Part shown: piece by piece, positions 1 to 64,000 of the stretch
Layout of the letters: the number at the start of each line of letters is the position of its first letter
Numbering within the stretch: position 1 is the stretch's first letter
Program-made: the position numbers and the translations under genes
Assembly (NCBI RefSeq): GCF_014596445.1
Contig: NZ_MECL01000158.1
Span: 1-64,000, forward strand
Length of the DNA: 64,000 bases
Direction of reading: 5' to 3'
From: Streptomyces sp. CBMA29
GTDB lineage: Bacteria; Actinomycetota; Actinomycetes; Streptomycetales; Streptomycetaceae
The notes under the pieces: generated by a model
What the model was told of the DNA's origin: nothing
The model's database searches: none
Seen by the model: only the letters and a program-made list of their open reading frames with translations

Positions 1-238
1 CGGCTGCGTGACAGCTTCGGCGACTGCCGCACCGCCACCGCGCGCCGCGGCGCCCACCACATAACGCGCGCCCAGACGGGCTGAAGAGGACTGAAGATGG
101 CAACAACAACCCAGGCCGGCAAGCGGGGGGGGTCGGGCCCGGGACCGGGCCCCGGCCGCCCCGGCCCCCGCCGCCACCAGCGGTGACGACGGCGCCTACG
201 TCACCCCGCTGGTCCGCAAGCTCGCCTCGGAGAGCGGC

Positions 239-1102
239 GTGGACCTCGGCTCGGTGCGCGGCACCGGCGTCGGCGGCCGCATCCGCAAGCAGGACGTCAT
301 CTCGGCAGCGGAGGCCGCCAAGGCCGCCGCGTCGTCGAAGGCCCCGGCCGCCACGCGGAAGGCGGCACCCGCGGTGTCTCCGCTGCGCGGCCAGACGGTC
401 AAGATGACCCGGATGCGCAAGGTCATCGGCGACAACATGATGAAGGCCCTGCACTCGCAGGCGCAGCTCACCAGCGTCGTCGAGGTGGACCTGACCCGGG
501 TGATGCGGCTGCGCAACGCGGCGAAGGACGCCTTCGCGGCCCGGGAGGGCGTGAAGCTGTCCCCGATGCCGTTCTTCGTCAAGGCGGCGGCCCAGGCGCT
601 GAAGGCCCACCCGGTCATCAACGCCCGGATCAACGAGGACGAGGGCACGATCACCTACTTCGACTCCGAGAACATCGGGATCGCGGTGGACTCCGAGCGC
701 GGTCTGATGACCCCGGTCATCAAGGGTGCGGGCGACCTCAACATCGCCGGTATCGCCAAGAAGACCGCGGAGCTCGCGGGCAACGTGCGGGCCAGCAAGA
801 TCACCCCGGACGACCTGGCGGGCGCGACCTTCACGATCAGCAACACCGGTTCGCGCGGCGCGCTGTTCGACACGGTCATCGTGCCGCCGAACCAGGCCGC
901 CATCCTCGGTGTCGGCGCGACCGTCAAGCGCCCGGTGGTCGTCGAGACCCCCGACGGCACGGTCATCGGCGTCCGGGACATGACGTACCTGGCGCTCTCC
1001 TACGACCACCGGCTGGTGGACGGCGCGGACGCCGCCCGTTACCTGACGGCGGTCAAGGAGATCCTCGAAGCGGGCGAGTTCGAGGTCGAGCTGGGCCTGT
1101 AA
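239..1102 (+). CDS. sucB: Dihydrolipoamide acyltransferase (E2), 5'-truncated or frameshifted
   Basis: E2 core of a 2-oxoacid dehydrogenase complex, which transfers the acyl group from lipoamide to CoA. In frame just before this start lies an E3-binding domain (VTPLVRKLASESGVDL, then GTGVGGRIRKQDV). The catalytic domain follows, ending with the active-site block SYDHRLVDGADAARY. The homologous frame is open upstream to about 143 as an Ala/Pro linker but meets TGA at 92 without a good start; GTG 239 is only the first usable in-frame codon. An ATG at 97 with upstream purines lies in another frame and stops at 184; removing one base from the G run at 125-132 would join the two. Even joined, no lipoyl domain would be encoded, whereas Streptomyces SucB proteins normally carry one. 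Identity is firm; the 5' structure is not, and an assembly error near the window edge is possible. Confidence 0.8.
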   Translation: MDLGSVRGTGVGGRIRKQDVISAAEAAKAAASSKAPAATRKAAPAVSPLRGQTVKMTRMRKVIGDNMMKALHSQAQLTSVVEVDLTRVMRLRNAAKDAFAAREGVKLSPMPFFVKAAAQALKAHPVINARINEDEGTITYFDSENIGIAVDSERGLMTPVIKGAGDLNIAGIAKKTAELAGNVRASKITPDDLAGATFTISNTGSRGALFDTVIVPPNQAAILGVGATVKRPVVVETPDGTVIGVRDMTYLALSYDHRLVDGADAARYLTAVKEILEAGEFEVELGL

Positions 1103-1274
1103 GGCCGCACACGGGCCTGTACGGCTTGTACGGCGTGTACGACGGAGCCTTCGTCCCTCTTTCCGGGACGGGGGCTCCGTCGCGTCCCGGCGGGCGCCCG
1201 CAGCGGTCCATGGGGAGGCAGCGTTGCCTCCTGGTCGTATCGTCTATGTCACGCAAACCGTGAAGGAGCGCCCC

Positions 1275-1913
1275 ATGGCCCCTGCCGTCGTCCAGCACCT
1301 GGTCGTCCACAGCCTGCGTGAGCAGATCCGGGAGCACATCCTCGAAGGCATCGTGAGCGGGCGCTGGAAGCCGGGCGAGCGGATCGTGGAGCGCCGGATC
1401 GCGGTGGAGCTCCAGGTCAGCCAGACTCCGGTGCGGGAGGCGCTGCGGGAGTTGGAGGCGCTGCGGCTGATCGAGTCCGCACCCAACAAGGGCGTACGCG
1501 TACGGAGCCTGACCGCCGCCGATCTCAAGGAGAGCTATCCGGTGCGCGCCGGGCTCGAACAGGTCGCCGCCGAGCTGGCCGCCGCCCGGCTCGCCGCCGA
1601 CCCCGCCGCCCTCGAACGCGAGGTGGCCGCCCTGCGCGAGGCCGACGCCGCCCTGGACGGCGAGGCCCAGGTCAGGCACACCGTCGCCTTCCACCACGAG
1701 CTGGTGCGCGCGGCCGACAACGCCGTACTGCTGCACGCCTGGGAGTCGCTGGGCATCGAGGTCTGGACCACGCTGTCCATCCGCTGGCTGAGCCCGGAGC
1801 CCCGCCCGTACGCGGCCGAGCACCAGGACATAGTCGACGCCTTCGTACGCCGCGACCCCGAGATCTGCGCACTCATCAAGTCCCACGTCCTGAGCTGCGC
1901 GCCCCAGGTCTGA
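1275..1913 (+). CDS. GntR-family transcriptional regulator (FCD type)
   Basis: A 212-residue regulator. Residues about 10-75 form a winged helix-turn-helix typical of the GntR family (PGERIVERRIAVEL, then VSQTPVREALRELEALRLIE). The rest is the all-helical FCD ligand-binding domain found in FadR-like members. ATG 1275 is chosen because GAAGGAG lies about 8 bases upstream and the HTH begins shortly after. It sits between E2 and the pyruvate dehydrogenase E1 gene, all on the plus strand, so control of pyruvate or 2-oxoacid oxidation is plausible but inferred only from position. Confidence 0.9.
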   Translation: MAPAVVQHLVVHSLREQIREHILEGIVSGRWKPGERIVERRIAVELQVSQTPVREALRELEALRLIESAPNKGVRVRSLTAADLKESYPVRAGLEQVAAELAAARLAADPAALEREVAALREADAALDGEAQVRHTVAFHHELVRAADNAVLLHAWESLGIEVWTTLSIRWLSPEPRPYAAEHQDIVDAFVRRDPEICALIKSHVLSCAPQV

Positions 1914-2185
1914 CGCCGCTCCCGCGGAGGGCGGCGGGCGTTCTTCGACCCGCTACCGGCCGGTGGCCGGGAAACGACAGCGACTGCCCCTCCGCGGCCG
2001 GTGGTGACATACGGGAGCACGACGGTCGCGGCCCTGGAAGGCGCGCGTCGCCCCGCCCACGGCGAGGTGTGGCGCCGCACCCTGGGACGGGGGGAACCGT
2101 GACATCCAAGGCCGTGCCGCCCAGGCACCCAGTGCCTTACGGTCTGGCACCCCGTGCCGTCTTGGAATTGCCGGGCCGGAAGCCA

Positions 2186-2215
2186 TTGATCGATCATCGA
2201 TCGTCGGCGTATCGT
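2186..2215 (+). promoter_or_regulatory. Candidate promoter for aceE
   Basis: TTGATC (2186-2191), an 18-base spacer and TATCGT (2210-2215) resemble a vegetative promoter. The spacer region contains the repeated palindrome ATCGATCATCGATCG. Transcription would begin about 65-70 bases before the chosen aceE start. This is by inspection only. Confidence 0.35.
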
Positions 2216-2289
2216 CGTCAGTGGGGAACAGCCCTGTCGTGCCGACAAGCGCGTTCCCCACCCCCAACCTCCGTTCGAAGGCGGCACCC

Positions 2290-4968
2290 ATGCCCGACGA
2301 CGTACGCCCCCCGCGGGGCCAGCTCGACCAGATCCCGGACCGCGACCCGGAAGAGACCACGGAGTGGCTCGCCTCGCTGGAAGCGGTCGCCAAGGCGGCC
2401 GGTCCGCACCGGGCCGCGTATCTGATGCGTCGCACCCTGGAAAGCGCCGGGGCGGGCGTCGGGCTTCCGTCGCTGCTCGAAACCGAGTACATCAACACGA
2501 TCCCGACCTCCGCCGAGCCCGCCTACCCGGGCGACGAGGCACTGGAGGCGCGGATCACCGCGTGGAACCGGTGGAACGCGGCGGCCATGGTCACCCGCGG
2601 CAGCCGCCTGGGCCTCGGCGGCCACATCGCGACCTTCGCCTCGGCGGCCTGGCTCTACGAGACCGGCTTCCAGCACTTCTTCCGGGGCAAGGAGGGCGCG
2701 GGCAGCGGGGACCAGCTCTACCTCCAGGGCCACGCCTCCCCCGGCATCTACGCCCGCGCGTTCCTCGACGGGCGGCTGACCGAGGGCCAGCTCGACCGCT
2801 TCCGCCAGGAGACGAACGGCGACGGCCTGCCCTCGTACCCGCACCCGCGGCGGCTGCCCTGGCTGTGGGAGTTCCCCACCGTCTCGATGGGCCTCGGCCC
2901 GCTGTCGGCGATCTACCAGGCGCGGTTCAACCGCTATCTGGAGCACCGCGGCATCAAGGACACCTCGGACTCCCACGTGTGGGCGTTCCTCGGCGACGGC
3001 GAGATGGACGAGCCCGAGTCGACCGCCGCCCTGGCGCTGGCCGGCCGCGAGGGCCTGGACAACCTCACCTTCGTCATCAACTGCAACCTCCAGCGGCTCG
3101 ACGGCCCGGTCCGCCCCAACTTCAAGATCGTGCAGGAGCTGGAGTCCCAGTTCCGCGCCGCGGGCTGGAACGTGGTCAAGTCGCTGTGGGGCGCGGCCTG
3201 GGACGACGTGCTCGCCCAGGACGTGGACGGCGCGCTGCTCAAGCGGCTGCGCGAGGTCCCGGACGCGCAGTTCCAGACGTACGCCACGCGTGACGCGGCC
3301 TATCTGCGCGAGCACTTCTTCGGCGCGGACCCGTCGCTGCGGACGATCGGCGCCCGGCTGACCGACGCCAGGCTGACCGAGCTGTTCCAGAGCTCGCGCG
3401 CGGGGCACGAGCCGCGCAAGGTCTACGCGGCCTACCGCGCCGCCGTCGAGCACAAGGGCGCGCCGACGGTGATCCTGGCGCAGACCGTCAAGGGCTGGAC
3501 GCTGGGCGCGGGCTTCGAGTCGCGCAACGCCAACCACCAGATGAAGAAGCTGACGGGCGCTCAGTTCCGTACGATGCGCGACCTGTTGGAGCTGCCGATC
3601 CCGGACAGCGCACTGGACGCGGACGTGGTCCCGTACTGGCACCCCGGTGAGAATTCGCCCGAGGTGCGGTACCTGCGCGAGCGGCGGGCGGCGCTCGGCG
3701 GTCTCGCCCCGGCCCGCAAGGTGGTCGCCAAACCGCTGCCGCTGCCGCCCGACAAGGCGTACAAGGCGCTGGAGAAGGGTTCCGGCACGCAGGAGATCGC
3801 CACCACGATGGCGTTCGTGCGGCTGGTCAAGGATCTGATGCGGGAGAAGGAGACCGGCCGCCGCTGGGTGCCGATCGTCCCCGACGAGGCCCGCACCTTC
3901 GGCATGGAGTCGCTGTTCCCGTCCGCGGGTCTCTACTCGCCGAAGGGGCAGACGTACGACCCGGTCGACCGCGACCAACTCCTGTACTACAAGGAGGCGA
4001 AGGACGGTCAGATCCTCAACGAGGGGATCACCGAGGCCGGTTCACTCGCCGACTTCACGGCCGCCGCGACCGCGTACGCGACGCACGGCGAGCCGATGAT
4101 CCCGTTCTACATCTTCTACTCGATGTTCGGCTGGCAGCGGACCGCCGACCAGTTCTGGGCGCTGGCCGACCAGCTCGGCCGCGGCTTCGTGATCGGCGCC
4201 ACCGCGGGCAAGACCACGATGACCGGTGAGGGCCTGCAACACGCCGACGGCCACTCGCACTTGATCGCCTCCACCAACCCGGCGGCGCTCTCGTACGACC
4301 CGGCGTTCGCGTACGAGGTCGCGGTGATCGTCCGCGAGGGTCTGCGCCGGATGTACGGGCCCGGCAGCGCCGACGAGGACGCGAACGTCTTCTACTACCT
4401 GACGGTCTACAACGAGCCGAAGGTGCAGCCCGCGATGCCCGAGGGCGTCGAGGACGGCATCCTCAAGGGCCTCTACCGCTTCCAGCAGGCGCAGGACCCG
4501 GCGGCGGACGCGGCCAGGCTGCAACTGCTGGCGTCCGGCACCGCGATCCACTGGGCGCTGGACGCGCAGCGGATGCTCGCCGAGGAGTGGGGTGTGGCCG
4601 CCGACGTGTGGTCCGCGCCGTCCTGGACCGAGCTGCGGCGCGAGGCGCTGGAGTGCGACGCGGCCCGGCTGCGCGGCGAGGAGCGGGTGCCGTACGTGAC
4701 GCGGGCGCTGGAGGGCGCGCCGGGTCCCGTGGTCGCGGTCAGCGACTGGATGCGGGCGGTGCCCGACCAGATCGCGCAGTGGGTGGAGCAGGACTGGACG
4801 TCGGTGGGCACCGACGGCTTCGGCCTGTCCGACACCCGCGACGCGGCCCGCCGCCACTTCGGGGTGGACCCGCGGTCGCTGGTGGTCGCGGCGCTCGCCG
4901 CGCTCGCCCGGCGCGGCGACATCAAGCCCGAGACGGTCAAGGAGGCCGCCGAGCGGTACGGCCGGTAA
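2290..4968 (+). CDS. aceE: Pyruvate dehydrogenase E1 component (homodimeric)
   Basis: Thiamine-diphosphate-dependent E1 that decarboxylates pyruvate and acetylates the lipoyl group of E2, giving acetyl-CoA through the complex. At 892 residues it has the usual size of the single-chain E1. The ThDP/Mg motif [10 protein letters not shown] is followed by the expected [10 protein letters not shown]. Other conserved blocks are [43 protein letters not shown] and [16 protein letters not shown] 2290 begins [22 protein letters not shown], the N-terminus I expect for the second Streptomyces AceE paralogue. An upstream in-frame GTG at 2221 would add 23 residues with no recognised counterpart. It is probably transcribed alone from the candidate promoter upstream. 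Confidence 0.95.
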
Positions 4969-5356
4969 GGCCGATGGCGGACGGGCGCGGTACGCGTGCC
5001 GCCCCGTAGCGCCCCGCCCCGTACCGCCCTGCCCCGAACAGCTCTGCCCCGCCCCGAACAGCCCTGGTAAGGCCGCGCGCGGACCCTCCGCACCCCGCGC
5101 GGCCGTATCCGTGCCAGTGAATATTCACAGGTTTCGGCAAGTGTTTCCGGCCACCCGCGCGTCACCCGGTGCCACCGGCCGCAGCGGCCCTCCGTACGGC
5201 CCGCGAGACCGCGCGCGGCCCGCACCGTACGGGCTGTACGGCGGTACGGGTGCGGCCCGGTGACACGTGAGAGGTGCGTGAATCGGCTACCGCCCGCTCC
5301 CGTCCTGGCCGGAAAGAGATTGCGGGCACATACAGCTACCGGCTACGTTCCCTCGG
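4969..5356. other. Intergenic region, GC-rich direct repeats
   Basis: No gene is supported. It opens with imperfect direct repeats of a GCCCCG-rich unit (two copies of CCCCGAACAGC around 5034-5065), followed by short CCGTACGG-type palindromes around 5190-5250. The second half must hold the promoter of the following acetyltransferase; I could not pick out a convincing one. Confidence 0.5.
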
Positions 5357-6352
5357 ATGCCACCAAATCCCAGCCCTCTGACGGCTCCGACCGCCGAGGA
5401 TTTCCGCGCCTGGCACCGGGTGCAGTCGGCCGCTCTCGCACACGACCGGCCAGGTGAGCCCGTGCTGTCCGCCACCGCCCTCCAGGCGAAGCTGACGACC
5501 ACGGGGAACCGCAGCAGGCTGCTGCTGTGGCTGGTGCGCAACGCGAACGAGGAACCGGTGGCCACCGCGACCCTGCGGCTGTTCAACGAACCGGGCCGCA
5601 GCCACCTCGCCGAGGTCAGGATGACCGTCCACCCCGCCTACCGGCGGCTGGGCACCGGCTCGCGGCTGCTGTCCACGGTGACCGAGGCGGCGGCCGAGGC
5701 GGGCTGCCGCAGCGTGGTCACCGAGGTCATGGCGGGCACCCCGCACGAGGGATTTCTGGCCACCCGCGACTTCCAGCCGGTCCTGCGGCTGACCTGGCAG
5801 CGGCTCGCGCTCGACGACGTGCCCGACCGTATCCACAAGCTCCCCGACGTCCCGCACCCCGGCTACCGGCTGACGTCCTGGGAAGGCGTCGTCCCCGACG
5901 CGCTCGCCGAGAGCTTCGCGGACGCCCGGCGCGGCATGGACGACATGCCGACCGGCGCCGTGGACTTCGGCGAGGTGCGCTGGGACGTGGACGCGGTCCG
6001 CGAGGCCGCCGAGGTGATCGCGCGGCGCGGCGAGCGGCTGCTGACGGTGGCCGCGGTCGACGCGCTCGACGGCTCCGTCGCCGGTTACACCGAACTGGTG
6101 ATCCCGGCGGAGGGCGCGGGCACCGCCCAGCAGTACGACACGGCCGTGCTCCCCGCGCACCGCGGCCACGGCCTCGGGCTGTGGGTGAAGGCCGAGATGC
6201 TGCGCCGGGTACGGGAGGAATTCCCGCAGCTCAGCGCCGTGCAGACGGACAACGCCGACGACAACCGGCACATGCTGGCCCTCAACACCGCGCTCGGCTT
6301 CCGGCCGCTGCGCCGCACGGTCGAGTACCAGCTCACCCTCGGTCGGCGCTGA
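5357..6352 (+). CDS. GNAT-family N-acetyltransferase, two GNAT domains
   Basis: A 331-residue protein with two acetyltransferase folds in tandem. The N-terminal domain carries the acetyl-CoA loop VHPAYRRLGTGSRLL (about residues 93-107). The C-terminal domain has VLPAHRGHGLGLWVKAEML, followed by QTDNADDNRHMLALNTALGF, the usual end of a GNAT fold. Such double-domain proteins are common in Streptomyces, with substrates generally unknown. It stands alone between long intergenic gaps. No clear ribosome-binding site precedes ATG 5357, so the start is less certain than the family. Confidence 0.85.
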   Translation: MPPNPSPLTAPTAEDFRAWHRVQSAALAHDRPGEPVLSATALQAKLTTTGNRSRLLLWLVRNANEEPVATATLRLFNEPGRSHLAEVRMTVHPAYRRLGTGSRLLSTVTEAAAEAGCRSVVTEVMAGTPHEGFLATRDFQPVLRLTWQRLALDDVPDRIHKLPDVPHPGYRLTSWEGVVPDALAESFADARRGMDDMPTGAVDFGEVRWDVDAVREAAEVIARRGERLLTVAAVDALDGSVAGYTELVIPAEGAGTAQQYDTAVLPAHRGHGLGLWVKAEMLRRVREEFPQLSAVQTDNADDNRHMLALNTALGFRPLRRTVEYQLTLGRR

Positions 6353-6468
6353 CCCCCCGGACCTCGTACAGTGGGCGACCCACCCCGCACGGATGGAGTC
6401 CGTAACGACACGGACGCATCCGGGGCACTCCGCGTGCGGGTGCGCGCGGCAACCGGGAAGCTGGACCA

Positions 6469-6984
6469 GTGATGGACGAGACGGAGTTCTGGGAGATCGT
6501 CGACCGTACGCGAGAGGCGGCGGACGGCGATCCGGAGGAGCATGCCGACCTGCTGATCGAGCGGCTGGCCCAGCTCGACCCGGACTCCGTGGTGGACTTC
6601 GCCCGGCACTTCGAGACCCGGTTCGTCCGGGCCTTCCGCTGGGACCTGTGGGGCGCCGCCGACATCATGCTGGGCGGCGCGGACGACGAGTCCTTCGACT
6701 ACTTCCGCTGCTGGCTGATCGGTCAGGGCCGCCATGTCTTCGAGGGCGGTCTGGCCGCACCCGACGACCTGGCCTTCCTCGTCACCGAGTTCGACCCGGA
6801 GACGGACGGCGACGCGGAGGATCTGGGCTACGCGGCGGACGAGGCGTACGAGCAGCTCACCGGGGTCCGGCTGCCGGACCTCGAACTCCCGCAGCCGGAG
6901 CAGCCGGAGGGCGAGTCGCTGGACATGGACGACGAGCGGGCGATGGCGGAGCGGTATCCGCAGCTGTGGTCGCGCTTCGGCTGA
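6469..6984 (+). CDS. DUF4240-family protein
   Basis: A 171-residue acidic protein matching the DUF4240 pattern: N-terminal MDETEFWEIVDRTR, then FDYFRCWLIGQGRHVFEGGL in the middle. The family has no established function and is frequent in Streptomyces. GTG 6469 and ATG 6472 are adjacent possible starts. It runs convergently with the minus-strand acetyltransferase gene that ends at 7024, leaving only about 39 bases between stops. Confidence 0.8.
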   Translation: MMDETEFWEIVDRTREAADGDPEEHADLLIERLAQLDPDSVVDFARHFETRFVRAFRWDLWGAADIMLGGADDESFDYFRCWLIGQGRHVFEGGLAAPDDLAFLVTEFDPETDGDAEDLGYAADEAYEQLTGVRLPDLELPQPEQPEGESLDMDDERAMAERYPQLWSRFG

Positions 6985-7023
6985 GGGTGCCGGGACGGCC
7001 TTCCCGCGGTTGCCGCGACCCGC

Positions 7024-7524
7024 TCAGACCGCCGTGAGGTCGACCGCCCGGCCCATCAGGACGTCGTCCACGTAGGCGCCGTCCAGCAGGAACTCCCCCG
7101 GCAGCACGCCCTCCACGGCGAAGCCGACCGACTCGTAGAGCCGCCGGGCCGGGGCGTTGTGCCCCAGCACCCGCAGGGTGATCCGGACGGCGCCCTGCCG
7201 CCGCGCCTCGGCGACGGCGGCGTCCATCAGCTTGCGCGCGACGCCGCGCCCGCGCGCCCAGGTGTCGACGGCCAGACCCTGTATCTGCCGCACATGCGCG
7301 TTGCACGCCAGCGCGGTCGGCGGGACCAGCTTGAGATATCCCGCCAGCCGGCCCTCGGCCTCGGCGACCAGGACGTACCGGTGTCCGTCGGGCGAGCCGT
7401 AGAAGGCGGCGCCGGGCGCCGGGGCGGGCTGGACGGAGTGCAGCGGGGACCAGGTACGGGCGTCGAGCGCCGCGAGGCCGGAGTCGTCGGCGCGGGTCGC
7501 GGGCCGGACGGTCGCTGAGGTCAT
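7024..7524 (-). CDS. GNAT-family N-acetyltransferase
   Basis: A 166-residue single-domain GNAT protein, reading MTSATVRPATRADDSGLAAL from its start. The acetyl-CoA-binding motif is IQGLAVDTWARGRGVARKLM, and NAPARRLYESVGF near the end is the usual last conserved strand and helix. The start at 7524 is chosen because the domain begins there; the open frame upstream shows no recognisable protein. It is divergent from the epimerase gene, with 73 bases between the two starts. The substrate cannot be inferred. Confidence 0.9.
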   Translation of the reverse strand: MTSATVRPATRADDSGLAALDARTWSPLHSVQPAPAPGAAFYGSPDGHRYVLVAEAEGRLAGYLKLVPPTALACNAHVRQIQGLAVDTWARGRGVARKLMDAAVAEARRQGAVRITLRVLGHNAPARRLYESVGFAVEGVLPGEFLLDGAYVDDVLMGRAVDLTAV

Positions 7525-7597
7525 GCCGGTCACTGTGCCATGGCGCGCCGCCCGCCGACATCGGACGTCCCGGGCCGTCGGCGGGCACAATGCGGAT

Positions 7598-8491
7598 ATG
7601 CGTATCGCAGTCACGGGTTCCTCCGGTCTGATCGGCTCCGCCCTGTCCCGCTCGCTCGCCGCGGACGGCCACGACGTCGTACGGCTGGTGCGGCGCGCGC
7701 CCGTCGGTCCCGCCGAGGTGCGCTGGGACCCGGCCCGCGGCACGGTCGACACCGCGGGTCTCGAGGGCTGCGAGGCGGTCGTGCACCTGGCGGGCGCCGG
7801 GATCGGCGACCGCCGCTGGACCGACAGCCGCAAGAAGGAGCTGGTGGACAGCCGGGTGCTCGGCACCGGCGCCGTCGCGCGGGCCGCCGCCGCGCTCGAC
7901 ACCGCGCCGCGGGTCCTGGTCAGCGCGAGCGCCATCGGCGTCTACGGCGACACCGGTGACACGGCCGTCGACGAGGACAGCCCGGTGGGCAGCGGCTTCC
8001 TGGCCGAGCTGTGCCAGGAGTGGGAGGCCGCGGCCGATCCCGCCCGCGCGGCCGGCATCCGTACCGTCCACCCCCGTACGGGCCTGGTCGTCGCCAAGGG
8101 CGGCGGCGCGTGGGCGCGGCTGTTCCCGCTGTTCAAGGCCGGGCTCGGCGGACGTCTGGGCGACGGGCGGCAGTTCTGGAGCTTCATCGCCCTGCACGAC
8201 GAGGTGGCCGCCATTCGCTACGCGCTGGACACGGCCGATCTCTCCGGGCCGGTCAACCTCACCGCGCCCGAGCCACTGACCAACCGTGAGATCACCGCCG
8301 AGATGGGGCGCGTCCTGCACCGCCCCACCGTGGCCGCGGTCCCGGAGTCCGTCCTGCGCCTGGTCCTCGGCGAACTGGCCCAGGACGTCACCGGCAGCCA
8401 ACGCGTCCGCCCCAAGCGCCTCTTGGACTCCGGCTTCCGCTTCGCCTTCCCCGAATTCGCCCAGGCCGTGACGGCTGCCCTCGCCGAATAG
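7598..8491 (+). CDS. TIGR01777-family NAD-dependent epimerase/dehydratase
   Basis: A 297-residue SDR-superfamily protein. It begins with the Rossmann motif MRIAVTGSSGLIGSALSRSL and continues with WDPARGTVDTAGLEGCEAVVHLAGA, characteristic of the TIGR01777 (YfcH/SulA-like) group. The C-terminal part (PKRLLDSGFRFAFPEF) matches the DUF1731 tail of that group. Orthologues lie near aceE and the lip genes in Streptomyces; function is not established. ATG 7598 is fixed by the Rossmann strand starting at residue 2. Confidence 0.9.
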   Translation: MRIAVTGSSGLIGSALSRSLAADGHDVVRLVRRAPVGPAEVRWDPARGTVDTAGLEGCEAVVHLAGAGIGDRRWTDSRKKELVDSRVLGTGAVARAAAALDTAPRVLVSASAIGVYGDTGDTAVDEDSPVGSGFLAELCQEWEAAADPARAAGIRTVHPRTGLVVAKGGGAWARLFPLFKAGLGGRLGDGRQFWSFIALHDEVAAIRYALDTADLSGPVNLTAPEPLTNREITAEMGRVLHRPTVAAVPESVLRLVLGELAQDVTGSQRVRPKRLLDSGFRFAFPEFAQAVTAALAE

Positions 8492-8759
8492 CCGCCGCCG
8501 CGGCGCCTGACGCGGCGGGGCGGCTCGCGGGCCGCGACGGGACGGGACGGAGATGTGGCCGTGCTTGGACGGAGATGCGACCGTGCCGGAGACATTCGGC
8601 CGGGGGTGCCGAAAAGCGCTGGATAAGGGCTGGAATAGGCGGGTTGACCCGGCATCAGATGGCTTTGATGAGGGCATGACCTTTACCAGCGTTCTGCGAC
8701 GCCTCGGGCGTGACGCCGGCGTGAGCGGGGATTCGGACCCGACCTCGGGGAGGGGCACA

Positions 8760-10055
8760 GTGCTCTCACCAGCACGCCGTGACGTCGCGGGAATCGTGGA
8801 CGTCGTCGTGATCGGCGCAGGAATATCCGGGCTGTCCGCCGCGCATCAACTCATCGGCGGCGGCCTGTCGGTCACCGTCCTGGAGGCCGCCGACCGGGTC
8901 GGCGGCCGAATGGCCACCGACACGGTGGACGGCTTCCGGCTCGACCGCGGCGCTCACCTGCTCAACACGTCCTATCCGGAACTGCGCCGCACGCCGGGGC
9001 TGCTGGGGCTGCCGCTGGCGCCGCTCGCGCCCGGCGCCCTGGTCAGAGCCGACGGGCGCGGCTACCGGGTCGGCGACGCGCGCGGCTCCCGTACCGTCCG
9101 CGGTTCGGCCCGTGCCCCGATCGGCTCCACGCTGGACCGGGCCCGGCTCGGCACCACCCTCAACCGCCTCGCGGCGACGCCCGCTTCACGGCTCGCCGGC
9201 CGCCCCGAGACGACCGCCGCGCGGGCCCTGAGCACCCGCGGTTTCGCGCCGCGGACCGTGGAGGGCTTCGTACGGCCGCTGCTGGCCGCCCTGTTGTGCG
9301 ACCCGGAGCTGCAAACCTCAAGCCGTTGCGCCGACTTGGTGCTGCGCGGCTTCGCCCGTGGCCGTACGTGCCTGCCCGCGACGGGCGCGGCGTCCGTACC
9401 GCAGCGGCTCGCCGCGGGGCTGCCGCCGGGCGCGGTACGCCTCGGCACGCGCGCGGTGCGGGTCGCCGTCAACTGCGTGCAGACCGAGGACGGCACCGAA
9501 CTGCCCTGCCGGGCCGTGCTGGTGGCGACCGGGGCGCGGGCCGCGGCCGAACTCCTGCCGGGGCTGCGGGTGCCGTCCTTCCACGAGGTCACCGTCCTGC
9601 ACCACGCGGCGCCCGTCCCACCCGTACGCGAGCCGGTGCTCGTCCTCGACGCCGACCGCATGGGGCCCGTCTCGCACACTCTCCCGGTCAGTGAGATCGA
9701 CCCGAGCCGGGCGCCGGCCGGGCGTGCCCTCGTCACGTCCGTCGTCCTCGGGCCACCGCCCGACGGGGCGGGCGACAAGACCGTCCGCGCTCACCTCGCC
9801 GAGCTGTACGAGACCTCCACCGACGCGTGGGAGCTGCTCGCCGTCCACAACGATCCCGAGGCCGTGCCGGCCATGCCGGCGCCCCACGATTTGCGGCGTC
9901 CCGCCCGGCTGCTCGACGGTCTCTACATCTGCGGTGCCCACCGCACCACCAGCACTCCCCAGGGCGCCCTTCTCTCCGCCCGCCGCGCCGCCCACAGCAT
10001 CCTCCGCGACGCCGTCCCCCACCCCGCCGACACCCCCACCCCCCAGGCCGCCTAG
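8760..10055 (+). CDS. FAD-dependent oxidoreductase, amine-oxidase / protoporphyrinogen-oxidase type
   Basis: A 431-residue flavoprotein. Near the N-terminus is the dinucleotide-binding motif VVVIGAGISGLSAAHQL, followed by VTVLEAADRVGGRMAT, the RxGGR block of the amine-oxidase family. The C-terminal FAD block is LYICGAHRTTSTPQGALLSA. GTG 8760 is preferred because GGGGAGG lies about 6 bases upstream. An upstream in-frame ATG at 8676 is possible but has poor spacing to a ribosome-binding site. The substrate is unknown. Confidence 0.85.
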   Translation: MLSPARRDVAGIVDVVVIGAGISGLSAAHQLIGGGLSVTVLEAADRVGGRMATDTVDGFRLDRGAHLLNTSYPELRRTPGLLGLPLAPLAPGALVRADGRGYRVGDARGSRTVRGSARAPIGSTLDRARLGTTLNRLAATPASRLAGRPETTAARALSTRGFAPRTVEGFVRPLLAALLCDPELQTSSRCADLVLRGFARGRTCLPATGAASVPQRLAAGLPPGAVRLGTRAVRVAVNCVQTEDGTELPCRAVLVATGARAAAELLPGLRVPSFHEVTVLHHAAPVPPVREPVLVLDADRMGPVSHTLPVSEIDPSRAPAGRALVTSVVLGPPPDGAGDKTVRAHLAELYETSTDAWELLAVHNDPEAVPAMPAPHDLRRPARLLDGLYICGAHRTTSTPQGALLSARRAAHSILRDAVPHPADTPTPQAA

Positions 10056-10136
10056 CCCTCCGCCGGGCGGCGAACCCGAAAACAACAGCGTCTGCCTCAC
10101 TGGGGCCGGTTTTTCCCCCGCGCCACCGGTGGGGGC

Positions 10137-10317
10137 TTGTCGCGCAGTTCCCCGCGCCCCTTAAAAACCCGTGGCCGGCGTCTGGACGAAAGACGGTGCG
10201 CCCCGTCAGGGGCGCGAGGAACTGCGCGAGCAACCCACCACCGGCCGGTGGTCCGGGGACGACCGAACGGCCCCGGCGGGGCGGGTGGTGACCTGCGGGC
10301 GCGTTCCCCGCGCCCCT
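10137..10317. repeat. Streptomyces-type intergenic palindromic repeat, three copies
   Basis: Three copies of a GCGCAGTTCCCCGCGCCCCT-like sequence lie in the gap between two genes: 10141-10161 (forward), 10208-10230 (inverted, reading AGGGGCGCGAGGAACTGCGCG) and a shorter forward copy at 10301-10317. The first two could pair as a 21-base stem with one mismatch. I know this as a dispersed intergenic motif in Streptomyces chromosomes. It separates the oxidoreductase stop from the convergent regulator stop, so it may act as a bidirectional terminator. Confidence 0.7.
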
Positions 10318-10330
10318 GGCGAGGTGGAGG

Positions 10331-11836
10331 TCATGGGGCGATCAGCCCCAAGGTGACGGCGCGGTCGCGGAAGGCGCGGACGGCCGCGGCATCGCGATAC
10401 GGCTCAAGGCGCCGACCGAAGTCCCGCACGTACTCGACGGCGCGAGCCGACCGCATCTCGGCGGCCTGCTGCAAGACCTCGATGCCGAGCGCACAGGCGA
10501 CGTCCACCTCCCCGAGCCCGAGGCGAGCGGAAGCGAGCACGGTGCGGCAGAAGAGCCGGCTACGGGCGTACGCGGGGGCGCGGAGCTGAAGGGAGCGCTC
10601 GGCGTGCTGCGCGGCGGCCCGGTGCAGTTGGAGGTCCCGGTGGCAGTGCCCGAACTCGTCGGCGAGCTGGGCCTCGTCGAAGAAGCGCGCCCAGGAGGGC
10701 ACTTCGTCACCGGAGCGGGCCGCGCCGAGCGAGCGTTCGGCCCGCGCGAGCGCCGCGGAACACGCGCGGATCTCGCCGAGCAGCCCGTGCCCGCGCGCCT
10801 CGGCACTGTGCAGCAGTGCCTGGACGACGGCGGGCGCGCCGGAGCCGACGCCCTGCTGGGCGACCCGGGCGAGCTGGACGGCCTCGCGGCCGTGCCCGAG
10901 GTAGACGGCCTGGCGGCTCATGGTGACGAGCACGTAGCCGCCGTAGACCCGGTCACCCGCGGCCTGCGAGAGCCGTAGCGCCTGGACGAAGTAGCGCTGC
11001 GCGAGCCCGTGCGCGCCGATGTCGTACGACGTCCATCCGGCGAGCCGGGTGAGGTCGGCGACGGAAGAGAACAGGCGGCGGCCGAGCGCCTCGCCGTAAC
11101 TGCCGCGCAGCATCGGCTCGGCCTCGTGTTCCAAGTAGCGGACGAGGGCCTGGCGGGCGTGGCCGCCGCCGTACGCGTGGTCGAGGCCGCGGAAGAGGTC
11201 GCCGACGGCGCGCAGGGCGGCGATGTCACCGGCCCCGACCTTGGCGCGGGGCGGCCCGGCCTTGGCGGCGAGCCCCGGCCCCGGCGCGGGGCCGGGCGCG
11301 GCGGACGGCGGGAGCCCCAGGGGGCCAGGCCCGCGGCTCTGCGCGGGCACCCGTACCGGCGCGGCGTCGGCGCCCCGCGCGACCCTCTCGTCGGCGCGGC
11401 CGATCAGCCAGTCGCGGCTGGGCACGACGAGCCCGGCCGCGGTGAAGGCGATCTTCCGCAACTCCGTCTGATTGCCGGTGTCCTTGCGCCACAGGCCACT
11501 GACGATGTCCACCGCCTCGTCGGGCGACCCGGCGAATTCGAGGCCCGCGTAGACCGGCGCGCACGCGTCGAGCCCGAGGTCCTGGGCGGACAGCCGGCGG
11601 CCGAGCCGTTGGGTGAAGACCTCGGCGATCAGCGCGGGCGTGGTGCCGCGTGGCTGCTGGCCGCGCAGCCAGCGGGTCACCGAGGTCTTGTCGTACCGCA
11701 GGTCGAGGCCGTGCTCTATGCCGAGCTGGTCGACCCGGCGGGCGAGCCCCGCATTGGAGAAGCCTGCCTCCGCGATCAGCGAGGCGAGTCTGCTGTTGGG
11801 ACGGGTCGGGGTTCGCTGCGTGGAACGGTCCGTCAT
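10331..11836 (-). CDS. Large HTH transcriptional regulator with TPR-like C-terminal region
   Basis: A 501-residue protein. The N-terminus has a helix-turn-helix segment of the type found in many Streptomyces regulators ([18 protein letters not shown], then [19 protein letters not shown]). A Pro/Ala/Gly-rich linker follows. The C-terminal half is alpha-helical with TPR-like spacing ([40 protein letters not shown]). The start at 11836 gives [20 protein letters not shown]; extending upstream adds unrelated residues. It is divergent from lipB with about 340 bases between. A gene of this type lies next to lipB in other Streptomyces; its target genes are unknown to me. Confidence 0.85.
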
Positions 11837-12172
11837 CGGCAGTGCGGTCCACTTCCTGGGACTGGGGAGGTACCGGAACGGCGTGAATGTAACGGCCGGT
11901 ACCGGGAAGCTCACCGTAAGACCTCGTTATTCGCCCGAATGGGCGATAAGGACCCCCAAGGGTCGGTAAACCTCCCCGATCGGTCGAGAGCGTCGTGCTA
12001 TGGCACCGCCCTCAAGCCCTGCCCCCGGGCCGGAAGGTCCGGGGGGTTCGGCCGGGAGGTCCCGCCGGAAGGTCCCGCCGGGAGGTTCGGCCCCGCTCGG
12101 GCCCCACCGACCCGCCGCCGTACAGTGGCAGAGGCGCGAAACAAGCACCGCCGGGCACGCAGAGGAGTGGTC
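11837..12172. other. Divergent intergenic region between the regulator and lipB
   Basis: About 336 bases without a supported gene. Around 12030-12100 it holds imperfect direct repeats of a GGAAGGTCC / GGGAGGTTCGGCC unit. It should contain both divergent promoters. The ribosome-binding site GAGGAG for lipB lies at 12162-12167. Confidence 0.5.
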
Positions 12173-13042
12173 ATGGGGTTTCCGCAGGACGCCGCGCGGA
12201 CGGACGAGCTGCGCTTCGTCCACCTGGGGTTCGGGGCCGACGCCGTCGAGTACACCGAGGCGTGGCAGGAACAGCGCCGGGTGCACGCCGCACGCGTCGA
12301 GGACGAGATCCCCGACACCTGCCTGCTCCTCGAACACCCCCCGGTCTACACGGCGGGACGCCGTACGACCGACAGCGAGCGCCCGCTGGACGGCACCCCC
12401 GTGGTCGACGTCGACCGCGGCGGCAAGATCACCTGGCACGGCCCCGGCCAGCTCGTCGGCTACCCGATCGTGAAGCTGCCGCGCCCGGTCGACGTGGTCG
12501 CGCACGTACGCCGTCTGGAGGAGGCGCTGATCAGGACGTGCGCCGAATTCGGTCTGGAGACCACGCGCGTGGAGGGCCGCAGCGGGGTGTGGGTCCTGGG
12601 CGACCCGGTGGCGGACCGCCCGGCGGTCAGCGGCCTGACCCTCGACCTCGCCCCGCGGGTGGAAGCGGGCTCCTCCTCCCCGAGGGGGGGCGAGGTGGGC
12701 CCCTCCTCGTCGAAGGGGGGCGAGGAGGGAGAGTTCGACCCGCGGCTGAACGGCCCCGAGTACGCGCCCTCCAACGCCGGACAGCGCCGCGAGGACCGCA
12801 AGCTCGCCGCGATCGGCATCCGCGTCGCCAAGGGCGTGACGATGCACGGCTTCGCGATGAACTGCGACCCGGACAACACCTGGTTCGACCGGATCGTGCC
12901 CTGCGGCATCCGCGACGCGGGCGTCACTTCGCTCTCCAACGAACTGGGCCGCGACATCGGCGTCACCGAGGTGCTGCCGGTGCTGGAACGGCACCTGGCG
13001 GATGTCCTGGGCGCGGTCGTACCGCTGCCGCGGGCCGTATAG
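12173..13042 (+). CDS. lipB: Lipoyl(octanoyl) transferase
   Basis: Transfers octanoyl from acyl carrier protein to the lipoyl-domain lysine, the first step of lipoate synthesis. The 289-residue protein shows [31 protein letters not shown], the lysine-containing block [19 protein letters not shown] and the active-site cysteine block [13 protein letters not shown] hydrophilic insert of about 50 residues ([20 protein letters not shown] and on) separates [10 protein letters not shown] from RKLAAIG. It is partly encoded by a direct repeat at 12672-12726. ATG 12173 is set by GAGGAG 5 bases upstream. lipA follows 168 bases downstream. Confidence 0.95.
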
Positions 13043-13210
13043 CCGGGGCCGGTGGCCGTACCGCCGAGCCTCGGCGGTAGCAGGTTCCCGGCCGGGAATG
13101 CGGCTACGACACGGCTGGTTGCTTCCAGAGGAAGCCGCACGGATCAAGCCGTACGAATCACGGGCGTACTCTGGTGTTCGCCGAAGAATCGAAGCTTTAG
13201 GGAGCCGGTC

Positions 13211-14200
13211 GTGTCCGCAGTCGCACCCGACGGACGCAAGATGCTGCGCCTGGAGGTCCGCAACAGCCAGACCCCCATCGAGCGCAAGCCCGAGTGGATC
13301 AAGACCCGCGCCAAGATGGGCCCCGAGTACACCCAGATGCAGAAACTCGTGAAGAGCGAGGGGCTGCACACGGTGTGCCAGGAGGCCGGCTGTCCCAACA
13401 TCTACGAATGCTGGGAGGACCGCGAGGCGACCTTCCTCATCGGCGGCGACCAGTGCACCCGGCGCTGCGACTTCTGCCAGATCGACACCGGCAAGCCGCA
13501 GGCGCTCGACCGTGACGAACCGCGCCGCGTCGGCGAGTCCGTCGTCACGATGGACCTCAACTACGCCACGATCACCGGTGTCGCCCGCGACGACCTGGAG
13601 GACGGCGGCTCCTGGCTGTACGCGGAGACCGTCCGGCAGATCCACGCCATGACGGCGGCGCGCGAGGCCGGCCGCACCAAGGTCGAACTGCTCATCCCCG
13701 ACTTCAACGCCGAGCCCGCGCAGCTCGCCGAGGTCTTCGGCTCCCGCCCCGAGGTGCTCGCGCACAACGTCGAGACGGTGCCGCGGATCTTCAAGCGGAT
13801 CCGCCCCGGCTTCCGCTACGAGCGCTCGCTCGAAGTGATCACCCGCGCCCGCGAGGCCGGTCTGGTCACCAAGTCCAACCTGATCCTGGGCATGGGCGAG
13901 GAGCGCGAGGAGATCAGCCAGGCGCTCCAGGACCTGCACGACGCGGGCTGCGAGCTGATCACCATCACGCAGTACCTGCGGCCGTCCGTACGGCACCACC
14001 CCGTGGAGCGCTGGGTGAAGCCCGCGGAGTTCGTGGAGCTGAAGGAGGAGGCCGAGGAGATCGGCTACGCGGGCATCATGTCCGGGCCGCTGGTCCGCTC
14101 CTCGTACCGCGCCGGGCGGCTCTTCCAGCAGGCCGTCGACAAGCGGCTGCGGGAGGGCGAGCGGCTGGCCATGGGGCCGGTGGCGGCGCCCTCCGTATGA
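13211..14200 (+). CDS. lipA: Lipoyl synthase (radical SAM)
   Basis: Inserts two sulfurs into the octanoyl chain. The radical-SAM cluster motif is CTRRCDFCQ. The auxiliary-cluster cysteines are in the upstream block [14 protein letters not shown]. Other family blocks are [20 protein letters not shown] and the C-terminal [11 protein letters not shown]. The 329-residue length is normal. GTG 13211 follows a purine-rich stretch (AGGGAGCCGGTC) and gives [20 protein letters not shown]. With lipB it provides the cofactor for the 2-oxoacid dehydrogenase complexes whose genes lie just upstream. Confidence 0.97.
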
Positions 14201-14204
14201 CCCC

Positions 14205-14226
14205 GGCCGTGACCCCCGTCACGGCC
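14205..14226 (+). terminator. Hairpin after lipA
   Basis: A perfect 9-base stem, GGCCGTGAC and GTCACGGCC, with loop CCCC, starts 5 bases after the lipA stop. A second GC-rich hairpin, CGCCCCGCC (14269-14277) with GGCGGGGCG (14291-14299), follows. Neither has a T run, which is usual for Streptomyces terminators. Confidence 0.7.
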
Positions 14227-14466
14227 CTGTTCCGACCCTCGTCGTGTGAGTCCGCTCACCGCCGACGACGCCCCGCCGGGCGAGTGACCTGGCGGGGCGC
14301 CGTGCTGCCGGACTGAGGCTTTCATGCGAGATTGACCGAGTGGTCACCGCCTGGTAACACATTGTGGCGACCCTGGTGTCACGCACTTCGCTCTTCCGGT
14401 TCCCCGCGCTTGCCGCAGCACGTTCTGCGTCATGACGCGGAGCGCCGCCCCGCACCTTCCTGCTCT

Positions 14467-14504
14467 CAGCTCCCAGCTCTCAGCTCTCAGCTCTCAGCTC
14501 TCAG
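14467..14504 (+). repeat. Heptanucleotide tandem repeat (CAGCTCT)
   Basis: Four exact copies of CAGCTCT at 14474-14501, one imperfect copy before (CAGCTCC) and a partial copy after. It lies 21 bases before the following small gene, so copy-number change would alter its leader. The rest of the 14201-14524 gap holds the hairpins noted after lipA and no gene. Confidence 0.9.
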
Positions 14505-14524
14505 CCGCATATGAGGGGGACGCC

Positions 14525-14731
14525 ATGCCGTCCGAGTCCGTGCACATCCGTCCGGCCCTGGCGCTGCGCGCCGTGGAGTCCTTTCTGCTGCGCGGCGGGC
14601 AGCAGACAGCCCGCCGTAACGCCTGGGCAGCCGTCGTCGAGGACCGCCGCAGGGCCCGGGACCGGCGGGAGGCGCAGCACGAGATGGACGCCCTTGTGAG
14701 CGCCGCACGGGGAAGCGCCCTCAACGACTGA
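14525..14731 (+). CDS. Small conserved hypothetical protein (68 aa)
   Basis: A 68-residue basic protein: MPSESVHIRPALALRAVESF, then an Arg-rich helical segment (EDRRRARDRREAQHEMDALV). There is no recognised domain. A short gene in this position between lipA and the DUF4191 gene is what I expect in Streptomyces, which supports it being real. ATG 14525 is preceded by GAGGGGGACGCC. Only 31 bases separate it from the next gene, suggesting cotranscription. Confidence 0.7.
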   Translation: MPSESVHIRPALALRAVESFLLRGGQQTARRNAWAAVVEDRRRARDRREAQHEMDALVSAARGSALND

Positions 14732-14762
14732 ACGGGCACCCCCCTCGCGTATCCTGAGCGGC

Positions 14763-15452
14763 ATGGCGAGGAAGGAAACACCCGAGAACCCCGAGAATTC
14801 TGGACGACTGAAGCAGATCGTCCAGACCTACAAGATGACCAGGCAGGCCGACCCCAAGGTCGGGCTTGTCGTTGCGGCTGTGGGAATCGTCACCTTCGGT
14901 GTCATCCTCGCCCTCGGCTTCTTGATCGGTCACCCCATCTACGCAGGCATCCTTGGCTTCCTGCTGGCCTTCCTCGCGATGGCGGTCATCTTCGGCCGCC
15001 GGGCCGAGAAGGCCGCGTTCGGGCAGCTCGAAGGCAAGCCGGGCGCCGCCGCGGCCGTTCTGCAGAATGTCGGACGCGGCTGGACCGTCACCCCGGCCGT
15101 CGCGATGAACAAGAGCCAGGACGTGGTGCACCGCGCCGTCGGCAAGGCCGGTGTCGTCCTGATCGGTGAAGGCAACCCGCACCGCGTGAAGGGCCTGCTG
15201 GCCGCCGAGAAGAAGAAGGTCAACCGGGTCGTCTTCGACGTGCCGGTGCACGACTTCATCGTCGGCAACGGCCCGGACGAGCTGTCGCTGAAGAAGGTGC
15301 GTACGACGCTGCTGAAGCTGCCGCGCGTGCTGTCGGGCCCGAAGACGACCGAGGTGAACGACCGGCTGCGGGCGCTCGGGGATCTGATGAGCAACATGCC
15401 GATCCCGAAGGGCCCGATGCCCAAGGGGATGCGGATGCCGAAGGGCCGCTAG
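14763..15452 (+). CDS. DUF4191-family membrane protein
   Basis: A 229-residue protein with a charged N-terminus (LKQIVQTYKMTRQADPK) and two adjacent hydrophobic segments (VGLVVAAVGIVTFGVILAL and IYAGILGFLLAFLAMAVIFG). A soluble C-terminal part follows, ending in repeated PKGP/PKGM/PKGR motifs. This matches the actinobacterial DUF4191 family of unknown function, normally found between lipA and glnA. The stop codon lies within a 9-base tandem repeat. Confidence 0.9.
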   Translation: MARKETPENPENSGRLKQIVQTYKMTRQADPKVGLVVAAVGIVTFGVILALGFLIGHPIYAGILGFLLAFLAMAVIFGRRAEKAAFGQLEGKPGAAAAVLQNVGRGWTVTPAVAMNKSQDVVHRAVGKAGVVLIGEGNPHRVKGLLAAEKKKVNRVVFDVPVHDFIVGNGPDELSLKKVRTTLLKLPRVLSGPKTTEVNDRLRALGDLMSNMPIPKGPMPKGMRMPKGR

Positions 15453-15475
15453 GGCCGCTAGGGCCGCTAGGGCCG
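15442..15475 (+). repeat. Nine-base tandem repeat over the DUF4191 stop codon
   Basis: The unit AGGGCCGCT occurs three times and then partially (15442-15450, 15451-15459, 15460-15468, 15469-15475). The TAG stop at 15450-15452 is formed by the junction of the first two units, so unit loss would keep a stop codon in place. Confidence 0.9.
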
Positions 15476-15485
15476 ACGAACGGAG

Positions 15486-15518
15486 AGGGGTTCAGGGGAC
15501 GACGTCCCCTGAACCCCT
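15486..15518. terminator. Bidirectional terminator between convergent genes
   Basis: A perfect 14-base stem (AGGGGTTCAGGGGA pairing with TCCCCTGAACCCCT, 5-base loop) lies 33 bases after the DUF4191 stop. It is directly against the stop of the convergent RDD gene. It can terminate both transcripts. Confidence 0.85.
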
Positions 15519-15521
15519 TTG

Positions 15522-15989
15522 TCAGATCCGCACCTGCACGGACTTGGCGGCCTTGTCGTGCAGGCCGCGGGTGTCGCGGTCCCAGATGACGGCGGGGACG
15601 ACGAGCAGCAGCAGCGCCGTACGGATGACGACGGCGACGGCTCCCAGACGGCCGCCGTCGAGGCGTACGACGCGCAGGCCCATCAGCCGCTTGCCCAGGG
15701 TGGTGCCGACGGTCAGCAGCAGGACGACGCTGACCACGCCGAAGACGACGAGTGTCCAGGTATTGGACTTGCCGGCGTCACGGTGCGCGATCAGGCCGTA
15801 TGCGATCAGCAGGCAGAGGAACCAGTCGATGAACAGCGCCACGACGCGGCGCCCCACCGGCGCGATGGAACCCGGCCCGTTCTCCGGCAGTCCGAGGCGC
15901 TGCCCGCGGTAGCCGAACTCCACGCCCATCTGCTCGGCGGCGGCACCCGGGCCCGACAGCCACGATCCGATTGCATCCCTGTTGTCCAC
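15522..15989 (-). CDS. RDD-family membrane protein
   Basis: A 155-residue protein. The hydrophilic N-terminus (MDNRDAIGSWLSGPG) leads to the RDD signature region VGRRVVALFIDWFLCLLIAY. A second membrane segment follows (TWTLVVFGVVSVVLLLTVGT), then TLGKRLMGLRVVRLDGG and a third hydrophobic stretch. The family is poorly characterised. The gene is divergent from glnA with about 240 bases between. Confidence 0.9.
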   Translation of the reverse strand: MDNRDAIGSWLSGPGAAAEQMGVEFGYRGQRLGLPENGPGSIAPVGRRVVALFIDWFLCLLIAYGLIAHRDAGKSNTWTLVVFGVVSVVLLLTVGTTLGKRLMGLRVVRLDGGRLGAVAVVIRTALLLLVVPAVIWDRDTRGLHDKAAKSVQVRI

Positions 15990-16098
15990 CCGTCCACGGT
16001 AACCCGGCGCCGTCCGCGGCCCTACAGCGCGGTCGCGGACGGCGCCTTGCGGACGGCCACCCGTACGGCGCTGCCCGGGTGTCGCCCCGGCGTCGCGG

Positions 16099-16136
16099 TT
16101 AACGCCTCGGAAACAAATGGGTCATGCTGGAGAAAT
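16099..16136 (+). promoter_or_regulatory. GlnR operator upstream of glnA
   Basis: The series TTAAC, 6 bases, GAAAC, 6 bases, GTCAT, 6 bases, GAAAT fits the Streptomyces GlnR box pattern (gTnAc-n6-GaAAc repeated with n6 spacing). It lies about 95 bases before the glnA start, as expected for nitrogen control of glutamine synthetase. Confidence 0.8.
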
Positions 16137-16230
16137 CCCTGATCCCTATGGTCGGGGCAGTGTGCGCCACCGCACTGGCGCGCCTCGAGTTGCCAACCCG
16201 ACCCGTGGGGCCGGGCCTAGGAGGAGTGGG

Positions 16231-17640
16231 ATGTTCCAGAACGCCGACGACGTCAACCGGTTCATTACGGACGAGGACGTCAAGTTCGTCGACGTCCGGT
16301 TCTGTGACCTGCCCGGCGTCATGCAGCACTTCACGGTCCCGGTCTCGACGTTCGACCCGACCGATGAGCTTGCTTTCGACGGCTCGTCGATCCGCGGCTT
16401 CCAGGCCATCCACGAGTCGGACATGGCGCTGCGCGCCGACCTCTCGACGGCCCGCGTGGACCCGTTCCGCCGGGACAAGACGCTCAACATCAACTTCTTC
16501 ATCCACGACCCGATCACCGGCGAGGCGTACAGCCGTGACCCGCGGAACGTGGCGAAGAAGGCCGAGGCGTACCTCGCCTCCACCGGCGTCGCCGACACCG
16601 CGTACTTCGGCCCCGAGGCCGAGTTCTACGTCTTCGACAGCGTCCGCTTCCAGACCTCGGCGAACGAGTCCTTCTACCACATCGACTCCGAGGCCGCGGC
16701 CTGGAACACCGGTGCGGTCGAGGACAACCGCGGCTACAAGGTCCGTTACAAGGGCGGCTATTTCCCGGCCCCGCCGGTCGACCACTTCGCCGACCTGCGC
16801 GCCGAGATCTCCCTCCAGTTGGAGGCATCTGGCCTCCAGGTCGAGCGCCAGCACCACGAGGTGGGCACCGCGGGCCAGGCGGAGATCAACTACAAGTTCA
16901 ACACGCTGCTCGCCGCGGCCGACGACCTGATGCTCTTCAAGTACATCGTGAAGAACGTCGCGTGGCGCAACAACAAGACCGCGACCTTCATGCCCAAGCC
17001 GATCTTCGGTGACAACGGCTCCGGCATGCACGTCCACCAGTCGCTGTGGCAGGGCGGCACGCCGCTCTTCTACGACGAGCAGGGTTACGCGGGCCTGTCC
17101 GACATCGCCCGCTACTACATCGGCGGCATCCTCAAGCACGCGCCGTCGCTGCTCGCCTTCACCAACCCGACGGTGAACTCGTACCACCGCCTGGTCCCCG
17201 GCTTCGAGGCCCCGGTCAACCTGGTCTACTCGCAGCGCAACCGGTCCGCCGCGATGCGCATCCCGATCACGGGTTCCAACCCGAAGGCCAAGCGCGTCGA
17301 ATTCCGCGCCCCGGACCCGTCCTCGAACCCGTACCTCGCCTTCTCCGCCCTCCTCCTCGCGGGCCTCGACGGCGTCAAGAACAAGATCGAGCCCGCCGAG
17401 CCGATCGACAAGGACCTCTACGAGCTCGCCCCCGAGGAGCACGCGGGCGTCCCCCAGGTCCCGACCTCCCTCCCCGCCGTCCTCGACGCCCTCGAGGCCG
17501 ACAACGAATACCTCCAGGCCGGCGGCGTCTTCACCTCCGACCTGATCGACACCTGGATCGACTACAAGCGCACCGCCGAAATCGCCCCGATCCAGCTCCG
17601 CCCGCACCCCCACGAGTTCGAGCTGTACTTCGACATCTAA
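16231..17640 (+). CDS. glnA: Glutamine synthetase, type I
   Basis: ATP-dependent synthesis of glutamine from glutamate and ammonia. The 469 residues are typical of GSI. The motif [17 protein letters not shown] lies near the N-terminus, [11 protein letters not shown] in the ATP/substrate region, and [10 protein letters not shown] and [20 protein letters not shown] follow. The C-terminal adenylylation loop reads DLYELAPEE, with the tyrosine conserved. GAGGAG lies just upstream of ATG 16231. The GlnR box further upstream indicates nitrogen regulation, and the tyrosine suggests GlnE-dependent adenylylation. Confidence 0.98.
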
Positions 17641-17968
17641 ACCGCGGGTGCCGCCTACGTGCGGCAACCCATGCCGGATGCGCTGGAGCCCCGCCACCTC
17701 CCCTGCCGGAGTGTGACGGGGCTCCCGCGCGTCGCCCAACTGTGTGCCTGCCGCGGGTCACCGTCCCGCAGCCCGCGTTCATGGGGGGTCTTGTCGGCGT
17801 TGGCCGCAGCCCCCCTGCCGCCACGCCATCGGGTGGCGCGGCTCAGCCACGCGGGTGACAGCGGGCGCTGCGGGCTGCTGCTGGGCGGGGCCGGTGCGCC
17901 AGGATCAGTGCCGCCACCGTCTCCGGCGGGCTGCGCATCGACCACGGCTGTTCGAGGAGTCCCATCCC
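17641..17968. other. Intergenic region after glnA
   Basis: No gene is supported. A short hairpin, TGCCGC with GCGGCA (17648-17665), directly follows glnA and may terminate it. The rest is GC-rich sequence with the promoter of the next secreted-protein gene. This gap marks the change from conserved gene order to accessory DNA. Confidence 0.5.
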
Positions 17969-18493
17969 ATGCGTTCACGCGTCATCGCCATCATGGCCGC
18001 AGCGGCCGCGGCCACCGCGGCACTCGCGCAACCCGCCCACGCCGCCCCGGTCGTCGACGGGGTCTACCGTTTCGCGGCGCTCAAGGACGGCATGTGCCTG
18101 ATCTGGCCCAAAACGAAGGCGAGCATCGGCATGGTGTCGCTGGGCGCCTGCACGGACACCGCCTCCACCTCGGCGAACTGGCAGGTACGGCAACGCCCCA
18201 ACGGAACCATGGAAGTCTCCACACCGGGCTCGGCCCCGCGCACCTGCCTGAACCTGACGACGGACTACCACGTAAAGGTCACCGACAACTGCTCCGACAC
18301 ATACGCCGAGTGGACCGTCTCCTACGGCTCCGCAGGCCCCGACAGCGTCGTCTGGGCCGACATCGAGCACACCCCCAGCGATCACTCCAACTCATGGGGA
18401 AAACTCGTCGACAGCCCAGACGTCACCGGCCGAATCGTGGTGCGGCAAGCCCCCATCGACCCCCACTACTGGGCACTGCAGCCGGCCAGCTAG
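17969..18493 (+). CDS. Secreted protein, ricin-type beta-trefoil-like
   Basis: A 174-residue protein with a clear Sec signal peptide (MRSRVIAIMAAAAAATAALA, then QPAHAAP with likely cleavage after AHA). The mature part has Cys-containing, Trp-rich repeats (GMCLIWPKTKASIGMVSLGAC, RTCLNLTTDYHVKVTDNC) spaced as in ricin-type carbohydrate-binding folds, but the Q-x-W signature is weak. Function is unknown; sugar binding is a guess from fold-like spacing. ATG 17969 is set by the signal peptide. Confidence 0.75.
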   Translation: MRSRVIAIMAAAAAATAALAQPAHAAPVVDGVYRFAALKDGMCLIWPKTKASIGMVSLGACTDTASTSANWQVRQRPNGTMEVSTPGSAPRTCLNLTTDYHVKVTDNCSDTYAEWTVSYGSAGPDSVVWADIEHTPSDHSNSWGKLVDSPDVTGRIVVRQAPIDPHYWALQPAS

Positions 18494-18760
18494 GACCTTC
18501 AGCCCGATCACCCTGGCGAGGACCGATTGCACGGAATAAGGCCAGCGGGCCAACTTGGTTGGTGCGCCAACGATTCCGCGGGGGCCCGTCTCAGCGATGT
18601 ACTGAGCGAGGTCGAAGACGAGGCTGTCGTCGATGGCGTCCAAGTTCGCCACGTGTACTTCCAAGCCGTGGGCCTTGAGCAACCGCCCAGCAGGATTGCG
18701 CCAGTTGGTTGGAGCGCCGGTCCGCGGGGAAGTCGGGGTTCAGCCGGATGATCGCCGTGC
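18494..18760 (-). pseudogene. Possible decayed gene
   Basis: The minus strand reads sensibly in two frames that would join by a frameshift near 18690: IIRLNPDFPADRRSNQLAQ, then LLKAHGLEVHVANLDAIDDS and VFDLAQYIAETGPRGIVGAP. There is no proper start and the 3' part runs into the end of the neighbouring secreted-protein gene. I do not recognise the family. It may be the remnant of a gene broken when accessory DNA arrived. Confidence 0.3.
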
Positions 18761-18868
18761 CGGTTCAACGGTCGTCCGTCGACACGACCGCCGATCGCGA
18801 TGCCGATGGACGTGAACTCCAATAAGAACGACTGAGCCACACGCCTTCTCGTCTCGCTCGGTGCAGTA

Positions 18869-19795
18869 TCAGGTCCGTGCGCTCGTCGCTGTGGAGCGGA
18901 GGATCTGCGCCACGGCACTCGATCGTATTCCACGGACGTGAAGGGGCCAGGCGGTAGGTGCGTCGGATACGAGAGCGTTTTCGTCTCTGACCTGTAGATC
19001 GGTAGCGACCTCGAACCAGACGATCTTGCCGGAGGGACACGGTGTGACGTCCCAGTCCGCGGCCAGAGCCTCCACTAGTTGCAGCCCTCGCCCGGACTCG
19101 TCATCCGCTCCGGCCTGCCGACGCTGCGGCAGATCGTCCGCGCAGTCGGTTACTTCGACTCGTACACGGATCCGTGTCCACCGGACGCATACCGCACACG
19201 GTGCGCGGGAGTACGTGACGGCGTTGGCGATGACCTCGTCGGCGAGCAGCGCCAGGTCGGCCAAGACGCTCTCGGAGACCGAGACGCTCGAACGACGCAC
19301 CACATCCACTACCTGTCGACGAGCCTCTACGACGCCTTGGGCCGTGGGCAACACCCTGAAGTCGAAAGGTTCAGGATCGCCCTTGAAATTGGGCATGTGA
19401 GTCTCACTTCGCTTCCTGTCCCCGCCCTTTTCGGCGGGCCTCCATAGCTTCTGGCCCGGACCGGACTCTGCGTCCACCAGAGCTGCCGCTATCGCCGCAA
19501 GCAACTCATCGGCGAAGACAAAGGCTCGGCCCGAAGCAGGCGCGGTGAGCCAGTAGGGGCCTGGCGGCGCAGAGCGATCCGCGGGCGGGAGAGGAAGACT
19601 TTCCGCCGGACTGTGTACACAGATGCCGGGAATATTCCGGCCAGTTACAGATCCGGTTGGCACAAAAAAGTACAGCGCCTTTTCAGCGGGGCTCACCAGC
19701 ACCGGGCCCGGTCTGCGCAGCCTCCTGAGCACAGCGAGACCGATAAACCTGGCAACACGTATAGCGTCTCGGGCTTTCGTGGTGCGCCGGGGCAT
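18869..19795 (-). CDS. ATP-binding protein, anti-sigma / GHKL ATPase type
   Basis: A 308-residue protein. The C-terminal half is a GHKL ATPase of the RsbW/SpoIIAB-like class common in Streptomyces. It has the N-box LALLADEVIANAVTYS, the G1 block VEVTDCADDLP and the G2 block DESGRGLQLVEALAADWDV. The N-terminal 140 residues (with GPYWLTAPASGRAFVFADEL) are not a domain I recognise and may be a sensor or partner-binding part. The start at 19795 gives MPRRTTKARDAIRVARFIGL. It lies downstream of the HAD gene on the same strand. Confidence 0.8.
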   Translation of the reverse strand: MPRRTTKARDAIRVARFIGLAVLRRLRRPGPVLVSPAEKALYFFVPTGSVTGRNIPGICVHSPAESLPLPPADRSAPPGPYWLTAPASGRAFVFADELLAAIAAALVDAESGPGQKLWRPAEKGGDRKRSETHMPNFKGDPEPFDFRVLPTAQGVVEARRQVVDVVRRSSVSVSESVLADLALLADEVIANAVTYSRAPCAVCVRWTRIRVRVEVTDCADDLPQRRQAGADDESGRGLQLVEALAADWDVTPCPSGKIVWFEVATDLQVRDENALVSDAPTAWPLHVRGIRSSAVAQILRSTATSART

Positions 19796-19860
19796 AGTCG
19801 CCTCTCCCGCACGTCGTGGCGACGTGCACTTCAAGGTTGGGGGAGGCGGTGACGCATCGC

Positions 19861-19877
19861 CCGGACTCTCAGTCCGG
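19861..19877 (-). terminator. Hairpin between the HAD and ATPase genes
   Basis: CCGGACT-CTC-AGTCCGG is a perfect 7-base stem. A further AGTCCGG follows at 19888-19894. The same AGTCCGG half-site recurs in the terminator at 21946-21979. It may be a terminator or a regulator site. Confidence 0.45.
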
Positions 19878-19917
19878 TTGGACCTTCAGTCCGGATCGGA
19901 GAACGCCTACATGCCTG

Positions 19918-20625
19918 TCAGGCCCTGGGAGCCGAAGTGATCCACTCGACTGTCTTCTCGGTGTCGGTGAGATCGGGCAGGACTCGCGAAGCGCCGGCGT
20001 TGCGCAGGTCCTGCTCCGTGCTTCGGCCGGTGGCAACGGCGATAACCGGCACGTTGACGGCCAGGGCCGCCTGGACATCGGCTGGAGTGTCGCCCAGCAG
20101 GACGATGTCGGCGGGCGAGACGGTGCGGCCGAAGTGCTCGGTGGCGCGTCGCATGGCGATACGTACGAGGTCAGGCCGCTCGTCCGCGTCATCTCCGTAG
20201 GCGCCGATCTCCCAGACGATGTGCTGGTCGAGGCCGAAGGTGGCCAGTTTGATCTCCGACACCGGCCGGATGTTGCCGCTCACCACCGTCTGGACGACAC
20301 CGGGTACGTCGGCGAGGCGGTCAAGAAGGGTAGCGGCTCCAGCGAGCGCGTGCCCCCGCGCGCGCAGCTCTGCCGCGTGCGCGATGTGCGCGTCCGCCAG
20401 AGCCTCGGCGAAGCGTTCGAAATCGCTCCTGCCCGTGACCAGACCGTGCAGCTTCGCGGTCTCCCGGAAGATGACGGGCTCGGTAATGCCGTCGATCTTC
20501 GCCTGCTCGCGCATCTCCAGTCCGGTCGCGCGCCGGAAAGCCTGGGCGGACAGCTCACGTCCCACTCCCCGGGTGTCCATGAGCGTGTGATCGATGTCCC
20601 ACAGCACGATCCGCTCAAAAACCAT
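19918..20625 (-). CDS. HAD-superfamily hydrolase
   Basis: A 235-residue phosphatase-like protein. Motif I is LWDIDHTLMDT (the usual DxDxT: nucleophile Asp, general acid/base Asp). Motif II is TVVSGN, and motif III/IV is DIVLLGDTPADVQAAL. A helical cap lies between motifs I and II, as in phosphoglycolate-phosphatase-like members. The start at 20625 is supported by AAGGAGG about 9 bases upstream. It is divergent from the XRE regulator gene with about 120 bases between. The substrate is unknown. Confidence 0.88.
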   Translation of the reverse strand: MVFERIVLWDIDHTLMDTRGVGRELSAQAFRRATGLEMREQAKIDGITEPVIFRETAKLHGLVTGRSDFERFAEALADAHIAHAAELRARGHALAGAATLLDRLADVPGVVQTVVSGNIRPVSEIKLATFGLDQHIVWEIGAYGDDADERPDLVRIAMRRATEHFGRTVSPADIVLLGDTPADVQAALAVNVPVIAVATGRSTEQDLRNAGASRVLPDLTDTEKTVEWITSAPRA

Positions 20626-20746
20626 CTGCACAAACCTCCTTGAGGCCCCGCCTCCGTTGGTCACGCGATCATGGCGAGCCGCGTACGCCCAGACCTTACG
20701 GGTCTACCCTCGGTACACCGCACCACGGAGCGAAGGAGCGGCCACC

Positions 20747-21943
20747 GTGGAATCAGATCGACTCATCGGGCAGCGCATCCGCGAGCACCGCGACAGACAG
20801 GGCCGGAATCAGAGCGTCGTGGCCGGCCTGTGCGGAATCAGCGAGGACTATCTGTCCCGAATCGAGCGGGGCAAGAAGACGCCCACGCTGCCGGTCCTGA
20901 TGGCCATCTCCCGTGAGTTGCGTGTTCCCGTAGCCGTTCTCCTTGGTGATACTTCGGCTCCTGAGACGACCTCACATGAGTCTTTCATCGAACAGGACGT
21001 CGCTCAGGCTCTGCTGGGGTACGCAGACGGCCACAACCGACCGTTGCTGTCGCCCAGCGCGTTACGCAAGGCGGTAGAGGGCGCCTGGCGCACCTGGCAG
21101 ACGAGCAAGACGCGGTTCACCGACGCCTCTGCCGTGCTGCCCTGTCTGATCACCGACGTGGAGAACGCGGTCCGTTTCCACCGGACGGGCACGGACATTG
21201 AAGCGAAGCGCGAAGTTCTGCGGTGCGCCGCGGATCTCTACTTCCTTCTCCGGTCCTACTGCCGCCGTACTGGTCGCGGTGACCTCTCGTTGATGGTGGC
21301 CGATCGCGGCATGCGGGCCGCGGAGGACGCCGACGATCCCCTACGAATTGCAGCCGCCCAATGGAACTTGGGTCACATATTGCTGGGCACCGATGAGCCG
21401 GAAGCCGCCGCAGAGGTGGCAGCGCGCGGCATCGAACGACTTGTCAGGACCCCACAAGCGAATACTGCCGCGATGGTCGGCGCTCTTCACCTCGTGGCCG
21501 TTGTCGCAGACTGCCGGCGCAAGAACTTCTGGGCCGCTCGCGACAGGCTTCGCGAGCAGGCGGCACCGCAGGGTGAACGCGTAGGCGACGGCAACGTCCT
21601 CCACACCGTTTTCGGCCCGACGAATGTGGCGCTGCACGCGGTCTCCCTCGACATGGAGGCAGGTGAATCAAGCGCCGCCCTAAATCTGGCCGACAGCATC
21701 GACACCAACGGCCTCCCCCTGGAACGCCAGTTCACCTTCCAGCTTGAGGTCGCCCGTTGTTGGGACCTCCGCAAGGAAGACGCCGCCGTGCTGGTGCACC
21801 TGCTGGACCTCGAAGAGTTGGCGCCGGAGGATCTCGCGCGAAGCCCGCTGGCCAGGCAGATGATCACCGATCTACGCAAGTGCGTCCGGGCGACCTACCG
21901 GAAGCAGGTTGTCGGACTCGCCGAGCGGGTCGGGGTTCACTGA
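20747..21943 (+). CDS. XRE-family transcriptional regulator with helical repeat domain
   Basis: A 398-residue protein. Residues about 8-65 form an XRE helix-turn-helix (IGQRIREHRDRQGRNQSVVA, CGISEDYLSRIERGKKTPTL). The long C-terminal region is helical with TPR-like repeats (AAQWNLGHILLGTDEPEAAA, then FQLEVARCWDLRKEDAAVLV), a layout used for peptide or small-ligand sensing. GTG 20747 follows GAAGGAG by 8 bases. It lies directly upstream of the lanthipeptide locus on the same strand and is a candidate regulator for it, from position only. Confidence 0.85.
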   Translation: MESDRLIGQRIREHRDRQGRNQSVVAGLCGISEDYLSRIERGKKTPTLPVLMAISRELRVPVAVLLGDTSAPETTSHESFIEQDVAQALLGYADGHNRPLLSPSALRKAVEGAWRTWQTSKTRFTDASAVLPCLITDVENAVRFHRTGTDIEAKREVLRCAADLYFLLRSYCRRTGRGDLSLMVADRGMRAAEDADDPLRIAAAQWNLGHILLGTDEPEAAAEVAARGIERLVRTPQANTAAMVGALHLVAVVADCRRKNFWAARDRLREQAAPQGERVGDGNVLHTVFGPTNVALHAVSLDMEAGESSAALNLADSIDTNGLPLERQFTFQLEVARCWDLRKEDAAVLVHLLDLEELAPEDLARSPLARQMITDLRKCVRATYRKQVVGLAERVGVH

Positions 21944-21945
21944 CT

Positions 21946-21979
21946 CCGGACTGCTGGTCCACCCGGACCAGCAGTCCGG
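21946..21979 (+). terminator. Strong hairpin terminator after the XRE gene
   Basis: A perfect 15-base stem (CCGGACTGCTGGTCC with GGACCAGCAGTCCGG, loop ACCC) begins 2 bases after the XRE stop codon. It insulates the regulator from the lanthipeptide genes. From there to 22250 I see no gene; the promoter for the downstream locus should lie within this stretch. Confidence 0.85.
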
Positions 21980-22250
21980 GTTGAGCCTCTGACCCGGCCC
22001 TAGCATCCATGGCACGTCGTTGTGGACGCAGCGGGAAGGGCGACAACCATGCGTAAGAATAGCCCGATTGCACGAGCAGTCGGGTTATCCGAGCAACTCA
22101 AATTCGCGACCGGCACATTCTTTTGAGTGGACTGCTGTCCAACGTGGCGTTTCCGGCGCATGGCACCCACACAACCAGGTGCCCCGAAAACGAAATACCT
22201 TGCTCGTACTTACGGAGACAATCATCAACCAGGTTCGCAACTCTACAGTC

Positions 22251-22739
22251 ATGACCGCCGACGACAACGGTCGTCGGCAGCCCGCGCCCTGGAGTACGCC
22301 GGGAATATGGACGATCACCACGGTCAACGGCTTTGCGGCATCGGGCTATTTACCCGATTGGGCTGAGGACGATCCCAGCGAGGTCGACGTTCCCATGGAC
22401 GCGCTCTCGATGCGGCTCACGGAGATCGGCCACCGCGTCCTGTACGACGGCCAAATGGTGAACATCGCGACCATGCCGTCTGCACAAGAGGTTGAGGAGG
22501 AGGCCGTCTTCGAAGCCGCCATCGACTGCAACCCATATAGTCCGGACCCCGTCCAGCGCGAACCGGTCGTCAACATCCACGTCGTTCCCGGACGGTGGAT
22601 TCCCGGCCTCGATCCCGCGGGCGTTGCTGCTGTAGCTGCGAAGCTCCACGCTCAAGCCGACCTCCTCACTGCCGTGGTGCGCCCCGCACTCATCGCCGCC
22701 CGTGAGGACTGGGCCGCTCACCATCCCGGCAGGAGCTGA
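22251..22739 (+). CDS. Hypothetical protein, DUF6907-like
   Basis: A 162-residue acidic protein. The C-terminal part (EPVVNIHVVPGRWIPGLDPA, then VAAVAAKLHAQADLL) resembles the DUF6907 proteins of Streptomyces accessory regions. The N-terminus (TPGIWTITTVNGFAASGYLP) is not recognised. ATG 22251 is the first methionine before the conserved part; its ribosome-binding site is weak, so the start is uncertain. It ends 44 bases before the methyltransferase gene and may belong to the same transcript. Function is unknown. Confidence 0.6.
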   Translation: MTADDNGRRQPAPWSTPGIWTITTVNGFAASGYLPDWAEDDPSEVDVPMDALSMRLTEIGHRVLYDGQMVNIATMPSAQEVEEEAVFEAAIDCNPYSPDPVQREPVVNIHVVPGRWIPGLDPAGVAAVAAKLHAQADLLTAVVRPALIAAREDWAAHHPGRS

Positions 22740-22783
22740 GCGCCTTGCCGAAGCCCACGGTCACACCGAGAGGAAATCCCCGT

Positions 22784-24031
22784 ATGGACGGCGTTCCCGC
22801 CATGACGCCCAAGATCGACCATGCCCCCGAGGCGGAGCAGCGATTGCGCGAGGCGTTGGTGCAGCAGCTCGTCGAGCTCGGTGCGGCGCGCAGCCCGAGG
22901 GTGATGGATGCCTTCCGCATCGTCCGTCGGCACTTGGCCACCCCGGATGCGGACATGGCCAGGACGTACCAGGCTGAAGTCGCGACGGTGACCAAGACGG
23001 ACGAGTACGGAGTGGACGTCAGCTCGGTGTCCGCTCCGCGCGTCCAGGCCATGCAGATCGAGCAGGCCGATATCGAACCGGGCATGACCGTGCTGGAGAT
23101 CGGCTCCGGCGGTCCGAACGCGGCCTATCTCGCGGAGATGGTCGGTGAGAGCGGCCGGGTCGTCACCATGGACATCGATCCGGAGGTGACGGACCGTGCC
23201 ACGGCGTTCCTGAAGGCCACCGGCTACCGGAACGTCAGCGTCGTCACTGCGGATGCGGAGCACGGAGCGCCGGACCACGCACCGTTCGACCGGATCGTCG
23301 TCACCGTCCAGGCCGCGGACGTCCCGTCGGCCTGGATCCAGCAGCTCCGTGAGGGCGGACGCCTCGTCGTACCGCTACGGATGCGTGGCATGACGCGCAC
23401 GGTCGCTTTCGTACGCCACGGCGACCACCTCGTCAGCGATGGATTCGAGCTGTGCGGATTCGTACCCATGCAGGGCGTCGGAGAGAACCGGGTCCGCTTG
23501 GCGGTTCTTCATGACGAGCAAGGCGAAGAGATCGGTCTGCGCCTGGACGGGCACCCCGAGCCGGACACCGCCGCTCTCGCCAAAGCCCTGGCGGCGCCGC
23601 GGACCACCGAGTGGTCGGGGGTGACGCTGGCCGGTGACGAGTCCAACGAACACCTGGACCTGTGGCTGACGACCGCGCTCGACAACCTCCCGCTGCTGGC
23701 CGCGAAGCCTGAGGCGCGTGCGCGCGGCCTCGTCGCTTCGGCCTCGCCTCTCGGGATCCCGACGCTTGTCGACGGCGGCAGTTTCGCCTATCGAACGGTG
23801 CGCGCCACCGACGTCGAGGACCGCTACGAGTTGGGCGCGGTCGGGCACGGGCCACAGGGTCGGCAGCTCGCCGAGCGCCTCGTCGAGGAGATCCGCGTCT
23901 GGGACCGGGACCACCGTAGCGACCGGGCGCAGATCGAGGTCTACCCGGCGGGCACGCCGGACGACCGGCTTCCCGCCGGCGGTCGCCGCGTCGAGCGGCG
24001 GCACTCGCGGGTCACGATCACCTGGCCGTAG
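22784..24031 (+). CDS. Protein-L-isoaspartate O-methyltransferase-like enzyme, FxLD system
   Basis: A 415-residue SAM-dependent enzyme. The N-terminal 200 or so residues match protein-L-isoaspartate methyltransferases, with motif I VLEIGSGGPNAAYLAEMVGE and a downstream FDRIVVTVQAADVPSAWIQQ. A C-terminal extension of about 180 residues, not present in the repair enzyme, is the pattern of the FxLD-system methyltransferase family. Related lanthipeptide- and graspetide-linked enzymes methylate Asp and lead to aspartimide or isoaspartate in the peptide, so the substrate is probably an Asp in the downstream precursor. ATG 22784 follows GAGAGGA at a good distance. The precursor gene begins 55 bases after its stop. 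Confidence 0.85.
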   Translation: MDGVPAMTPKIDHAPEAEQRLREALVQQLVELGAARSPRVMDAFRIVRRHLATPDADMARTYQAEVATVTKTDEYGVDVSSVSAPRVQAMQIEQADIEPGMTVLEIGSGGPNAAYLAEMVGESGRVVTMDIDPEVTDRATAFLKATGYRNVSVVTADAEHGAPDHAPFDRIVVTVQAADVPSAWIQQLREGGRLVVPLRMRGMTRTVAFVRHGDHLVSDGFELCGFVPMQGVGENRVRLAVLHDEQGEEIGLRLDGHPEPDTAALAKALAAPRTTEWSGVTLAGDESNEHLDLWLTTALDNLPLLAAKPEARARGLVASASPLGIPTLVDGGSFAYRTVRATDVEDRYELGAVGHGPQGRQLAERLVEEIRVWDRDHRSDRAQIEVYPAGTPDDRLPAGGRRVERRHSRVTITWP

Positions 24032-24086
24032 CCAACCGGGCAACGGCAGGGCAGCACATCCCTACAACCTCATTGAGGAGAGCGAG

Positions 24087-24287
24087 ATGGCAGCGCAGAT
24101 CACTCACACGTCCGGCACCGTCCTCAAGGCGGCGACCGATTTCCGCGCGGACGGCGGGGACTTCGACTTGAACATCGAGACGATCGACTCGGCTCCGGTC
24201 CTCGGCTGGTTGTTGAACGACACCAGCGACAACTGCACGTCCACGTGCAACTCGGCGTGCTCGAACAGCACCTGTATCGGCGGCTGA
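24087..24287 (+). CDS. FxLD-type lanthipeptide precursor
   Basis: A 66-residue precursor starting at ATG 24087 after a GAGGAG box. The leader carries the family motif region as FDLN (residues 26-29; the usual Asp is Asn here), followed by IETIDSAP. The C-terminal core region from about Gly40 reads GWLLNDTSDNCTSTC, then NSACSNSTCIGG, with 4 Cys and 9 Ser/Thr, suited to lanthionine formation. Asp45 and Asp48 lie at the start of this region and are candidate targets for the neighbouring methyltransferase. The gene sits between the methyltransferase and LanB genes. Confidence 0.9.
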   Translation: MAAQITHTSGTVLKAATDFRADGGDFDLNIETIDSAPVLGWLLNDTSDNCTSTCNSACSNSTCIGG

Positions 24288-24395
24288 TCCGGCCGAAGGC
24301 CAACCCCGCGGTTGACAAAGCATCGGGGCGAGCGAGCCCGAGATCGGCTCCCTCGCCCCCGGACCCCCGGGAGCCCGCGATCGGAAGGAGCACGG

Positions 24396-27300
24396 ATGTA
24401 TCAACAGATTGACGCGGGCATGATCAGAATGTCGGTCTTTCCGCTCACCTCGACGACGCCTTCCTGGCCCGGCGAGAGCGCCACCCTCGAACAGATTCGT
24501 ACGTGGCTGAAGGAAGTATGGGCGGACGTCCCTCGCGCGGAGGCGATCGGCCACGCGGCGCCGCTCCTCACGAGCGCGGTTCGCACGGCGATCGACGGCA
24601 CGGCACGCCCTGCGCGCCTGCGGCGGACCGGGCGGGCAGCGGCCCGCTATCTGGTGAGAATGCGGTACCGAGCCACCCCTTTCGGACTCTTCGCCGGCTC
24701 GACCACCGTGTCCTTCGGCCAGGAGGCACATGTTCATCGGGGCAGTCGTCACCGCGCCTACGCCTGCGCCGACGCCACCTGGCTGCACGAGATCACCGCA
24801 GCCCTGGAGCACGACCCGGCCGTGCTACCGCGTCTCACGGTCGTGACCGACCCGACCTGCACCGTGCGCGGGGCCCGGATCGTCGTCGCGCACCAACCCG
24901 GTACGGACGGGCCGACCGACACCAGCCTGCGGCGGACTCGCGCTGCCGAGACGGCGCTCGGGATCGCCCGCTCCCCCGTCCAGGTCCGCGACCTGGTCGA
25001 CAAGCTCCACGCGGGCTACCCCGATACGCCGAAACCGGTCGTCCAGGAAATGGTGCGCGACCTCGTCTCGCACCGGGTACTGCTGACCGGTCTCCAACCG
25101 CCGATGACGTGTACGGACACGCTGGGCCACCTGATCGCGCGTCTCGACGAGGCCGGTGCTACGACGAGGACTGCTCAACTCCGCCCGATCCAGCGGCTTC
25201 TGCACCTGCACGACCACGCGTCCACCGAGGACCAGCCGCGCCTGCGGGCGGAGGCAGCCGAAGCGATGACCGCGATCACCCGCGGCACCGCGAGCCCGCT
25301 CATGGTCAATGTCCGCCCGGACTGCGACGTCGTCCTGCCGGATGAGGTCGCCCGCGAGGCGGAGCGCGCCTTGGCGGTGATGGCCCGCATCACGCCGTAT
25401 CCACAAGGCTCTCCCGCGTGGAGCGACTATCGGGCGCGGTTCCTGGAGCGCTACAGCATGGGCAGCGTCGTTCCTGTACGTGAACTGACCGACCCCGACA
25501 CCGGGTTGGGCTTCCCCGTCGGCTTCCGGGGCACCGTGCTGCCCCGCCCCGTACTCGCGACGACACCGCGCGACGAACATCTCCTCGCGCTCGCCCAGGA
25601 CGCCGCGCTCACCGACAAGCGCGAGATCGTTCTCACCGACGGGGACATGGAAGCCCTGTCCCTCGGCGAACCCGCCCAAGTCCCCGCTCACGTCGAGTTG
25701 TGCTTCAGCGTGCTCGCACTGTCCGCCCGCGCGTTGACCGAGGGCCGCTTCAACCTCTCCACCGTCGGCCTGTCGCTGGCCGCCGGTACCCTGACCGGCC
25801 GTTTCCTGCCCATGCTGGAACCCGCCGAACTCGCCCAGGTGGCGGCCGGTTATACCGCGCTGCCGACGCTGACCGACGGCGCGGTGCGGACACAGATCTC
25901 CGCACCGCCGCTGAAACGCCAGACGCACAACGTCGGCCGCGCGCCCCTCCTCGCACCCGAGGCGCTGTCCGTCGGGGAGCACAACCCGGACGCCACGCTC
26001 GGCCTTGACGACCTGGGGGTCACCGCCGATTCCGCACAGCTCTACCTCGTCTCCCTCTTGTCCGGGCGGATCATCGAACCGACCGTGATGAACGCCGTCG
26101 AGCTGAGCACCGCGACCCATCCCCTGGTGCGCTTCCTCTCCGAGCTGCACCGTTCCCACGCCGCGATCCTCATCCCCTTCGCCTGGGGCGCTGCGGCCCG
26201 ACTCCCGTTCCTACCGGAAGTCCGCTACGGCCGCACCATCCTGTCCGGCGCCTGCTGGCGGCTGCACGCCCGCGACGTGACCGAGCCACGGGAATGGACG
26301 AAGCACTTCACCAACTGGCGTATTCGATATGGCGTCCCCCGCACTGTGACCGTCGGTTCCGACGACAAGCAGCTCCGCCTCGACCTCGACCTCGCCGCCG
26401 ATCGTGACCTCCTGCGAGCCGAGGTCGACCGTCATGGCACCGTCGTTCTCCACGAAGCGCCGGAGGAGAGCGCCTTCGGTTGGATCGGTCACGCACACGA
26501 AGTGACCGTGCCGTTCGCCGCCAACCAGCAACCCGTGCCACACCCGACTCGCGGTGCCACGTATGTACGCGAGGCCGCGCGGATACCGGGCTCCACGGAC
26601 TGGGCCTATCTGAAGGTCTACGGCAGCGAGGCACGCGTCCCGGATGTGCTGACGGCCCATCTACCCCGGCTGCTGGCCGAGTTGGAGAACATCACGGAGT
26701 CGTGGTTCATCCGCTACGCGGACCCCGACGCGCACCTACGGGTCCGGCTTCGCCTGGCCGCGACCGACGCGTTCGGCCCGGTTACACGAGAGGTGGCCGC
26801 GTGGGCGGCTGAGCTGAGCGAAGAGGGTCTGATCCACCGTGTCCAATGGGACACCGACCAACCCGAGACCGGCCGCTACGGCACCGGCGCCGCGCTCGCC
26901 GCCGCGGAGACGTACTTCGCCGCCGATTCAACCGCCGCCCTGGCGCAGATGCGGCTCGCCGTACCGGCCGACCTGCGTCCCGGCGTCACTGCGGCGTCGT
27001 TCGTGGACATCGCCAGCGGCCTTCTCGGCTCGCGGTCAGCCGGGCGTGACTGGCTGATACGGCACCTGCCACGCAGCGACGCCGCGCCGGCTCCTCGCCC
27101 CGCGCAGGCTCTCGCTCTGCGACTGACCGATAGCGACGGCCCGAGGGCGGTCCTGGGTGGTCTCGCCGGAGGCGATGCCGTGGGGAGTACCTGGACGGAG
27201 CGGCGCGAGGCCCTCGCCCGCTATCGCCAGGCACTCGACGCTCAGGGAATCACCCCCTCCACCGTCCTGCCGTCCCTGCTCCACATGCACCACAACCGCG

Positions 27301-27398
27301 TCGCAGGCATCGACCTCGACGCCGAGGCCACCTGCCGCCGCACGGCCCGCGCCGCAGCTCTGTCCTGGATCACTCGTTCCCAAGGAGTACCTCGGTGA
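24396..27398 (+). CDS. lanB: Lantibiotic dehydratase, full-length LanB
   Basis: A 1000-residue LanB. The N-terminal part is the tRNA-Glu-dependent glutamylation domain (YLVRMRYRATPFGLFAGSTT is its hallmark, then VHRGSRHRAYACADATWLHE). The C-terminal 250 or so residues are the SpaB_C / thiopeptide-type elimination domain (STDWAYLKVYGSEARVPDVL, ESWFIRYADPDAHLRVRL). Together these should dehydrate Ser and Thr of the precursor. ATG 24396 has GGAAGGAG 6 bases upstream. The LanC start codon overlaps its end. Confidence 0.93.
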   Translation: MYQQIDAGMIRMSVFPLTSTTPSWPGESATLEQIRTWLKEVWADVPRAEAIGHAAPLLTSAVRTAIDGTARPARLRRTGRAAARYLVRMRYRATPFGLFAGSTTVSFGQEAHVHRGSRHRAYACADATWLHEITAALEHDPAVLPRLTVVTDPTCTVRGARIVVAHQPGTDGPTDTSLRRTRAAETALGIARSPVQVRDLVDKLHAGYPDTPKPVVQEMVRDLVSHRVLLTGLQPPMTCTDTLGHLIARLDEAGATTRTAQLRPIQRLLHLHDHASTEDQPRLRAEAAEAMTAITRGTASPLMVNVRPDCDVVLPDEVAREAERALAVMARITPYPQGSPAWSDYRARFLERYSMGSVVPVRELTDPDTGLGFPVGFRGTVLPRPVLATTPRDEHLLALAQDAALTDKREIVLTDGDMEALSLGEPAQVPAHVELCFSVLALSARALTEGRFNLSTVGLSLAAGTLTGRFLPMLEPAELAQVAAGYTALPTLTDGAVRTQISAPPLKRQTHNVGRAPLLAPEALSVGEHNPDATLGLDDLGVTADSAQLYLVSLLSGRIIEPTVMNAVELSTATHPLVRFLSELHRSHAAILIPFAWGAAARLPFLPEVRYGRTILSGACWRLHARDVTEPREWTKHFTNWRIRYGVPRTVTVGSDDKQLRLDLDLAADRDLLRAEVDRHGTVVLHEAPEESAFGWIGHAHEVTVPFAANQQPVPHPTRGATYVREAARIPGSTDWAYLKVYGSEARVPDVLTAHLPRLLAELENITESWFIRYADPDAHLRVRLRLAATDAFGPVTREVAAWAAELSEEGLIHRVQWDTDQPETGRYGTGAALAAAETYFAADSTAALAQMRLAVPADLRPGVTAASFVDIASGLLGSRSAGRDWLIRHLPRSDAAPAPRPAQALALRLTDSDGPRAVLGGLAGGDAVGSTWTERREALARYRQALDAQGITPSTVLPSLLHMHHNRVAGIDLDAEATCRRTARAAALSWITRSQGVPR

Positions 27399-28546
27399 CC
27401 ACCGCCCCGTCCGGCACCGACGCCTCGCTGTCTGCTCGGCAGTCCTTCGCACACGGTCCCCTCGGTACCGCCTTGCTGGCCGTCGAGCGGGCACGCCGCG
27501 GTACCGGCGACTGGCACGACGTGCACCGCGTACTTGGCGAGATCGGCCCGCTGATGGGCGGACCTGACGCAAACCTCTTCCTCGGCGCCCCGGCAATGGC
27601 CTTCGTCCTCCACCTCGCCGCCGACGGCACGAACCGATACGGCGGCGCACGGCGCACCCTCGACGGCATCGTGACCACCCACACGCATCAGCGCCTGGCC
27701 GCGGCACACGCCCGTATCGACGCCGGACGGTCCCCGTCGTTCGCGGAGTACGACCTGTTCCGCGGGCTGACGGGCATCGGCGCCCTGCTCTTGCTCCGGT
27801 CGCCCAACAGCCCCGAACTCAATAGCGTCCTGGAGTACCTCGTACGCCTCACCGAGCCCGTCGTCGACTCCGCCAGCGGCGAGTCCCGGCCCGGCTGGTG
27901 GGTCGCACACGCCCCGGCCAGCGACCCGACGGCCACCCCCGGCGGACACGCGAACGCGGGCATGGCGCACGGCATTACCGGCCCCCTTGCTCTCCTCGCC
28001 CTGGCCAAACGCGCGGGCGTCACCGTGGCCGGGCACGACGGCGCCATGGTCCGGATCTGCCGGTGGCTCGACCGGATTCGCCAGAGCGACCACGGTGGTC
28101 TTCGCTGGCCGCGATGGATCAGTGCCAGTGGGCCCGCTCCAGCTCTCCCGTGTACGCCGTCGTGGTGCTACGGAACTCCAGGACTCGTTCGCGCACAGCA
28201 ACTCGCGGCCATCGCTCTTGGCGACAATGATCGCAAACGGATGGCTGAACGGGCGCTGCTCCGCTGTCTGACCAATCCGTCCGAACTCTCCAGGGTCGCC
28301 GACCGCGGTCTGTGTCACGGCGTCGGCGGCGTCCTCCGGACCGTCCAGCGTGTCGCAGAGGACGCCGACGACCCGACTGCTTTCGCCCGCCACCTCGGCC
28401 CCCTCGCCGTCCGGTTCCTGATGGCCGAGACTCCGCAGGAAGGCGGATTCCTGGTCGGAAGAGCCGGAGCCGTCCTCGGCTTCCAGGACGCCGAATGCGG
28501 CGCCGCGCCCCAGGGTCGGTGGGACGCCTGCCTCCTCCTGGCCTGA
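27395..28546 (+). CDS. lanC: Lanthionine synthetase C-like cyclase
   Basis: A 383-residue LanC-family protein that should add Cys thiols to dehydrated residues. The zinc ligands expected of LanC are present: Cys in PSWCYGTPG and the Cys-His pair in RGLCHGVGG. The conserved block GGHANAGMAHGITGPLALLA lies before them. GTG 27395 overlaps the LanB stop by 4 bases (GTGA), implying translational coupling. Confidence 0.92.
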   Translation: MTTAPSGTDASLSARQSFAHGPLGTALLAVERARRGTGDWHDVHRVLGEIGPLMGGPDANLFLGAPAMAFVLHLAADGTNRYGGARRTLDGIVTTHTHQRLAAAHARIDAGRSPSFAEYDLFRGLTGIGALLLLRSPNSPELNSVLEYLVRLTEPVVDSASGESRPGWWVAHAPASDPTATPGGHANAGMAHGITGPLALLALAKRAGVTVAGHDGAMVRICRWLDRIRQSDHGGLRWPRWISASGPAPALPCTPSWCYGTPGLVRAQQLAAIALGDNDRKRMAERALLRCLTNPSELSRVADRGLCHGVGGVLRTVQRVAEDADDPTAFARHLGPLAVRFLMAETPQEGGFLVGRAGAVLGFQDAECGAAPQGRWDACLLLA

Positions 28547-28557
28547 GAGGAAGCAGC

Positions 28558-29496
28558 GTGCCCCAGGACACGAACCGCACGGAGGACGCCGTCCTGGCCG
28601 TCCTCGGCGGGATCCCCGTAGCCGAAGCCGCCCGAGCAGCTCACACCACGCCCGGCCGCCTCTCCGAAGCGATCAAGCACTACCGCGCCGCAGGCCGAGC
28701 CTCCCTCGACGCCCAGCCCTCCACCTGGCAGCAGGTCAACATCCGCTTCGCCGACTACCCCATGGCCGAACGCGCCTTCCACGCCTACCTCCTGCCCGCC
28801 CTGCTGTCCGGGCCCGTGGGCGCCTGGTGGTTCGTACGCAAGCACCCCCACTGGCGGCTGCGTTATCACCCTGGACTTGACGCCACCAGCCCTATCACCT
28901 CAGCCCTCGACAATTCTGTCTCCCGTGGCGTCACCACGAACTGGCACCCCGCCCTGTACGAACCAGAAACCACCGCCTTCGGCGGCCCGACCGGCATGAA
29001 GCTCGCCCACGAGCTGTTTCACGCCGACAGCCTCGGCGTCCTCGACTACCTCCACGCCGCATCCGACAGCAGCAAGACATTGCCGGACGCCAAGGTGGCT
29101 TCCCTTCTCGGCATGACGCTGCTGATGCGTGCGGCCCGCCTCGAATACGGCGAGCAGGGGGACGTATGGGCGCGCGTGGAAGAACGCCGCCCACTCCCCC
29201 AAGACGTCACCCCGGACCAAATCAGCACCATGGTCACCCCGATGCGCCGCCTCCTCCTCACCGACGCCCACCCCCTCCTGAACTCCGGCGCCCTCGCCTT
29301 CATAAGCCCCTGGATCGCGGGCCTCGAACGCAGCGGACGGGACCTGGCAGACGCCGCCGAGAACGGCCAACTCAACCTCGGCGTCCGCGGCATCCTCGCG
29401 CGCCACGTCATCTTCCACTGGAACCGAATGGGCTTCCCCGCCCGACAGCAAGCCGTCTGGGCGCGCGCCGCCCGAGAAACCATTCTCGGCAGCTGA
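28558..29496 (+). CDS. Thiopeptide-type bacteriocin biosynthesis protein (stand-alone elimination-type domain)
   Basis: A 312-residue protein. Residues about 55-300 match the SpaB_C / thiopeptide-type domain (WQQVNIRFADYPMAERAFHA, GAWWFVRKHPHWRLRYHP, FGGPTGMKLAHELFHADS). The first 50 residues form a short helical lead (VAEAARAAHTTPGRLSEAIK). It resembles the C-terminal domain of the LanB encoded upstream, so the locus has this domain twice. GTG 28558 follows GAGAGGAAG, 11 bases after the LanC stop. It ends 38 bases before the first CRISPR array. Confidence 0.88.
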   Translation: MPQDTNRTEDAVLAVLGGIPVAEAARAAHTTPGRLSEAIKHYRAAGRASLDAQPSTWQQVNIRFADYPMAERAFHAYLLPALLSGPVGAWWFVRKHPHWRLRYHPGLDATSPITSALDNSVSRGVTTNWHPALYEPETTAFGGPTGMKLAHELFHADSLGVLDYLHAASDSSKTLPDAKVASLLGMTLLMRAARLEYGEQGDVWARVEERRPLPQDVTPDQISTMVTPMRRLLLTDAHPLLNSGALAFISPWIAGLERSGRDLADAAENGQLNLGVRGILARHVIFHWNRMGFPARQQAVWARAARETILGS

Positions 29497-29534
29497 GGCA
29501 AAAGGTACTTGCCGAAGTGGCCGTACATACACGA

Positions 29535-30597
29535 GTTGCCCGCCCTCCTGGGCTGATGACGACCCCCGACGACGTCCTCGCCCAGGCCCTGTGGCATGCG
29601 TTGCGAGCCCTCCTGGGCTGATGACGACAGCTGGCGGGCGGTACGCCGCCCACGCTGCCCACGGGTTGCGAGCCCTCCTGGGCTGATGACGACCGGCGCA
29701 CCAAGCCCAGTCGAGCGGGCGGAAAGCGTGTTGCGAGCCCTCCTGGGCTGATGACGACGCTGGCGGCCCGCTACGCGTACGTGCACGGGATCGGGTTGCG
29801 AGCCCTCCTGGGCTGATGACGACCAGCAGCATCTGCATGCCGTCCAGGCGTGTCCTGTGTTGCGAGCCCTCCTGGGCTGATGACGACGGCGGCCACACTC
29901 GTGCTCGCCCTGGCCGAAGCCCGGTTGCGAGCCCTCCTGGGCTGATGACGACCGTACTGGCCCGCGATCTTCGCGGCCACCGGCAGCCGTTGCGAGCCCT
30001 CCTGTGCTGATGACGACGACGATGTCGGTCGTGCTGTCCCTGGACAGCTACGAGTTGCGAGCCCTCCTAGGCTGATGACGACACCGGTCGTCGTGCAGCC
30101 GGGCCCACTCGGGCATCGGTTGCGAGCCCTCCTGGGCTGATGACGACCGGCAACCTGCACGGCATCGGAGGCCAGCAGATCACGTTGCGAGCCTCCTGGG
30201 CTGATGACGACCTCCAGCAGCGCGCCGTACTCGCGCGCACCGTACTGGTTGCGAGCCCTCCTGGGCTGATGACGACGCGCAAGGCTCGGCGTAAGGACCG
30301 TGCCCACCGCGGTTGCGAGCCCTCCTGGGCTGATGACGACCGGCTGGGGTTCGGCCGGTCAGGCGATGTCGAGGGGTTGCGAGCCCTCCTGGGCTGATGA
30401 CGACCCTGGTCGAGGATCGTCAGCGCGTCGGTCCGGGCGCGTTGCGAGCCCTCCTGGGCTGATGACGACGACGGTGGAGATCAGCCCGGAGGAGTGGGCG
30501 CGCACGTTGCGAGCCCTCCTGGGCTGATGACGACGTCGGACACGGTGGTGGGTGACGGGCGGGCGCGGGTTGCGAGCCCTCCTGGGCTGATGACGAC
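29535..30597 (-). CRISPR. CRISPR array 1, 17 repeats of 29 bases
   Basis: Plus-strand repeats begin GTTGCGAGCCC and end GGGCTGATGACGAC. Starts are at 29535, 29600, 29665, 29730, 29795, 29859, 29924, 29989, 30054, 30119, 30184, 30248, 30312, 30376, 30441, 30506 and 30569, giving 16 different spacers of about 34-36 bases. The leftmost repeat is degenerate (GTTGCCCGCCC), as at a leader-distal end. The repeat at 30184 lacks one C; those at 29989 and 30054 have single changes. The leader lies on the right, so transcription should run leftward, away from cas6. I recognised none of the spacers' targets. Confidence 0.98.
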
Positions 30598-30680
30598 CCG
30601 AGGGTAAAGGTAGTGGTCAGGCGGGGTCGTTGGACGGGTTTGTGAGGCGAAAGTGCGGCGACCCGACGGTAGTGCATCAG
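30598..30680 (-). promoter_or_regulatory. Leader of CRISPR array 1
   Basis: Read on the minus strand towards the array, it contains GATGCACTACCG (30667-30678) about 80 bases before the first repeat. It ends in CTGACC-4 bases-CCTTTACCCTCG directly at the repeat. The same two elements occur at the same distances before array 2, which fixes the leader side of both arrays. The next 160 bases rightward hold no gene. Confidence 0.8.
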
Positions 30681-30839
30681 TGCAGGTCAGGACGTTTTGT
30701 AAGACGCGCACGGGTTCGTTCAGTCTGGCAGGGATCCATTCTTCGATCTGGCAGTCGCCGAGGGGCGCTGTCGGTGGTTGGCGCTACCTTGCGTGGCGTG
30801 CAGGTGGCTGGGACGGAGAGACCGCAACGCCAACCAAAG

Positions 30840-30979
30840 GTCTCATATCACCATGGAGTTGATTTGGTGTTACTTCGTAATAAATTACCATCCCATCTGA
30901 GTTGGTCAACTACGCTGCGTTTCTTGATAGTTGAGCCGAGCGGCGATGCTGACGGCTGTGGTGTGCGAGGTGTGTTGCT
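30840..30979 (+). promoter_or_regulatory. AT-rich promoter region of the cas operon
   Basis: An unusually AT-rich stretch for this genome precedes cas6. It contains AGTTGGTCAACT (30900-30911), and TCAACTA (30906-30912) is repeated in inverted form as TAGTTGA (30928-30934). These overlapping inverted repeats could be an operator controlling the cas genes. No clear -10/-35 pair was assigned. Confidence 0.4.
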
Positions 30980-31669
30980 GTGCGGTTGAGAGTGGATGTC
31001 GAGGCCGATACGCCGACGTTGCGGTGGGAGGATGTGCACGGTCCGGCGCGGGGCGTCGTGTACGGGCTGTTGCGAAGCCAGGATCCCGAACTGGCTCAGT
31101 CGTTGCATGACGTCGGGTGGCGGGGGCATCCGCTGAAGCCGATCGGGCTGACGGCTCCCCAGTTTCGAGGGGCTCGGCGACAGCGGGGCGAGTACACGAC
31201 CTCGTCCGACGGTTCCATGTGGTTCGGCTCTCCCGTTCCGGAGATTGCGGCTGTGCTTGTTGCCGCGCTCGCTTCGCGGACGGAAATTGAATGGGGGGCG
31301 ACGCGCCTGCGGTTGCGCGGATTCACCGTCGATATGGGCGCCACAACTGTCGGCGGCGTGGTTGAGCTGGCGACCGCAACTCCCGTCGTGATCAGACACG
31401 AGGGCCATGATCTGCTTCCCGGTGATGAGCATTATGTCGAACGGTTGGAGCACAACCTGGTCCATAAAGCGGATGTGCTGGGCATGCCCGCGCCGCAGGG
31501 CCTGCGCGTGCTGGAGGGCGGTCCGCGACGGCGGTTCACCGTACGGGGAGCGCCACGGATCGGGGCGCAGGTGCGGGTGTCGATGGAAGCCGAGGCACCC
31601 TACGTGGACGCACTTCGGTCGTGGGGGCTCGGGCTCGACACGGTGCAGGGGTTCGGATGGATCCGGTAG
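30980..31669 (+). CDS. cas6: CRISPR-associated endoribonuclease Cas6
   Basis: Cuts the array transcript within each repeat to give crRNAs. The 229-residue protein begins as a ferredoxin-like Cas6 (MRLRVDVEADTPTLRW). It carries His43 and His50, both possible catalytic residues, in a segment followed by PLKPIGLTAPQF. It ends with the glycine-rich loop LGLDTVQGFGWIR of the family. GTG 30980 is the first start before the conserved strand. The cas8 start at 31657 overlaps its end, so translation is coupled. Confidence 0.88.
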   Translation: MRLRVDVEADTPTLRWEDVHGPARGVVYGLLRSQDPELAQSLHDVGWRGHPLKPIGLTAPQFRGARRQRGEYTTSSDGSMWFGSPVPEIAAVLVAALASRTEIEWGATRLRLRGFTVDMGATTVGGVVELATATPVVIRHEGHDLLPGDEHYVERLEHNLVHKADVLGMPAPQGLRVLEGGPRRRFTVRGAPRIGAQVRVSMEAEAPYVDALRSWGLGLDTVQGFGWIR

Positions 31670-33084
31670 CCGTGGCGAGCACGACCAGACACCTGACCGC
31701 GACGAGCCATCCCCTGCAGCGGGCCGGCGCGTGGGCCGTGTGCGTGATGGCTGGTCGCGCAAGCGCGGGCCAGATGGTCGCTGCGGACCTGGACGCTGTC
31801 GCGACGCGCATCGTGGAGGACGTCGCGGAAGCGGCGTCGGCGGACAAGGACACACCGCGTTACGACTGGTGGAAAGTTCTGTTCGCGCTGTATCCGAATT
31901 CGAAGGCGACCCATGCCAGCCGCCCTCGTGACCGCACCGTACTCAAGAGCGCCCTCGTGGAGATGTTCGCACCCGACGATCACGATCGTCCCGTACGGCC
32001 GTGCACCTTTTGTGGCGCGGGCTCCACGTCGATTTGGGCGAAGTCGATGCTGCCGATGTTCGATACGAACAAGGCGCTCAATACGCTGCCCCCTGGGCTG
32101 GCTGGATGGCCGGTGTGTCGAGGCTGTCGCCTGGCGATGTGGGCGCTGCCGTACGGATCGTGGGTCACGGCGGGATCGGCGACGGTCTTGTCGTGTGAAC
32201 AGGATTCGGCGGAACGAGAGTTCGCCGAGCGCAATGTGGTCAGGGCACGCCGGATCATGCACGCGGGCTTCACGGGCCTTGTGGCGGGTGTACGGCCGGA
32301 ACTGGTCACCCTCCGGGCCTTGCGCAATGCCGGGCCGGACCTGTCGGCGACCACCTTGTGGAGTTTCAAGAACGACAACCAGGAGCCATGGCTGCGTGTG
32401 ACACGTACTCGCCGCGCGGTTCCGACCTTCCTGGCTGCGGTCCAGGGCAACGCGCCGCTGCGCCGTGGATGGCGGCTGCTGGAGACAGCCCTGACCCAGC
32501 GGGACAAGAACGGTCAGGTGACCGTCGGCGGTCCGGCCGAGGCGGCACGGCTGCTGTTCGAGGCGGAGGACGGACGGAGCCGGTCGCTGTCGCGGCAACT
32601 GCACGACCTGCTCTGGGACACCGATCGGTGGCGCAGCCAGGACCGTGCGGCCCTGACTCGCCTTGCCTACAGCTACGAGAAAGAGGTTCACGGCATGGAG
32701 CCGAACCTGAGCGGGGTGGCGACTCTGATCGCCGACTGGATCGAGCACGGCAGCGGCAGCCCTCGCGGCCGTCTGGCCGAATATCGCAACGCCGGGCTGA
32801 ACGGCTATCGGCTGGGCGCGCTCCTCTACCAGGCCAGCTTTCGTCTCAAGTTCGACGGCAGGGCCGTCACGATCAGCGCCGAGGAGTGGAAACCGCTGGT
32901 GACGCAGCGGCCCCGCGCCTGGGAGCAGCGGATGTTGCTGGCCGCCGAAGTGCTGAGGATTCTGGACCAGCGCGGGGTGGTGGTGAACACTCCTCCGGCC
33001 GACGAGCGCGAGCGCGAGCAGGTCGAACAACTGATGCGGGAGCCGATTCTCGCTCTTCACGACGACGAACTGGGACCGGCGTAA
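31657..33084 (+). CDS. cas8: Type I-B large subunit Cas8 (Cst1-like)
   Basis: A 475-residue protein in the position of the Cascade large subunit. It has two CxxC pairs forming a zinc-finger-like pattern (PCTFCGAGSTS and WPVCRGCRLAMWAL, about residues 103-150), as in Cst1/Cas8b of the Tneap-type I-B systems. Sequence similarity in this family is low, so the call rests on these cysteines, length and gene order. ATG 31657 lies inside the end of cas6. Its TAA overlaps the cas7 start. Confidence 0.82.
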   Translation: MDPVAVASTTRHLTATSHPLQRAGAWAVCVMAGRASAGQMVAADLDAVATRIVEDVAEAASADKDTPRYDWWKVLFALYPNSKATHASRPRDRTVLKSALVEMFAPDDHDRPVRPCTFCGAGSTSIWAKSMLPMFDTNKALNTLPPGLAGWPVCRGCRLAMWALPYGSWVTAGSATVLSCEQDSAEREFAERNVVRARRIMHAGFTGLVAGVRPELVTLRALRNAGPDLSATTLWSFKNDNQEPWLRVTRTRRAVPTFLAAVQGNAPLRRGWRLLETALTQRDKNGQVTVGGPAEAARLLFEAEDGRSRSLSRQLHDLLWDTDRWRSQDRAALTRLAYSYEKEVHGMEPNLSGVATLIADWIEHGSGSPRGRLAEYRNAGLNGYRLGALLYQASFRLKFDGRAVTISAEEWKPLVTQRPRAWEQRMLLAAEVLRILDQRGVVVNTPPADEREREQVEQLMREPILALHDDELGPA

Positions 33085-34154
33085 TGACGTATCTCGCAGG
33101 CAAGATGGTGCTCGCGATCGAGGCGGGCGCACCCAACAACGGCAAGAGCGAGGACACCACGGCACGGGTGAAGTTCGCGACCGTGCGGGGTCGACGGCAC
33201 CCGTATGTTTCGGCTCAGGCGGTGCGCCGGTGGATCCGGGACGGCATGGTCGAGCAGGGCTCGGTGCCCTCACCTGTGACACGTGTCGGCAAAGCCCAGA
33301 ACCGGGCACAGAAGGCGAACACCGACGCGGACCCGATCCACTATGCCGACGACGACCTCTTCGGCTACATGCGGGCCGGGGCCAAGAAGGAAGACGCGGC
33401 GACGACGCTGCGGGACAGCCCGTTCATGCTCGGCACGTTGATGTCGGTCGCACCGGTGTATCCCACGGAGGACTTCGGTGTGATGTCGCGAGGGGTGAGC
33501 GAACCCGTACTGCACGGCCACGAGTTCTACACCGCGGACCTCGCCGCGCCCTTCCTGCTCGACCTCCCCCGCATCGGCACTTTCACGCTGCCCACAGCGG
33601 AGGGAGTCGGACGGCCGAACTACCTCAGCCAGGAAGAGGCATTGCGGGTCGCCGCCGCTGCCGCAGCAGGCGCGACAGCGGTGACGTTCCGCGACCAGCC
33701 CGCGGTACGGCTGCCGATCGCGGAGCGCAGCAGGCGTGCGGCAATGTTGCTGGAATCGCTTGCCCATCTCAGCGGGGGCGCCAAAAAGGCGCTGCACTAC
33801 GGCGACCGGGTCCCCTCTGTCATTGTGCTGGTGCCGTTCAAGGGCGGCATCAATCCGCTGGCCAACTGCGTCGACGGCGAAGAGGGGGTGGGCCTCAGGA
33901 TCCGCGGCGATGTTCTTCGCAAGGAGCTGGCGGCATGGGACGGTGAATGGGAAGCTCCGGTCCGGATCGGCTGGCGCCCCGGTTTCCGGGACGATCTCCG
34001 CGAGGACTTCGAGAAGGAATGCGCAGTCGAACTCGGTGAGAAGTCCATCGTGATCGACCATCCCCGCACCGTGCTGCGCAGGTTGGCGGCTGATCTCCGC
34101 GACGGCAAACTCAACGCCTGGTTCGACGACCCCGCGGATGCCCCCCGTGCCTGA
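33084..34154 (+). CDS. cas7: Cascade backbone protein Cas7 (Cst2/DevR family)
   Basis: A 356-residue RAMP protein that should polymerise along the crRNA. The start MTYLAGKMVLAIEAGAPNNG fits the Cst2/DevR pattern. The middle contains DSPFMLGTLMSVAPVYPTED and FGVMSRGVSEPVLHGHEFY. ATG 33084 shares its A with the cas8 stop (TAATG). Its last 17 bases overlap the cas5 start. Confidence 0.88.
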   Translation: MTYLAGKMVLAIEAGAPNNGKSEDTTARVKFATVRGRRHPYVSAQAVRRWIRDGMVEQGSVPSPVTRVGKAQNRAQKANTDADPIHYADDDLFGYMRAGAKKEDAATTLRDSPFMLGTLMSVAPVYPTEDFGVMSRGVSEPVLHGHEFYTADLAAPFLLDLPRIGTFTLPTAEGVGRPNYLSQEEALRVAAAAAAGATAVTFRDQPAVRLPIAERSRRAAMLLESLAHLSGGAKKALHYGDRVPSVIVLVPFKGGINPLANCVDGEEGVGLRIRGDVLRKELAAWDGEWEAPVRIGWRPGFRDDLREDFEKECAVELGEKSIVIDHPRTVLRRLAADLRDGKLNAWFDDPADAPRA

Positions 34155-34848
34155 TGACGCGCTGCCGACCTGGCGGTTTGAGTTCTACGCCCCGGTGGCG
34201 TCCTTCCGGGATCCGCTCTTCCCCGGCCTTTCCCACGGTCTACCGGTGCCGCCGCCCTCCACCGTGCGGGGGATGCTGGCCGCAGCTACCGGCAAACCGT
34301 CAGAGCTGGTGCCGTTCGGCATGGCGTCCTACGGCGACGGCAATGGCGTCGACGCCGAGACCTACCACCCCATCGACGCCGGCGGAGCGAACCGGGCCGT
34401 GTCCGGCCGGGTCCGGGCGGGGAAGGGCGGAATGACGATTCGCGACCGGCCGTTCCTCGTCGGCGTGCATCTGACGGTGTGGATCCCAGGACGGGACGGC
34501 GACCGTATCGAGCAGGCGCTGCGCCGCCCACGCTGGGCGCTGCGCCTGGGACGCTCGCAGGACATCGTTCACCTGCGGGAGCGGTGCCAGGTGGCCTTGG
34601 AGCCCGCAAGCGATGCTGTGGTCGACCATGCATTGGCGCCAGTGGGCAGTCACGCCGCACCGTCCGCCGTCGTTCACCGTTTGGCGTCCGCGGTATCCAC
34701 CGACCGTCTGACCACGACTTGGGCCGACTACCAGTGGTGCGAGGAACAGACAGGCAATTGGCCCGTGTCAGGCGCTTATCGAGAACGAACCGTGCCAGGG
34801 CAAGACCGTGATCTACCGGGGAGGGCTGTATGGCTGCTCACCCCGTAG
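34138..34848 (+). CDS. cas5: CRISPR-associated protein Cas5
   Basis: A 236-residue RAMP protein capping the 5' end of the crRNA in Cascade. The N-terminal signature is WRFEFYAPVASFRDPLFPGL, followed by LPVPPPSTVRGMLAAATGK, the conserved Cas5 block. It overlaps cas7 at its start and cas3 at its end. Confidence 0.88.
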   Translation: MPPVPDDALPTWRFEFYAPVASFRDPLFPGLSHGLPVPPPSTVRGMLAAATGKPSELVPFGMASYGDGNGVDAETYHPIDAGGANRAVSGRVRAGKGGMTIRDRPFLVGVHLTVWIPGRDGDRIEQALRRPRWALRLGRSQDIVHLRERCQVALEPASDAVVDHALAPVGSHAAPSAVVHRLASAVSTDRLTTTWADYQWCEEQTGNWPVSGAYRERTVPGQDRDLPGRAVWLLTP

Positions 34849-37250
34849 CTCCCGTCACTCGACGGCGCGGCCTCACGGAAGTACGGGCGAAATCCACACC
34901 GCCAGCGGACCCGGAACGGCTGACCACGCACTCACGCACCGTCCACGACACAGTTGCGCAGATCGAGACCCGCAGCGGGCAGGCGGGGATCCTGGCAACC
35001 GACCCCGCATTCTGGCGGCGAGTGCGCCACGCCGCGCTGCTCCACGACACGGGCAAGGTCGCCGAAGGCTTCCAGCAGCAACTCTTGCCCGGTCATGACG
35101 CCTGGGGGCAACGGCACGAGGTGCTGTCACTCGCGTACGTCGATATCCTCGGCGCCACGGCAGGCTGGAGTGACCAAGATCGGTTCATGGTGGCGACACT
35201 GGTCGCCACCCACCACCGGGCACTGCACTCCGCATCATCCGACAGCGGCGGCAAACCGGCCTTGTCCCAGCTCTACAACGAGCACACCGACTGGAGCGAG
35301 GCCTTCAGCCTCGCTCCAGGCGCCACCCCCGGCCAGCCCCAAGTCCAGGTCACCAAAGGCCTGCACGGCGAACTACTCGCCTGGTTGAGCGGCTTCCTCA
35401 GCATGGACCCGCCGCTTGGTACCCCGAGAGGGCCATCCCTGGCGGAACGGTCGCGTCTACTGCTTCAGCAGCTCCTGGACACCTGGCGCCAGCCCGTCAA
35501 ACCCGATCAAGGCCTTCTCGCCGTTCTCGCCCAAGGTGCGCTGACTCTCGCCGATCACGCCGGTTCCGCCCACGTGGATCTCCAGACGCACATGCCGCTC
35601 CTACCGGACTACCTGAACCGTCTCCCCTACCCGGCATACCCGCACCAGCAGCAGGCCGCCACCACCCGGGGCCATCTCATCCTGGTCGCTCCCACCGGCA
35701 GCGGAAAGACCGAGGCCGGACTGGCCTGGGCAGCAGAACAGCTCTCCACCATGCCGGGACAGCCCCGGCTGGTGTGGACGCTGCCGTACCGCGCATCCCT
35801 CAACGCAGTACGCCGACGCTTCGAACGAGACCTGGTGCCGCCGCCCGGCCAGCGAAAGCCCGACATCGGTCTGCTTCACGGCACCGTCGCCCACACACTG
35901 CTCACCCAGTCCACGGACGACGACTGCTCCGCCGGCACGCCAGCGGCAACCCCGACCGCCGAGCAAGCCCGCAAAGCACGAGCGCAGGCCGGCGCCATGC
36001 GCTTGTTCACCCAACGGCTCCGCGTGGCCACGCCCCACCAGCTCCTGCGCGGCGCCATCGCCGGCCCCGTCTACTCCTCCGTCCTACTCGAACAGGCCAA
36101 CTCGCTCTTCGTCCTGGACGAGCTGCATGCCTACGATCCCGCCACGTTCGGCCGCCTGTGCGCTGCCATGCGCCTGTGGGAGCGACTCGGCAGCCGGGTG
36201 GCCGTCCTGTCCGCCACCCTCTCCAAGACGATGACCGGCATCATCGACGAGAGTCTGGAGCAGGGCGTCACCGTCCACGAAGCTCCGCAAGGCACCAGCC
36301 CCGTGCGGCACCGGCTCGTCCTCGACGAGAAGCCGTTCGATGCTCCGGAGAGCATCGAACGGCTGCGCACCTGGCTCAGGGAGGGATACAGCGTTCTGGC
36401 GGTGACGAACACTGTCAACGGTGCCCAGAGTCTCTTCGACCAGCTCTCCGCAGAAGCTCGCGAAGCCCGGCCTGGCGATCCCTACGCCGCGCTGCTGCTC
36501 CACTCGCGCTTCAAGAACCGTGATCGCGGCCTGATCGAGAAGAGCCTGCTGCAACGCCACCCCGAGCGGCATCCGGACGAGGGCGCTCATCGCGGCGGCC
36601 TGGTCGTCGCCACCCAGACGGTCGAAGTGTCGTTGCAACTCGACTTCGACCGGGGTGCGGTGGACAACGCGCCGATCGAGGCGGTCGCCCAACGCGCCGG
36701 CCGGGTCAATCGCCGGGGTCTCCACCCCGACGGCCCCTCCGAATTCCGCGTTCACCGCACAGAAGGACACCGGCCCTACGACGCCGACGCGGTCGACGCC
36801 GCCTGGTCCGCGCTTACCGATCTGGATTCCCAGGGCTCTGACACGCTCAGCGAACAGGACATCGAACGCCTGCTGGCCCATGCCTACGACACACCGTGGG
36901 GCCGGAAATGGGAGATCGAGGCCAGGCGCAGCCGCGACGCTTTCACCGCACAGTTCCTGACCTTCACCGACCCGTTCCACGACCGCAGCGAATTCGCCAA
37001 GGCCCTCAACGAGCAGTTCGACAGTGTCGAAGTCCTGCATCGCGACGACGCCGACGAGTACCGGAGTTTGGCCCTGGGCAAGAAGGGCGATCCCCTGCTC
37101 GCCGCAGGGCTGCTCATCCCGTTGCGCTACCGCCAACTCAAGCAGTATCAGGCCGAGTTCGATCGCCGCTTGGGCGTACACCTCATCGTCGGCGACTACG
37201 ACCCGGTCACCGGTCTGCGGCCCCCGTCCGAACCGGAAACCATCCTGTGA
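34830..37250 (+). CDS. cas3: CRISPR-associated helicase-nuclease Cas3
   Basis: An 806-residue fusion of HD nuclease and SF2 helicase, which degrades target DNA recruited by Cascade. HD-domain residues are in ALLHDTGKVAEGF, GQRHEVLSLAY and VATHHRALHS. Helicase motifs are VAPTGSGKTEAGLAWA (Walker A), FVLDELHAYDPATF (DExH-like), VLSATLSKTM and VAQRAGRVNRRG. ATG 34830 is 13 bases after GGGGAGG. It overlaps the end of cas5, and GTGA couples it to cas4. Confidence 0.95.
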   Translation: MAAHPVAPVTRRRGLTEVRAKSTPPADPERLTTHSRTVHDTVAQIETRSGQAGILATDPAFWRRVRHAALLHDTGKVAEGFQQQLLPGHDAWGQRHEVLSLAYVDILGATAGWSDQDRFMVATLVATHHRALHSASSDSGGKPALSQLYNEHTDWSEAFSLAPGATPGQPQVQVTKGLHGELLAWLSGFLSMDPPLGTPRGPSLAERSRLLLQQLLDTWRQPVKPDQGLLAVLAQGALTLADHAGSAHVDLQTHMPLLPDYLNRLPYPAYPHQQQAATTRGHLILVAPTGSGKTEAGLAWAAEQLSTMPGQPRLVWTLPYRASLNAVRRRFERDLVPPPGQRKPDIGLLHGTVAHTLLTQSTDDDCSAGTPAATPTAEQARKARAQAGAMRLFTQRLRVATPHQLLRGAIAGPVYSSVLLEQANSLFVLDELHAYDPATFGRLCAAMRLWERLGSRVAVLSATLSKTMTGIIDESLEQGVTVHEAPQGTSPVRHRLVLDEKPFDAPESIERLRTWLREGYSVLAVTNTVNGAQSLFDQLSAEAREARPGDPYAALLLHSRFKNRDRGLIEKSLLQRHPERHPDEGAHRGGLVVATQTVEVSLQLDFDRGAVDNAPIEAVAQRAGRVNRRGLHPDGPSEFRVHRTEGHRPYDADAVDAAWSALTDLDSQGSDTLSEQDIERLLAHAYDTPWGRKWEIEARRSRDAFTAQFLTFTDPFHDRSEFAKALNEQFDSVEVLHRDDADEYRSLALGKKGDPLLAAGLLIPLRYRQLKQYQAEFDRRLGVHLIVGDYDPVTGLRPPSEPETIL

Positions 37251-37786
37251 GCGCGCCCGGCGACACCCCGTACGGCCCCGCCCAGCCCGATGGCGACAGC
37301 GCGTCGTTGGGCGGCGTCCACATCAAATATCTCCACCACTGCCCGCGCCAGCTCTGGCTCTACGGTCGCGGCTACCGCCCCGAACACCGCAGCGAACTGG
37401 TCGCCTTCGGGGAAGTCGTCGACGACACCACCTTTATCCGGCGCCGCGACATCGACCTCGGCGAAGCCAAAATCGACTGGGTCACCACCGGGGCCATCGT
37501 CCACGAAACGAAGTCCTCGCGCGCCCCATCCCCGGCGCACGCCGCACAAGTCCGCCACTACTGCCTCTTGCTGGAGCGCCGGGGAATCACTGTACGAGGC
37601 GGCACCGTCCATTACCCCCTGATCCGCCGCACCACCGACGTGCCGTGGGACGACGACGCCCGCGCCGAAGCCGAGAACGCCGAAGCCCAAGCTCACGCCG
37701 TATTGGCCGCGACCACGCCGCCGCCACATCTCGCACGAAGAGAGTGCCGGGGCTGTTCCTATCTCGACTACTGCTGGGGAGACTGA
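37247..37786 (+). CDS. cas4: CRISPR-associated exonuclease Cas4
   Basis: A 179-residue RecB-like nuclease that trims and orients prespacers. The iron-sulfur cysteines are in YLHHCPRQLWLYGRG and the C-terminal CRGCSYLDYCWGD. The nuclease motifs GAIVHETKSS and AAQVRHYCLLL (QxxxY type) are present. GTG 37247 overlaps the cas3 stop; its own stop overlaps the cas1 start (TGATG). Confidence 0.93.
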   Translation: MSAPGDTPYGPAQPDGDSASLGGVHIKYLHHCPRQLWLYGRGYRPEHRSELVAFGEVVDDTTFIRRRDIDLGEAKIDWVTTGAIVHETKSSRAPSPAHAAQVRHYCLLLERRGITVRGGTVHYPLIRRTTDVPWDDDARAEAENAEAQAHAVLAATTPPPHLARRECRGCSYLDYCWGD

Positions 37787-38766
37787 TGGCCGCCGTCGGC
37801 CGCACCTACTGGTTGACCGAACCGTGCCGCATCCGCCGTGAAGACAACAGCGTCCGCGTTGAACGCCCCGACGGAAGCCCGGTCCGCATTCCCATCACCG
37901 ACATCCGCGACTTGATCGCCTTCGACCACATCGACATCAACACCTCCGCCCTGTCCTTGCTCAGCCGCAGTGGAGTCACCCTCCACGTTCTGGACTACTA
38001 CGGGAACCACGCCGGCCACTTCAGCCCGGCGGAGTCCATGGCCTCCGCCAGCGTCGTCAGACGCCAGGTCGAGATCACCGCCGACCCGGCTACCCGCACG
38101 GCAATCGGCCGCTCGCTCGTCCTCGCCACAGCGGAAAACCTCCGCTGGGCTTTGGATACCGACCTGCTCGACCTCGCCCTACAAACCCTGCGCACCGCCC
38201 TTCCCGACTGCCAGGACAGTGACGCAATCATGGGCCAAGAGGGCAACTACCGACGCACGGCTTGGGCGGTCCTCGACACCCAACTCCCCGCCTGGCTGCG
38301 CCTAAACGGCCGCACCCGCCGACCGCCGACAAACGCGGGCAACGCCTTCGTGAGCTACCTCAACTCGCTGGTCTACGCGCGCGTCCTCACCGCCCTGCGC
38401 AGCACGCCACTGCATCCGGCCATCGGCTTCCTCCACTCCGACACCGACCGCCGACGCAACACCCTCGCCCTGGACCTGGCCGAACCCTTCAAGCCCCTCT
38501 TCGCCGAACGGCTCCTCAAACGCACGGCCGCCCAAAAACACCTCAAGGCCAGCGACTTCGAAACCGACGTCGGCCGCGCTTCTCTGAGCAAGGACGGCCG
38601 CAAGAAAGTCGCCGCGCTCGTCCGGGAGGAACTCTCCACCACCGTGTTCCATCGCACCCTCAAACGCCAGGTCAGCTACGAAGAGCTCATCCACCTCGAA
38701 GCCCTCAAACTCGTCCGAATGTGCCTGGAAGAGAAGCCTTACAAGCCGTTCCGGCCCTGGTGGTGA
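37786..38766 (+). CDS. cas1: CRISPR integrase Cas1
   Basis: A 326-residue type I-B Cas1. Catalytic metal ligands are Glu in AIMGQEGNYRRTAW, His in IGFLHSDTDRRR and Asp in TLALDLAEPFKPLF. The N-terminal beta domain reads LISFDH-like as DLIAFDHIDINTSALSLLSR. It ends KPYKPFRPWW and then TGA, directly followed by C. The cas2 reading frame continues in the same frame after this stop. Confidence 0.95.
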   Translation: MAAVGRTYWLTEPCRIRREDNSVRVERPDGSPVRIPITDIRDLIAFDHIDINTSALSLLSRSGVTLHVLDYYGNHAGHFSPAESMASASVVRRQVEITADPATRTAIGRSLVLATAENLRWALDTDLLDLALQTLRTALPDCQDSDAIMGQEGNYRRTAWAVLDTQLPAWLRLNGRTRRPPTNAGNAFVSYLNSLVYARVLTALRSTPLHPAIGFLHSDTDRRRNTLALDLAEPFKPLFAERLLKRTAAQKHLKASDFETDVGRASLSKDGRKKVAALVREELSTTVFHRTLKRQVSYEELIHLEALKLVRMCLEEKPYKPFRPWW

Positions 38767-38772
38767 CCGGAA

Positions 38773-39036
38773 ATCTTCGTCATCCTCGTCTACGACACCG
38801 CCGCCGAGCGCAATCCGAAGGTTCTCAAAACCTGCCGTAAATACCTCCACTGGACCCAACGCAGCGTCTTCCAGGGCGAACTCACCGCCGCCCAATACCG
38901 GGCCCTCATGGCTGCTCTTGCCACGACCATCGACGTGGACTACGACAGCATCGTCACCTACAAGGTCCGCTCCCCGGACATGATCGAATCAACAACCGTC
39001 GGAGTCGCCCTCGGTGGCCCAGGCGACATCCTCTGA
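38773..39036 (+). CDS. cas2: CRISPR integration protein Cas2, no canonical start codon
   Basis: An intact Cas2 coding sequence of about 88 codons: IFVILVYDTAAERNPKVLKT, then TQRSVFQGELTAAQYRALMA, ending GVALGGPGDIL. The catalytic-site Asp of VYD is present. It lies in the same frame as cas1, separated only by TGA, CCG and GAA. Where MFVILVYD is expected, the first codon is ATC, and there is no ATG, GTG, TTG or CTG before the catalytic Asp. The first in-frame ATG is inside ALMAAL, too late for function. It may start weakly at AUC, arise by readthrough of UGA-C as a Cas1-Cas2 fusion, or be inactive. Confidence 0.88.
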   Translation: MFVILVYDTAAERNPKVLKTCRKYLHWTQRSVFQGELTAAQYRALMAALATTIDVDYDSIVTYKVRSPDMIESTTVGVALGGPGDIL

Positions 39037-39124
39037 CCAGGCACGATGCACTACCGACGAACTCCGGGGAAACATTCACGTCCACAGGACGCCGCATGGC
39101 TCTGACCTGTGCCTTTACCCTCGC
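39037..39124 (+). promoter_or_regulatory. Leader of CRISPR array 2
   Basis: It begins right at the cas2 stop. It carries GATGCACTACCG (39045-39056) about 80 bases before the first repeat and CTGACC-4 bases-CCTTTACCCTCG directly before it. Both elements match those in the leader of array 1 in sequence and spacing. Confidence 0.8.
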
Positions 39125-39868
39125 CTCGTCATCAGCCCAGGAGGGTTCGCAACACGGCGGCATCCGCGGTCCGCCGCCAGACGCGGCGCACCTCGTCATC
39201 AGCCCAGGAGGGTTCGCAACCCCACCAGATCGCCGAGTACCACGACGTGCAGCTGACTCGTCATCAGCCCAGGAGGGTTCGCAACGCAGTCCGCCGTCCG
39301 CGCCCTGCGACATCGAACGCCCTCGTCATCAGCCCAGGAGGGTTCGCAACGCGATCCACGCGGCACATACGGCGGCGACCTGGACCCTCGTCATCAGCCC
39401 AGGAGGGTTCGCAACTGGCACACCACCTTGGGCCAGCGTCCGCTGGTCGACTCGTCATCAGCCCAGGAGGGTTCGCAACACGTTCTCTTCTGGCATGACG
39501 AATAGAAGAACTCGCCTCGTCATCAGCCCAGGAGGGTTCGCAACTAGGCGGGGCGTGGCGGAATGGCCAGGAAGTCGGCCCTCGTCATCAGCCCAGGAGG
39601 GTTCGCAACGAGACAGGGCCGCCGGTGTGGACGTGGTGGGCGAAGCTCGTCATCAGCCCAGGAGGGTTCGCAACCGCCGGATGACCTCTTCGTAGCTGCG
39701 CAAGCTCCCACCTCGTCATCAGCCCAGGAGGGTTCGCAACTGGCTCCAGTACCTCGGCCAGGCCCCCGGCCGCCACTCGTCATCAGCCCAGGAGGGTTGC
39801 AACGCGTTCTTGGTGACCGAAACGTGCTCCCGCTCCCATCTCGTGAACAGCCCCAAGAGCGCCGCCAC
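39125..39868 (+). CRISPR. CRISPR array 2, 11 repeats plus one decayed repeat
   Basis: Plus-strand repeats of 29 bases begin CTCGTCATCAGCCC and end GGGTTCGCAAC. Starts are at 39125, 39192, 39257, 39322, 39387, 39451, 39516, 39581, 39646, 39712 and 39776, with spacers of about 35-38 bases. The repeat at 39776 lacks one C. A decayed copy (CTCGTGAACAGCCCC) follows at 39840 with normal spacing and marks the old end. Compared with array 1 in the same sense, the repeats differ at two positions (8 and 29). Transcription should run rightward, away from cas2. Confidence 0.98.
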
Positions 39869-39916
39869 TCGGCCGCTGGGGCCCTAAAGCGCGTGTGATC
39901 ACTCGCTACAAAGAGA

Positions 39917-40213
39917 TCAGCCCGACTCCTGCCGCACGGTGCGGTCCGCAACCGCCATGCGGCTCGACGCGGTCTCAAGACCGACCAGGACCGCGCCGTC
40001 TGTGATCTTGAACCAGCCGTCACGGTCGCTCATCCACCACGTGGACTGGTAGACGGCGAACTGTTTGATCGTTTCGCTGAGGTATCGGGCATCGCCTGCG
40101 GTCACGGCGGTGGTCATCTCGTCGTGGGTGATCTGCGCGGTGCTGCCCGGTGGGATACGGCCCGCTCGTGCGCGGACGTACTCGGGGCGTTCCGCGGAGG
40201 TGGAGTTGGTCAT
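39917..40213 (-). CDS. Hypothetical protein of the conjugative element (98 aa)
   Basis: A 98-residue protein: MTNSTSAERPEYVRARAGRI at the start and YQSTWWMSDRDGWFKITDGA in the middle. The Y-x-STWW pattern recurs in the larger protein encoded at 41241-42074 (YASTWWWLAEEGGDWAKVTT), suggesting related small domains. It lies 13 bases after the DnaB-N gene on the same strand. Function is unknown. Confidence 0.65.
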   Translation of the reverse strand: MTNSTSAERPEYVRARAGRIPPGSTAQITHDEMTTAVTAGDARYLSETIKQFAVYQSTWWMSDRDGWFKITDGAVLVGLETASSRMAVADRTVRQESG

Positions 40214-40226
40214 GGCTGCTCCCCTC

Positions 40227-41219
40227 CTACGGCCGGATGTCGGGCTTGGGGGCAGGGGCGGCTGGGCGTGGTGGAGGCTGGGTCGGAGACGGGGTGGGTT
40301 GGTCGATCCGGTGGTTGGCCGGGGTCGGGGAGGGCCCGGCTATCCGTTGTTCGCTTCTGCCGTGGGTGAGGCCCGCTGCTCCTACTGAAAGGGTCGTACG
40401 GAGTTCGTCGACCAGGAGTTCGCTGCCGATCTCCACCGCGCGGCCGACGACAACGGCCGTTTTCGCCAGCCGCGACAGGTAGTCGGCGTGCCCGGTGGCG
40501 TAGGTGTCCTGCAACGACTGGTCGGGCTGCTGTCGTTCCATCTCCCAGATGACCGTCAGTTCCTCGACGGGCTCGCCGCGTTCCGTCACCGCGATGATGG
40601 CAGCGTAGATCTCCCGGCGCGGGCCCGGCTCGAAGGCCTCGGCTGTAAGCCACTCGACCTGGGCGACTTGGCTCGGGTACGTCACGAGGCAGGCGAGCAG
40701 CAGTTCCTCCTGGTGGGCTCTGGTGCCCGGAGTCGACAGGGGAACATCGGCTGGGACGTACAGCGCCGGTGCGGAATCGGCGAGTTCGGCGGCTACCGCG
40801 GCACGGCTCTGCTGCCGTAGGGCCCGAGCGAGCCGGTCGAGCTGGTGATCTGGGCGGGCTGCGGCTTCGGTGGTGATGCCGTCGGCGTAAGCGGCGAGGT
40901 CCCGTCGGACTGATGCTTCCTCGACGAGTCGGCCGTACACCGTGATGCTCGCGACACCGCGGCTCGCTTCAGCGAGTGCGCCGAGGTATTCGGACGTGAC
41001 GCCCGGGATATCTACTCGCTCGGCGATCGTGGAGAGCGCGTTCGTCGTGTCGGGACCGAGGTCGCTCGAATTCAACAGGGCTGTATAGATGGCACGGTTG
41101 GTGGGGTGGGCGAAGGCTGACGGTTTCACGTAGGAGACTTCGCGGAGGCGGCTCCGGTCGGCCAGCGCCGCTGCGATGAGTGCTTGCTCCGCGCGGAGCA
41201 CGAGATAAGGATCGTTCAC
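40227..41219 (-). CDS. DnaB-like helicase N-terminal domain protein
   Basis: A 330-residue protein with two copies of a DnaB-N-like helical domain: AEQALIAAALADRSRLREVS to TSEYLGALAEASRG, and AHQEELLLACLVTYPSQVAQ to ADYLSRLAKTAVVVGR. No helicase motor is present. The C-terminus is a Pro-rich tail (PTPSPTQPPPRPAAPAPKPD). Such proteins occur in actinobacterial integrative elements, with unclear function. The start is GTG at 41219. Confidence 0.75.
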   Translation of the reverse strand: MNDPYLVLRAEQALIAAALADRSRLREVSYVKPSAFAHPTNRAIYTALLNSSDLGPDTTNALSTIAERVDIPGVTSEYLGALAEASRGVASITVYGRLVEEASVRRDLAAYADGITTEAAARPDHQLDRLARALRQQSRAAVAAELADSAPALYVPADVPLSTPGTRAHQEELLLACLVTYPSQVAQVEWLTAEAFEPGPRREIYAAIIAVTERGEPVEELTVIWEMERQQPDQSLQDTYATGHADYLSRLAKTAVVVGRAVEIGSELLVDELRTTLSVGAAGLTHGRSEQRIAGPSPTPANHRIDQPTPSPTQPPPRPAAPAPKPDIRP

Positions 41220-41240
41220 GGTGCGTTCCTCGTATCGTGC

Positions 41241-42074
41241 TCATCGCGGTGAGCGGATTACTGACCGGTGGCGAGTCTCGCCGCAGCGCTCCGAAGCTGC
41301 TTTCAACCGCTCGGCGGCTGCGTCGAGTTCAGCGGCGAAGGTCGGCGTGGTCACCTTCGCCCAGTCCCCGCCTTCTTCTGCCAGCCACCACCAGGTACTC
41401 GCGTAGCGGACGTATTCGGGAAGGGACGGGCTGAGCGGTCGGGCTTCACCGACGCTGATCGCCCGTTCCATGGCTTCGACGTCCAACTGGTCCGAGGTGG
41501 AGGGCCCGCTGGCACCCATGACGAGGGTCAAGGGCGGGATCCGAGCCCAGGGATCGGCCCGCGCCCATCTCGCCTGGAGCTCGGGGGACTGCGCCGCGAG
41601 GTCACCGAGCGGGACATGCCCCGTACGGCAGCCGGCCGCGTAGTGGGAGGCGGTGCTGGCGATGACCGTACGCAGCTCGATGTGCCAGTAGCGCGCGGCC
41701 TGGCCGGAAGGCTGCGCGGCGGAGTAGATCTCGTGCCGCCAGAGCATGAGCGCCCACAGTTCCTCGATCAGTCCGGGGTGCTCCGCCCAGCAGTCGGGAA
41801 GCCGCGACTCGACGGCGAGTTCGTACCGGTCATAGAGCCAGGTGACCCAACCACGTAGCTCTGTCCACGCCGTGTCGCGCTCGGCCACCGACATGCTGTG
41901 CCATTCCGTCAGCGACAAGGACGGCTGCCCGGCACGGCGCCCGACGGCAGTCCGCTCCCCCGTCGCTCCAGGCCGCGGTCGCGGACGACGAACACGTGGT
42001 CGGCGCTTGAGACGGCGGATGACCGCGAAGGAAGGGACGCCCGGAGACAGCCCGCTGGAATCGACGGCGCTCAT
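41241..42074 (-). CDS. Hypothetical protein of the conjugative element (277 aa)
   Basis: A 277-residue protein with a basic, Arg/Pro-rich N-terminus (RRLKRRPRVRRPRPRPGATG) and a helical centre (WYWHIELRT-like ARYWHIELRTVIASTASHYA). The C-terminal segment (VRYASTWWWLAEEGGDWAKV) is shared with the small protein encoded just downstream. The start at 42074 overlaps the TraG-like stop by 4 bases, so it is translationally coupled to it. I do not recognise a named family. Confidence 0.7.
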   Translation of the reverse strand: MSAVDSSGLSPGVPSFAVIRRLKRRPRVRRPRPRPGATGERTAVGRRAGQPSLSLTEWHSMSVAERDTAWTELRGWVTWLYDRYELAVESRLPDCWAEHPGLIEELWALMLWRHEIYSAAQPSGQAARYWHIELRTVIASTASHYAAGCRTGHVPLGDLAAQSPELQARWARADPWARIPPLTLVMGASGPSTSDQLDVEAMERAISVGEARPLSPSLPEYVRYASTWWWLAEEGGDWAKVTTPTFAAELDAAAERLKAASERCGETRHRSVIRSPR

Positions 42075-43864
42075 AGCGTCTTCCTCCGACGGTAGTTGCG
42101 GGCCCACTCGACCGACTCCGCGTACGCGTCCCGGTCCGGCCCTTCGTAGTGGCGCTCCATCCGCACCTTGACCGCTGGCGTCGTCGCGTGGAACACGAGG
42201 GCTTCGCGGTCCAGCTCGTCGAGGACGCGGATCTCCTCCGGGGTCAACGTCTTTCGGTCCTGGAGGGTGGTCTGGATCGTGGTGCCGTGCACACCGGTCT
42301 GATAGGTCGTCAAGGATTCGCGGTACGTGCCCGCCAGGTCGCTGAACGCGTCGAGTTCTTTGCCGGACAGGCCGCCGAGGGCCACCTTGATCGTCGCCGA
42401 GCCCCAGAGCATCTCGGCACCATCGATACCCCAGCGCTTTCGCGCCTGTGCCTGGCTCTGGAGGACGGCCAGAACAAAGATGCCGGTTCCGCCCGCGAAT
42501 GAGATCAGCTCGGGCAGGTGGGGCAACGGGCTGACGTTGGCGACCTCGTCCAGGAAGAGGCCCAGGGGCGGGTCGAGCCGCCCGCCCGGTGACTCGTTGG
42601 CGATCCTCGTCCCGGTCTCGATCACCTCGTCCACGAAGGCCGAGGTCAGTGGAGCGAGGGCCTTCGCCTGCTTGTCCTTGACCAGAAGGTAGATCGTTCC
42701 GCCGGCTCGCAGCCATTGTTCGATGTCCAACCCTTGGCCGTCGTCAGGGACGAAGGTGTGTTTGGCCGCGCGGGAGAACAGCGGGGTCAGCGCCGTCTGC
42801 ACCGTGGTGAAGAGGTTCGAGCGCGTCTCACTCGGGTTTCGGTACAGGGAGTCGAGCATCTTGGCGACGCCGGGTTCGGCGCCCGGAGCGTTGGCCAGGA
42901 ACTTCACCGACTCGTCCAGCGAGGCGTTGAAGCCCCATTCCAGGACGTGGGCCATGGTCCGGCCGGTTAGCGCGGCGGTGTGCAGCCACGCGGCCAACAA
43001 CGAGGTCGCGGTGAGCCCGAAGTAACCCGAGCCGCTGGAGTCGATCGACGTCTCCGACTTGCCGACTGTAACCATCACATCGGCCCGTTCCATGGCCTTC
43101 CCAAAGTCCTCGCACCCCGAGGTGGGCGACCACTGGACCTGGTCGGGCCAGTCGACCATGCCGGTCGGAGCCATGACGAGAACAGGCCCTCGGGAGCGAC
43201 GGAGAAGAGCGGTGTTCGTCAGGACATCGGGCCTGATGCTGGTCACCAAGGCCGGCCCGTTCCAGGACCGCAACCAGGGGATCACCACTTGGGACGTCTT
43301 GCCCTGCCGCGGGGCAGCGAGCACGATCACGCTGCTCTCGACCGCAGCCCAGAGCAGCGTTCCGCTGACAGCTCGGCCCAGAAGTACGGCGACGTCATGC
43401 GGTCTGATCTTCGCGCCTCGTAGCGAGGGGCGAATCGTCGTGCTCCGGCGGACGACGGCCCTGCCGGACATCGCGCGGTCCAACTGCGCCGTCGAAGCGA
43501 AGCCGCGTACCGAGCGCCCGCGGTTGACGAGCCGGAACACGGCGGCGATCAGCGCGACGAGTCCTGTGACCACCAGGACGGAGGAGACCGCGAATCCTCC
43601 ACGACCGGGAAGGTCGGACCGCACGGTCCGTGGCCACGCCAGCTTCGGATTGTCGAGGTGGTGCGGCAGCTCCCGCGCCACGGCGAAGGACCGGCCGAAG
43701 GCAACGGGCGGCCATCGCGCGTGCGTGAGGAGCCCGGCGAGTTGGCCCGTGGCCCACGTACCGACCGTGATGAGCGCGACCCCGAGTATCAGCAGGACGA
43801 TCAGGTAGTCCGTCGGCTCCGCGAGGAGCGGTCGCCGTGCGACGGTGGAGTTGCCGGAGGCCAT
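42071..43864 (-). CDS. Conjugative coupling protein, TraG/VirD4-like ATPase
   Basis: A 597-residue membrane-anchored ATPase of type IV secretion that delivers DNA to the channel. Two N-terminal membrane segments are visible (YLIVLLILGVALITVGTWAT and VSSVLVVTGLVALIAAVFRL). Walker A is VLAAPRQGKTSQVVIP and Walker B is LGLFLDEVANVSPLP. The C-terminal ATPase part includes AVLQSQAQARKRWG. It looks intact, unlike other genes of the element. Confidence 0.88.
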   Translation of the reverse strand: MASGNSTVARRPLLAEPTDYLIVLLILGVALITVGTWATGQLAGLLTHARWPPVAFGRSFAVARELPHHLDNPKLAWPRTVRSDLPGRGGFAVSSVLVVTGLVALIAAVFRLVNRGRSVRGFASTAQLDRAMSGRAVVRRSTTIRPSLRGAKIRPHDVAVLLGRAVSGTLLWAAVESSVIVLAAPRQGKTSQVVIPWLRSWNGPALVTSIRPDVLTNTALLRRSRGPVLVMAPTGMVDWPDQVQWSPTSGCEDFGKAMERADVMVTVGKSETSIDSSGSGYFGLTATSLLAAWLHTAALTGRTMAHVLEWGFNASLDESVKFLANAPGAEPGVAKMLDSLYRNPSETRSNLFTTVQTALTPLFSRAAKHTFVPDDGQGLDIEQWLRAGGTIYLLVKDKQAKALAPLTSAFVDEVIETGTRIANESPGGRLDPPLGLFLDEVANVSPLPHLPELISFAGGTGIFVLAVLQSQAQARKRWGIDGAEMLWGSATIKVALGGLSGKELDAFSDLAGTYRESLTTYQTGVHGTTIQTTLQDRKTLTPEEIRVLDELDREALVFHATTPAVKVRMERHYEGPDRDAYAESVEWARNYRRRKTL

Positions 43865-44160
43865 TCATGTCCCTACTGTCTTGGGTTCGTTGCGGACAGG
43901 TCCGTCTGGCCGACCTGGGAGGCCAGGTCGGACAGGGTTCACTCGAAGGCGCGAAGAATCCGTTGTTTCGTCGGGAATCCCGAAGCCTCGGCGGTATCCC
44001 TGACGTATGCGCCCATTTGGTGAACGAAGCGGCCGATGACACTGGCCGTGGTCCAGAATGAGTGCTCATAGCGGCGATGGCCGTAGGCGGCCCGGCTGGT
44101 CGCACATGGCCCAAGCCGGCAGCCCGAGAGTCCGGTGAACGTTCCCGGGATACTGGCGTC
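43865..44160. other. Intergenic region, possible gene remnant
   Basis: About 296 bases. On the minus strand 43939-44070 reads FWTTASVIGRFVHQMGAYVR and then DTAEASGFPTKQRILRAFE before a stop, which looks like the C-terminal end of a protein. No start or upstream domain can be found, so I treat it as a possible remnant only. Confidence 0.3.
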
Positions 44161-44685
44161 ATGGCCGTCACCCAACAGCTCGCCCGCATCCCGGCGGAGT
44201 ACCTCGCCACGTGCCGCCAGTCCGCTGGCATGTCGCCGGGCCGCGAACCCCATTGGGATCCGCCGACATACGACGTGCTGGACCTGGACTGGGCTCCGAA
44301 ACTGCTGGAGCGAGCCGGCGAGATTGCCCGGCTCGACGAGGTCCATCTGGATGCTCTCCGCTGGGCCACAGACGGCGACACTGCTCTCGACCTGGCCTTC
44401 CTCAACACCCATCCGCACGCCATCGCCCCCTTCGGACCCGCCCCCACAGCTCTGTCCGCCCCTCAAGTGGCGCGTGTCTCCGAACTGCTTGGCCAGATCA
44501 ACATGCTTGCCCTTCTCGATGCCCTGCCGACCGACGACCGCGAAGCCGGATCCTTGATCGGGCACGGGGCCACCGAGATCACCGGAGGTCCGAGGGCATA
44601 CCTGCTGAGGCACTTCAACGCTCTCCGCGACTTCTACCTTGACGCGGCGAAGCGCCACCTGCTCGTCGTGCTCTGGTGGGACTGA
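44161..44685 (+). CDS. DUF1877-family protein
   Basis: A 174-residue protein of the DUF1877 (YfbM-like) family: MAVTQQLARIPAEYLATCRQ, then VLDLDWAPKLLERAGEI, LDLAFLNTHPHAIAPFG and the C-terminal FYLDAAKRHLLVVLWWD. Such proteins are common in Streptomyces; function is not established. It is the only plus-strand gene among the conjugation genes, so it may be a passenger. Confidence 0.85.
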   Translation: MAVTQQLARIPAEYLATCRQSAGMSPGREPHWDPPTYDVLDLDWAPKLLERAGEIARLDEVHLDALRWATDGDTALDLAFLNTHPHAIAPFGPAPTALSAPQVARVSELLGQINMLALLDALPTDDREAGSLIGHGATEITGGPRAYLLRHFNALRDFYLDAAKRHLLVVLWWD

Positions 44686-44875
44686 ACCGGGACCAACCCA
44701 GCCGTCCCAACCACGAGCAACCGCGCAAGCACGTGACTGCAGGGCTCGGGATTTGCGTGACTGTCCATACGGCCAGCCGCCGGTTCCCCAACCGGCGACC
44801 CCACATAGGCTCTTCACGACGCTCACCCCCTGGGTTCCAACCGCTGGACGCTTCAGAATTGACGAACCCACGGGC

Positions 44876-46378
44876 TTAGACAGCCATGCGCTCGTTGGTG
44901 TAGTAGAGCTGGCGCTCCAGCGGCGAAAGGATCGCCTGGACGACGTGAGAGCTGGACCGGCCGATCTTCCAGATAGCCCGTCCGATCTGCTCGCCGCTCC
45001 ACGACGCGATGTGCGCGCACTCCGTGTCGGTCAGGCCGATGACCTCGCGCGTCATCGCCAAGGGTTCAGTGTCCTGGCGCAGACAGATCCGTACGTCGCA
45101 TGACGCGATCAAATTGCGCGCGATGCTGACCTCTTCGCTGCCCGCCGCGCCAACGGCCTCGAAGTCGGCCAGCCTGTGCGTGCTCAGCACCTGGATGGTG
45201 CCCTGAGCACGACTCAGGCGCAGGTCGGAGTCGAGCTTGCGGACCATCGCGGGTACGCGCATGGCGCGCCAAAGCTCGTCCCGTACGACGAGCCGTACGG
45301 GGCCGCCCGGTTCGTCGATGGCTGCTTGCCCCCAACTGGACACGCAGGCCAGGGTCATCGCCACGGTGTCGTCGCCGCGGCCGTCGATCCGGCTGAGGTC
45401 GACGGTCTGGATCGGGGCGTCGAAGTCCGGTCGTACGGTCGTCGGGCCGTCGAAGAGCCCGCTGAGCGAGCCGCGCACCATGTTGCCCAGGGCGTCGGCG
45501 GCCGGGCGGATCATCTCGCGGAGTTCGGCGATGCTGCGGTCGCGGATCCGCAGTTCCTCGGCCATCTCGGGAAGGGGATCACGCAGAAGGGTCCACACCT
45601 GCGGGATGGTCGGGTCGGCCAGTGTGGTGTTGGCGGTCGCCTGCCCTGAGGCGTGGTGAATGGCGAGGGAAAGTGCCGCCTCCTCCGTCGGGGTGAGATC
45701 GCGCCCGAGACGCATCACCAGGAGAGAGGAGAGGAGGGTGATGCGGCGGCGATGGATCTCGTCCAAGCGCTCGCGGAGCGCCTCCGGGTCCGCGGGGAGA
45801 TTGTGGCCCAACGGCCCGGAGTCCAAGGGGTTGAGGCGATTACGCAAGCCGGGGCCGAGTTCGACAGGGTCGACGCCGAAGGCACGCGCGAGCGGCGCGT
45901 ACTCGTTCTTGATGTCCCCGAGCACGAACGTACGCACGCCGTACGCGGCGAGCCGGGTCACCAAGGACTTCACGGTGGCGGACTTGCCCGCGCCCGGCAC
46001 GCCGGTGATCAGCATGTTGGGGTTGGTGATCAGACCTCGGTGGAGCCACTCGATCGGGTGGCAGGAGAACGCGCCGCCGCTGAGGCAGTCGACACCGACG
46101 TAGACGCCGACGGGCGGCATCGACGCACCGTACAACCACGGGTAGAGAACCTGCACTTGGCCGGTGCTGCCGCGGAAGACGGGGACGGGAGGCGTGATCG
46201 GCGCCCGACCGGCGAAGGGCCGGGCCCACCCTCGTCGCGGCGGGATCGGTTCCTTGCGCGCCTTCGGCGGCTTGGGCGGTCGTACGCGCTGGGGCGCGGC
46301 GGCAGGCGTACCGAGCACCTGGCCGAGGTCGAACGCCGGGAGGTCGGCGGACTTCTTATGCGGCAAACGCGGGCTCAT
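44876..46378 (-). CDS. VirB4/TraC-like conjugation ATPase
   Basis: A 500-residue ATP-binding protein. Walker A is LITGVPGAGKSATVKSLVTR, and VRLVVRDELWRAMRVPAMVR is the Walker B region. VLSTHRLADFEAVGAAGSEE and ASCDVRICLRQDTEPLAMTR follow, as in the lower half of actinobacterial VirB4-type ATPases. It should energise pilus or channel assembly. It starts 3 bases after the SCO6880-like gene ends, in the same operon. Confidence 0.82.
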   Translation of the reverse strand: MSPRLPHKKSADLPAFDLGQVLGTPAAAPQRVRPPKPPKARKEPIPPRRGWARPFAGRAPITPPVPVFRGSTGQVQVLYPWLYGASMPPVGVYVGVDCLSGGAFSCHPIEWLHRGLITNPNMLITGVPGAGKSATVKSLVTRLAAYGVRTFVLGDIKNEYAPLARAFGVDPVELGPGLRNRLNPLDSGPLGHNLPADPEALRERLDEIHRRRITLLSSLLVMRLGRDLTPTEEAALSLAIHHASGQATANTTLADPTIPQVWTLLRDPLPEMAEELRIRDRSIAELREMIRPAADALGNMVRGSLSGLFDGPTTVRPDFDAPIQTVDLSRIDGRGDDTVAMTLACVSSWGQAAIDEPGGPVRLVVRDELWRAMRVPAMVRKLDSDLRLSRAQGTIQVLSTHRLADFEAVGAAGSEEVSIARNLIASCDVRICLRQDTEPLAMTREVIGLTDTECAHIASWSGEQIGRAIWKIGRSSSHVVQAILSPLERQLYYTNERMAV

Positions 46379-46381
46379 CGT

Positions 46382-47204
46382 TCACCACCTCTTCTTCGGC
46401 AGACCCATGCCGACCGGCAGCGCGGAGACGGCGAAGCCCAAGTCCTGGGCCCAGTACATGCGGTGGACGTCGATGTACGCCCCGGAGGCGTCCGCTTCCA
46501 GCGCGGCGCAAGCGTCTTCGAGGTCCGCCGGATCGGTGACCGTCACGGTGACGTAGGCCGTATATCGGACGAGACCGTGCCCGGCGGCCCACTCGGCGTC
46601 CTGCGCTTCCGCCCGTTGCAGCGCGGCCTTCTCGTGCTCGGGCACGATCTGACCCGTCTTGTTACGCATACTCACCGCGACATGGCGGGAGGTGCGCTCA
46701 CGCATCACGTCGCGCTCGGCGGCGCGAGGCGCGAGCGGCTGGATGTGCATGGAGAAGGCGCGACGATGCGCGCCCTCGGCCAGGAGCGGTGCGAGCGCCG
46801 TCGAAAAGACCTTGTTGCGTGGCCAGTCGGCGACCCAGTACGTCACCGACACCGCACCGTCATGGACGTAGCTCGTACGAGTCGCCTCGGCTGCAACCGG
46901 ACCGGCGTGCGCAGTTGATACGCCGGGGGCTCCCCCGGACTCCAGTCCGCGGACGGCCGCCGCAACCGCCGAGGCGCGGCGCTCCGCGAGCATCCGAGCG
47001 CTGTGCGGGTCGAACGCTGTCCGAAGGACTTCCGCCAGGTCGCGCGGCGACAGCCATCCCTCGACCTGGAGGTCCGCCGAGGCGATGGAGGAGGTGAGCG
47101 CCCGGAGGTGGCGGACGAGTACGGCCGCCGCGCCCGCGGTCCCGCCGCCCGCTCCCTTGATGGCGCCAGCTGCTCGCGCGGTGTCGAGCTCCAAGTCAGT
47201 TGAT
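46382..47204 (-). pseudogene. SCO6880-family conjugation protein, N-terminal half missing
   Basis: About 270 residues match the C-terminal half of SCO6880-family proteins (IKGAGGGTAGAAAVLVRHLR, DLQVEGWLSPRDLAEVLRTA, VTYWVADWPRNKVFSTALAP, then SALPVGMGLPKKRW at the end). Full-length members are about 480 residues and begin with two membrane segments, absent here. Similarity stops near 47204, where sequence on the other strand becomes the NlpC/P60 fragment. The upstream open frame is antisense to that fragment and not homologous. Confidence 0.75.
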
Positions 47205-47826
47205 GGATCCGGCGTATTCAGCGAAATCCTTCTACACACGTCTTCTCCACGTGTCCAACTGGCAGAGCCTGCCCGTGACTCAAGCCGCCCAGGCGGTTCA
47301 GCAGTCAGCAACACCCGAGGCGTACGCGAAGTGGGAACCGTTCGCCCACCAGCTCGTCGCCACCGTCGGCGGAGGGGCGACCGATTGCGCAGGCGGGAAG
47401 GAGGATGGCGCGGGCGAGACCATCACGGCCCCCGTGCAACTCCCCTCCGGCTTCAGCCTCCCGGCGGGTACTCCGGTGTCGATCGTCACCGCGGTCTCGT
47501 ACGGAATCCAGAAGCTCGGCATGCCCTACCAATGGGGCGGCACCGGCAACCCCAGCTACGACTGCTCAGGTCTGATGATGATGGCCTACGACGCGGCCGG
47601 AGTGACCATCTCGCGCACCACGTACACCCAGGTACTCGACGGCACCCCTGTCTACAACGCCTCCGACCTCAAGCCCGGCGACCTCATCTTCGCCGCCGGC
47701 TCCGACGGAACACCGACGAACCCCGGCCACATCGGCATGTACCTCGGGACCAACCTCGTCCTGGATGCGCCGCGGACAGGCAAGGACATCCAGATCACCC
47801 GATTCGACGACGGATACTGGAACTAG
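47203..47826 (+). pseudogene. NlpC/P60 peptidase, N-terminal part missing
   Basis: About 207 residues. After a linker segment of lysozyme-like type (FYTRLLHVSNWQSLPVTQAA, YAKWEPFAHQLVATVGGG) comes the NlpC/P60 domain. The catalytic Cys is in NPSYDCSGLMMMAYD, the His in GHIGMYLG, and PGDLIF lies between. In conjugative elements this region follows a lytic transglycosylase domain in one longer, membrane-anchored protein that opens the cell wall. That part and the signal are missing. ATG 47203 is only an internal methionine. It points opposite to the other conjugation genes. Confidence 0.75.
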
Positions 47827-48118
47827 GAATCTGTGGCATTCCGTCGCATCGTGCACTGAGTGCTGGCCCCGCGCCGACACCCGCCCCGACGGCCGCAAAC
47901 GCTTCGCCTGGACCGACTACCGCGACCTCCTCCAGGCCGCCCACCAGCAACTCGGCGGCCCGATCGTCCTTATGTAGGACAACCTCAACACCCACCTCGC
48001 CGCCGGAATGCGCCGCTACATCGCCGACCGCGACTGGCTCACCGTCTACTAGGGCGCTTCTTCCGGATCTTGGTCCGGGCGGACTTCGCACGCGGTTGTC
48101 CGCGGACATATTGGCGGC

Positions 48119-48367
48119 GTGGACGAAGCCGAGGTGAGTGGCCAGGCATGGAGGGACAAGGTCAACGCACGTCCGACAGCTGAGCAGGATCGGGACGCCC
48201 TGGCCCAGCTCGTCGAAACGGACGCTGACTCCTTCGAGGTTGAGCTATACGAGCGTGCGGCAGATCCCCAGGTGCTTTCGATTGATCGTGCCCAAAGGTC
48301 GCAGGCCGGGCAGTACGCCAGGCATGTGCGACGGCTTCGCAAGCATCAGCGGCACCAGCACAGTTGA
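48119..48367 (+). CDS. Small protein inside the IS element (82 aa)
   Basis: A GTG-started frame reading VDEAEVSGQAWRDKVNARPT, then LVETDADSFEVELYERAADP. The acidic, helical composition looks coding rather than random. It lies between the left IS end and the transposase. Function is unknown; it may be a passenger or remnant. Confidence 0.4.
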   Translation: MDEAEVSGQAWRDKVNARPTAEQDRDALAQLVETDADSFEVELYERAADPQVLSIDRAQRSQAGQYARHVRRLRKHQRHQHS

Positions 48368-48404
48368 ACAGCAGCCTTCGGATCACCTGATCGTTGATTG
48401 ACGT

Positions 48405-49248
48405 GTGTCGTTGACTGATGCCCAGTGGGCAAGGATCGAGCCGTGCTGCCGAACCGGACACCTCGGCGGGGTGGACGGTGGCGTGATCACCGGCAGGTGA
48501 TCGACGCGATCGCGTTCAAGTACCGCACCGGGACAGCGTGGACAGACTTGCCCGAGCACTTCGGCTCGTGGAAGGGCGCCCACAACCGGCTGCGGAACTG
48601 GGCTGCCAATGGCACCTGGGGGAAGGTCTTCACCGCTCTGATGGCTCAGGCAGACGCCGAGGACGATCTCGACTGGATTGTCCCTGTCGACTCCACGACA
48701 GTCCGGGCACATCAGCACGCCGCCGGGGTCCGTCAAAAGGGGCCCCGTCCGGCGAGCCGGACGACCATGCCCTCGGACGGTCCCGTGGCGGGCTGACGAC
48801 GAAGATCCATCTCGCGGCTGACGGCCGATGCCGGCCGCTGGCGTTCGTCCTCACGCCTGGCCAGGCGGGTGACGCGCCCGCGTTCCCCGAGGTCATGGCC
48901 CGCCTGCGGGTGCCTCGGCCGATCGGTCGTCCCAGGACCACCCCGGAAATGGTCCTGGCCGACAAGGCGTATTCGTCCCGGTCGATCCGCGACCATCTCC
49001 GTCGGCGTGGGATCCGGGCGGTGATTCCGCAGCCTGCCGATCAGGCCACCCACCGCAAACGCCGCGGCAGCCGGGGCGGTCGTCCGCCGGCCTACGACCG
49101 CGACGCTTACAAGCGACGCAACACCGTCGAGCAGTGCATCAACAAGCTCAAGCAGTGGCGCGGCCTGGCTACCCGCTACGACAAGACCAGCACCATCTAC
49201 CTCGCCGGACTCCACATCGCCGCCATCTTCATCTGGTCCGCGAGATGA
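48405..49248 (+). pseudogene. IS5/IS427-family transposase, frameshifted
   Basis: The first frame starts at GTG 48405 (SLTDAQWARIEP) but shifts at about 48440; the family sequence LPNRTPRRGGRWRDHRQVID resumes in the next frame, where GTG 48425 could serve as start. A second change of frame at CAAAAGGGG (48735-48744) leads into PSGEPDDHALGRSRGG and LTTKIHLAADG. This one resembles the -1 slippage used by IS427-type elements. The DDE residues lie in VPVDSTTVRAHQHA, VLADKAYSSRSIR and NTVEQCINKLKQWRG. The N-terminal frameshift suggests it is inactive. Confidence 0.75.
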
Positions 49249-49539
49249 CCCGAAAAAACGCCCTAACTGCCCGCCTACGCACCCGACCTCAACCCCGTCG
49301 AACGCATCTGGTCCGTACTGCGACGCACCACCACGGCCAATCGCGCCTTCACCGGCCCCGACGACCTGATCCCCGCCGTCCGGCGGGGCCTACGCCAACT
49401 CCAGTACCGCACCGACGTACTCGACGGCTGCCTCGCCGGCACCGGACTCGTCTGCACCCCACCATGACGACACCACACGTTCACGGTCAGTAGGTGCCCT
49501 TCGGCGTGCCACTTTGCCGAGGGAGAAACAGGTGGTCCC

Positions 49540-49580
49540 GGGGGCCGCGAGACCGCCCGGCAGGCGTTCCCGCGGCCCCC
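49540..49580 (-). terminator. Terminator of the secreted lectin gene
   Basis: GGGGGCCGCG (49540-49549) pairs with CGCGGCCCCC (49571-49580), 20 bases after the lectin stop on the minus strand. Confidence 0.75.
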
Positions 49581-49600
49581 GGAACCGGCCCGCGCTCGAC

Positions 49601-50068
49601 TCAGTACCAGACCTGGTACGGGCCGCTGTTGCACGGGTACGCCCGCACCCCGTCGACGTAGTTGTCGTCAAGGCAGTCGGTGAAGCCCCCGAACTGCGCC
49701 CGGAACACCAGCCCACCGCTGACGTGGTCCACCCGCCAGCTCTGCTCCGTCGAGGAGTCGCAGGTCTGGGCGCCGTACACGGAGTACGACATGTTGTCGC
49801 GGGCTAGGCACACCCCGGTGGCGACGTTCTGGAACCGCTTGGTTCCGTCGGCCCAGGTGTGTACCCGCCACTGCTGCCAGGCTCCGCCGTTGCACCCTTG
49901 CGAGTGGACGTTCTCCCGGGAGTTGTAGTCCAGGCACCACCCGGTCTGGTTGTTCCTGTATGTCTGCACCGGATCCGCAGACGGGGCCGCCGAGGCGACC
50001 CCCGTCGTCCCGGCCAGGGCGATCGCTGCGCCCGCCAGAGTCCCCGCCATGCCCCGCTTGCCGATCAT
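49601..50068 (-). CDS. Secreted ricin-type beta-trefoil lectin
   Basis: A 155-residue secreted protein with signal peptide MIGKRGMAGTLAGAAIALAG, cleaved near ASAAPS. The mature part is one ricin-type lectin domain of three repeats with Cys pairs and Q-x-W motifs (TGWCLDYNSRENVHSQGCNG then WQQWRVHTW; TGVCLARDNM then EQSWRVDH; TDCLDDNYVDGVRAYPC then YQVWY). It probably binds extracellular sugar. It follows the IS elements and may be the first intact chromosomal gene to their right. Confidence 0.88.
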   Translation of the reverse strand: MIGKRGMAGTLAGAAIALAGTTGVASAAPSADPVQTYRNNQTGWCLDYNSRENVHSQGCNGGAWQQWRVHTWADGTKRFQNVATGVCLARDNMSYSVYGAQTCDSSTEQSWRVDHVSGGLVFRAQFGGFTDCLDDNYVDGVRAYPCNSGPYQVWY

Positions 50069-50276
50069 GTGAACCTCTCCCCTCGGTCTGTGCCCGCCTG
50101 TGGCGGTCACGGTAGGAGAGCTGGCCGCCGGCCCGCTCCTGACAGATGGCAGGGTGCGCCGGGCGGTCAGGCGGGACGGCGTCCGCGGGCGGACACGCGA
50201 AACGGCCCATACCCGGGGTGGTGCTGTGGTGTTCCGGGTACGGGCCGATCCGAGCGGAGGTCGAACTGAGCCTGGG

Positions 50277-50603
50277 TCAGTGAGCTTCTTCGAGGTGGCT
50301 ACCGATCGAGTGACGGTCGGCGGTCTGCGACTGGTCGGGCGAATTCGACAGGCTGTCGCTGGCTTCCCCGGACCATGACGGGAGCTGGGCGGACGGTGCG
50401 CGGTAGGCACGGATCAGTTCTGCCAGGCGTTGTGTACGGCTGGCGTCGGCCACCGTCCATACCAGCAGAGCGAGTACCGCCACGACGAGCACACCGAGCA
50501 CCGCTGCCGCCAGAGGCAGGCCGCCGACCAAGACTCCGCCCGCTCCGGCCGTCGCTCCCGCCCCTGCCATTACCTTCGCCTTCACCGCGCCCACCAGAGT
50601 CAA
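50277..50603 (-). CDS. Small membrane protein (108 aa)
   Basis: A 108-residue protein with Ala/Gly-rich N-terminus and one strong membrane helix (PLAAAVLGVLVVAVLALLVW), then a basic segment RTQRLAELIRAYRA and a polar tail. The start overlaps the stop of the upstream minus-strand gene by 4 bases, so the two are coupled. Similar small genes occur beside PadR-type regulators in Streptomyces. Function is unknown. Confidence 0.6.
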   Translation of the reverse strand: MTLVGAVKAKVMAGAGATAGAGGVLVGGLPLAAAVLGVLVVAVLALLVWTVADASRTQRLAELIRAYRAPSAQLPSWSGEASDSLSNSPDQSQTADRHSIGSHLEEAH

Positions 50604-51250
50604 CCCTTACCCGGACGACGGTGCTGGCTCTCACGTATGCCGCATCGCACGGGCCACGCCCGGACGACCAGTCGCATGGCGTGACGGGTCTGTCTGCGCC
50701 GTCGAGCCGGCCCCTCGGCGAGATCCCACAGCTCTCCGCGCCACTCTTCGCTGTACCGCATCCGTTCGGCCGCGGGCAGGATGCGCAACGCCACCCGGAC
50801 CAACCATCCGGCACACGCGGCAGTCCGTACCTGTCCCGTCGCCAACACCCCGTCAAGCGCGGCAACGGCTCCAAGCTCGACCACGATCTTCCGCGCCTGG
50901 GCTCCCGCTCTTTCCAGCACTACGACGACACCGCGGGCGCTGTTGAGGTCGAGGTCGTAGTCGAGACTGCGGACCAAGTCGAGATCAAGGTCGAGACCAC
51001 GGACCGGGCCGATCTCGCCGACGAAATCGCGGACGAGGTCGAGGTGGACGGCAAGGTCGCCGACGATTTCCCGGGCTCGATTGAGGCGGGCCTGATCGAG
51101 AGCACCCTCCAACTCATGGGCGCGATCTCGGGCGAATTCGAGCTCGCGGGCGATGGCGAGCGCAGAGTCCCGAGCGCGGGCAAGGACGGAATCGGGGGCG
51201 CGGTGGTGATGGGTTGTCGCGCGGACCTCGGAGGCACCGGCATTGCTCAT
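50600..51250 (-). CDS. Hypothetical protein with charged repeats (216 aa)
   Basis: A 216-residue protein. The N-terminal 120 residues are a long charged helix with repeated A-R-x-L/D-x units (ALAIARELEFARDRAHELEG) and a DLDLDLVRSLDYDLDL stretch. The C-terminal part (RILPAAERMRYSEEWRGELW) matches a motif seen in Streptomyces proteins encoded next to PadR regulators. Function is unknown. It overlaps the PadR fragment stop and the small membrane protein start. Confidence 0.65.
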   Translation of the reverse strand: MSNAGASEVRATTHHHRAPDSVLARARDSALAIARELEFARDRAHELEGALDQARLNRAREIVGDLAVHLDLVRDFVGEIGPVRGLDLDLDLVRSLDYDLDLNSARGVVVVLERAGAQARKIVVELGAVAALDGVLATGQVRTAACAGWLVRVALRILPAAERMRYSEEWRGELWDLAEGPARRRRQTRHAMRLVVRAWPVRCGIRESQHRRPGKG

Positions 51251-51392
51251 GAAGTGGTGCCTCCAGCCAGACCCGGGCGCAGCGCGCGCAGGGCACTGCG
51301 TTTGGCAGATGCAACTGCCAGGGCCATCCGAGCCCTCTCAGCACCGTCTGGGTTGAGCCGGTAATACCGGCGGCGTGGCCGACCCGCCTGCG
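51247..51392 (-). pseudogene. PadR-family regulator, only the C-terminal end left
   Basis: The minus-strand frame ending at 51247 reads GRPRRRYYRLNPDGAERARM, then ALAVASAKRSALRALRPG. This is the typical wing and C-terminus of PadR regulators. The DNA-binding helix-turn-helix that should precede it is absent; instead the sequence runs into the 3' end of the fuconate dehydratase gene near 51385. The gene was cut by a rearrangement. Confidence 0.7.
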
Positions 51393-52736
51393 TCAGCGGT
51401 CGGCCGACGACGACGTCACGGCGAGGTCGGCTGCCCAGAAGCTTCCGCCGGGGTAGGTGTACGTGGCCACTGATGTCTGGCGCATCTGGGCGGAGAAGCC
51501 GGAGCGGGAGGGCGCCTGGTAGTGACCGTTGTGGATGACGACCGGATCGATGAAGTGCTCGTGGAGGTGGTCCACGTATTCGATGACGCGGTCCTCGACC
51601 GAGCCGGACAGGGCGACGAAGTCGAACATCGCGAGATGCTGGACGAGTTCGCAGAGTCCGACGCCGCCGGCGTGCGGGCAGACCGGCACGCCGAAGGCCG
51701 CGGCGAGCAGGAGAATCGCGAGATTCTCGTTGACGCCGCCGACCCGGGCCGCGTCGAGCTGAAGAACGTCGATGGCACCGGCCTGGAGCAGTTGTTTGAA
51801 GACGATGCGGTTCTGCACGTGCTCGCCGGTGGCGACCTTGACGGGCGCGACGGCCGAGCGGACGGTCGCGTGACCGAGGATGTCGTCGGGGCTGGTCGGC
51901 TCCTCGATCCAGTACGGCCCGAACGCCGCCAGGGCGTTCGTCCATTCCACAGCCTCGGGCACATTCCAGCGCTGGTTGGCGTCCACGCACATGCGGACGT
52001 CGTCACCGATCGCGCGCCGTGCTGTGCGGCAGCGGCGGATGTCGTCGGCGAGGTCCGCGCCGACTTTCAGTTTGATCTGTCCGAATCCGTCGGCCACCGC
52101 CTGTCGGGCCAGCCGCTCCAGCTTCTCGTCGGAGTAGCCGAGCCAGCCCGGTGAGGTGGTGTACGCGGGATATCCGTGCCGGATCAGTTCGGACTGGCGC
52201 TGGGCGGCGCCCTCACGTCCGGCGCGCAGGAGTTCCAGGGCGCGCTGTGGGCTCAGCGCGTCGGTGATGTAGCGGAAGTCCACCTGCGAGACCAGCCACT
52301 CCGGCTCGGCCTCCGCCAGCAGGCGCCACAGCGGTACCCCCGCGCACTTGGCGGCCAGATCCCAGACCGCGTTCACCACCGCGCCGATGGCCATATGCAT
52401 GACGCCCTTTTCGGGCCCGAGCCAGCGCAGTTGACTGTCCGCGATGAGCCGCCGGCTGATCCAACCGGGGTCGGCGCAGAGCTGGGCCACCGAACATCCG
52501 ATGACATGGGAGCGGAGGCTGTCGATCGCGGCCACCTGCACCTCGTTGCCACGGCCGATGGTGAAGACGAATCCGTGTCCGTCCAGCCCGTCACCGGCGT
52601 CCGTGCGAAGCACCACGTACGCCGCCGAGTAGTCCGGGTCAGGGTTCATCGCGTCCGAACCGTCCAGGTCACGGGAGGTCGGGAAACGGACATCGTAGGT
52701 GTCCACGGCAGTGATCCGGGCTCTGGCAAAGGACAC
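51393..52736 (-). CDS. fucD: L-fuconate dehydratase (enolase superfamily)
   Basis: A 447-residue enzyme converting L-fuconate to 2-keto-3-deoxy-L-fuconate. The N-terminus ([20 protein letters not shown]) is characteristic of the fuconate dehydratase/ENOSF1 group. Catalytic features are [11 protein letters not shown] (lysines), metal ligands in [22 protein letters not shown] and [11 protein letters not shown], and the His region [12 protein letters not shown]. The upstream 203-base gap (52737-52939) is relatively AT-rich and should hold its promoter. It belongs to a minus-strand sugar-acid group with the SDR, lactonase and LacI genes. Confidence 0.92.
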
Positions 52737-52939
52737 GACAGTTCCTTTCGCGGGATGCGGCCACAGGCGCGGGCCCGTTGGACAGCGAGGAGAAAGATGG
52801 GATGAATAATCCCAGTGCGTGCACCATAGAGCCCAAGGTCAGGGTTTGACAAGATAAAGATCGGATGTATCGAGAGTACGAAAAGCGAAGAACGACACCA
52901 TCGCGCACGATCGGTACCACGGAGAGCCGCCGGCGCGGT

Positions 52940-53665
52940 CTACTCCCCCGCCCAGATCGTGCGTCCGCCGTCGACCCGCAGGGTCTGGCCGGTGAGGTAG
53001 GCGGCGCCCTCCGAAGCCAGGAACGCGACGACGGACGCGACATCCGCCGGGCTGCCGATCCGTCCGAGAGGAATACGGCTGCGGATGGCCGCCAGCTCCT
53101 CCTCGCCGGCGATCTCCCACGGACTGGTGAACACCGCACCGAGCGCGACGGCGTTGACCCGTACTCCTGGTGCGCAGTCGACGGCGAGTTGACGAGTCAG
53201 CGCCTCGAGACCGCCTTTGGCGGCCGCGTACGCGGAGTACTCGTGAAACGCGGTGACGGAGTGGATGGAGGAGGTGACCACCACGCTGCCCCGAGCGACG
53301 TCCAACAGGTCGCGGAGCGCTGCGACACCTTGGTAGACGGCGGTGATGTGGACATCGAGCAGGTGCTTCCAGCGCGCGACGGGGGTGTCGCCCAGCGGGG
53401 TGCGCGCGCTGCTTCCGGAGTTGAAGTACAGCAGGTCCAGGCGGCCGTGGCGACGCGCGAGGTGATCGCGCAGCCGGGCCCAGTCGTCCTGGTCGGTGAC
53501 ATCACACCGGTGGTACTCGGCGGCGCCGGTCCGCGCGGCGATCGTGCGGCCGCGCTCGTCGTCGATGTCGGTGAGGACGAGGGTCCAGCCGGAGTCGGCG
53601 AGCAGACGCGCGGACGCCTGGGCGATCTCCCCGACGGCGCCGGTGACAACGGCCACGGCATTCAT
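52940..53665 (-). CDS. SDR-family oxidoreductase, probable sugar or sugar-acid dehydrogenase
   Basis: A 241-residue classical SDR. The cofactor motif is VTGAVGEIAQASARLL (TGxxGxI form). Asp37-like LTDID suggests NAD preference. Catalytic Ser is in VVVTSSIHS and the YxxxK pair in YSAYAAAKGG. Near the end is GQTLRVDGGRTIW. Next to fuconate dehydratase and a lactonase it may be an L-fucose dehydrogenase or a 2-keto-3-deoxyfuconate dehydrogenase; sequence alone does not decide. The start at 53665 overlaps the lactonase stop (ATGA). Confidence 0.88.
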   Translation of the reverse strand: MNAVAVVTGAVGEIAQASARLLADSGWTLVLTDIDDERGRTIAARTGAAEYHRCDVTDQDDWARLRDHLARRHGRLDLLYFNSGSSARTPLGDTPVARWKHLLDVHITAVYQGVAALRDLLDVARGSVVVTSSIHSVTAFHEYSAYAAAKGGLEALTRQLAVDCAPGVRVNAVALGAVFTSPWEIAGEEELAAIRSRIPLGRIGSPADVASVVAFLASEGAAYLTGQTLRVDGGRTIWAGE

Positions 53666-54576
53666 CGGACGGCTCGTTCCCCGCGGACGGCGGACGGCAG
53701 CGGCGCGGCGAACCGTGTCGACGGCAGCCCCTCGGCGTCCACGCGCATGCGCAGAGTCCGTCCCGACATCGGATACCGCGCGCGTTCGTCGGCGGACAGC
53801 CCGACGGCCGCCGAGGTGATGACGAGATCCCGCAGGCCGGGCCCGGTGAACGCGCAGGCTGTCGGCCGGGGTACCGGAACGTCGAGCACACCGGTCAGAG
53901 CGCCGTCGGGTGCGTATCGCAGGATGGCGCCCCCGTCCCAGATCGCCGTCCACACAGCGCCCTCGGCATCGACGGCGAGGCCGTCGGGTCCGCCGAGGCG
54001 CCCGTCCGTGCGGATCACCGAACGGACCTCGCCCAGGGACCCGGAATCCACGTCGAAGACATGGCCGGTGATCGTGCCCGCGTGGGTGTCGGTGACGTAC
54101 ATGACCGTGCCGTCCGGCGACCAGCCGAGTCCGTTGGGGATGGTCATGCCGTCGAGGACCTGCTCCGCCGAGCCGTCCGGGCGGACCACCCACAGGCTTC
54201 CCGCGCCCACGGCGGCGTGCCGGTCCATCACACCCAGCCAGAAGCGCCCGGCCGGATCACAGGCGCCGTCGTTGGCCCGGTACAGCGTCGGATCGACCGG
54301 CAGCGCGGTGAAGGGGATGAGATCACCGGCCCCCGTGATACCTGCCAGGGATGTTCCGTAGGCGCCGAGCCACAGGCCGTCGTGCCAGGGAACCGCGCTG
54401 CCGAGAAAATCCGGCACCGCGGAAAGGGCGACGCCGTCGTCGGTCAGCGTCCCGAACACCTGATCGTCGATGCCGACCAGGGAAAGGGTCGCGGTGGCGG
54501 TGTCCCAGCGGGGGCCCTCGCCCAGGAGGAGCGGATCGTGGTCGAAGGCGTCGATTCCGGAGTGCCAGATCTTCAT
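53662..54576 (-). CDS. SMP-30/gluconolactonase-family sugar lactonase
   Basis: A 304-residue six-bladed beta-propeller hydrolase that opens sugar lactones to acids. The metal-binding Glu is in LLLGEGPRWD. Further family blocks are LYRANDGACDPAGRFWLGVM, TIPNGLGWSPDGTVMYVTDT and RLGGPDGLAVDAEGAVWTAI. It fits between the dehydrogenase and dehydratase steps (lactone to fuconate or galactonate). The start at 54576 is 11 bases after the LacI gene stop; the upstream open frame is not homologous. Confidence 0.92.
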   Translation of the reverse strand: MKIWHSGIDAFDHDPLLLGEGPRWDTATATLSLVGIDDQVFGTLTDDGVALSAVPDFLGSAVPWHDGLWLGAYGTSLAGITGAGDLIPFTALPVDPTLYRANDGACDPAGRFWLGVMDRHAAVGAGSLWVVRPDGSAEQVLDGMTIPNGLGWSPDGTVMYVTDTHAGTITGHVFDVDSGSLGEVRSVIRTDGRLGGPDGLAVDAEGAVWTAIWDGGAILRYAPDGALTGVLDVPVPRPTACAFTGPGLRDLVITSAAVGLSADERARYPMSGRTLRMRVDAEGLPSTRFAAPLPSAVRGERAVR

Positions 54577-54587
54577 GGGGTCTCTCG

Positions 54588-55619
54588 TCACGAAGGGTCG
54601 GACGGCGGCGGGGCCGCCGTAGAAGCGCGGGCGATGATGGTGGGGCTGGTCGGGATGACGATGCTGCGGGGTTCGCCACCGCGCACGATCGCGACCAGGG
54701 CGTCGACGGCGGCGGCGCCGAGTTCGGCCAGGGGCGTCACGACGGTGCTGAGGGAAGGCACCAGATAGTCGGCCATCGGGTAGTCGTCGTTCGCCAGCAC
54801 CGACAGCGAGTCCGGCACGGCAAGACCGATCCGGGCAGCCGTCCCCAGCACCCCTACGGCCTGGGCGAAGGAGCTGGTGAACAGCGCGGTCGGCGGCTCC
54901 GACGCGGCCCGCAGGGATGCCAGGCCCCGGCTGCCGCCGTGTTCGTCGAACTCCTGCATGGCGAAAACGGGCTCGGGCAGGGCGAGTTCCCGGCAGCGTT
55001 CCCTGAAGGCACGGATACGGTCGAGGCTGGGAGTGACGTCCTCCGGCCCACCGATGTGGCCCAGCCGACGATGGCCCAGTTTCACGAGGAAGTCGACGGC
55101 GGCGCGGGCCGATTCGGCCACGTCCATGACGATGTTGGCCTGCCCCTGCGGATTGCTCCGGTTGACGAAGACGTGCGGAATGCCGGTGCGGCGCAGCACG
55201 AACGGCAGGTCGCTGGTCGCGGACGCCGAACCGACGAGCACGCCGTCGATACGACCGGACTCCACCACCATCTCCAGTTCCTCGCGGGAGCCGGCGTCCC
55301 CCAGGTCCTCGGCGGTCAGGGTCATGAAGCCGAGTTCGAGGGCGCGCCTCGTCGCACCGCGGGCTATCGTCGCGTGGGTCGGGTTCGCGATCGACGGCAG
55401 CACGAGAGCGATGGCGCCGGTCCGCCCGGTCGCGAGCGACCGCGCGGGTCCGTGCGGCCGGTAGCCGAGTCTCTTGGCCGCGGACAGGATCCGCTCCCGC
55501 GTCCCGGCGCTGACGCTCGCGCTCGGGGCGTTGTTGAGCACCTTGGAAGCGGCCGACTTCGATACGCCCGCGGCAGCGGCGACGTCGGCCAGGCGGGGGC
55601 GAACTGGGGCGTCCGGCAT
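54588..55619 (-). CDS. LacI-family transcriptional regulator
   Basis: A 343-residue repressor. Its HTH is PRLADVAAAAGVSKSAASKV with hinge NAPSASVSAGTRERILSAAK. The periplasmic-binding-like ligand domain has MTLTAEDLGDAGSREELEMV and LGHRRLGHIGGPEDVTPSLD. It is first in the minus-strand operon LacI, lactonase, SDR. Likely operators are the AACCGGTT palindromes between the beta-helix gene and the ABC operon at 58.2-58.3 kb; the effector is probably a sugar or sugar acid of this pathway. Confidence 0.92.
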   Translation of the reverse strand: MPDAPVRPRLADVAAAAGVSKSAASKVLNNAPSASVSAGTRERILSAAKRLGYRPHGPARSLATGRTGAIALVLPSIANPTHATIARGATRRALELGFMTLTAEDLGDAGSREELEMVVESGRIDGVLVGSASATSDLPFVLRRTGIPHVFVNRSNPQGQANIVMDVAESARAAVDFLVKLGHRRLGHIGGPEDVTPSLDRIRAFRERCRELALPEPVFAMQEFDEHGGSRGLASLRAASEPPTALFTSSFAQAVGVLGTAARIGLAVPDSLSVLANDDYPMADYLVPSLSTVVTPLAELGAAAVDALVAIVRGGEPRSIVIPTSPTIIARASTAAPPPSDPS

Positions 55620-55651
55620 GGGCGGGTCGTCTCCTGAGTCTGGAACATCCG

Positions 55652-55694
55652 TTCCGGTCCCGCCCCGGCACGAGGTGCCGGGGCGGGACCGGAA
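55652..55694 (-). terminator. 20-bp perfect hairpin upstream of lacI
   Basis: TTCCGGTCCCGCCCCGGCAC and its exact complement, with loop GAG, form a 20-base stem. It lies 134 bases after the beta-helix gene stop and 32 bases before the LacI start. It most simply terminates the beta-helix transcript and leaves very little room for a lacI promoter. Confidence 0.8.
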
Positions 55695-55827
55695 TCACCG
55701 GTGGACTGACGGTGTGCTATCCGTCAATTACCACGCGCGGGATCCGATCATGTGTCGGTGATACGAAGCTTGCCTCATCCTCCTGCGGTGCGGCCGTCGA
55801 GGGCGACGGTGGTACCGACGGGGGTGT

Positions 55828-58071
55828 TCACTCTCCCTGGCCCGCGTAGGCACCGCGGTTGGGAGTCGCGGTGTTCACGGGGTTGCCCCACAGGTCGGTG
55901 CCGAAGTTGCCGGGCACGGTGGTGCCGCTCCTCAGCGCGGGGGAACCGGACAGCAGCTTGTAGCCGCCGATGGAACCGATGCCCGGGGTTCCCACCCCGT
56001 TGGCGGAGACGAGCCTGGGGTCGGCCGTCGACGCCTGGGGGTCGGAGGGCGGGGTGAAGCCCACGTAGGTGTTGGCCTTGTAGGTGGGTCCTGACGGGAG
56101 CGACGAGCCGGCCTGGCCGATGAAGACGTTGTTGGAGAACTTGGTGATGCTGGGCGTCTCACCGAAGTCGAACGCCTTGTTCCGGCAGTCGATCGTGTTG
56201 TTGTAGAAGTCGACCGACAGCGCGCCGTCGGTGTACTTGTGGAACCGGCAGTCGTTGACCGAGACGTTGTACCGGTAGACGACCTTCAGCGTGGTCGTCC
56301 GTCCGCAGGAAGCGCAGACGAGCAGGATGCCGTTGCTGTTGTCGTGGTCGTAGTTGTACTGGTACGTGCAGGTGCCGAGCATCGAACCGTCGCAGTCCCA
56401 GGCGACGCTGTCGTCGGTGACCCGGGTGATGTGGGAGACCTCGTTGTACTGGAAGGTGGGGTTGGTGTCGCCCCAGCCCCAGATGCCGGCGTAGACGCCG
56501 TCCCGGCCGTTGACTCCGAGCCGGTCGGCGACGTTGCGCTCGGTCAGCGGGGAGTCGCTGACCGAGACGACGATGCCGTCGTGGGAGATGTTCCGCACCG
56601 TGTTGCCGGTGACCAGGACGTAGCGGTTGCGCACCGGGTTGTCGTTCCAGTTGTGCTGGTCGCCGTACAGGCCGACGCCCACGCCGTGGATGTCGTGGAC
56701 CGAGTTCCCGGACACGGTGACGCCCTTGAAGAAGGTGCCCTGGGTGGGGATCTCCACGCCGATGCCGTGCGAGAGGTAGTACCAGTCCAGGTTGGCGCTG
56801 CGGCTGGTCCAGCCCATGACGTCGTGCACGTTGTTGTCGCGGATGGTGATGCCGTCGTGCTCCTGCCCGTCGGTACCGAAGACCTCGATGCCGGAGCGCA
56901 GGGCCTCGGCGGAGGCGTTGTTGGTGACCTCCAGGTTCTGGATGATCCAGTAGCTCTGGTTGGTCAGCGCCACGGTGGCTTCGCTGATCAGGTTGCTGGG
57001 ATCGGGGTTGGTCAGGCCGTCGCCGGCGACGACGGGGGCCGCGCCGGAGCCGTATCCGTCCAGGGTGATGGGCGCCGTGGCGCTGCCACTGCCCTTGGGG
57101 GTGAGCTTGCCGTGGCAGGTCGTGCCCTTCTTCAGCAGCAGCTTGTCGCCGGGGCCGAAGGTGTGGCTGTTGGCGCTGCCCAACGTGTTCCAGGGTGAGG
57201 ACTGGGTGCCGGAGCCGTTGGAGGCCGCCGAGCAGTCCAGGTAGTAGGAGCTGCCGACGGCCGCCGGAGCGGTCACCGTCCAGGTGAAGCTGCCCGTGCC
57301 GGTGGCGCCGTTGGCGTCGGTGGCCTTCACCGTCACCGTGCTGGAACCGGTGGCGGTCGGGGTGCCCATGATGGTGCCGTTGATGTAGTTCATCGACAGG
57401 CCCGCGGGCAGGCCGGTGGCCGACCACTGGACCTGGCCGGTGCCGCCGGTGGAGGCCGGGAGCAGTCCGGTGGCCACGCCCAGCGTGGTGCTCTGGGTGC
57501 TGATACCGGTGACGCCGAGCGTGCCGCCCGTACCGCCGCCGGTGGTGCCGCCCGTGGTACCGCCGCCGTCACCGGTGGGCAGGGTCCACTGCTGGGCGGC
57601 GGAGCCGTTGCATGCCCATATCTGGACGGGGTTGCCGTTGACGGCGCTGCCGTTGACGATGTCCAGGCACAGGCCCGTACCCGGGTTGACCAGCGAACTG
57701 GTCGCGCCCGGCTGCCATTTCTGGGCGTCGCTGCCGTTGCAGTCCCACAACTGCACCCGGGTACCGGGGCTGGTGGCGCCGTTCTTGATGTCCAGGCACT
57801 TGCCGAAGACACGCACGGTGCCGTCGCCCGGCAGGTTCCAGTTCTGCGCACCGCTTCCGTTGCAGTCGTAGACCTCGATCGGGTTGCCGCTGGTGGTCAC
57901 GCCGCCGGTGTCGTCCAGGCACTTGCCCGAACTCTTGAGCGGGCCGGTGACACCGGCCGCGTGGGCGGTGTTGACCGTGAGCAGCGCGGCGACACCCGCC
58001 GCCAGCACCGCCGCAGTGGCGATGATCAGGTTGAGCGGGCCGCGGCGTCGCCCTCTGGCACGACGTTGCAT
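55828..58071 (-). CDS. Secreted ricin-lectin / Ig-like / right-handed beta-helix protein
   Basis: A 747-residue exported protein. A twin-Arg-like basic start (MQRRARGRRRGPLN) and a hydrophobic segment end in AHAAG. Residues 40-165 are three ricin-type repeats (GKCLDDTGGV, GKCLDIKNGA, GLCLDIVNGS, each closed by a QxW). A Gly/Thr linker and an Ig-like domain (LPAGLSMNYINGTIMGTPTA) follow. The rest is a right-handed beta-helix as in pectate-lyase-like enzymes (HDGITIRDNNVHDVMGWTSR, NRYVLVTGNTVRNISHDGIV, GALSVDFYNNTIDCRNKAFD). It may depolymerise a polysaccharide and feed the divergent importer; the catalytic activity is not assigned. Confidence 0.85.
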   Translation of the reverse strand: MQRRARGRRRGPLNLIIATAAVLAAGVAALLTVNTAHAAGVTGPLKSSGKCLDDTGGVTTSGNPIEVYDCNGSGAQNWNLPGDGTVRVFGKCLDIKNGATSPGTRVQLWDCNGSDAQKWQPGATSSLVNPGTGLCLDIVNGSAVNGNPVQIWACNGSAAQQWTLPTGDGGGTTGGTTGGGTGGTLGVTGISTQSTTLGVATGLLPASTGGTGQVQWSATGLPAGLSMNYINGTIMGTPTATGSSTVTVKATDANGATGTGSFTWTVTAPAAVGSSYYLDCSAASNGSGTQSSPWNTLGSANSHTFGPGDKLLLKKGTTCHGKLTPKGSGSATAPITLDGYGSGAAPVVAGDGLTNPDPSNLISEATVALTNQSYWIIQNLEVTNNASAEALRSGIEVFGTDGQEHDGITIRDNNVHDVMGWTSRSANLDWYYLSHGIGVEIPTQGTFFKGVTVSGNSVHDIHGVGVGLYGDQHNWNDNPVRNRYVLVTGNTVRNISHDGIVVSVSDSPLTERNVADRLGVNGRDGVYAGIWGWGDTNPTFQYNEVSHITRVTDDSVAWDCDGSMLGTCTYQYNYDHDNSNGILLVCASCGRTTTLKVVYRYNVSVNDCRFHKYTDGALSVDFYNNTIDCRNKAFDFGETPSITKFSNNVFIGQAGSSLPSGPTYKANTYVGFTPPSDPQASTADPRLVSANGVGTPGIGSIGGYKLLSGSPALRSGTTVPGNFGTDLWGNPVNTATPNRGAYAGQGE

Positions 58072-58210
58072 GGGTCACTTCCTCATCGTTGAAGAACCTC
58101 TTGGGGGGAGACCGCCGACCGCGGGCGCGGTGCGGCAGGGGACCACCGGGAGACGGGACCGACCCACGGAAGACACCTTCCGCTTACCCGGCCTTCAAGG
58201 TGCGTCGGCG

Positions 58211-58336
58211 AGCGTAGGTGTCGTGCTTGTTTCAGTCAACCGGTTTCCTCAAAATCCGTAACGTTCGCGTCACGGGGATTGACGTTGCCGAAAAACCTTG
58301 GTTAACGTCACCGCACACCAAAAGGAAACCGGTTGA
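58211..58336. promoter_or_regulatory. Divergent promoters with candidate LacI operators
   Basis: Two 14-base elements are exact inverted copies, TCAACCGGTTTCCT (58236-58249) and AGGAAACCGGTTGA (58323-58336), each with a palindromic AACCGGTT core. A third palindrome, AACCTTGGTT, lies at 58294-58303. On the minus strand TTGACT (58234-58239), 17 bases and TACGCT (58211-58216) form a promoter overlapping the left element. On the plus strand TTGACG (58279-58284), 18 bases and TAACGT (58303-58308) form a promoter touching the middle palindrome, with the right element just downstream. This layout fits repression of both directions by the LacI protein. The rest of the 58072-58443 gap has no gene. Confidence 0.7.
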
Positions 58337-58443
58337 TCTCGTTACGAGGAGCCGGTTCGGTCCTGCCGGCGGCAGTCACCCCGGCCCCATCCGTTTCACC
58401 GTTCTCCCGGCCGCCGGTGGCGTCCGGTTTCCCAGGAGGAACC

Positions 58444-59736
58444 ATGCGCAGCAGGAAGCTCGCCGTCATCGCGTGCGTGCCACTGGCCGCCGTTCTCGCT
58501 CTCAGCGGCTGTTCCGACGACAAGAGTGACAAGGGCAGCTCCAGCGGCGGGCAGGACTCCGGCGACAAGCAGGTCACTCTGAAGGTCGTCGGCTGGAAGG
58601 GCGGCCCCTCCGAGCCGGCCAACGTCAAGGAGATCAACGCGGCCTTCGAGAAGGCCCACCCCGACATCAAGATCGACTACACGTTCCAGCCGGGCGGCGA
58701 CCCGTACACCCAGAAACTCAACGCGCAGTTGCTCGGCGGCAACGCCGCCGACGTGATCATGGCCGACACCCCCAACGCGGCGCGCTGGGCGAAGTCCGGC
58801 TATCTGTCCGACCTGTCCGACCAGCCGTGGGTGGCGGACATGGCGGCCCCGGTCAAGCCGCTGGTCACCGACAACAGCAAGGTCGTGGCGCTGCCCAGCG
58901 AGCTGACAGGTGTCGGCCTGTTCAGCAACATGAAGGTGCTCAAGGCCGCGGGCATCACCAAGCCGCCGGCCACCTGGCCGGAGCTGGTCGCCGACCTCGA
59001 CGCCCTCAAAACGGCGCACCAGCCCGGGATCGCGCTGCCGGACAAGAGCGGCTGGACGGTCTTCACCGCGATCACCGCCAGCGCCGCCTCGCTGGTCTTC
59101 CAGGGCACTCCCGGCTGGAATCAGGATCTGGCGGCGGGCACGACGGGCTTCGCCGGTACCGACGGCTGGAAGACCGCCACCCAGCAGGTCGCCGACCTCG
59201 GCGCCAAGGGGCTGATCGACTACAAGGCTCAACTCGGCGTCGACGAGTGGTCGCAGGGCACCCAGGACTTCAAGGCGGGCAAGAGCGCCTTCCTGCTCCA
59301 GGGCTCCTGGGCCATGAGCGACCTGTCCAAGGGCATCACCGATCTGAAGTTCTCCACCTGGCCGGGCGGACCGGCCGGCGACCAGGGTTCCGCGACCACC
59401 GCCGTCGGCACCCTGTGGACCGTCAACGCCAAGACCTCCAAGCAGGCCGCGGCCAAGGAGTACCTGAAGTACTGGGCGACCTCCGCGGCCCTGACCCCGT
59501 ATCTGACGGCCGAGGCGGCCTTCTCGCCGATGAAGACCACCCCTTCGCCCGCCATCCCCGACGCGGAGGACCTGGTGGCGGCCGTCACCGCCGGCCGCTA
59601 CTACGTCCTGCCGGAGAGCACCTGGGCCGGCGGCACCTCGCAGAAGGACATGCAGAACGCCGTACAGGCACTGATCCTCGGCAAGAAGTCCGTCGCGCAG
59701 ACGCTCGACGCCTTCGACTCCGCGGCCAAGGGCTGA
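58444..59736 (+). CDS. ABC sugar transporter substrate-binding lipoprotein
   Basis: A 430-residue family-1-type extracellular solute-binding protein. It is a lipoprotein: signal MRSRKLAVIACVPLAAVLAL, then SGC with the acylated Cys. The mature part has LKVVGWKGGPSEPANVKEIN, YTFQPGGDPYTQKLNAQLLG and GKSAFLLQGSWAMSDLSKG, typical of carbohydrate ABC binding proteins. ATG 58444 has AGGAGGA just upstream. It is first gene of an importer and catabolic operon. No ATPase gene lies in this operon within the window, so a shared MsiK-like ATPase is likely. Confidence 0.92.
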   Translation: MRSRKLAVIACVPLAAVLALSGCSDDKSDKGSSSGGQDSGDKQVTLKVVGWKGGPSEPANVKEINAAFEKAHPDIKIDYTFQPGGDPYTQKLNAQLLGGNAADVIMADTPNAARWAKSGYLSDLSDQPWVADMAAPVKPLVTDNSKVVALPSELTGVGLFSNMKVLKAAGITKPPATWPELVADLDALKTAHQPGIALPDKSGWTVFTAITASAASLVFQGTPGWNQDLAAGTTGFAGTDGWKTATQQVADLGAKGLIDYKAQLGVDEWSQGTQDFKAGKSAFLLQGSWAMSDLSKGITDLKFSTWPGGPAGDQGSATTAVGTLWTVNAKTSKQAAAKEYLKYWATSAALTPYLTAEAAFSPMKTTPSPAIPDAEDLVAAVTAGRYYVLPESTWAGGTSQKDMQNAVQALILGKKSVAQTLDAFDSAAKG

Positions 59737-59851
59737 TCCGAACGCCGGGCCGCGACGGGATCCCTCCCCGCCACCGCCGCGGCCCGGCCCCCGCCTCCGC
59801 CTTGTCCGTCGTGTCCACGTCGCTCAGCCCGCCTGGAGAGAACGACCCGCG

Positions 59852-60850
59852 ATGCCCAGAACGCGCCTGCCCCACCGGACCCCGTACGGTCCGAGCCCGC
59901 ACAGCCCGAGCCCGAACGGTCCGAGCCCGAACGGTCCCAGCCCGCACCGCCGGACCCCGCCCAAGCGGACCCTGCTCAGCAGGACTCTGCACAACCGGAG
60001 TCTGCTGCCCTTCACCTTGCCTGCGATCGGACTCTACGCACTCCTGACCCTCTATCCGCTGGTCAGGGCCATCCCGCTCAGCCTCACCAACTCCACCGGC
60101 GGCCCGACCGCGAACAACGTGGGCCTGGCGAACTACCGCAAGCTCCTGCACAGCGGCGACATCCGTTCCGCCGTGATCCACACCCTCGTCTTCACTCTCG
60201 TCGTCGTGGTGGCACAGACCGCGCTCGGCCTGGCGATCGCCGCGAGCCTGCGCCGCTGGGGCACGTACGGAAAGACGCTCGCCGTCCTCCTGCTGACCCC
60301 CGCGCTGCTCTCGCCGGTCATGGCGTCCTTCATCTGGTCCGCGCTGTACAACAGCGACGGCCCGCTCAACGCGACGCTGGACGCCCTCGGCCTGAGCAGC
60401 CTCAAGCAGGTGTGGCTCGGCGACCCGTCGACGGCGCTGTACGCGATCGCCGTCGTCAACATCTGGATGTTCGCCGGATTCTCCGCCGCGATCTTCGCCG
60501 CCGGCTTCCGCAACATCCCCGTCGAGCTGACCGAGGCCGCGCGGATCGACGGCGCGAGCCGATGGCAGACCTTCCGCAGTATCGAGTGGCCGCTGCTGGC
60601 TCCCGCCCTCACCGTCACGGTGACGCTCAGCCTGACCGGCACCCTGCGCGTTCTGGAACTGCCGCTGGTGATGACCAAGGGCGGTCCGGTGAACTCCACC
60701 AACACCCTGGGCCTGGCCATCTACAACAACCTGTTCCAGAACGGGGCCATCGGCTACGGCACCGCGATCTCGGTCCTGCTGCTGGTCGTGGTCGTCGTGA
60801 TCGCCACATCCGTCAACACCCTGCTCCGACGCCGTGAAGGGCGAATCTGA
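59852..60850 (+). CDS. ABC sugar transporter permease (first)
   Basis: A 332-residue permease with six membrane segments (for example LLPFTLPAIGLYALLTLYPL, VIHTLVFTLVVVVAQTALGL) and the ATPase-contact EAA loop ELTEAARIDGASRWQTFRSI. The N-terminus has an unusual short repeat, PHSPSPNGPSPNGPSPH, before the first membrane helix. It follows the binding-protein gene by 115 bases, and its TGA overlaps the ATG of the second permease. Confidence 0.92.
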   Translation: MPRTRLPHRTPYGPSPHSPSPNGPSPNGPSPHRRTPPKRTLLSRTLHNRSLLPFTLPAIGLYALLTLYPLVRAIPLSLTNSTGGPTANNVGLANYRKLLHSGDIRSAVIHTLVFTLVVVVAQTALGLAIAASLRRWGTYGKTLAVLLLTPALLSPVMASFIWSALYNSDGPLNATLDALGLSSLKQVWLGDPSTALYAIAVVNIWMFAGFSAAIFAAGFRNIPVELTEAARIDGASRWQTFRSIEWPLLAPALTVTVTLSLTGTLRVLELPLVMTKGGPVNSTNTLGLAIYNNLFQNGAIGYGTAISVLLLVVVVVIATSVNTLLRRREGRI

Positions 60851-61719
60851 TGACCGCTCCGACCATCTCGCGGCCCGGACGGCGCCCCGACCGCAGGCGG
60901 CTGACCGTCCGGCAGTACACGGTGCGGACCCTGGGCGGCGTCGCGACGCTGATCTTCGTCTCGCCCTTCCTCTACGCCATCAGTACCTCGCTGCGCCCGG
61001 CCCAGGACGTGGCCGAGCACGCGGTCGCCTTCCCCACCTCGATCACCTTCTCGAACTTCAGCCGCGTCTACTCCGAGATCAACTACGGGCGCAGCGTCTT
61101 CAACACGCTGCTCATCACCGCCGGCACCTGCGCGATCGTCGTGCTGCTCGGCTCCATGGCGGGCTATGCCCTGGGCCGCACCAGCCGGTCGTGGTCCACG
61201 TGGGTCTACCGGGGCTTCATGGCCGGTATGGCCGTCCCGCTCTTCGTCCTTGTCGCACCCCTCTACCTGCTGGTCCGGGACCTGGGCCTGCTCGGTTCGA
61301 TCCCCGGCGTCATCCTGATCTACGCGGCGTCCAACCTGCCGATCGCGATCTTCTTCTACACCAGCTTCGTCCGTTCCATCCCCGGCGACCTGGACGAGGC
61401 GGCGCAGTTGGACGGCGCGAGTCGGCTGCGGACCTTCTTCTCGATCTTCTTCCCGCTTCTCGGTCCGGTGACCGCGACCCTGCTGCTGTTCATCACGCTC
61501 GCGGTGTGGAACGACCTGCTGGTGCCGCTGGTGTTCCTGCAGAACGCCGACCAGCGCACGATCATGGTCAACGCCTACGCCCTGCTCGATCCCAAGATCG
61601 CCCAGCCGACGGATCTGTTCCCGTCCGCGCTGATGGGCGTCGCGCCGCTGCTGCTGCTCTTCGTCTTCTTCCAGCGCCGCATGGTCGAGGGGATGAGCGG
61701 CGGGGCGGTGAAGGGATGA
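60850..61719 (+). CDS. ABC sugar transporter permease (second)
   Basis: A 289-residue permease of the MalG type. The N-terminal membrane segment is TLGGVATLIFVSPFLYAIST. The EAA loop is DLDEAAQLDGASRLRTFFSI, and the C-terminus ends FVFFQRRMVEGMSGGAVKG. It is coupled by overlapping codons to the first permease (ATGA) and to the aldolase gene after it. Confidence 0.93.
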   Translation: MTAPTISRPGRRPDRRRLTVRQYTVRTLGGVATLIFVSPFLYAISTSLRPAQDVAEHAVAFPTSITFSNFSRVYSEINYGRSVFNTLLITAGTCAIVVLLGSMAGYALGRTSRSWSTWVYRGFMAGMAVPLFVLVAPLYLLVRDLGLLGSIPGVILIYAASNLPIAIFFYTSFVRSIPGDLDEAAQLDGASRLRTFFSIFFPLLGPVTATLLLFITLAVWNDLLVPLVFLQNADQRTIMVNAYALLDPKIAQPTDLFPSALMGVAPLLLLFVFFQRRMVEGMSGGAVKG

Positions 61720-62369
61720 GCGGGGCGCGACAACTCCGGACCGCACTGGCCGCGTTCCCGGTAGTGGCGATCATGAGAGCACGCAGGGACACCTTCCTGC
61801 TCCGCGCCGCGGACGCCCTCGCCGAGGCGGGCATCACCGCGATCGAGGTGACGGCGACCACGCCGGGTGCCTACGCGGCAGCCGCTGCCATGCGGTCCCG
61901 GCTCGCCGCCGACGTCGCCGTCGGCATGGGAACGGTCACCGATCGCGCTCAGCTCGCCCCGGTTGTCGCGGCGGGTTGCGACTTCATCGTCAGCCCGCAC
62001 ACGGATCCGTCGCTGATCGCGGAAGCCGCGGCTCTCGGTCTGGGCACACTGCCGGGCGCGATGACGCCCACCGAGGTCATGACGGCGACCGGAGCAGGCG
62101 CCACCGCCGTCAAGCTCTTCCCGGCCGAGGGACTCGGACCCGGTTTCGTACGAGCGGTGCGGCAGCCGCTGCCCGATGTGGACCTGGTGCCCACGGGCGG
62201 GATCGGCATCGAGGACGTGCCGCGCTGGCTGGCAGCGGGAGCCCGCGCCGTCGGGCTCGGGTCCCCGCTGCTCGGGAACGCCCTGGCCGAGGGCGACCTG
62301 CACGGTCTGCGGACCCGCACCGCCCGGCTGAGGAACGTTCTCATCGCCGCCGACCGGGTGATCGCGTGA
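61716..62369 (+). CDS. 2-keto-3-deoxy-6-phospho-sugar-acid aldolase (KDPG/KHG family)
   Basis: A 217-residue class I aldolase that splits a 2-keto-3-deoxy-6-phospho acid into pyruvate and glyceraldehyde 3-phosphate. The Schiff-base Lys is in GATAVKLFPAEGLG. The catalytic Glu region is GITAIEVTATTPGA, and GMGTVTDRAQ and VPTGGIGIEDV are family blocks. With a kinase and galactonate dehydratase behind it, the best guess is KDPGal aldolase (DgoA-like). Start ATG 61716 overlaps the permease stop. Confidence 0.9.
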   Translation: MSGARQLRTALAAFPVVAIMRARRDTFLLRAADALAEAGITAIEVTATTPGAYAAAAAMRSRLAADVAVGMGTVTDRAQLAPVVAAGCDFIVSPHTDPSLIAEAAALGLGTLPGAMTPTEVMTATGAGATAVKLFPAEGLGPGFVRAVRQPLPDVDLVPTGGIGIEDVPRWLAAGARAVGLGSPLLGNALAEGDLHGLRTRTARLRNVLIAADRVIA

Positions 62370-63364
62370 CGGCGAAAGCGGACGACCACAGCGGCGGCGC
62401 GCGTGCGGAGTCCGGCGGGCTCGTCGCTCTGGGGGACGTCGTCGTGTCGCTGACCAGCGAGCTGCCGGGCCCGCTCGGCCGCGGCCAGCGCCTGGTGATG
62501 CGGGTCGCCGGTGCGGAGGCCAACACCGCGGTCGGAGTACGCCGGCTGGGCCTGCCCGTGTCGTGGGCGGGCGTGGTCTCCGGCGACGGCCTGGGCGACC
62601 TCATCATCCGCGAGCTGCGCGCCGAGGGCGTCACCGTACGGGCCCGCCGGTGCTCGGCGCCGACCGCCCTGCTGGTGCGCACCCAGCGGACCAGCGAGCA
62701 CTCGACCGTCGACTACTACCGGACCGGCACAGCGGGCGCCACGCTGACGCCCGCCGACCTCGACCTCGACCTCATCCGCGGCGCGGCGATGCTTCACGTC
62801 ACGGGTGTGACCCCGGCTCTGGGCCGTGGCCCCGCCGACGCCGTACGCATCGCCGTCGAGACGGCACGTCGGGCCGGCGTCGAGGTCAGTTGCGCCCTGA
62901 ACCACCGCGGCAGGCTCTGGTCGCGGGAGGAAGCCCGCCCCGAGCTGCGGTGGCTGGTGGAGAGAAGCTCGATCGTCTTCGCCTCGATGGCGGAGGCCGA
63001 AATCGTCCTCGGGAGCCGCGACGGTTCCGGGGATGCCGCGGAGACGGCGGTGAAGCTCACGGCGCTGGGACCCGCCGAAGCCGTCGTCTCCGACGGTGGC
63101 GGTCCCGTCGGTGTGCACGCCGACGGGACCGCGAGCCTGCACCGGCCGCCGGCCCGCCAGGTCATAGACACCGTCGGCGCGGGGGACGCGCTCGCGGCCG
63201 GCTACCTCGCCGCCCGCATGCGCGGCCTGCCCGCGGCGGAGAGAATCCGGGTCGCGCTCGCGACAGCGCGCTTCGCCGTGACGACCGTCGGAGACTGGGA
63301 CGGTCTGCCGACCTGGGACGAAATCGCCGCCGCCCGCGACACGACCGACGACACCATCCGCTGA
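62366..63364 (+). CDS. PfkB-family sugar kinase, probable 2-keto-3-deoxygluconate/galactonate kinase
   Basis: A 332-residue ribokinase-type enzyme. The N-terminal block is RVAGAEANTAVGVRRLGLPV. The C-terminal PfkB signature with catalytic Asp is VIDTVGAGDALAAGYLAARM. The mid-region YYRTGTAGATLTPADLDLD resembles KDG kinases. GTG 62366 overlaps the aldolase stop (GTGA). It should phosphorylate the dehydratase product before the aldolase step; substrate assigned by context. Confidence 0.88.
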   Translation: MTAKADDHSGGARAESGGLVALGDVVVSLTSELPGPLGRGQRLVMRVAGAEANTAVGVRRLGLPVSWAGVVSGDGLGDLIIRELRAEGVTVRARRCSAPTALLVRTQRTSEHSTVDYYRTGTAGATLTPADLDLDLIRGAAMLHVTGVTPALGRGPADAVRIAVETARRAGVEVSCALNHRGRLWSREEARPELRWLVERSSIVFASMAEAEIVLGSRDGSGDAAETAVKLTALGPAEAVVSDGGGPVGVHADGTASLHRPPARQVIDTVGAGDALAAGYLAARMRGLPAAERIRVALATARFAVTTVGDWDGLPTWDEIAAARDTTDDTIR

Positions 63365-63451
63365 CGCCATCCGGCGGTGCCGCCCGCCGACACCGACCAC
63401 CGGCACACCATCGCCGACACCGCCGACACCGACCGCCGACCTGGAGTGCAC

Positions 63452-64000
63452 ATGAAGATCACCGGCTGGGAAACCTTCCTGGTGGAGCCGCGCTGGCTGT
63501 TCCTGCGCGTCGACACCGACGCGGGTATCAGCGGCTGGGGCGAGCCGATCGTCGAAGGACGCGCGGAGGCCGTCAGTGCTGTCGTCGATACCTTCTTCGA
63601 ATACCTCGTCGGCCGCGATCCCAGGAGGATCGAGCAGCACTGGCAGACCCTCACCAAATCCGGCTTCTACCGGGGTGGCCCGGTCTTCTCCAGCGCGGTG
63701 TCCGGCATCGACCAGGCGCTGTGGGACATCACGGGGCGAGCGCTGGGCGCTCCTGTCCACGAGCTCCTCGGCGGAGCCGTCCGCGAACGCGCCCGGATGT
63801 ACACGTGGGTGCACGGCGACGACCCGGAGACGCTGGCGGCCGACGCCCGGGAGAAGACCGCACTCGGCTTCACCGCCGTCAAGGTCAACCTGACCGAGGC
63901 CGCCGCTCCGATCCCGTCCAAGGCCGACCTGGAGTCCTGGGCGCGGCGCATGCGGGTGCTCCGGGAGGCCGTGGGTGACACGGTGGACGTCGCGATCGAC
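63452..64000 (+). CDS. dgoD: D-galactonate dehydratase (enolase superfamily), partial
   Basis: The first 183 residues of a DgoD-like dehydratase: MKITGWETFLVEPRWLFLRV, GISGWGEPIVEGRAEAVSAV, HWQTLTKSGFYRGGPVFSSA and GIDQALWDITGRALGAPVHE. The conserved lysine-containing block FTAVKVNLTE is present. The window ends at VDVAID, the first metal-binding Asp. It dehydrates galactonate (or a similar acid) to 2-keto-3-deoxygalactonate, feeding the kinase and aldolase encoded upstream. ATG 63452 follows GGAG by 6 bases. Confidence 0.88.
   Translation, partial: MKITGWETFLVEPRWLFLRVDTDAGISGWGEPIVEGRAEAVSAVVDTFFEYLVGRDPRRIEQHWQTLTKSGFYRGGPVFSSAVSGIDQALWDITGRALGAPVHELLGGAVRERARMYTWVHGDDPETLAADAREKTALGFTAVKVNLTEAAAPIPSKADLESWARRMRVLREAVGDTVDVAID

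Follow-up and report, generated by a model that had tools for sequence, protein, structure and literature searches.

A class I lanthipeptide locus of Streptomyces sp. CBMA29 with a full-length LanB, a LanSA-type methyltransferase and a predicted standalone syn-glutamyl lyase

Gene content of the locus and its relatives

Within the window, the 64,000-nucleotide stretch of Streptomyces sp. CBMA29 DNA analysed here, five intact genes form an operon on the forward strand (22784-29496) and encode, in order, a methyltransferase, a precursor peptide, a LanB dehydratase, a LanC cyclase and a standalone protein of the Lant_dehydr_C family (Table 1). Gene calls and family models agree with the initial annotation on the order of all five and on the 66-residue precursor. 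The LanB matches Lant_dehydr_N (E=9e-187) as well as Lant_dehydr_C, the LanC matches the LANC_like model, and the two reading frames share 4 bases; a LanB and a LanC thus stand beside a precursor rich in Ser, Thr and Cys, the gene content that defines a class I lanthipeptide system. The methyltransferase and precursor both score above the cut-offs of their models (320 bits for TIGR04364, 30 bits for TIGR04363), in keeping with the proposed FxLD-family class I locus carrying a PIMT-like enzyme. The FxLD name applies here through the family models; the leader reads FDLN, and a strict F-x-L-D is not diagnostic, since the fourth residue varies among close relatives.

Table 1. Features of the locus, with positions counted from the first letter of the window
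Feature	Position	Strand	Evidence
DUF6907 protein, 162 aa, cluster membership uncertain	22251..22739	+	PF21848, 51 bits
PIMT-like O-methyltransferase, LanSA type with C-terminal domain, 415 aa	22784..24031	+	TIGR04364, 504 bits; PF01135
Precursor peptide, 66 aa	24087..24287	+	TIGR04363, 45.4 bits; 31 relatives aligned
Leader motif F26-D-L-N29 (FxLD position)	24162..24173	+	F-D-L invariant in 31 relatives
Conserved core region L42-G66	24210..24284	+	near-invariance; pN/pS 0.36
Asp48 codon, predicted methyltransferase target	24228..24230	+	invariant Asp; homology to OlvA
Full-length LanB dehydratase, 1000 aa, anti-type lyase residues	24396..27398	+	PF04738, PF14028
LanC cyclase, 383 aa	27395..28546	+	PF05147; HGITG, WCYG and LCHG motifs
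Standalone glutamyl lyase, 312 aa, predicted syn-type	28558..29496	+	PF14028, TIGR03891; active-site residues; fold
HTH_28-like helical N-terminal extension of the standalone lyase, residues 1-53	28558..28716	+	HTH_28, 24.5 bits; model helices

The left edge at 22251 given previously belongs to a separate gene encoding a DUF6907 protein, which precedes the methyltransferase in only some of the relatives; it was not found in the Streptomyces loci examined, and an obligate place in the cluster is not supported. An XRE-type regulator (20744-21943) lies further upstream.

The source genome (8.48 Mb in 277 contigs) holds four loci above the TIGR04364 cut-off: the locus described here, a sister locus of identical gene order on contig C63, a locus on C211 in which lyase and methyltransferase are fused, and a fourth on C83, at which no lyase was found. 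A scan with the standalone protein recovered 43 loci, nearly all from Streptomyces and mostly at 50-71% identity, and the order methyltransferase, precursor, LanB, LanC, lyase recurs in more than 30 genomes of the Streptomycetaceae among the loci with sufficient flanking sequence. The locus is a real, intact and conserved class I lanthipeptide cluster, and clusters of this Streptomyces-type kind are known and widespread. A chance origin is excluded by the model scores, by the retention of gene order in these genomes and by the difference in pN/pS between the core and leader of the precursor.

The precursor core and its predicted aspartate modification

The 31 distinct close precursors align end to end. 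The leader F-D-L is followed by D, N, R, A or S in these relatives, and the core conforms to the near-invariant pattern L-L-n-D-T-x-D-x-C-x-s-T-C-x-S-A-C-s-N-S-T-C, in which T46, D48, C50, T53, C54, S56, A57, C58, N60, S61, T62 and C63 are constant throughout. From leader to middle to core, pN/pS falls from 0.86 through 0.43 to 0.36 (raw proportions, uncorrected for codon bias); by this measure the core is under purifying selection. The Asp of the T-x-D-x-C segment is invariant in every precursor examined, and the residues immediately before and after it are S/N in 15 precursors, G/G in 13, S/G in two and D/G in one. When traced on the methyltransferase tree, the SDN label has undergone several changes, yet it is clustered. 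A search of the PDB for OlvA with the precursor as query returned chance matches only.

The methyltransferase consists of a PIMT domain with a C-terminal extension and is encoded next to a precursor whose core has a conserved Asp, the arrangement that marks LanSA enzymes of the OlvSA type. Its model (pLDDT 90.8) predicts a PIMT fold followed by a C-terminal domain and matches the PIMTs 2yxe and 1dl5; the residues of the SAM site are invariant in 43 relatives. OlvSA acts after cyclisation and methylates Asp, and the resulting succinimide of OlvA, the only lanthipeptide studied for succinimide fate, opens to 70-80% isoAsp (PMC13001092). By homology to OlvSA, the Asp-derived modification that had been suggested for this product is well founded: LanSA would methylate Asp48 within the first ring (T46-S-D-N-C50), after cyclisation by LanC, and the methyl ester would pass through a succinimide to give mostly isoAsp.

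An end product that keeps the succinimide instead may be formed, in which case LanSA would serve as the maker of an electrophilic warhead. We regard a stable aspartimide at position 48 as the less likely outcome, though one to be taken seriously. Several graspetides and lasso peptides have been isolated as stable aspartimides, and the residue after Asp48 is Asn here, where Gly is usual; the hydrolysis seen with OlvA argues the other way (PMC13001092). The Asn may also slow closure of the succinimide, which counts against the modification scheme itself. The mass-spectrometric search for a change at Asp that had been suggested calls for caution, as isoAsp and Asp have the same mass. The modified end product may show no mass shift at Asp, and the change would be visible only through a transient methyl ester (+14), the succinimide (-18) or NMR.

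Two putative glutamyl lyases

The lyase positions defined in NisB (Tyr, Arg784/Arg786, Glu823, Arg826 and His961) were located through a structure-chain alignment. At these positions the LanB of the locus carries Y, R, R, E, R and H, and has thus kept the residues of an anti-lyase, as have the LanBs of relatives (His961 in 51/51, Arg826 in 49/50). The standalone protein presents a different set (K95, R100, R102, E137, A140 and I285), in which Lys takes the place of Tyr, the Arg pair is present, Arg826 is replaced by Ala and His961 is absent. Nearly all relatives share these features, with Lys in 55/55, Ala at the Arg826 position in 57/57 and L, I, V or T at the His961 position in 57/57. The same four marks have been published for the syn-lyases SptBb, for which (E)-Dhb formation has been shown, and CoiSA(ED), for which glutamate elimination has been shown and for which the Lys is required (PMC9486935). 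Mutants of CoiSA(ED) showed neither the Arg pair nor the Glu to be essential (PMC9486935), which leaves the Lys and the two replacements as the truly discriminating marks. On these residues, the standalone protein is predicted to be a second glutamyl lyase, of the syn-type. The initial annotation had missed this role of the last gene, which should set ring stereochemistry.

The protein matches TIGR03891 at 160.5 bits, and its AlphaFold model (pLDDT 87.6) adopts the lyase fold of NisB, MibB and MadB (Z ~20); a sequence search of the PDB gave no match up to E=1. The helical extension formed by residues 1-53, which falls just below the 25-bit cut-off of HTH_28, may serve in substrate docking.

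The sister group, represented in the source genome by the locus on C63, presents a different picture. The lyase domain of its LanBs has lost both Arg784 and Arg786, Tyr has become His, Arg or Gln, and Glu823 has become Gln in nearly all, while His961 is mostly kept. Across 200 Streptomycetaceae genomes, loss of the Arg pair was found in 18/18 LanBs scoring at least 215 bits against the sister query and in 0/12 of those fetched below 163 bits, and each of these 18 sister loci, read to the cluster end, holds an intact K-R-R-E-A syn-lyase. The pattern was found post hoc and probably represents one clade; on the methyltransferase tree, nine of the sister loci group together with support. Full-length LanBs have all been predicted to be anti-lyases (PMC9486935), and the sister LanBs stand in contrast to that prediction. 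Tentatively, the two groups could mark stages in a gradual evolutionary takeover by the syn-lyase: the group described here would have both lyases at work and give mixed stereochemistry, and the sister LanB would rely on the standalone syn-lyase alone. The core, near-invariant over about 30 species, would then act as a conserved signal or in development, and not as an antibiotic under diversification.

If the standalone enzyme were the sole working lyase, or were redundant, the product would be of a single stereochemical type. CoiSA(ED) alone is able to eliminate at all three Thr of CoiA1 (PMC9486935), and the apparent loss of the LanB lyase pocket in the sister family points in the same direction. 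We nevertheless hold this outcome to be improbable, as the LanB in the window retains Tyr, both Arg residues, Glu, Arg826 and His961, and as the coi peptide was cyclised correctly only when both lyases were present (PMC9486935).

More doubtful still is a function other than elimination, in which the standalone protein would act on dehydroamino acids, for example by the [4+2] cyclisation of thiopeptide pyridine synthases. It shares a superfamily and a model name with those enzymes, its model matches PbtD, TbtD and TsrL at Z 16-18, and a non-elimination role has been named an intriguing possibility in a review (PMC7268733). The class I dehydratases are, however, the better structural match; the glutamate-binding Arg pair and Glu are kept together with the Lys of syn-lyases, a homologue with identical marks eliminates glutamate (PMC9486935), and the sister family has preserved the standalone protein while its LanB pocket was lost. 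Nor was an azole-forming gene matched among the genes scanned. The description of the last protein as 'thiopeptide-type' turns out to reflect the name of a model only; active-site residues and fold match identify a glutamyl-lyase homologue, and active-site residues and context argue against a pyridine synthase. A thiopeptide cluster was likewise rejected, the LanB being full-length and none of the seven genes scanned (20744-29496) belonging to an azole-forming family.

Proposed maturation and comparison with known systems

Taken as a whole, the locus is best explained as the source of a class I lanthipeptide that belongs to the LanSA ('lanthimiditide') kind and is made with two glutamyl lyases, a reading in which we have considerable confidence. 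The genes and their intactness, the conserved residues, the predicted folds and the purifying selection are the directly observed basis for it; every chemical step would follow by homology. Using Glu-tRNA, LanB would glutamylate Ser and Thr residues of the core; its lyase domain would eliminate glutamate in the anti sense to give Dha and (Z)-Dhb, and the standalone lyase would act in the syn sense on at least one Thr to give (E)-Dhb. LanC would then close up to four thioether rings, and (Me)Lan rings of both anti and syn origin are expected in the product.

When 3 is added to each position, the rings of CoiA1 (T43-C47, T50-C55 and C51-T57; PMC9486935) fall on T46-C50, T53-C58 and C54-N60. Of these, T46-C50 and T53-C58 map directly and are therefore the rings predicted here. 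The third cannot be copied in this way because the position of CoiA1 Thr57 is occupied by Asn60, and its donor has to be S61 or T62 instead. We infer that C54 pairs with S61 or T62 and C63 with S56, S59 or S61, such that the two further rings would join C54 and C63 to residues among S56, S59, S61 and T62. T62 is the likeliest syn site and would yield D-allo-L-MeLan. The scheme is weakest in the last two ring pairings and in its choice of the residue that undergoes syn elimination.

That the cluster is silent or decaying and has no product seems very unlikely: the locus yielded neither a dedicated protease nor a dedicated exporter, scans for promoters (of one type only) and terminators gave nothing above chance and no native product of the relatives has been reported (PMC9486935), but the reading frames are all intact, the catalytic motifs are present, the core is under purifying selection and such clusters usually lack a protease (PMC9486935). 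In the flanks of relatives the commonest families, judged by eye, resemble HTH regulators, and a search there for a conserved transporter, protease or immunity gene, likewise by eye, found no family resembling a protease or transporter.

Comparison with known FxLD clusters, as had been recommended, places the locus with the class I 'FxLD' lanthipeptides that have a LanSA, the olv and coi families. The products of such loci, little characterised according to the initial annotation, are no longer uncharacterised, OlvA and CoiA1 having been reconstituted in E. coli, although none has been seen from a native host (PMC9486935). The standing given to the locus as the best candidate in the window for a new natural product can be upheld only in that it is a fresh member of an already known group. 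One of the three settings listed for syn-lyases is an 'additional stand-alone GL' that accompanies a full LanB (PMC9486935), and the extra standalone syn-lyase group of the 2022 network, which was described from sequence only, has an architecture identical to the one found here (PMC9486935). The combination of full LanB and standalone syn-lyase was thus known already as a group; in the literature searched, we found no reconstituted member and no native product of it. Such peptides are abundant and conserved in actinobacteria, and this locus is a clean and compact example of the group that unites a full LanB, a standalone syn-lyase and a LanSA, yielding testable predictions for ring stereochemistry and a modified Asp. 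The useful additions made here are the prediction of ring stereochemistry and the sister family, the chemistry in both being deduced from sequence.

The olv system of Streptomyces olivaceus NRRL B-3009 (OlvA/OlvB/OlvC/OlvSA) likewise has a LanB, a LanC and a standalone LanSA acting on a conserved Asp, but is without the extra lyase, and its ring stereochemistry should differ (a comparison based on the description of OlvA in later papers). The spt system of SapT (SptBa/SptBb/SptC) shares a separate syn-lyase with identical active-site marks; there, the LanB is split and no anti-lyase is left, whereas here the lyase domain of LanB is intact and a methyltransferase is added. The coi system of Streptomyces coelicolor A3(2) (CoiA1/CoiB/CoiC/CoiSA) resembles the locus in its full anti-type LanB, its LanC, its PIMT-like methyltransferase, its extra syn-type lyase and its TxDxC core with the Asp inside the first ring. 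In coi, however, the syn-lyase is fused to the methyltransferase, whereas here the two are encoded apart, by the last and the first gene of the operon. The lyase here also bears an extra helical domain at its N terminus, four Cys are present in the core and the Asp is followed by Asn. With both lyases in the group described here, and the LanB lyase seemingly inactivated in its sister, the pair would represent a natural counterpart of the LanB lyase mutant made by the coi authors.

Lyase determinants and putative lyase exchange

In a sister subfamily of LanBs, reading of the elimination-domain sequences shows that the Arg784/Arg786 pair (NisB positions), which binds glutamate, is missing from the LanB's own lyase pocket, and in most members Glu823 is replaced by Gln. 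The sister loci share the gene order of the window locus, and a standalone predicted syn-glutamyl lyase with intact K-R-R-E-A marks is encoded in 18 of the 18 that were read to the cluster end. Two further related loci, L101 and L102, combine window-like precursors and LanBs with a separate-gene lyase of the coi sequence type otherwise fused to the methyltransferase (WFMNK-QPW[PS]LRYR), a pairing which suggests that lyases have been exchanged between cluster types.

Table. Features of the window and of related loci (L-numbers)
Feature	Location	Remark
DUF6907	window 22251-22739; also L053, L085, L093, L096, L099, L104	same strand as methyltransferase
Sister LanB elimination domains	L085 (own genome, contig C63), L092, L094-L100, L135-L143	
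Asp and two flanking residues	window 24225-24233 and homologous precursors	
LanB in two open frames	L053 / L089; 4850-7838 of L053	
CRISPR array and cas genes	window 29535-30598 and 30980-38766	

Residues flanking the predicted target Asp

Across 31 precursors, the residues on either side of the Asp predicted to be the methyltransferase target change as a pair, with S-D-N in 15, G-D-G in 13 and mixed forms in only three; on the methyltransferase tree, this switch occurred more than once.

Neighbouring genes and a divided LanB

In several loci of the Actinacidiphila group, DUF6907 lies immediately 5' of the methyltransferase, a single open frame covering both in L093; DUF6907 was not found near the Streptomyces loci examined. 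The genome holds 15 copies above the cut-off. At the equivalent locus of Actinacidiphila acididurans, LanB is broken into open frames of 625 and 346 aa; the gene may be naturally split, or the break may come from a frameshift or an error in sequencing.

Some 40 bases 3' of the window's lyase stop codon begins a CRISPR array with a 29-nt repeat, GTTGCGAGCCCTCCTGGGCTGATGACGAC, and a period of mostly 65 bases, followed by cas6, Cas7/Cst2, Cas3 and a Cas1-type gene, an ensemble of I-B character.

Follow-up and report, generated by a model that had tools for sequence, protein, structure and literature searches.

The cas2 gene of a type I-B CRISPR-Cas locus in Streptomyces sp. CBMA29 carries ATC at the position of the first methionine of the Cas2 family, and comparison with related loci indicates that this codon very probably serves as a working, conserved and inefficient AUC start, at which initiation is probably sensitive to IF3. 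The locus lies in a window of 64,000 nucleotides (the whole stretch of DNA that was analysed), where it is arranged in the order array, cas6, probable cas8, cas7, cas5, cas3, cas4, cas1, cas2, array, with the following features:

29535..30594, minus strand: second CRISPR array, in the opposite orientation, with 16 repeats found; it lies upstream of cas6
30980..31669, plus strand: cas6 (TIGR01877)
31621..33084, plus strand: probable cas8, by position
33084..34154, plus strand: cas7, Cst2/DevR, type I-B (TIGR02585)
34138..34848, plus strand: cas5 (PF09704 above its cut-off; the highest-scoring subtype model, I-B Cas5b, falls short of its own)
34830..37250, plus strand: cas3, with helicase and HD domains
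37247..37786, plus strand: cas4, GTG start (PF01930)
37786..38766, plus strand: cas1, 326 aa, type I-B Cas1 (TIGR03641)
38758..38769, plus strand: Shine-Dalgarno-like TGGTGGTGACCG, comprising the last two Trp codons of cas1, its stop codon and three further bases
38773..38775, plus strand: putative cas2 start codon ATC at the Met position of Cas2, assigned from the sequence and its relatives
38773..39036, plus strand: cas2, 87 codons and a stop codon (PF09827 / TIGR01573)
39128..39804, plus strand: CRISPR array adjoining cas2, 11 repeats and 10 distinct spacers, the last repeat degenerate

The assignment to type I-B is supported by the presence of Cas7 (TIGR02585) and Cas1 (TIGR03641) proteins of that type, together with cas3, cas4, cas5, cas6 and the arrays. 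The product of the open reading frame at 31621-33084 matches no NCBIfam or Pfam family, and this probable Cas8 subunit may therefore be a divergent Cas8b. The window Cas2 scores 60.2 bits against PF09827 (curated cut-off 23.8; profile positions 2-68) and 29.0 bits against the NCBIfam cas2 model TIGR01573 (cut-off 24.5), and both the VYD sequence, which we take to be the N-terminal motif of Cas2, and a full-length open frame of 87 codons are found in the window and in 15 relatives. The repeats of the two window arrays, read on the same repeat strand, differ at one position (GCGAGCC at 29535-30594, GCGAACC at 39128-39804).

From the end of cas1 into cas2 the window reads TGG TGG TGA (38764-38766) CCG GAA ATC (38773-38775) TTC GTC ATC CTC GTC TAC GAC, so that six bases separate the cas1 TGA from the ATC and the two genes share one frame. 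Direct reading thus bears out two points of a preliminary description of this DNA, namely that cas2 follows cas1 in the same frame and that it has no canonical start codon: ATG, GTG, TTG and CTG are absent in every frame between the cas1 TGA and the codon of the catalytic Asp, and the first in-frame NTG within the gene is the ATG at 38908, codon 46. The same description had placed the beginning of the gene at 38764, which is the cas1 stop codon; counted from the ATC, the open reading frame occupies 38773-39036 and remains open as far as the TGA at 39036.

Relatives of the window Cas2 were collected from genome contigs (75 loci) and from whole-genome searches of overlapping sets, with hits in 6 of 61, 17 of 394, 11 of 392 and 5 of 70 genomes. 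The 107 loci gathered include 92 that are distinct around the cas2 start, the window among them; five further loci (L109-L113), all with ATG, stand outside this count, and the plasmid relatives amount to two hits, both below 60% identity. At the Met position, 42 of the 92 loci have ATG, 29 GTG, 15 ATC, three TTG, and one each CTG, ATT and AAT, which makes 75 loci with NTG and 16 with ATC or ATT (ATY). The AAT belongs to a distant, misaligned Chlorobiota locus (L063), in which an ATG precedes that position by two codons. Streptomycetaceae account for all 16 ATY loci, and at 75% identity or more this family contributes 16 ATY and 11 NTG loci; assemblies named as S. lushanensis, S. violaceusniger, S. 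aidingensis and S. radicis are represented among the 16. The recurrence of ATC or ATT at the same codon in 16 distinct loci and many assemblies rules out a sequencing or base-calling error as the source of the ATC. A second Cas2 was not found in the window's genome (assembly 93.9% complete) by PF09827 or PF09707 search; in eight other ATY genomes, searched with PF09827 only, a second Cas2 occurs once (G514).

In a protein tree of Cas1 plus Cas2, built from 78 of the 92 distinct loci (L082 and L094 being excluded individually, the others for low identity or for a missing or short cas1, and the partial L092 and L019 kept), the ATY rows fall inside one clade of 20 rows with support of 97/92, and four label changes are needed. 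The other four rows of this clade (L003, L004, L017 and L020) are all NTG, and one four-step reading is a single gain of ATY followed by three returns to NTG, in L003 with L004, in L017 and in L020. The starred branches of the protein tree force only two changes, and counts of changes cannot separate gain from loss. A DNA tree of 27 loci, weakened by the long branches of two damaged loci (L019 and L092), has five ATY-label changes and places L017 and L020 as sisters; a single ATY clade is not rejected (p-AU 0.154). Because the NTG loci L003 with L004, L017 and L020 are nested among ATY loci, AUC is dispensable.

The preliminary description had also held that Cas2 is otherwise intact and that selection may still act on it, and the comparison with the relatives agrees. 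Cas2 is 87 codons long in every ATY locus, and the median dN/dS over codons 2-87 is 0.144 for ATY pairs (119 finite values among 120 pairs) and 0.148 for NTG loci (36 pairs from nine Streptomycetaceae NTG loci, which are the 11 with at least 75% identity minus the damaged L092 and the masked L094). To judge from these ratios, Cas2 at ATY loci is under the same purifying selection as at NTG loci. Furthermore, across the 16 ATY loci the two codons before ATY are variable, whereas the ATY codon and those downstream of it are nearly fixed, which suggests that the ATY codon is under selection as a start; so sharp an edge of conservation at the Met codon would be unexpected for a fused or longer protein. 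Ile codons in these genes are mostly ATC (69 of 75 internal ones), and the conserved third base is therefore uninformative when taken alone.

A candidate ribosome-binding site is provided by cas1 itself, whose C-terminal Trp-Trp-stop codons (UGG UGG UGA) form the Shine-Dalgarno-like UGGUGGUGA. The duplex of the window site with the 16S 3' end is predicted at -11.0 kcal/mol, a value calculated with an assumed 16S sequence, the 16S 3' end not having been found in the draft genome of the window. With the same assumed tail, a duplex is predicted in all 16 ATY loci, at -9.6 to -15.7 kcal/mol. The window GGTGG lies 9 bases before the ATC and is found at the same spacing before NTG in L010, L014 and L085, so that the site is ordinary for this cas2 family; in fact, the window duplex is no stronger than those of NTG relatives. 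Ordinary type I-B pairs with ATG or GTG (L003, L004, L010, L085 and others) encode the same Cas2 family, with cas1 immediately preceding cas2 and with a Shine-Dalgarno-like Cas1 tail like that of the ATY loci; they differ in their canonical start codon. In eight of the 16 ATY loci, the window not among them, the site is extended to GGUGAUC (-14.8 to -15.7 kcal/mol), and this extension is absent from all 12 NTG rows with more than 75% identity, one of which is the Actinomadura locus L082, matched over 29 residues only and not counted among the 11 Streptomycetaceae NTG loci. As the eight loci are related, the pattern is only suggestive of a tie between the extension and ATY.

Initiation at AUC has a probable precedent in the same family. 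ATC occupies the start position of infC, behind CGAGGAGG, in all 15 genomes checked (L108 and L115-L128, the window's own genome included), nine of which carry ATY-cas2 and six NTG-cas2, and it is therefore probable that ribosomes of Streptomycetaceae use AUC elsewhere, at infC. In the window's genome the infC frame extends upstream without a stop and has a GTG in frame there, and ATC is assigned as the start because of the Shine-Dalgarno sequence and because infC starts with ATC in Streptomyces according to Feeney et al. (2017; PMC5472188). Like infC, cas2 has AUN at its start position, conserved among relatives and behind a Shine-Dalgarno-like sequence as defined with the assumed 16S tail. 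The infC genes of E. coli (AUU) and Streptomyces (ATC), as given in that source (PMC5472188), share with cas2 a near-cognate AUY start behind such a sequence. Unlike cas2, infC is essential and autoregulating and has a closer and better Shine-Dalgarno sequence (in the window's genome, GGAGG at a distance of 4 bases from the ATC), whereas cas2 belongs to immunity and follows cas1, and its control by IF3 is hypothetical.

The second comparison is with Streptomyces sigR, for which Feeney et al. (2017; PMC5472188) give a proven GTC start, repressed by IF3, and an annotated GTG that fell inside the Shine-Dalgarno sequence. On this account sigR resembles cas2 in having a conserved non-NTG start in Streptomyces and an extended Shine-Dalgarno sequence with a misleading GTG inside it, and in standing in an operon with a partner to which its ratio matters (PMC5472188); the misannotated GTG may be likened to the GTG found in six ATY loci, described below. 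It differs from cas2 in that the codon is GTC rather than ATC, in encoding a sigma factor and in resting on experimental proof, the case for cas2 being comparative only.

The preliminary description had offered, beside initiation at AUC, readthrough of the cas1 stop codon, by which the UGA would be suppressed and Cas2 would be the C-terminal part of a Cas1-Cas2 fusion. The arrangement of TGA, two in-frame codons and then ATY is indeed present in nine of the 16 ATY loci, the window included. Taken across all 16, cas1 stands in frame 0 relative to cas2 in nine, in +1 in six and in +2 in one; the cas1 stop lies 6 bases upstream and in frame in the nine, and 5 bases upstream and out of frame in five. 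No continuous or consistently read-through frame thus runs through these loci, and the three frame relations exclude a fusion by UGA readthrough as a mechanism common to them. The codons that follow the TGA are also unconserved (CCG, CCA, CCC, AAA, TCA, TCC), and NTG starts, for example those of L010 and L085, likewise have a TGA or TAG upstream at this distance. In L016 and L088, which have lost the cas1 TGA, the cas1 frame, which is not that of cas2, continues for 136 and 173 nt inside cas2 and gives Cas1 an added tail. With cas1 in another frame in seven of the 16 loci, and without its TGA in those two, readthrough is a highly improbable origin of Cas2.

It is similarly hard to credit a start at some codon other than ATY, either at an in-frame GTG inside the Shine-Dalgarno-like site or at a downstream codon such as the GTC of codon 3. 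An in-frame GTG does lie 9-12 bases upstream, inside that site, in six of the 16 ATY loci, where it could act as the start, and GTC starts exist in Streptomyces, sigR being an example (PMC5472188). An upstream start is impossible in the nine in-frame loci, the window among them, because of the in-frame TGA two codons upstream; in the six GTG loci the codon just before the ATC is an unconserved Ser, His, Pro or Thr codon, and in L088 the nearest in-frame upstream NTG is a TTG 60 bases away. Codon 3 varies among the 16 loci (GTC in 12, GTG in three, GTA in one), and it is the ATY codon that falls in the Met column of the Cas2 family. Initiation at AUC, by comparison, appears well supported by the conservation of the codon, the frame relations and the pattern of selection.

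The last option of the preliminary description, a recent or ongoing loss of adaptation in which the ATC would have inactivated cas2 and the gene would be decaying, is disfavoured by the same comparisons and is given very little weight here. Such a loss would agree with AUC being a poor start, and cas1 is damaged in L019 and L089, the former having no array. Against it, ATY is common to 16 distinct loci within the clade of 20 rows, the 87-codon frame is intact in all 16 and dN/dS equals that of NTG loci, the mark of purifying selection; moreover, the cas1 frame is full-length in 14 of the 16 ATY loci, an array of at least 3 repeats is present at 15 of the 16 in the DNA examined, and spacers differ between related species. 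In four related ATY pairs no spacer is common to both members at 75% identity (32 versus 24 spacers, 21 versus 28, 28 versus 28 and 2 versus 15), the third pair including L026, identical to L089, with its damaged cas1. Two NTG pairs likewise have no spacer in common (22 versus 7 and 32 versus 4), and turnover is therefore alike in both groups with nothing specific to ATY. The comparison is a coarse one, as the members of a pair are different species and recombination or another system may also change arrays. One spacer of the ATY locus L013 has a match in Streptomyces phage ZL12, agreeing at 30 of the first 32 spacer bases and at 33 of 39 over the full length, with a modest E-value (4e-3). The match begins at the first base of the spacer, and 5' of the protospacer stands TCG, which PMC12231136 includes among the PAMs that function in a Saccharopolyspora I-B system. 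No phage match was obtained for the spacers of the two window arrays or of the L022 and L023 arrays.

Under initiation at AUC, ribosomes would bind the Shine-Dalgarno-like sequence formed by the last cas1 codons (UGG UGG UGA), and the initiator fMet-tRNA would be set on the near-cognate AUC, or on AUU in one relative. In the window, Cas2 would be initiated six bases past the cas1 stop and would thus probably be coupled to the translation of cas1. Near-cognate start codons are weak and are discriminated against by IF3, so that the level of Cas2 would probably be lower than that of Cas1. The Cas1:Cas2 complex has a ratio of 4:2, which a lower level of Cas2 would fit. The Cas2 level may also track IF3 activity, as infC and sigR do in Streptomyces, and the rare AUC start perhaps keeps Cas2 output low or regulated. 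From sequence comparison we infer initiation at AUC and, with it, the coupling to cas1, the response to IF3, how much Cas2 is made and whatever advantage throttling may bring. A wider proposal, which we consider doubtful, is that CRISPR adaptation of a Streptomycetaceae clade belongs to the IF3 regulon, with AUC holding Cas2 low and a drop in IF3 releasing it; if this were true, spacer acquisition would keep step with changes in the translation apparatus, such as those under stress, during sporulation or upon phage takeover.

Few conserved non-NTG starts have been proven (infC and sigR are the examples encountered here), and a further one in a gene of immunity suggests that spacer acquisition is throttled at the level of translation. 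Among the matches listed in a search of open-licence papers, no title or opening of an abstract reports a non-NTG start of cas2; the match that combines cas2 with a non-canonical start concerns the TTG start of cas4 in Francisella (PMC13034035). Near-cognate starts are known; that one should be conserved in a gene of CRISPR adaptation seems to be new. In ATY genomes, cas2 may be overlooked or given a wrong start by gene callers that accept only ATG, GTG and TTG.

Lanthipeptide genes (Lant_dehydr_N and C, then LanC-like) are found just upstream of the CRISPR locus, at 24312-28543 of the window. Downstream of the array, on the minus strand at 42074-46378, there are conjugation-type genes for a TraG/TraD-like coupling protein and a P-loop ATPase, both matches being weak and below cut-off, and the CRISPR locus may lie beside an integrated conjugative element.
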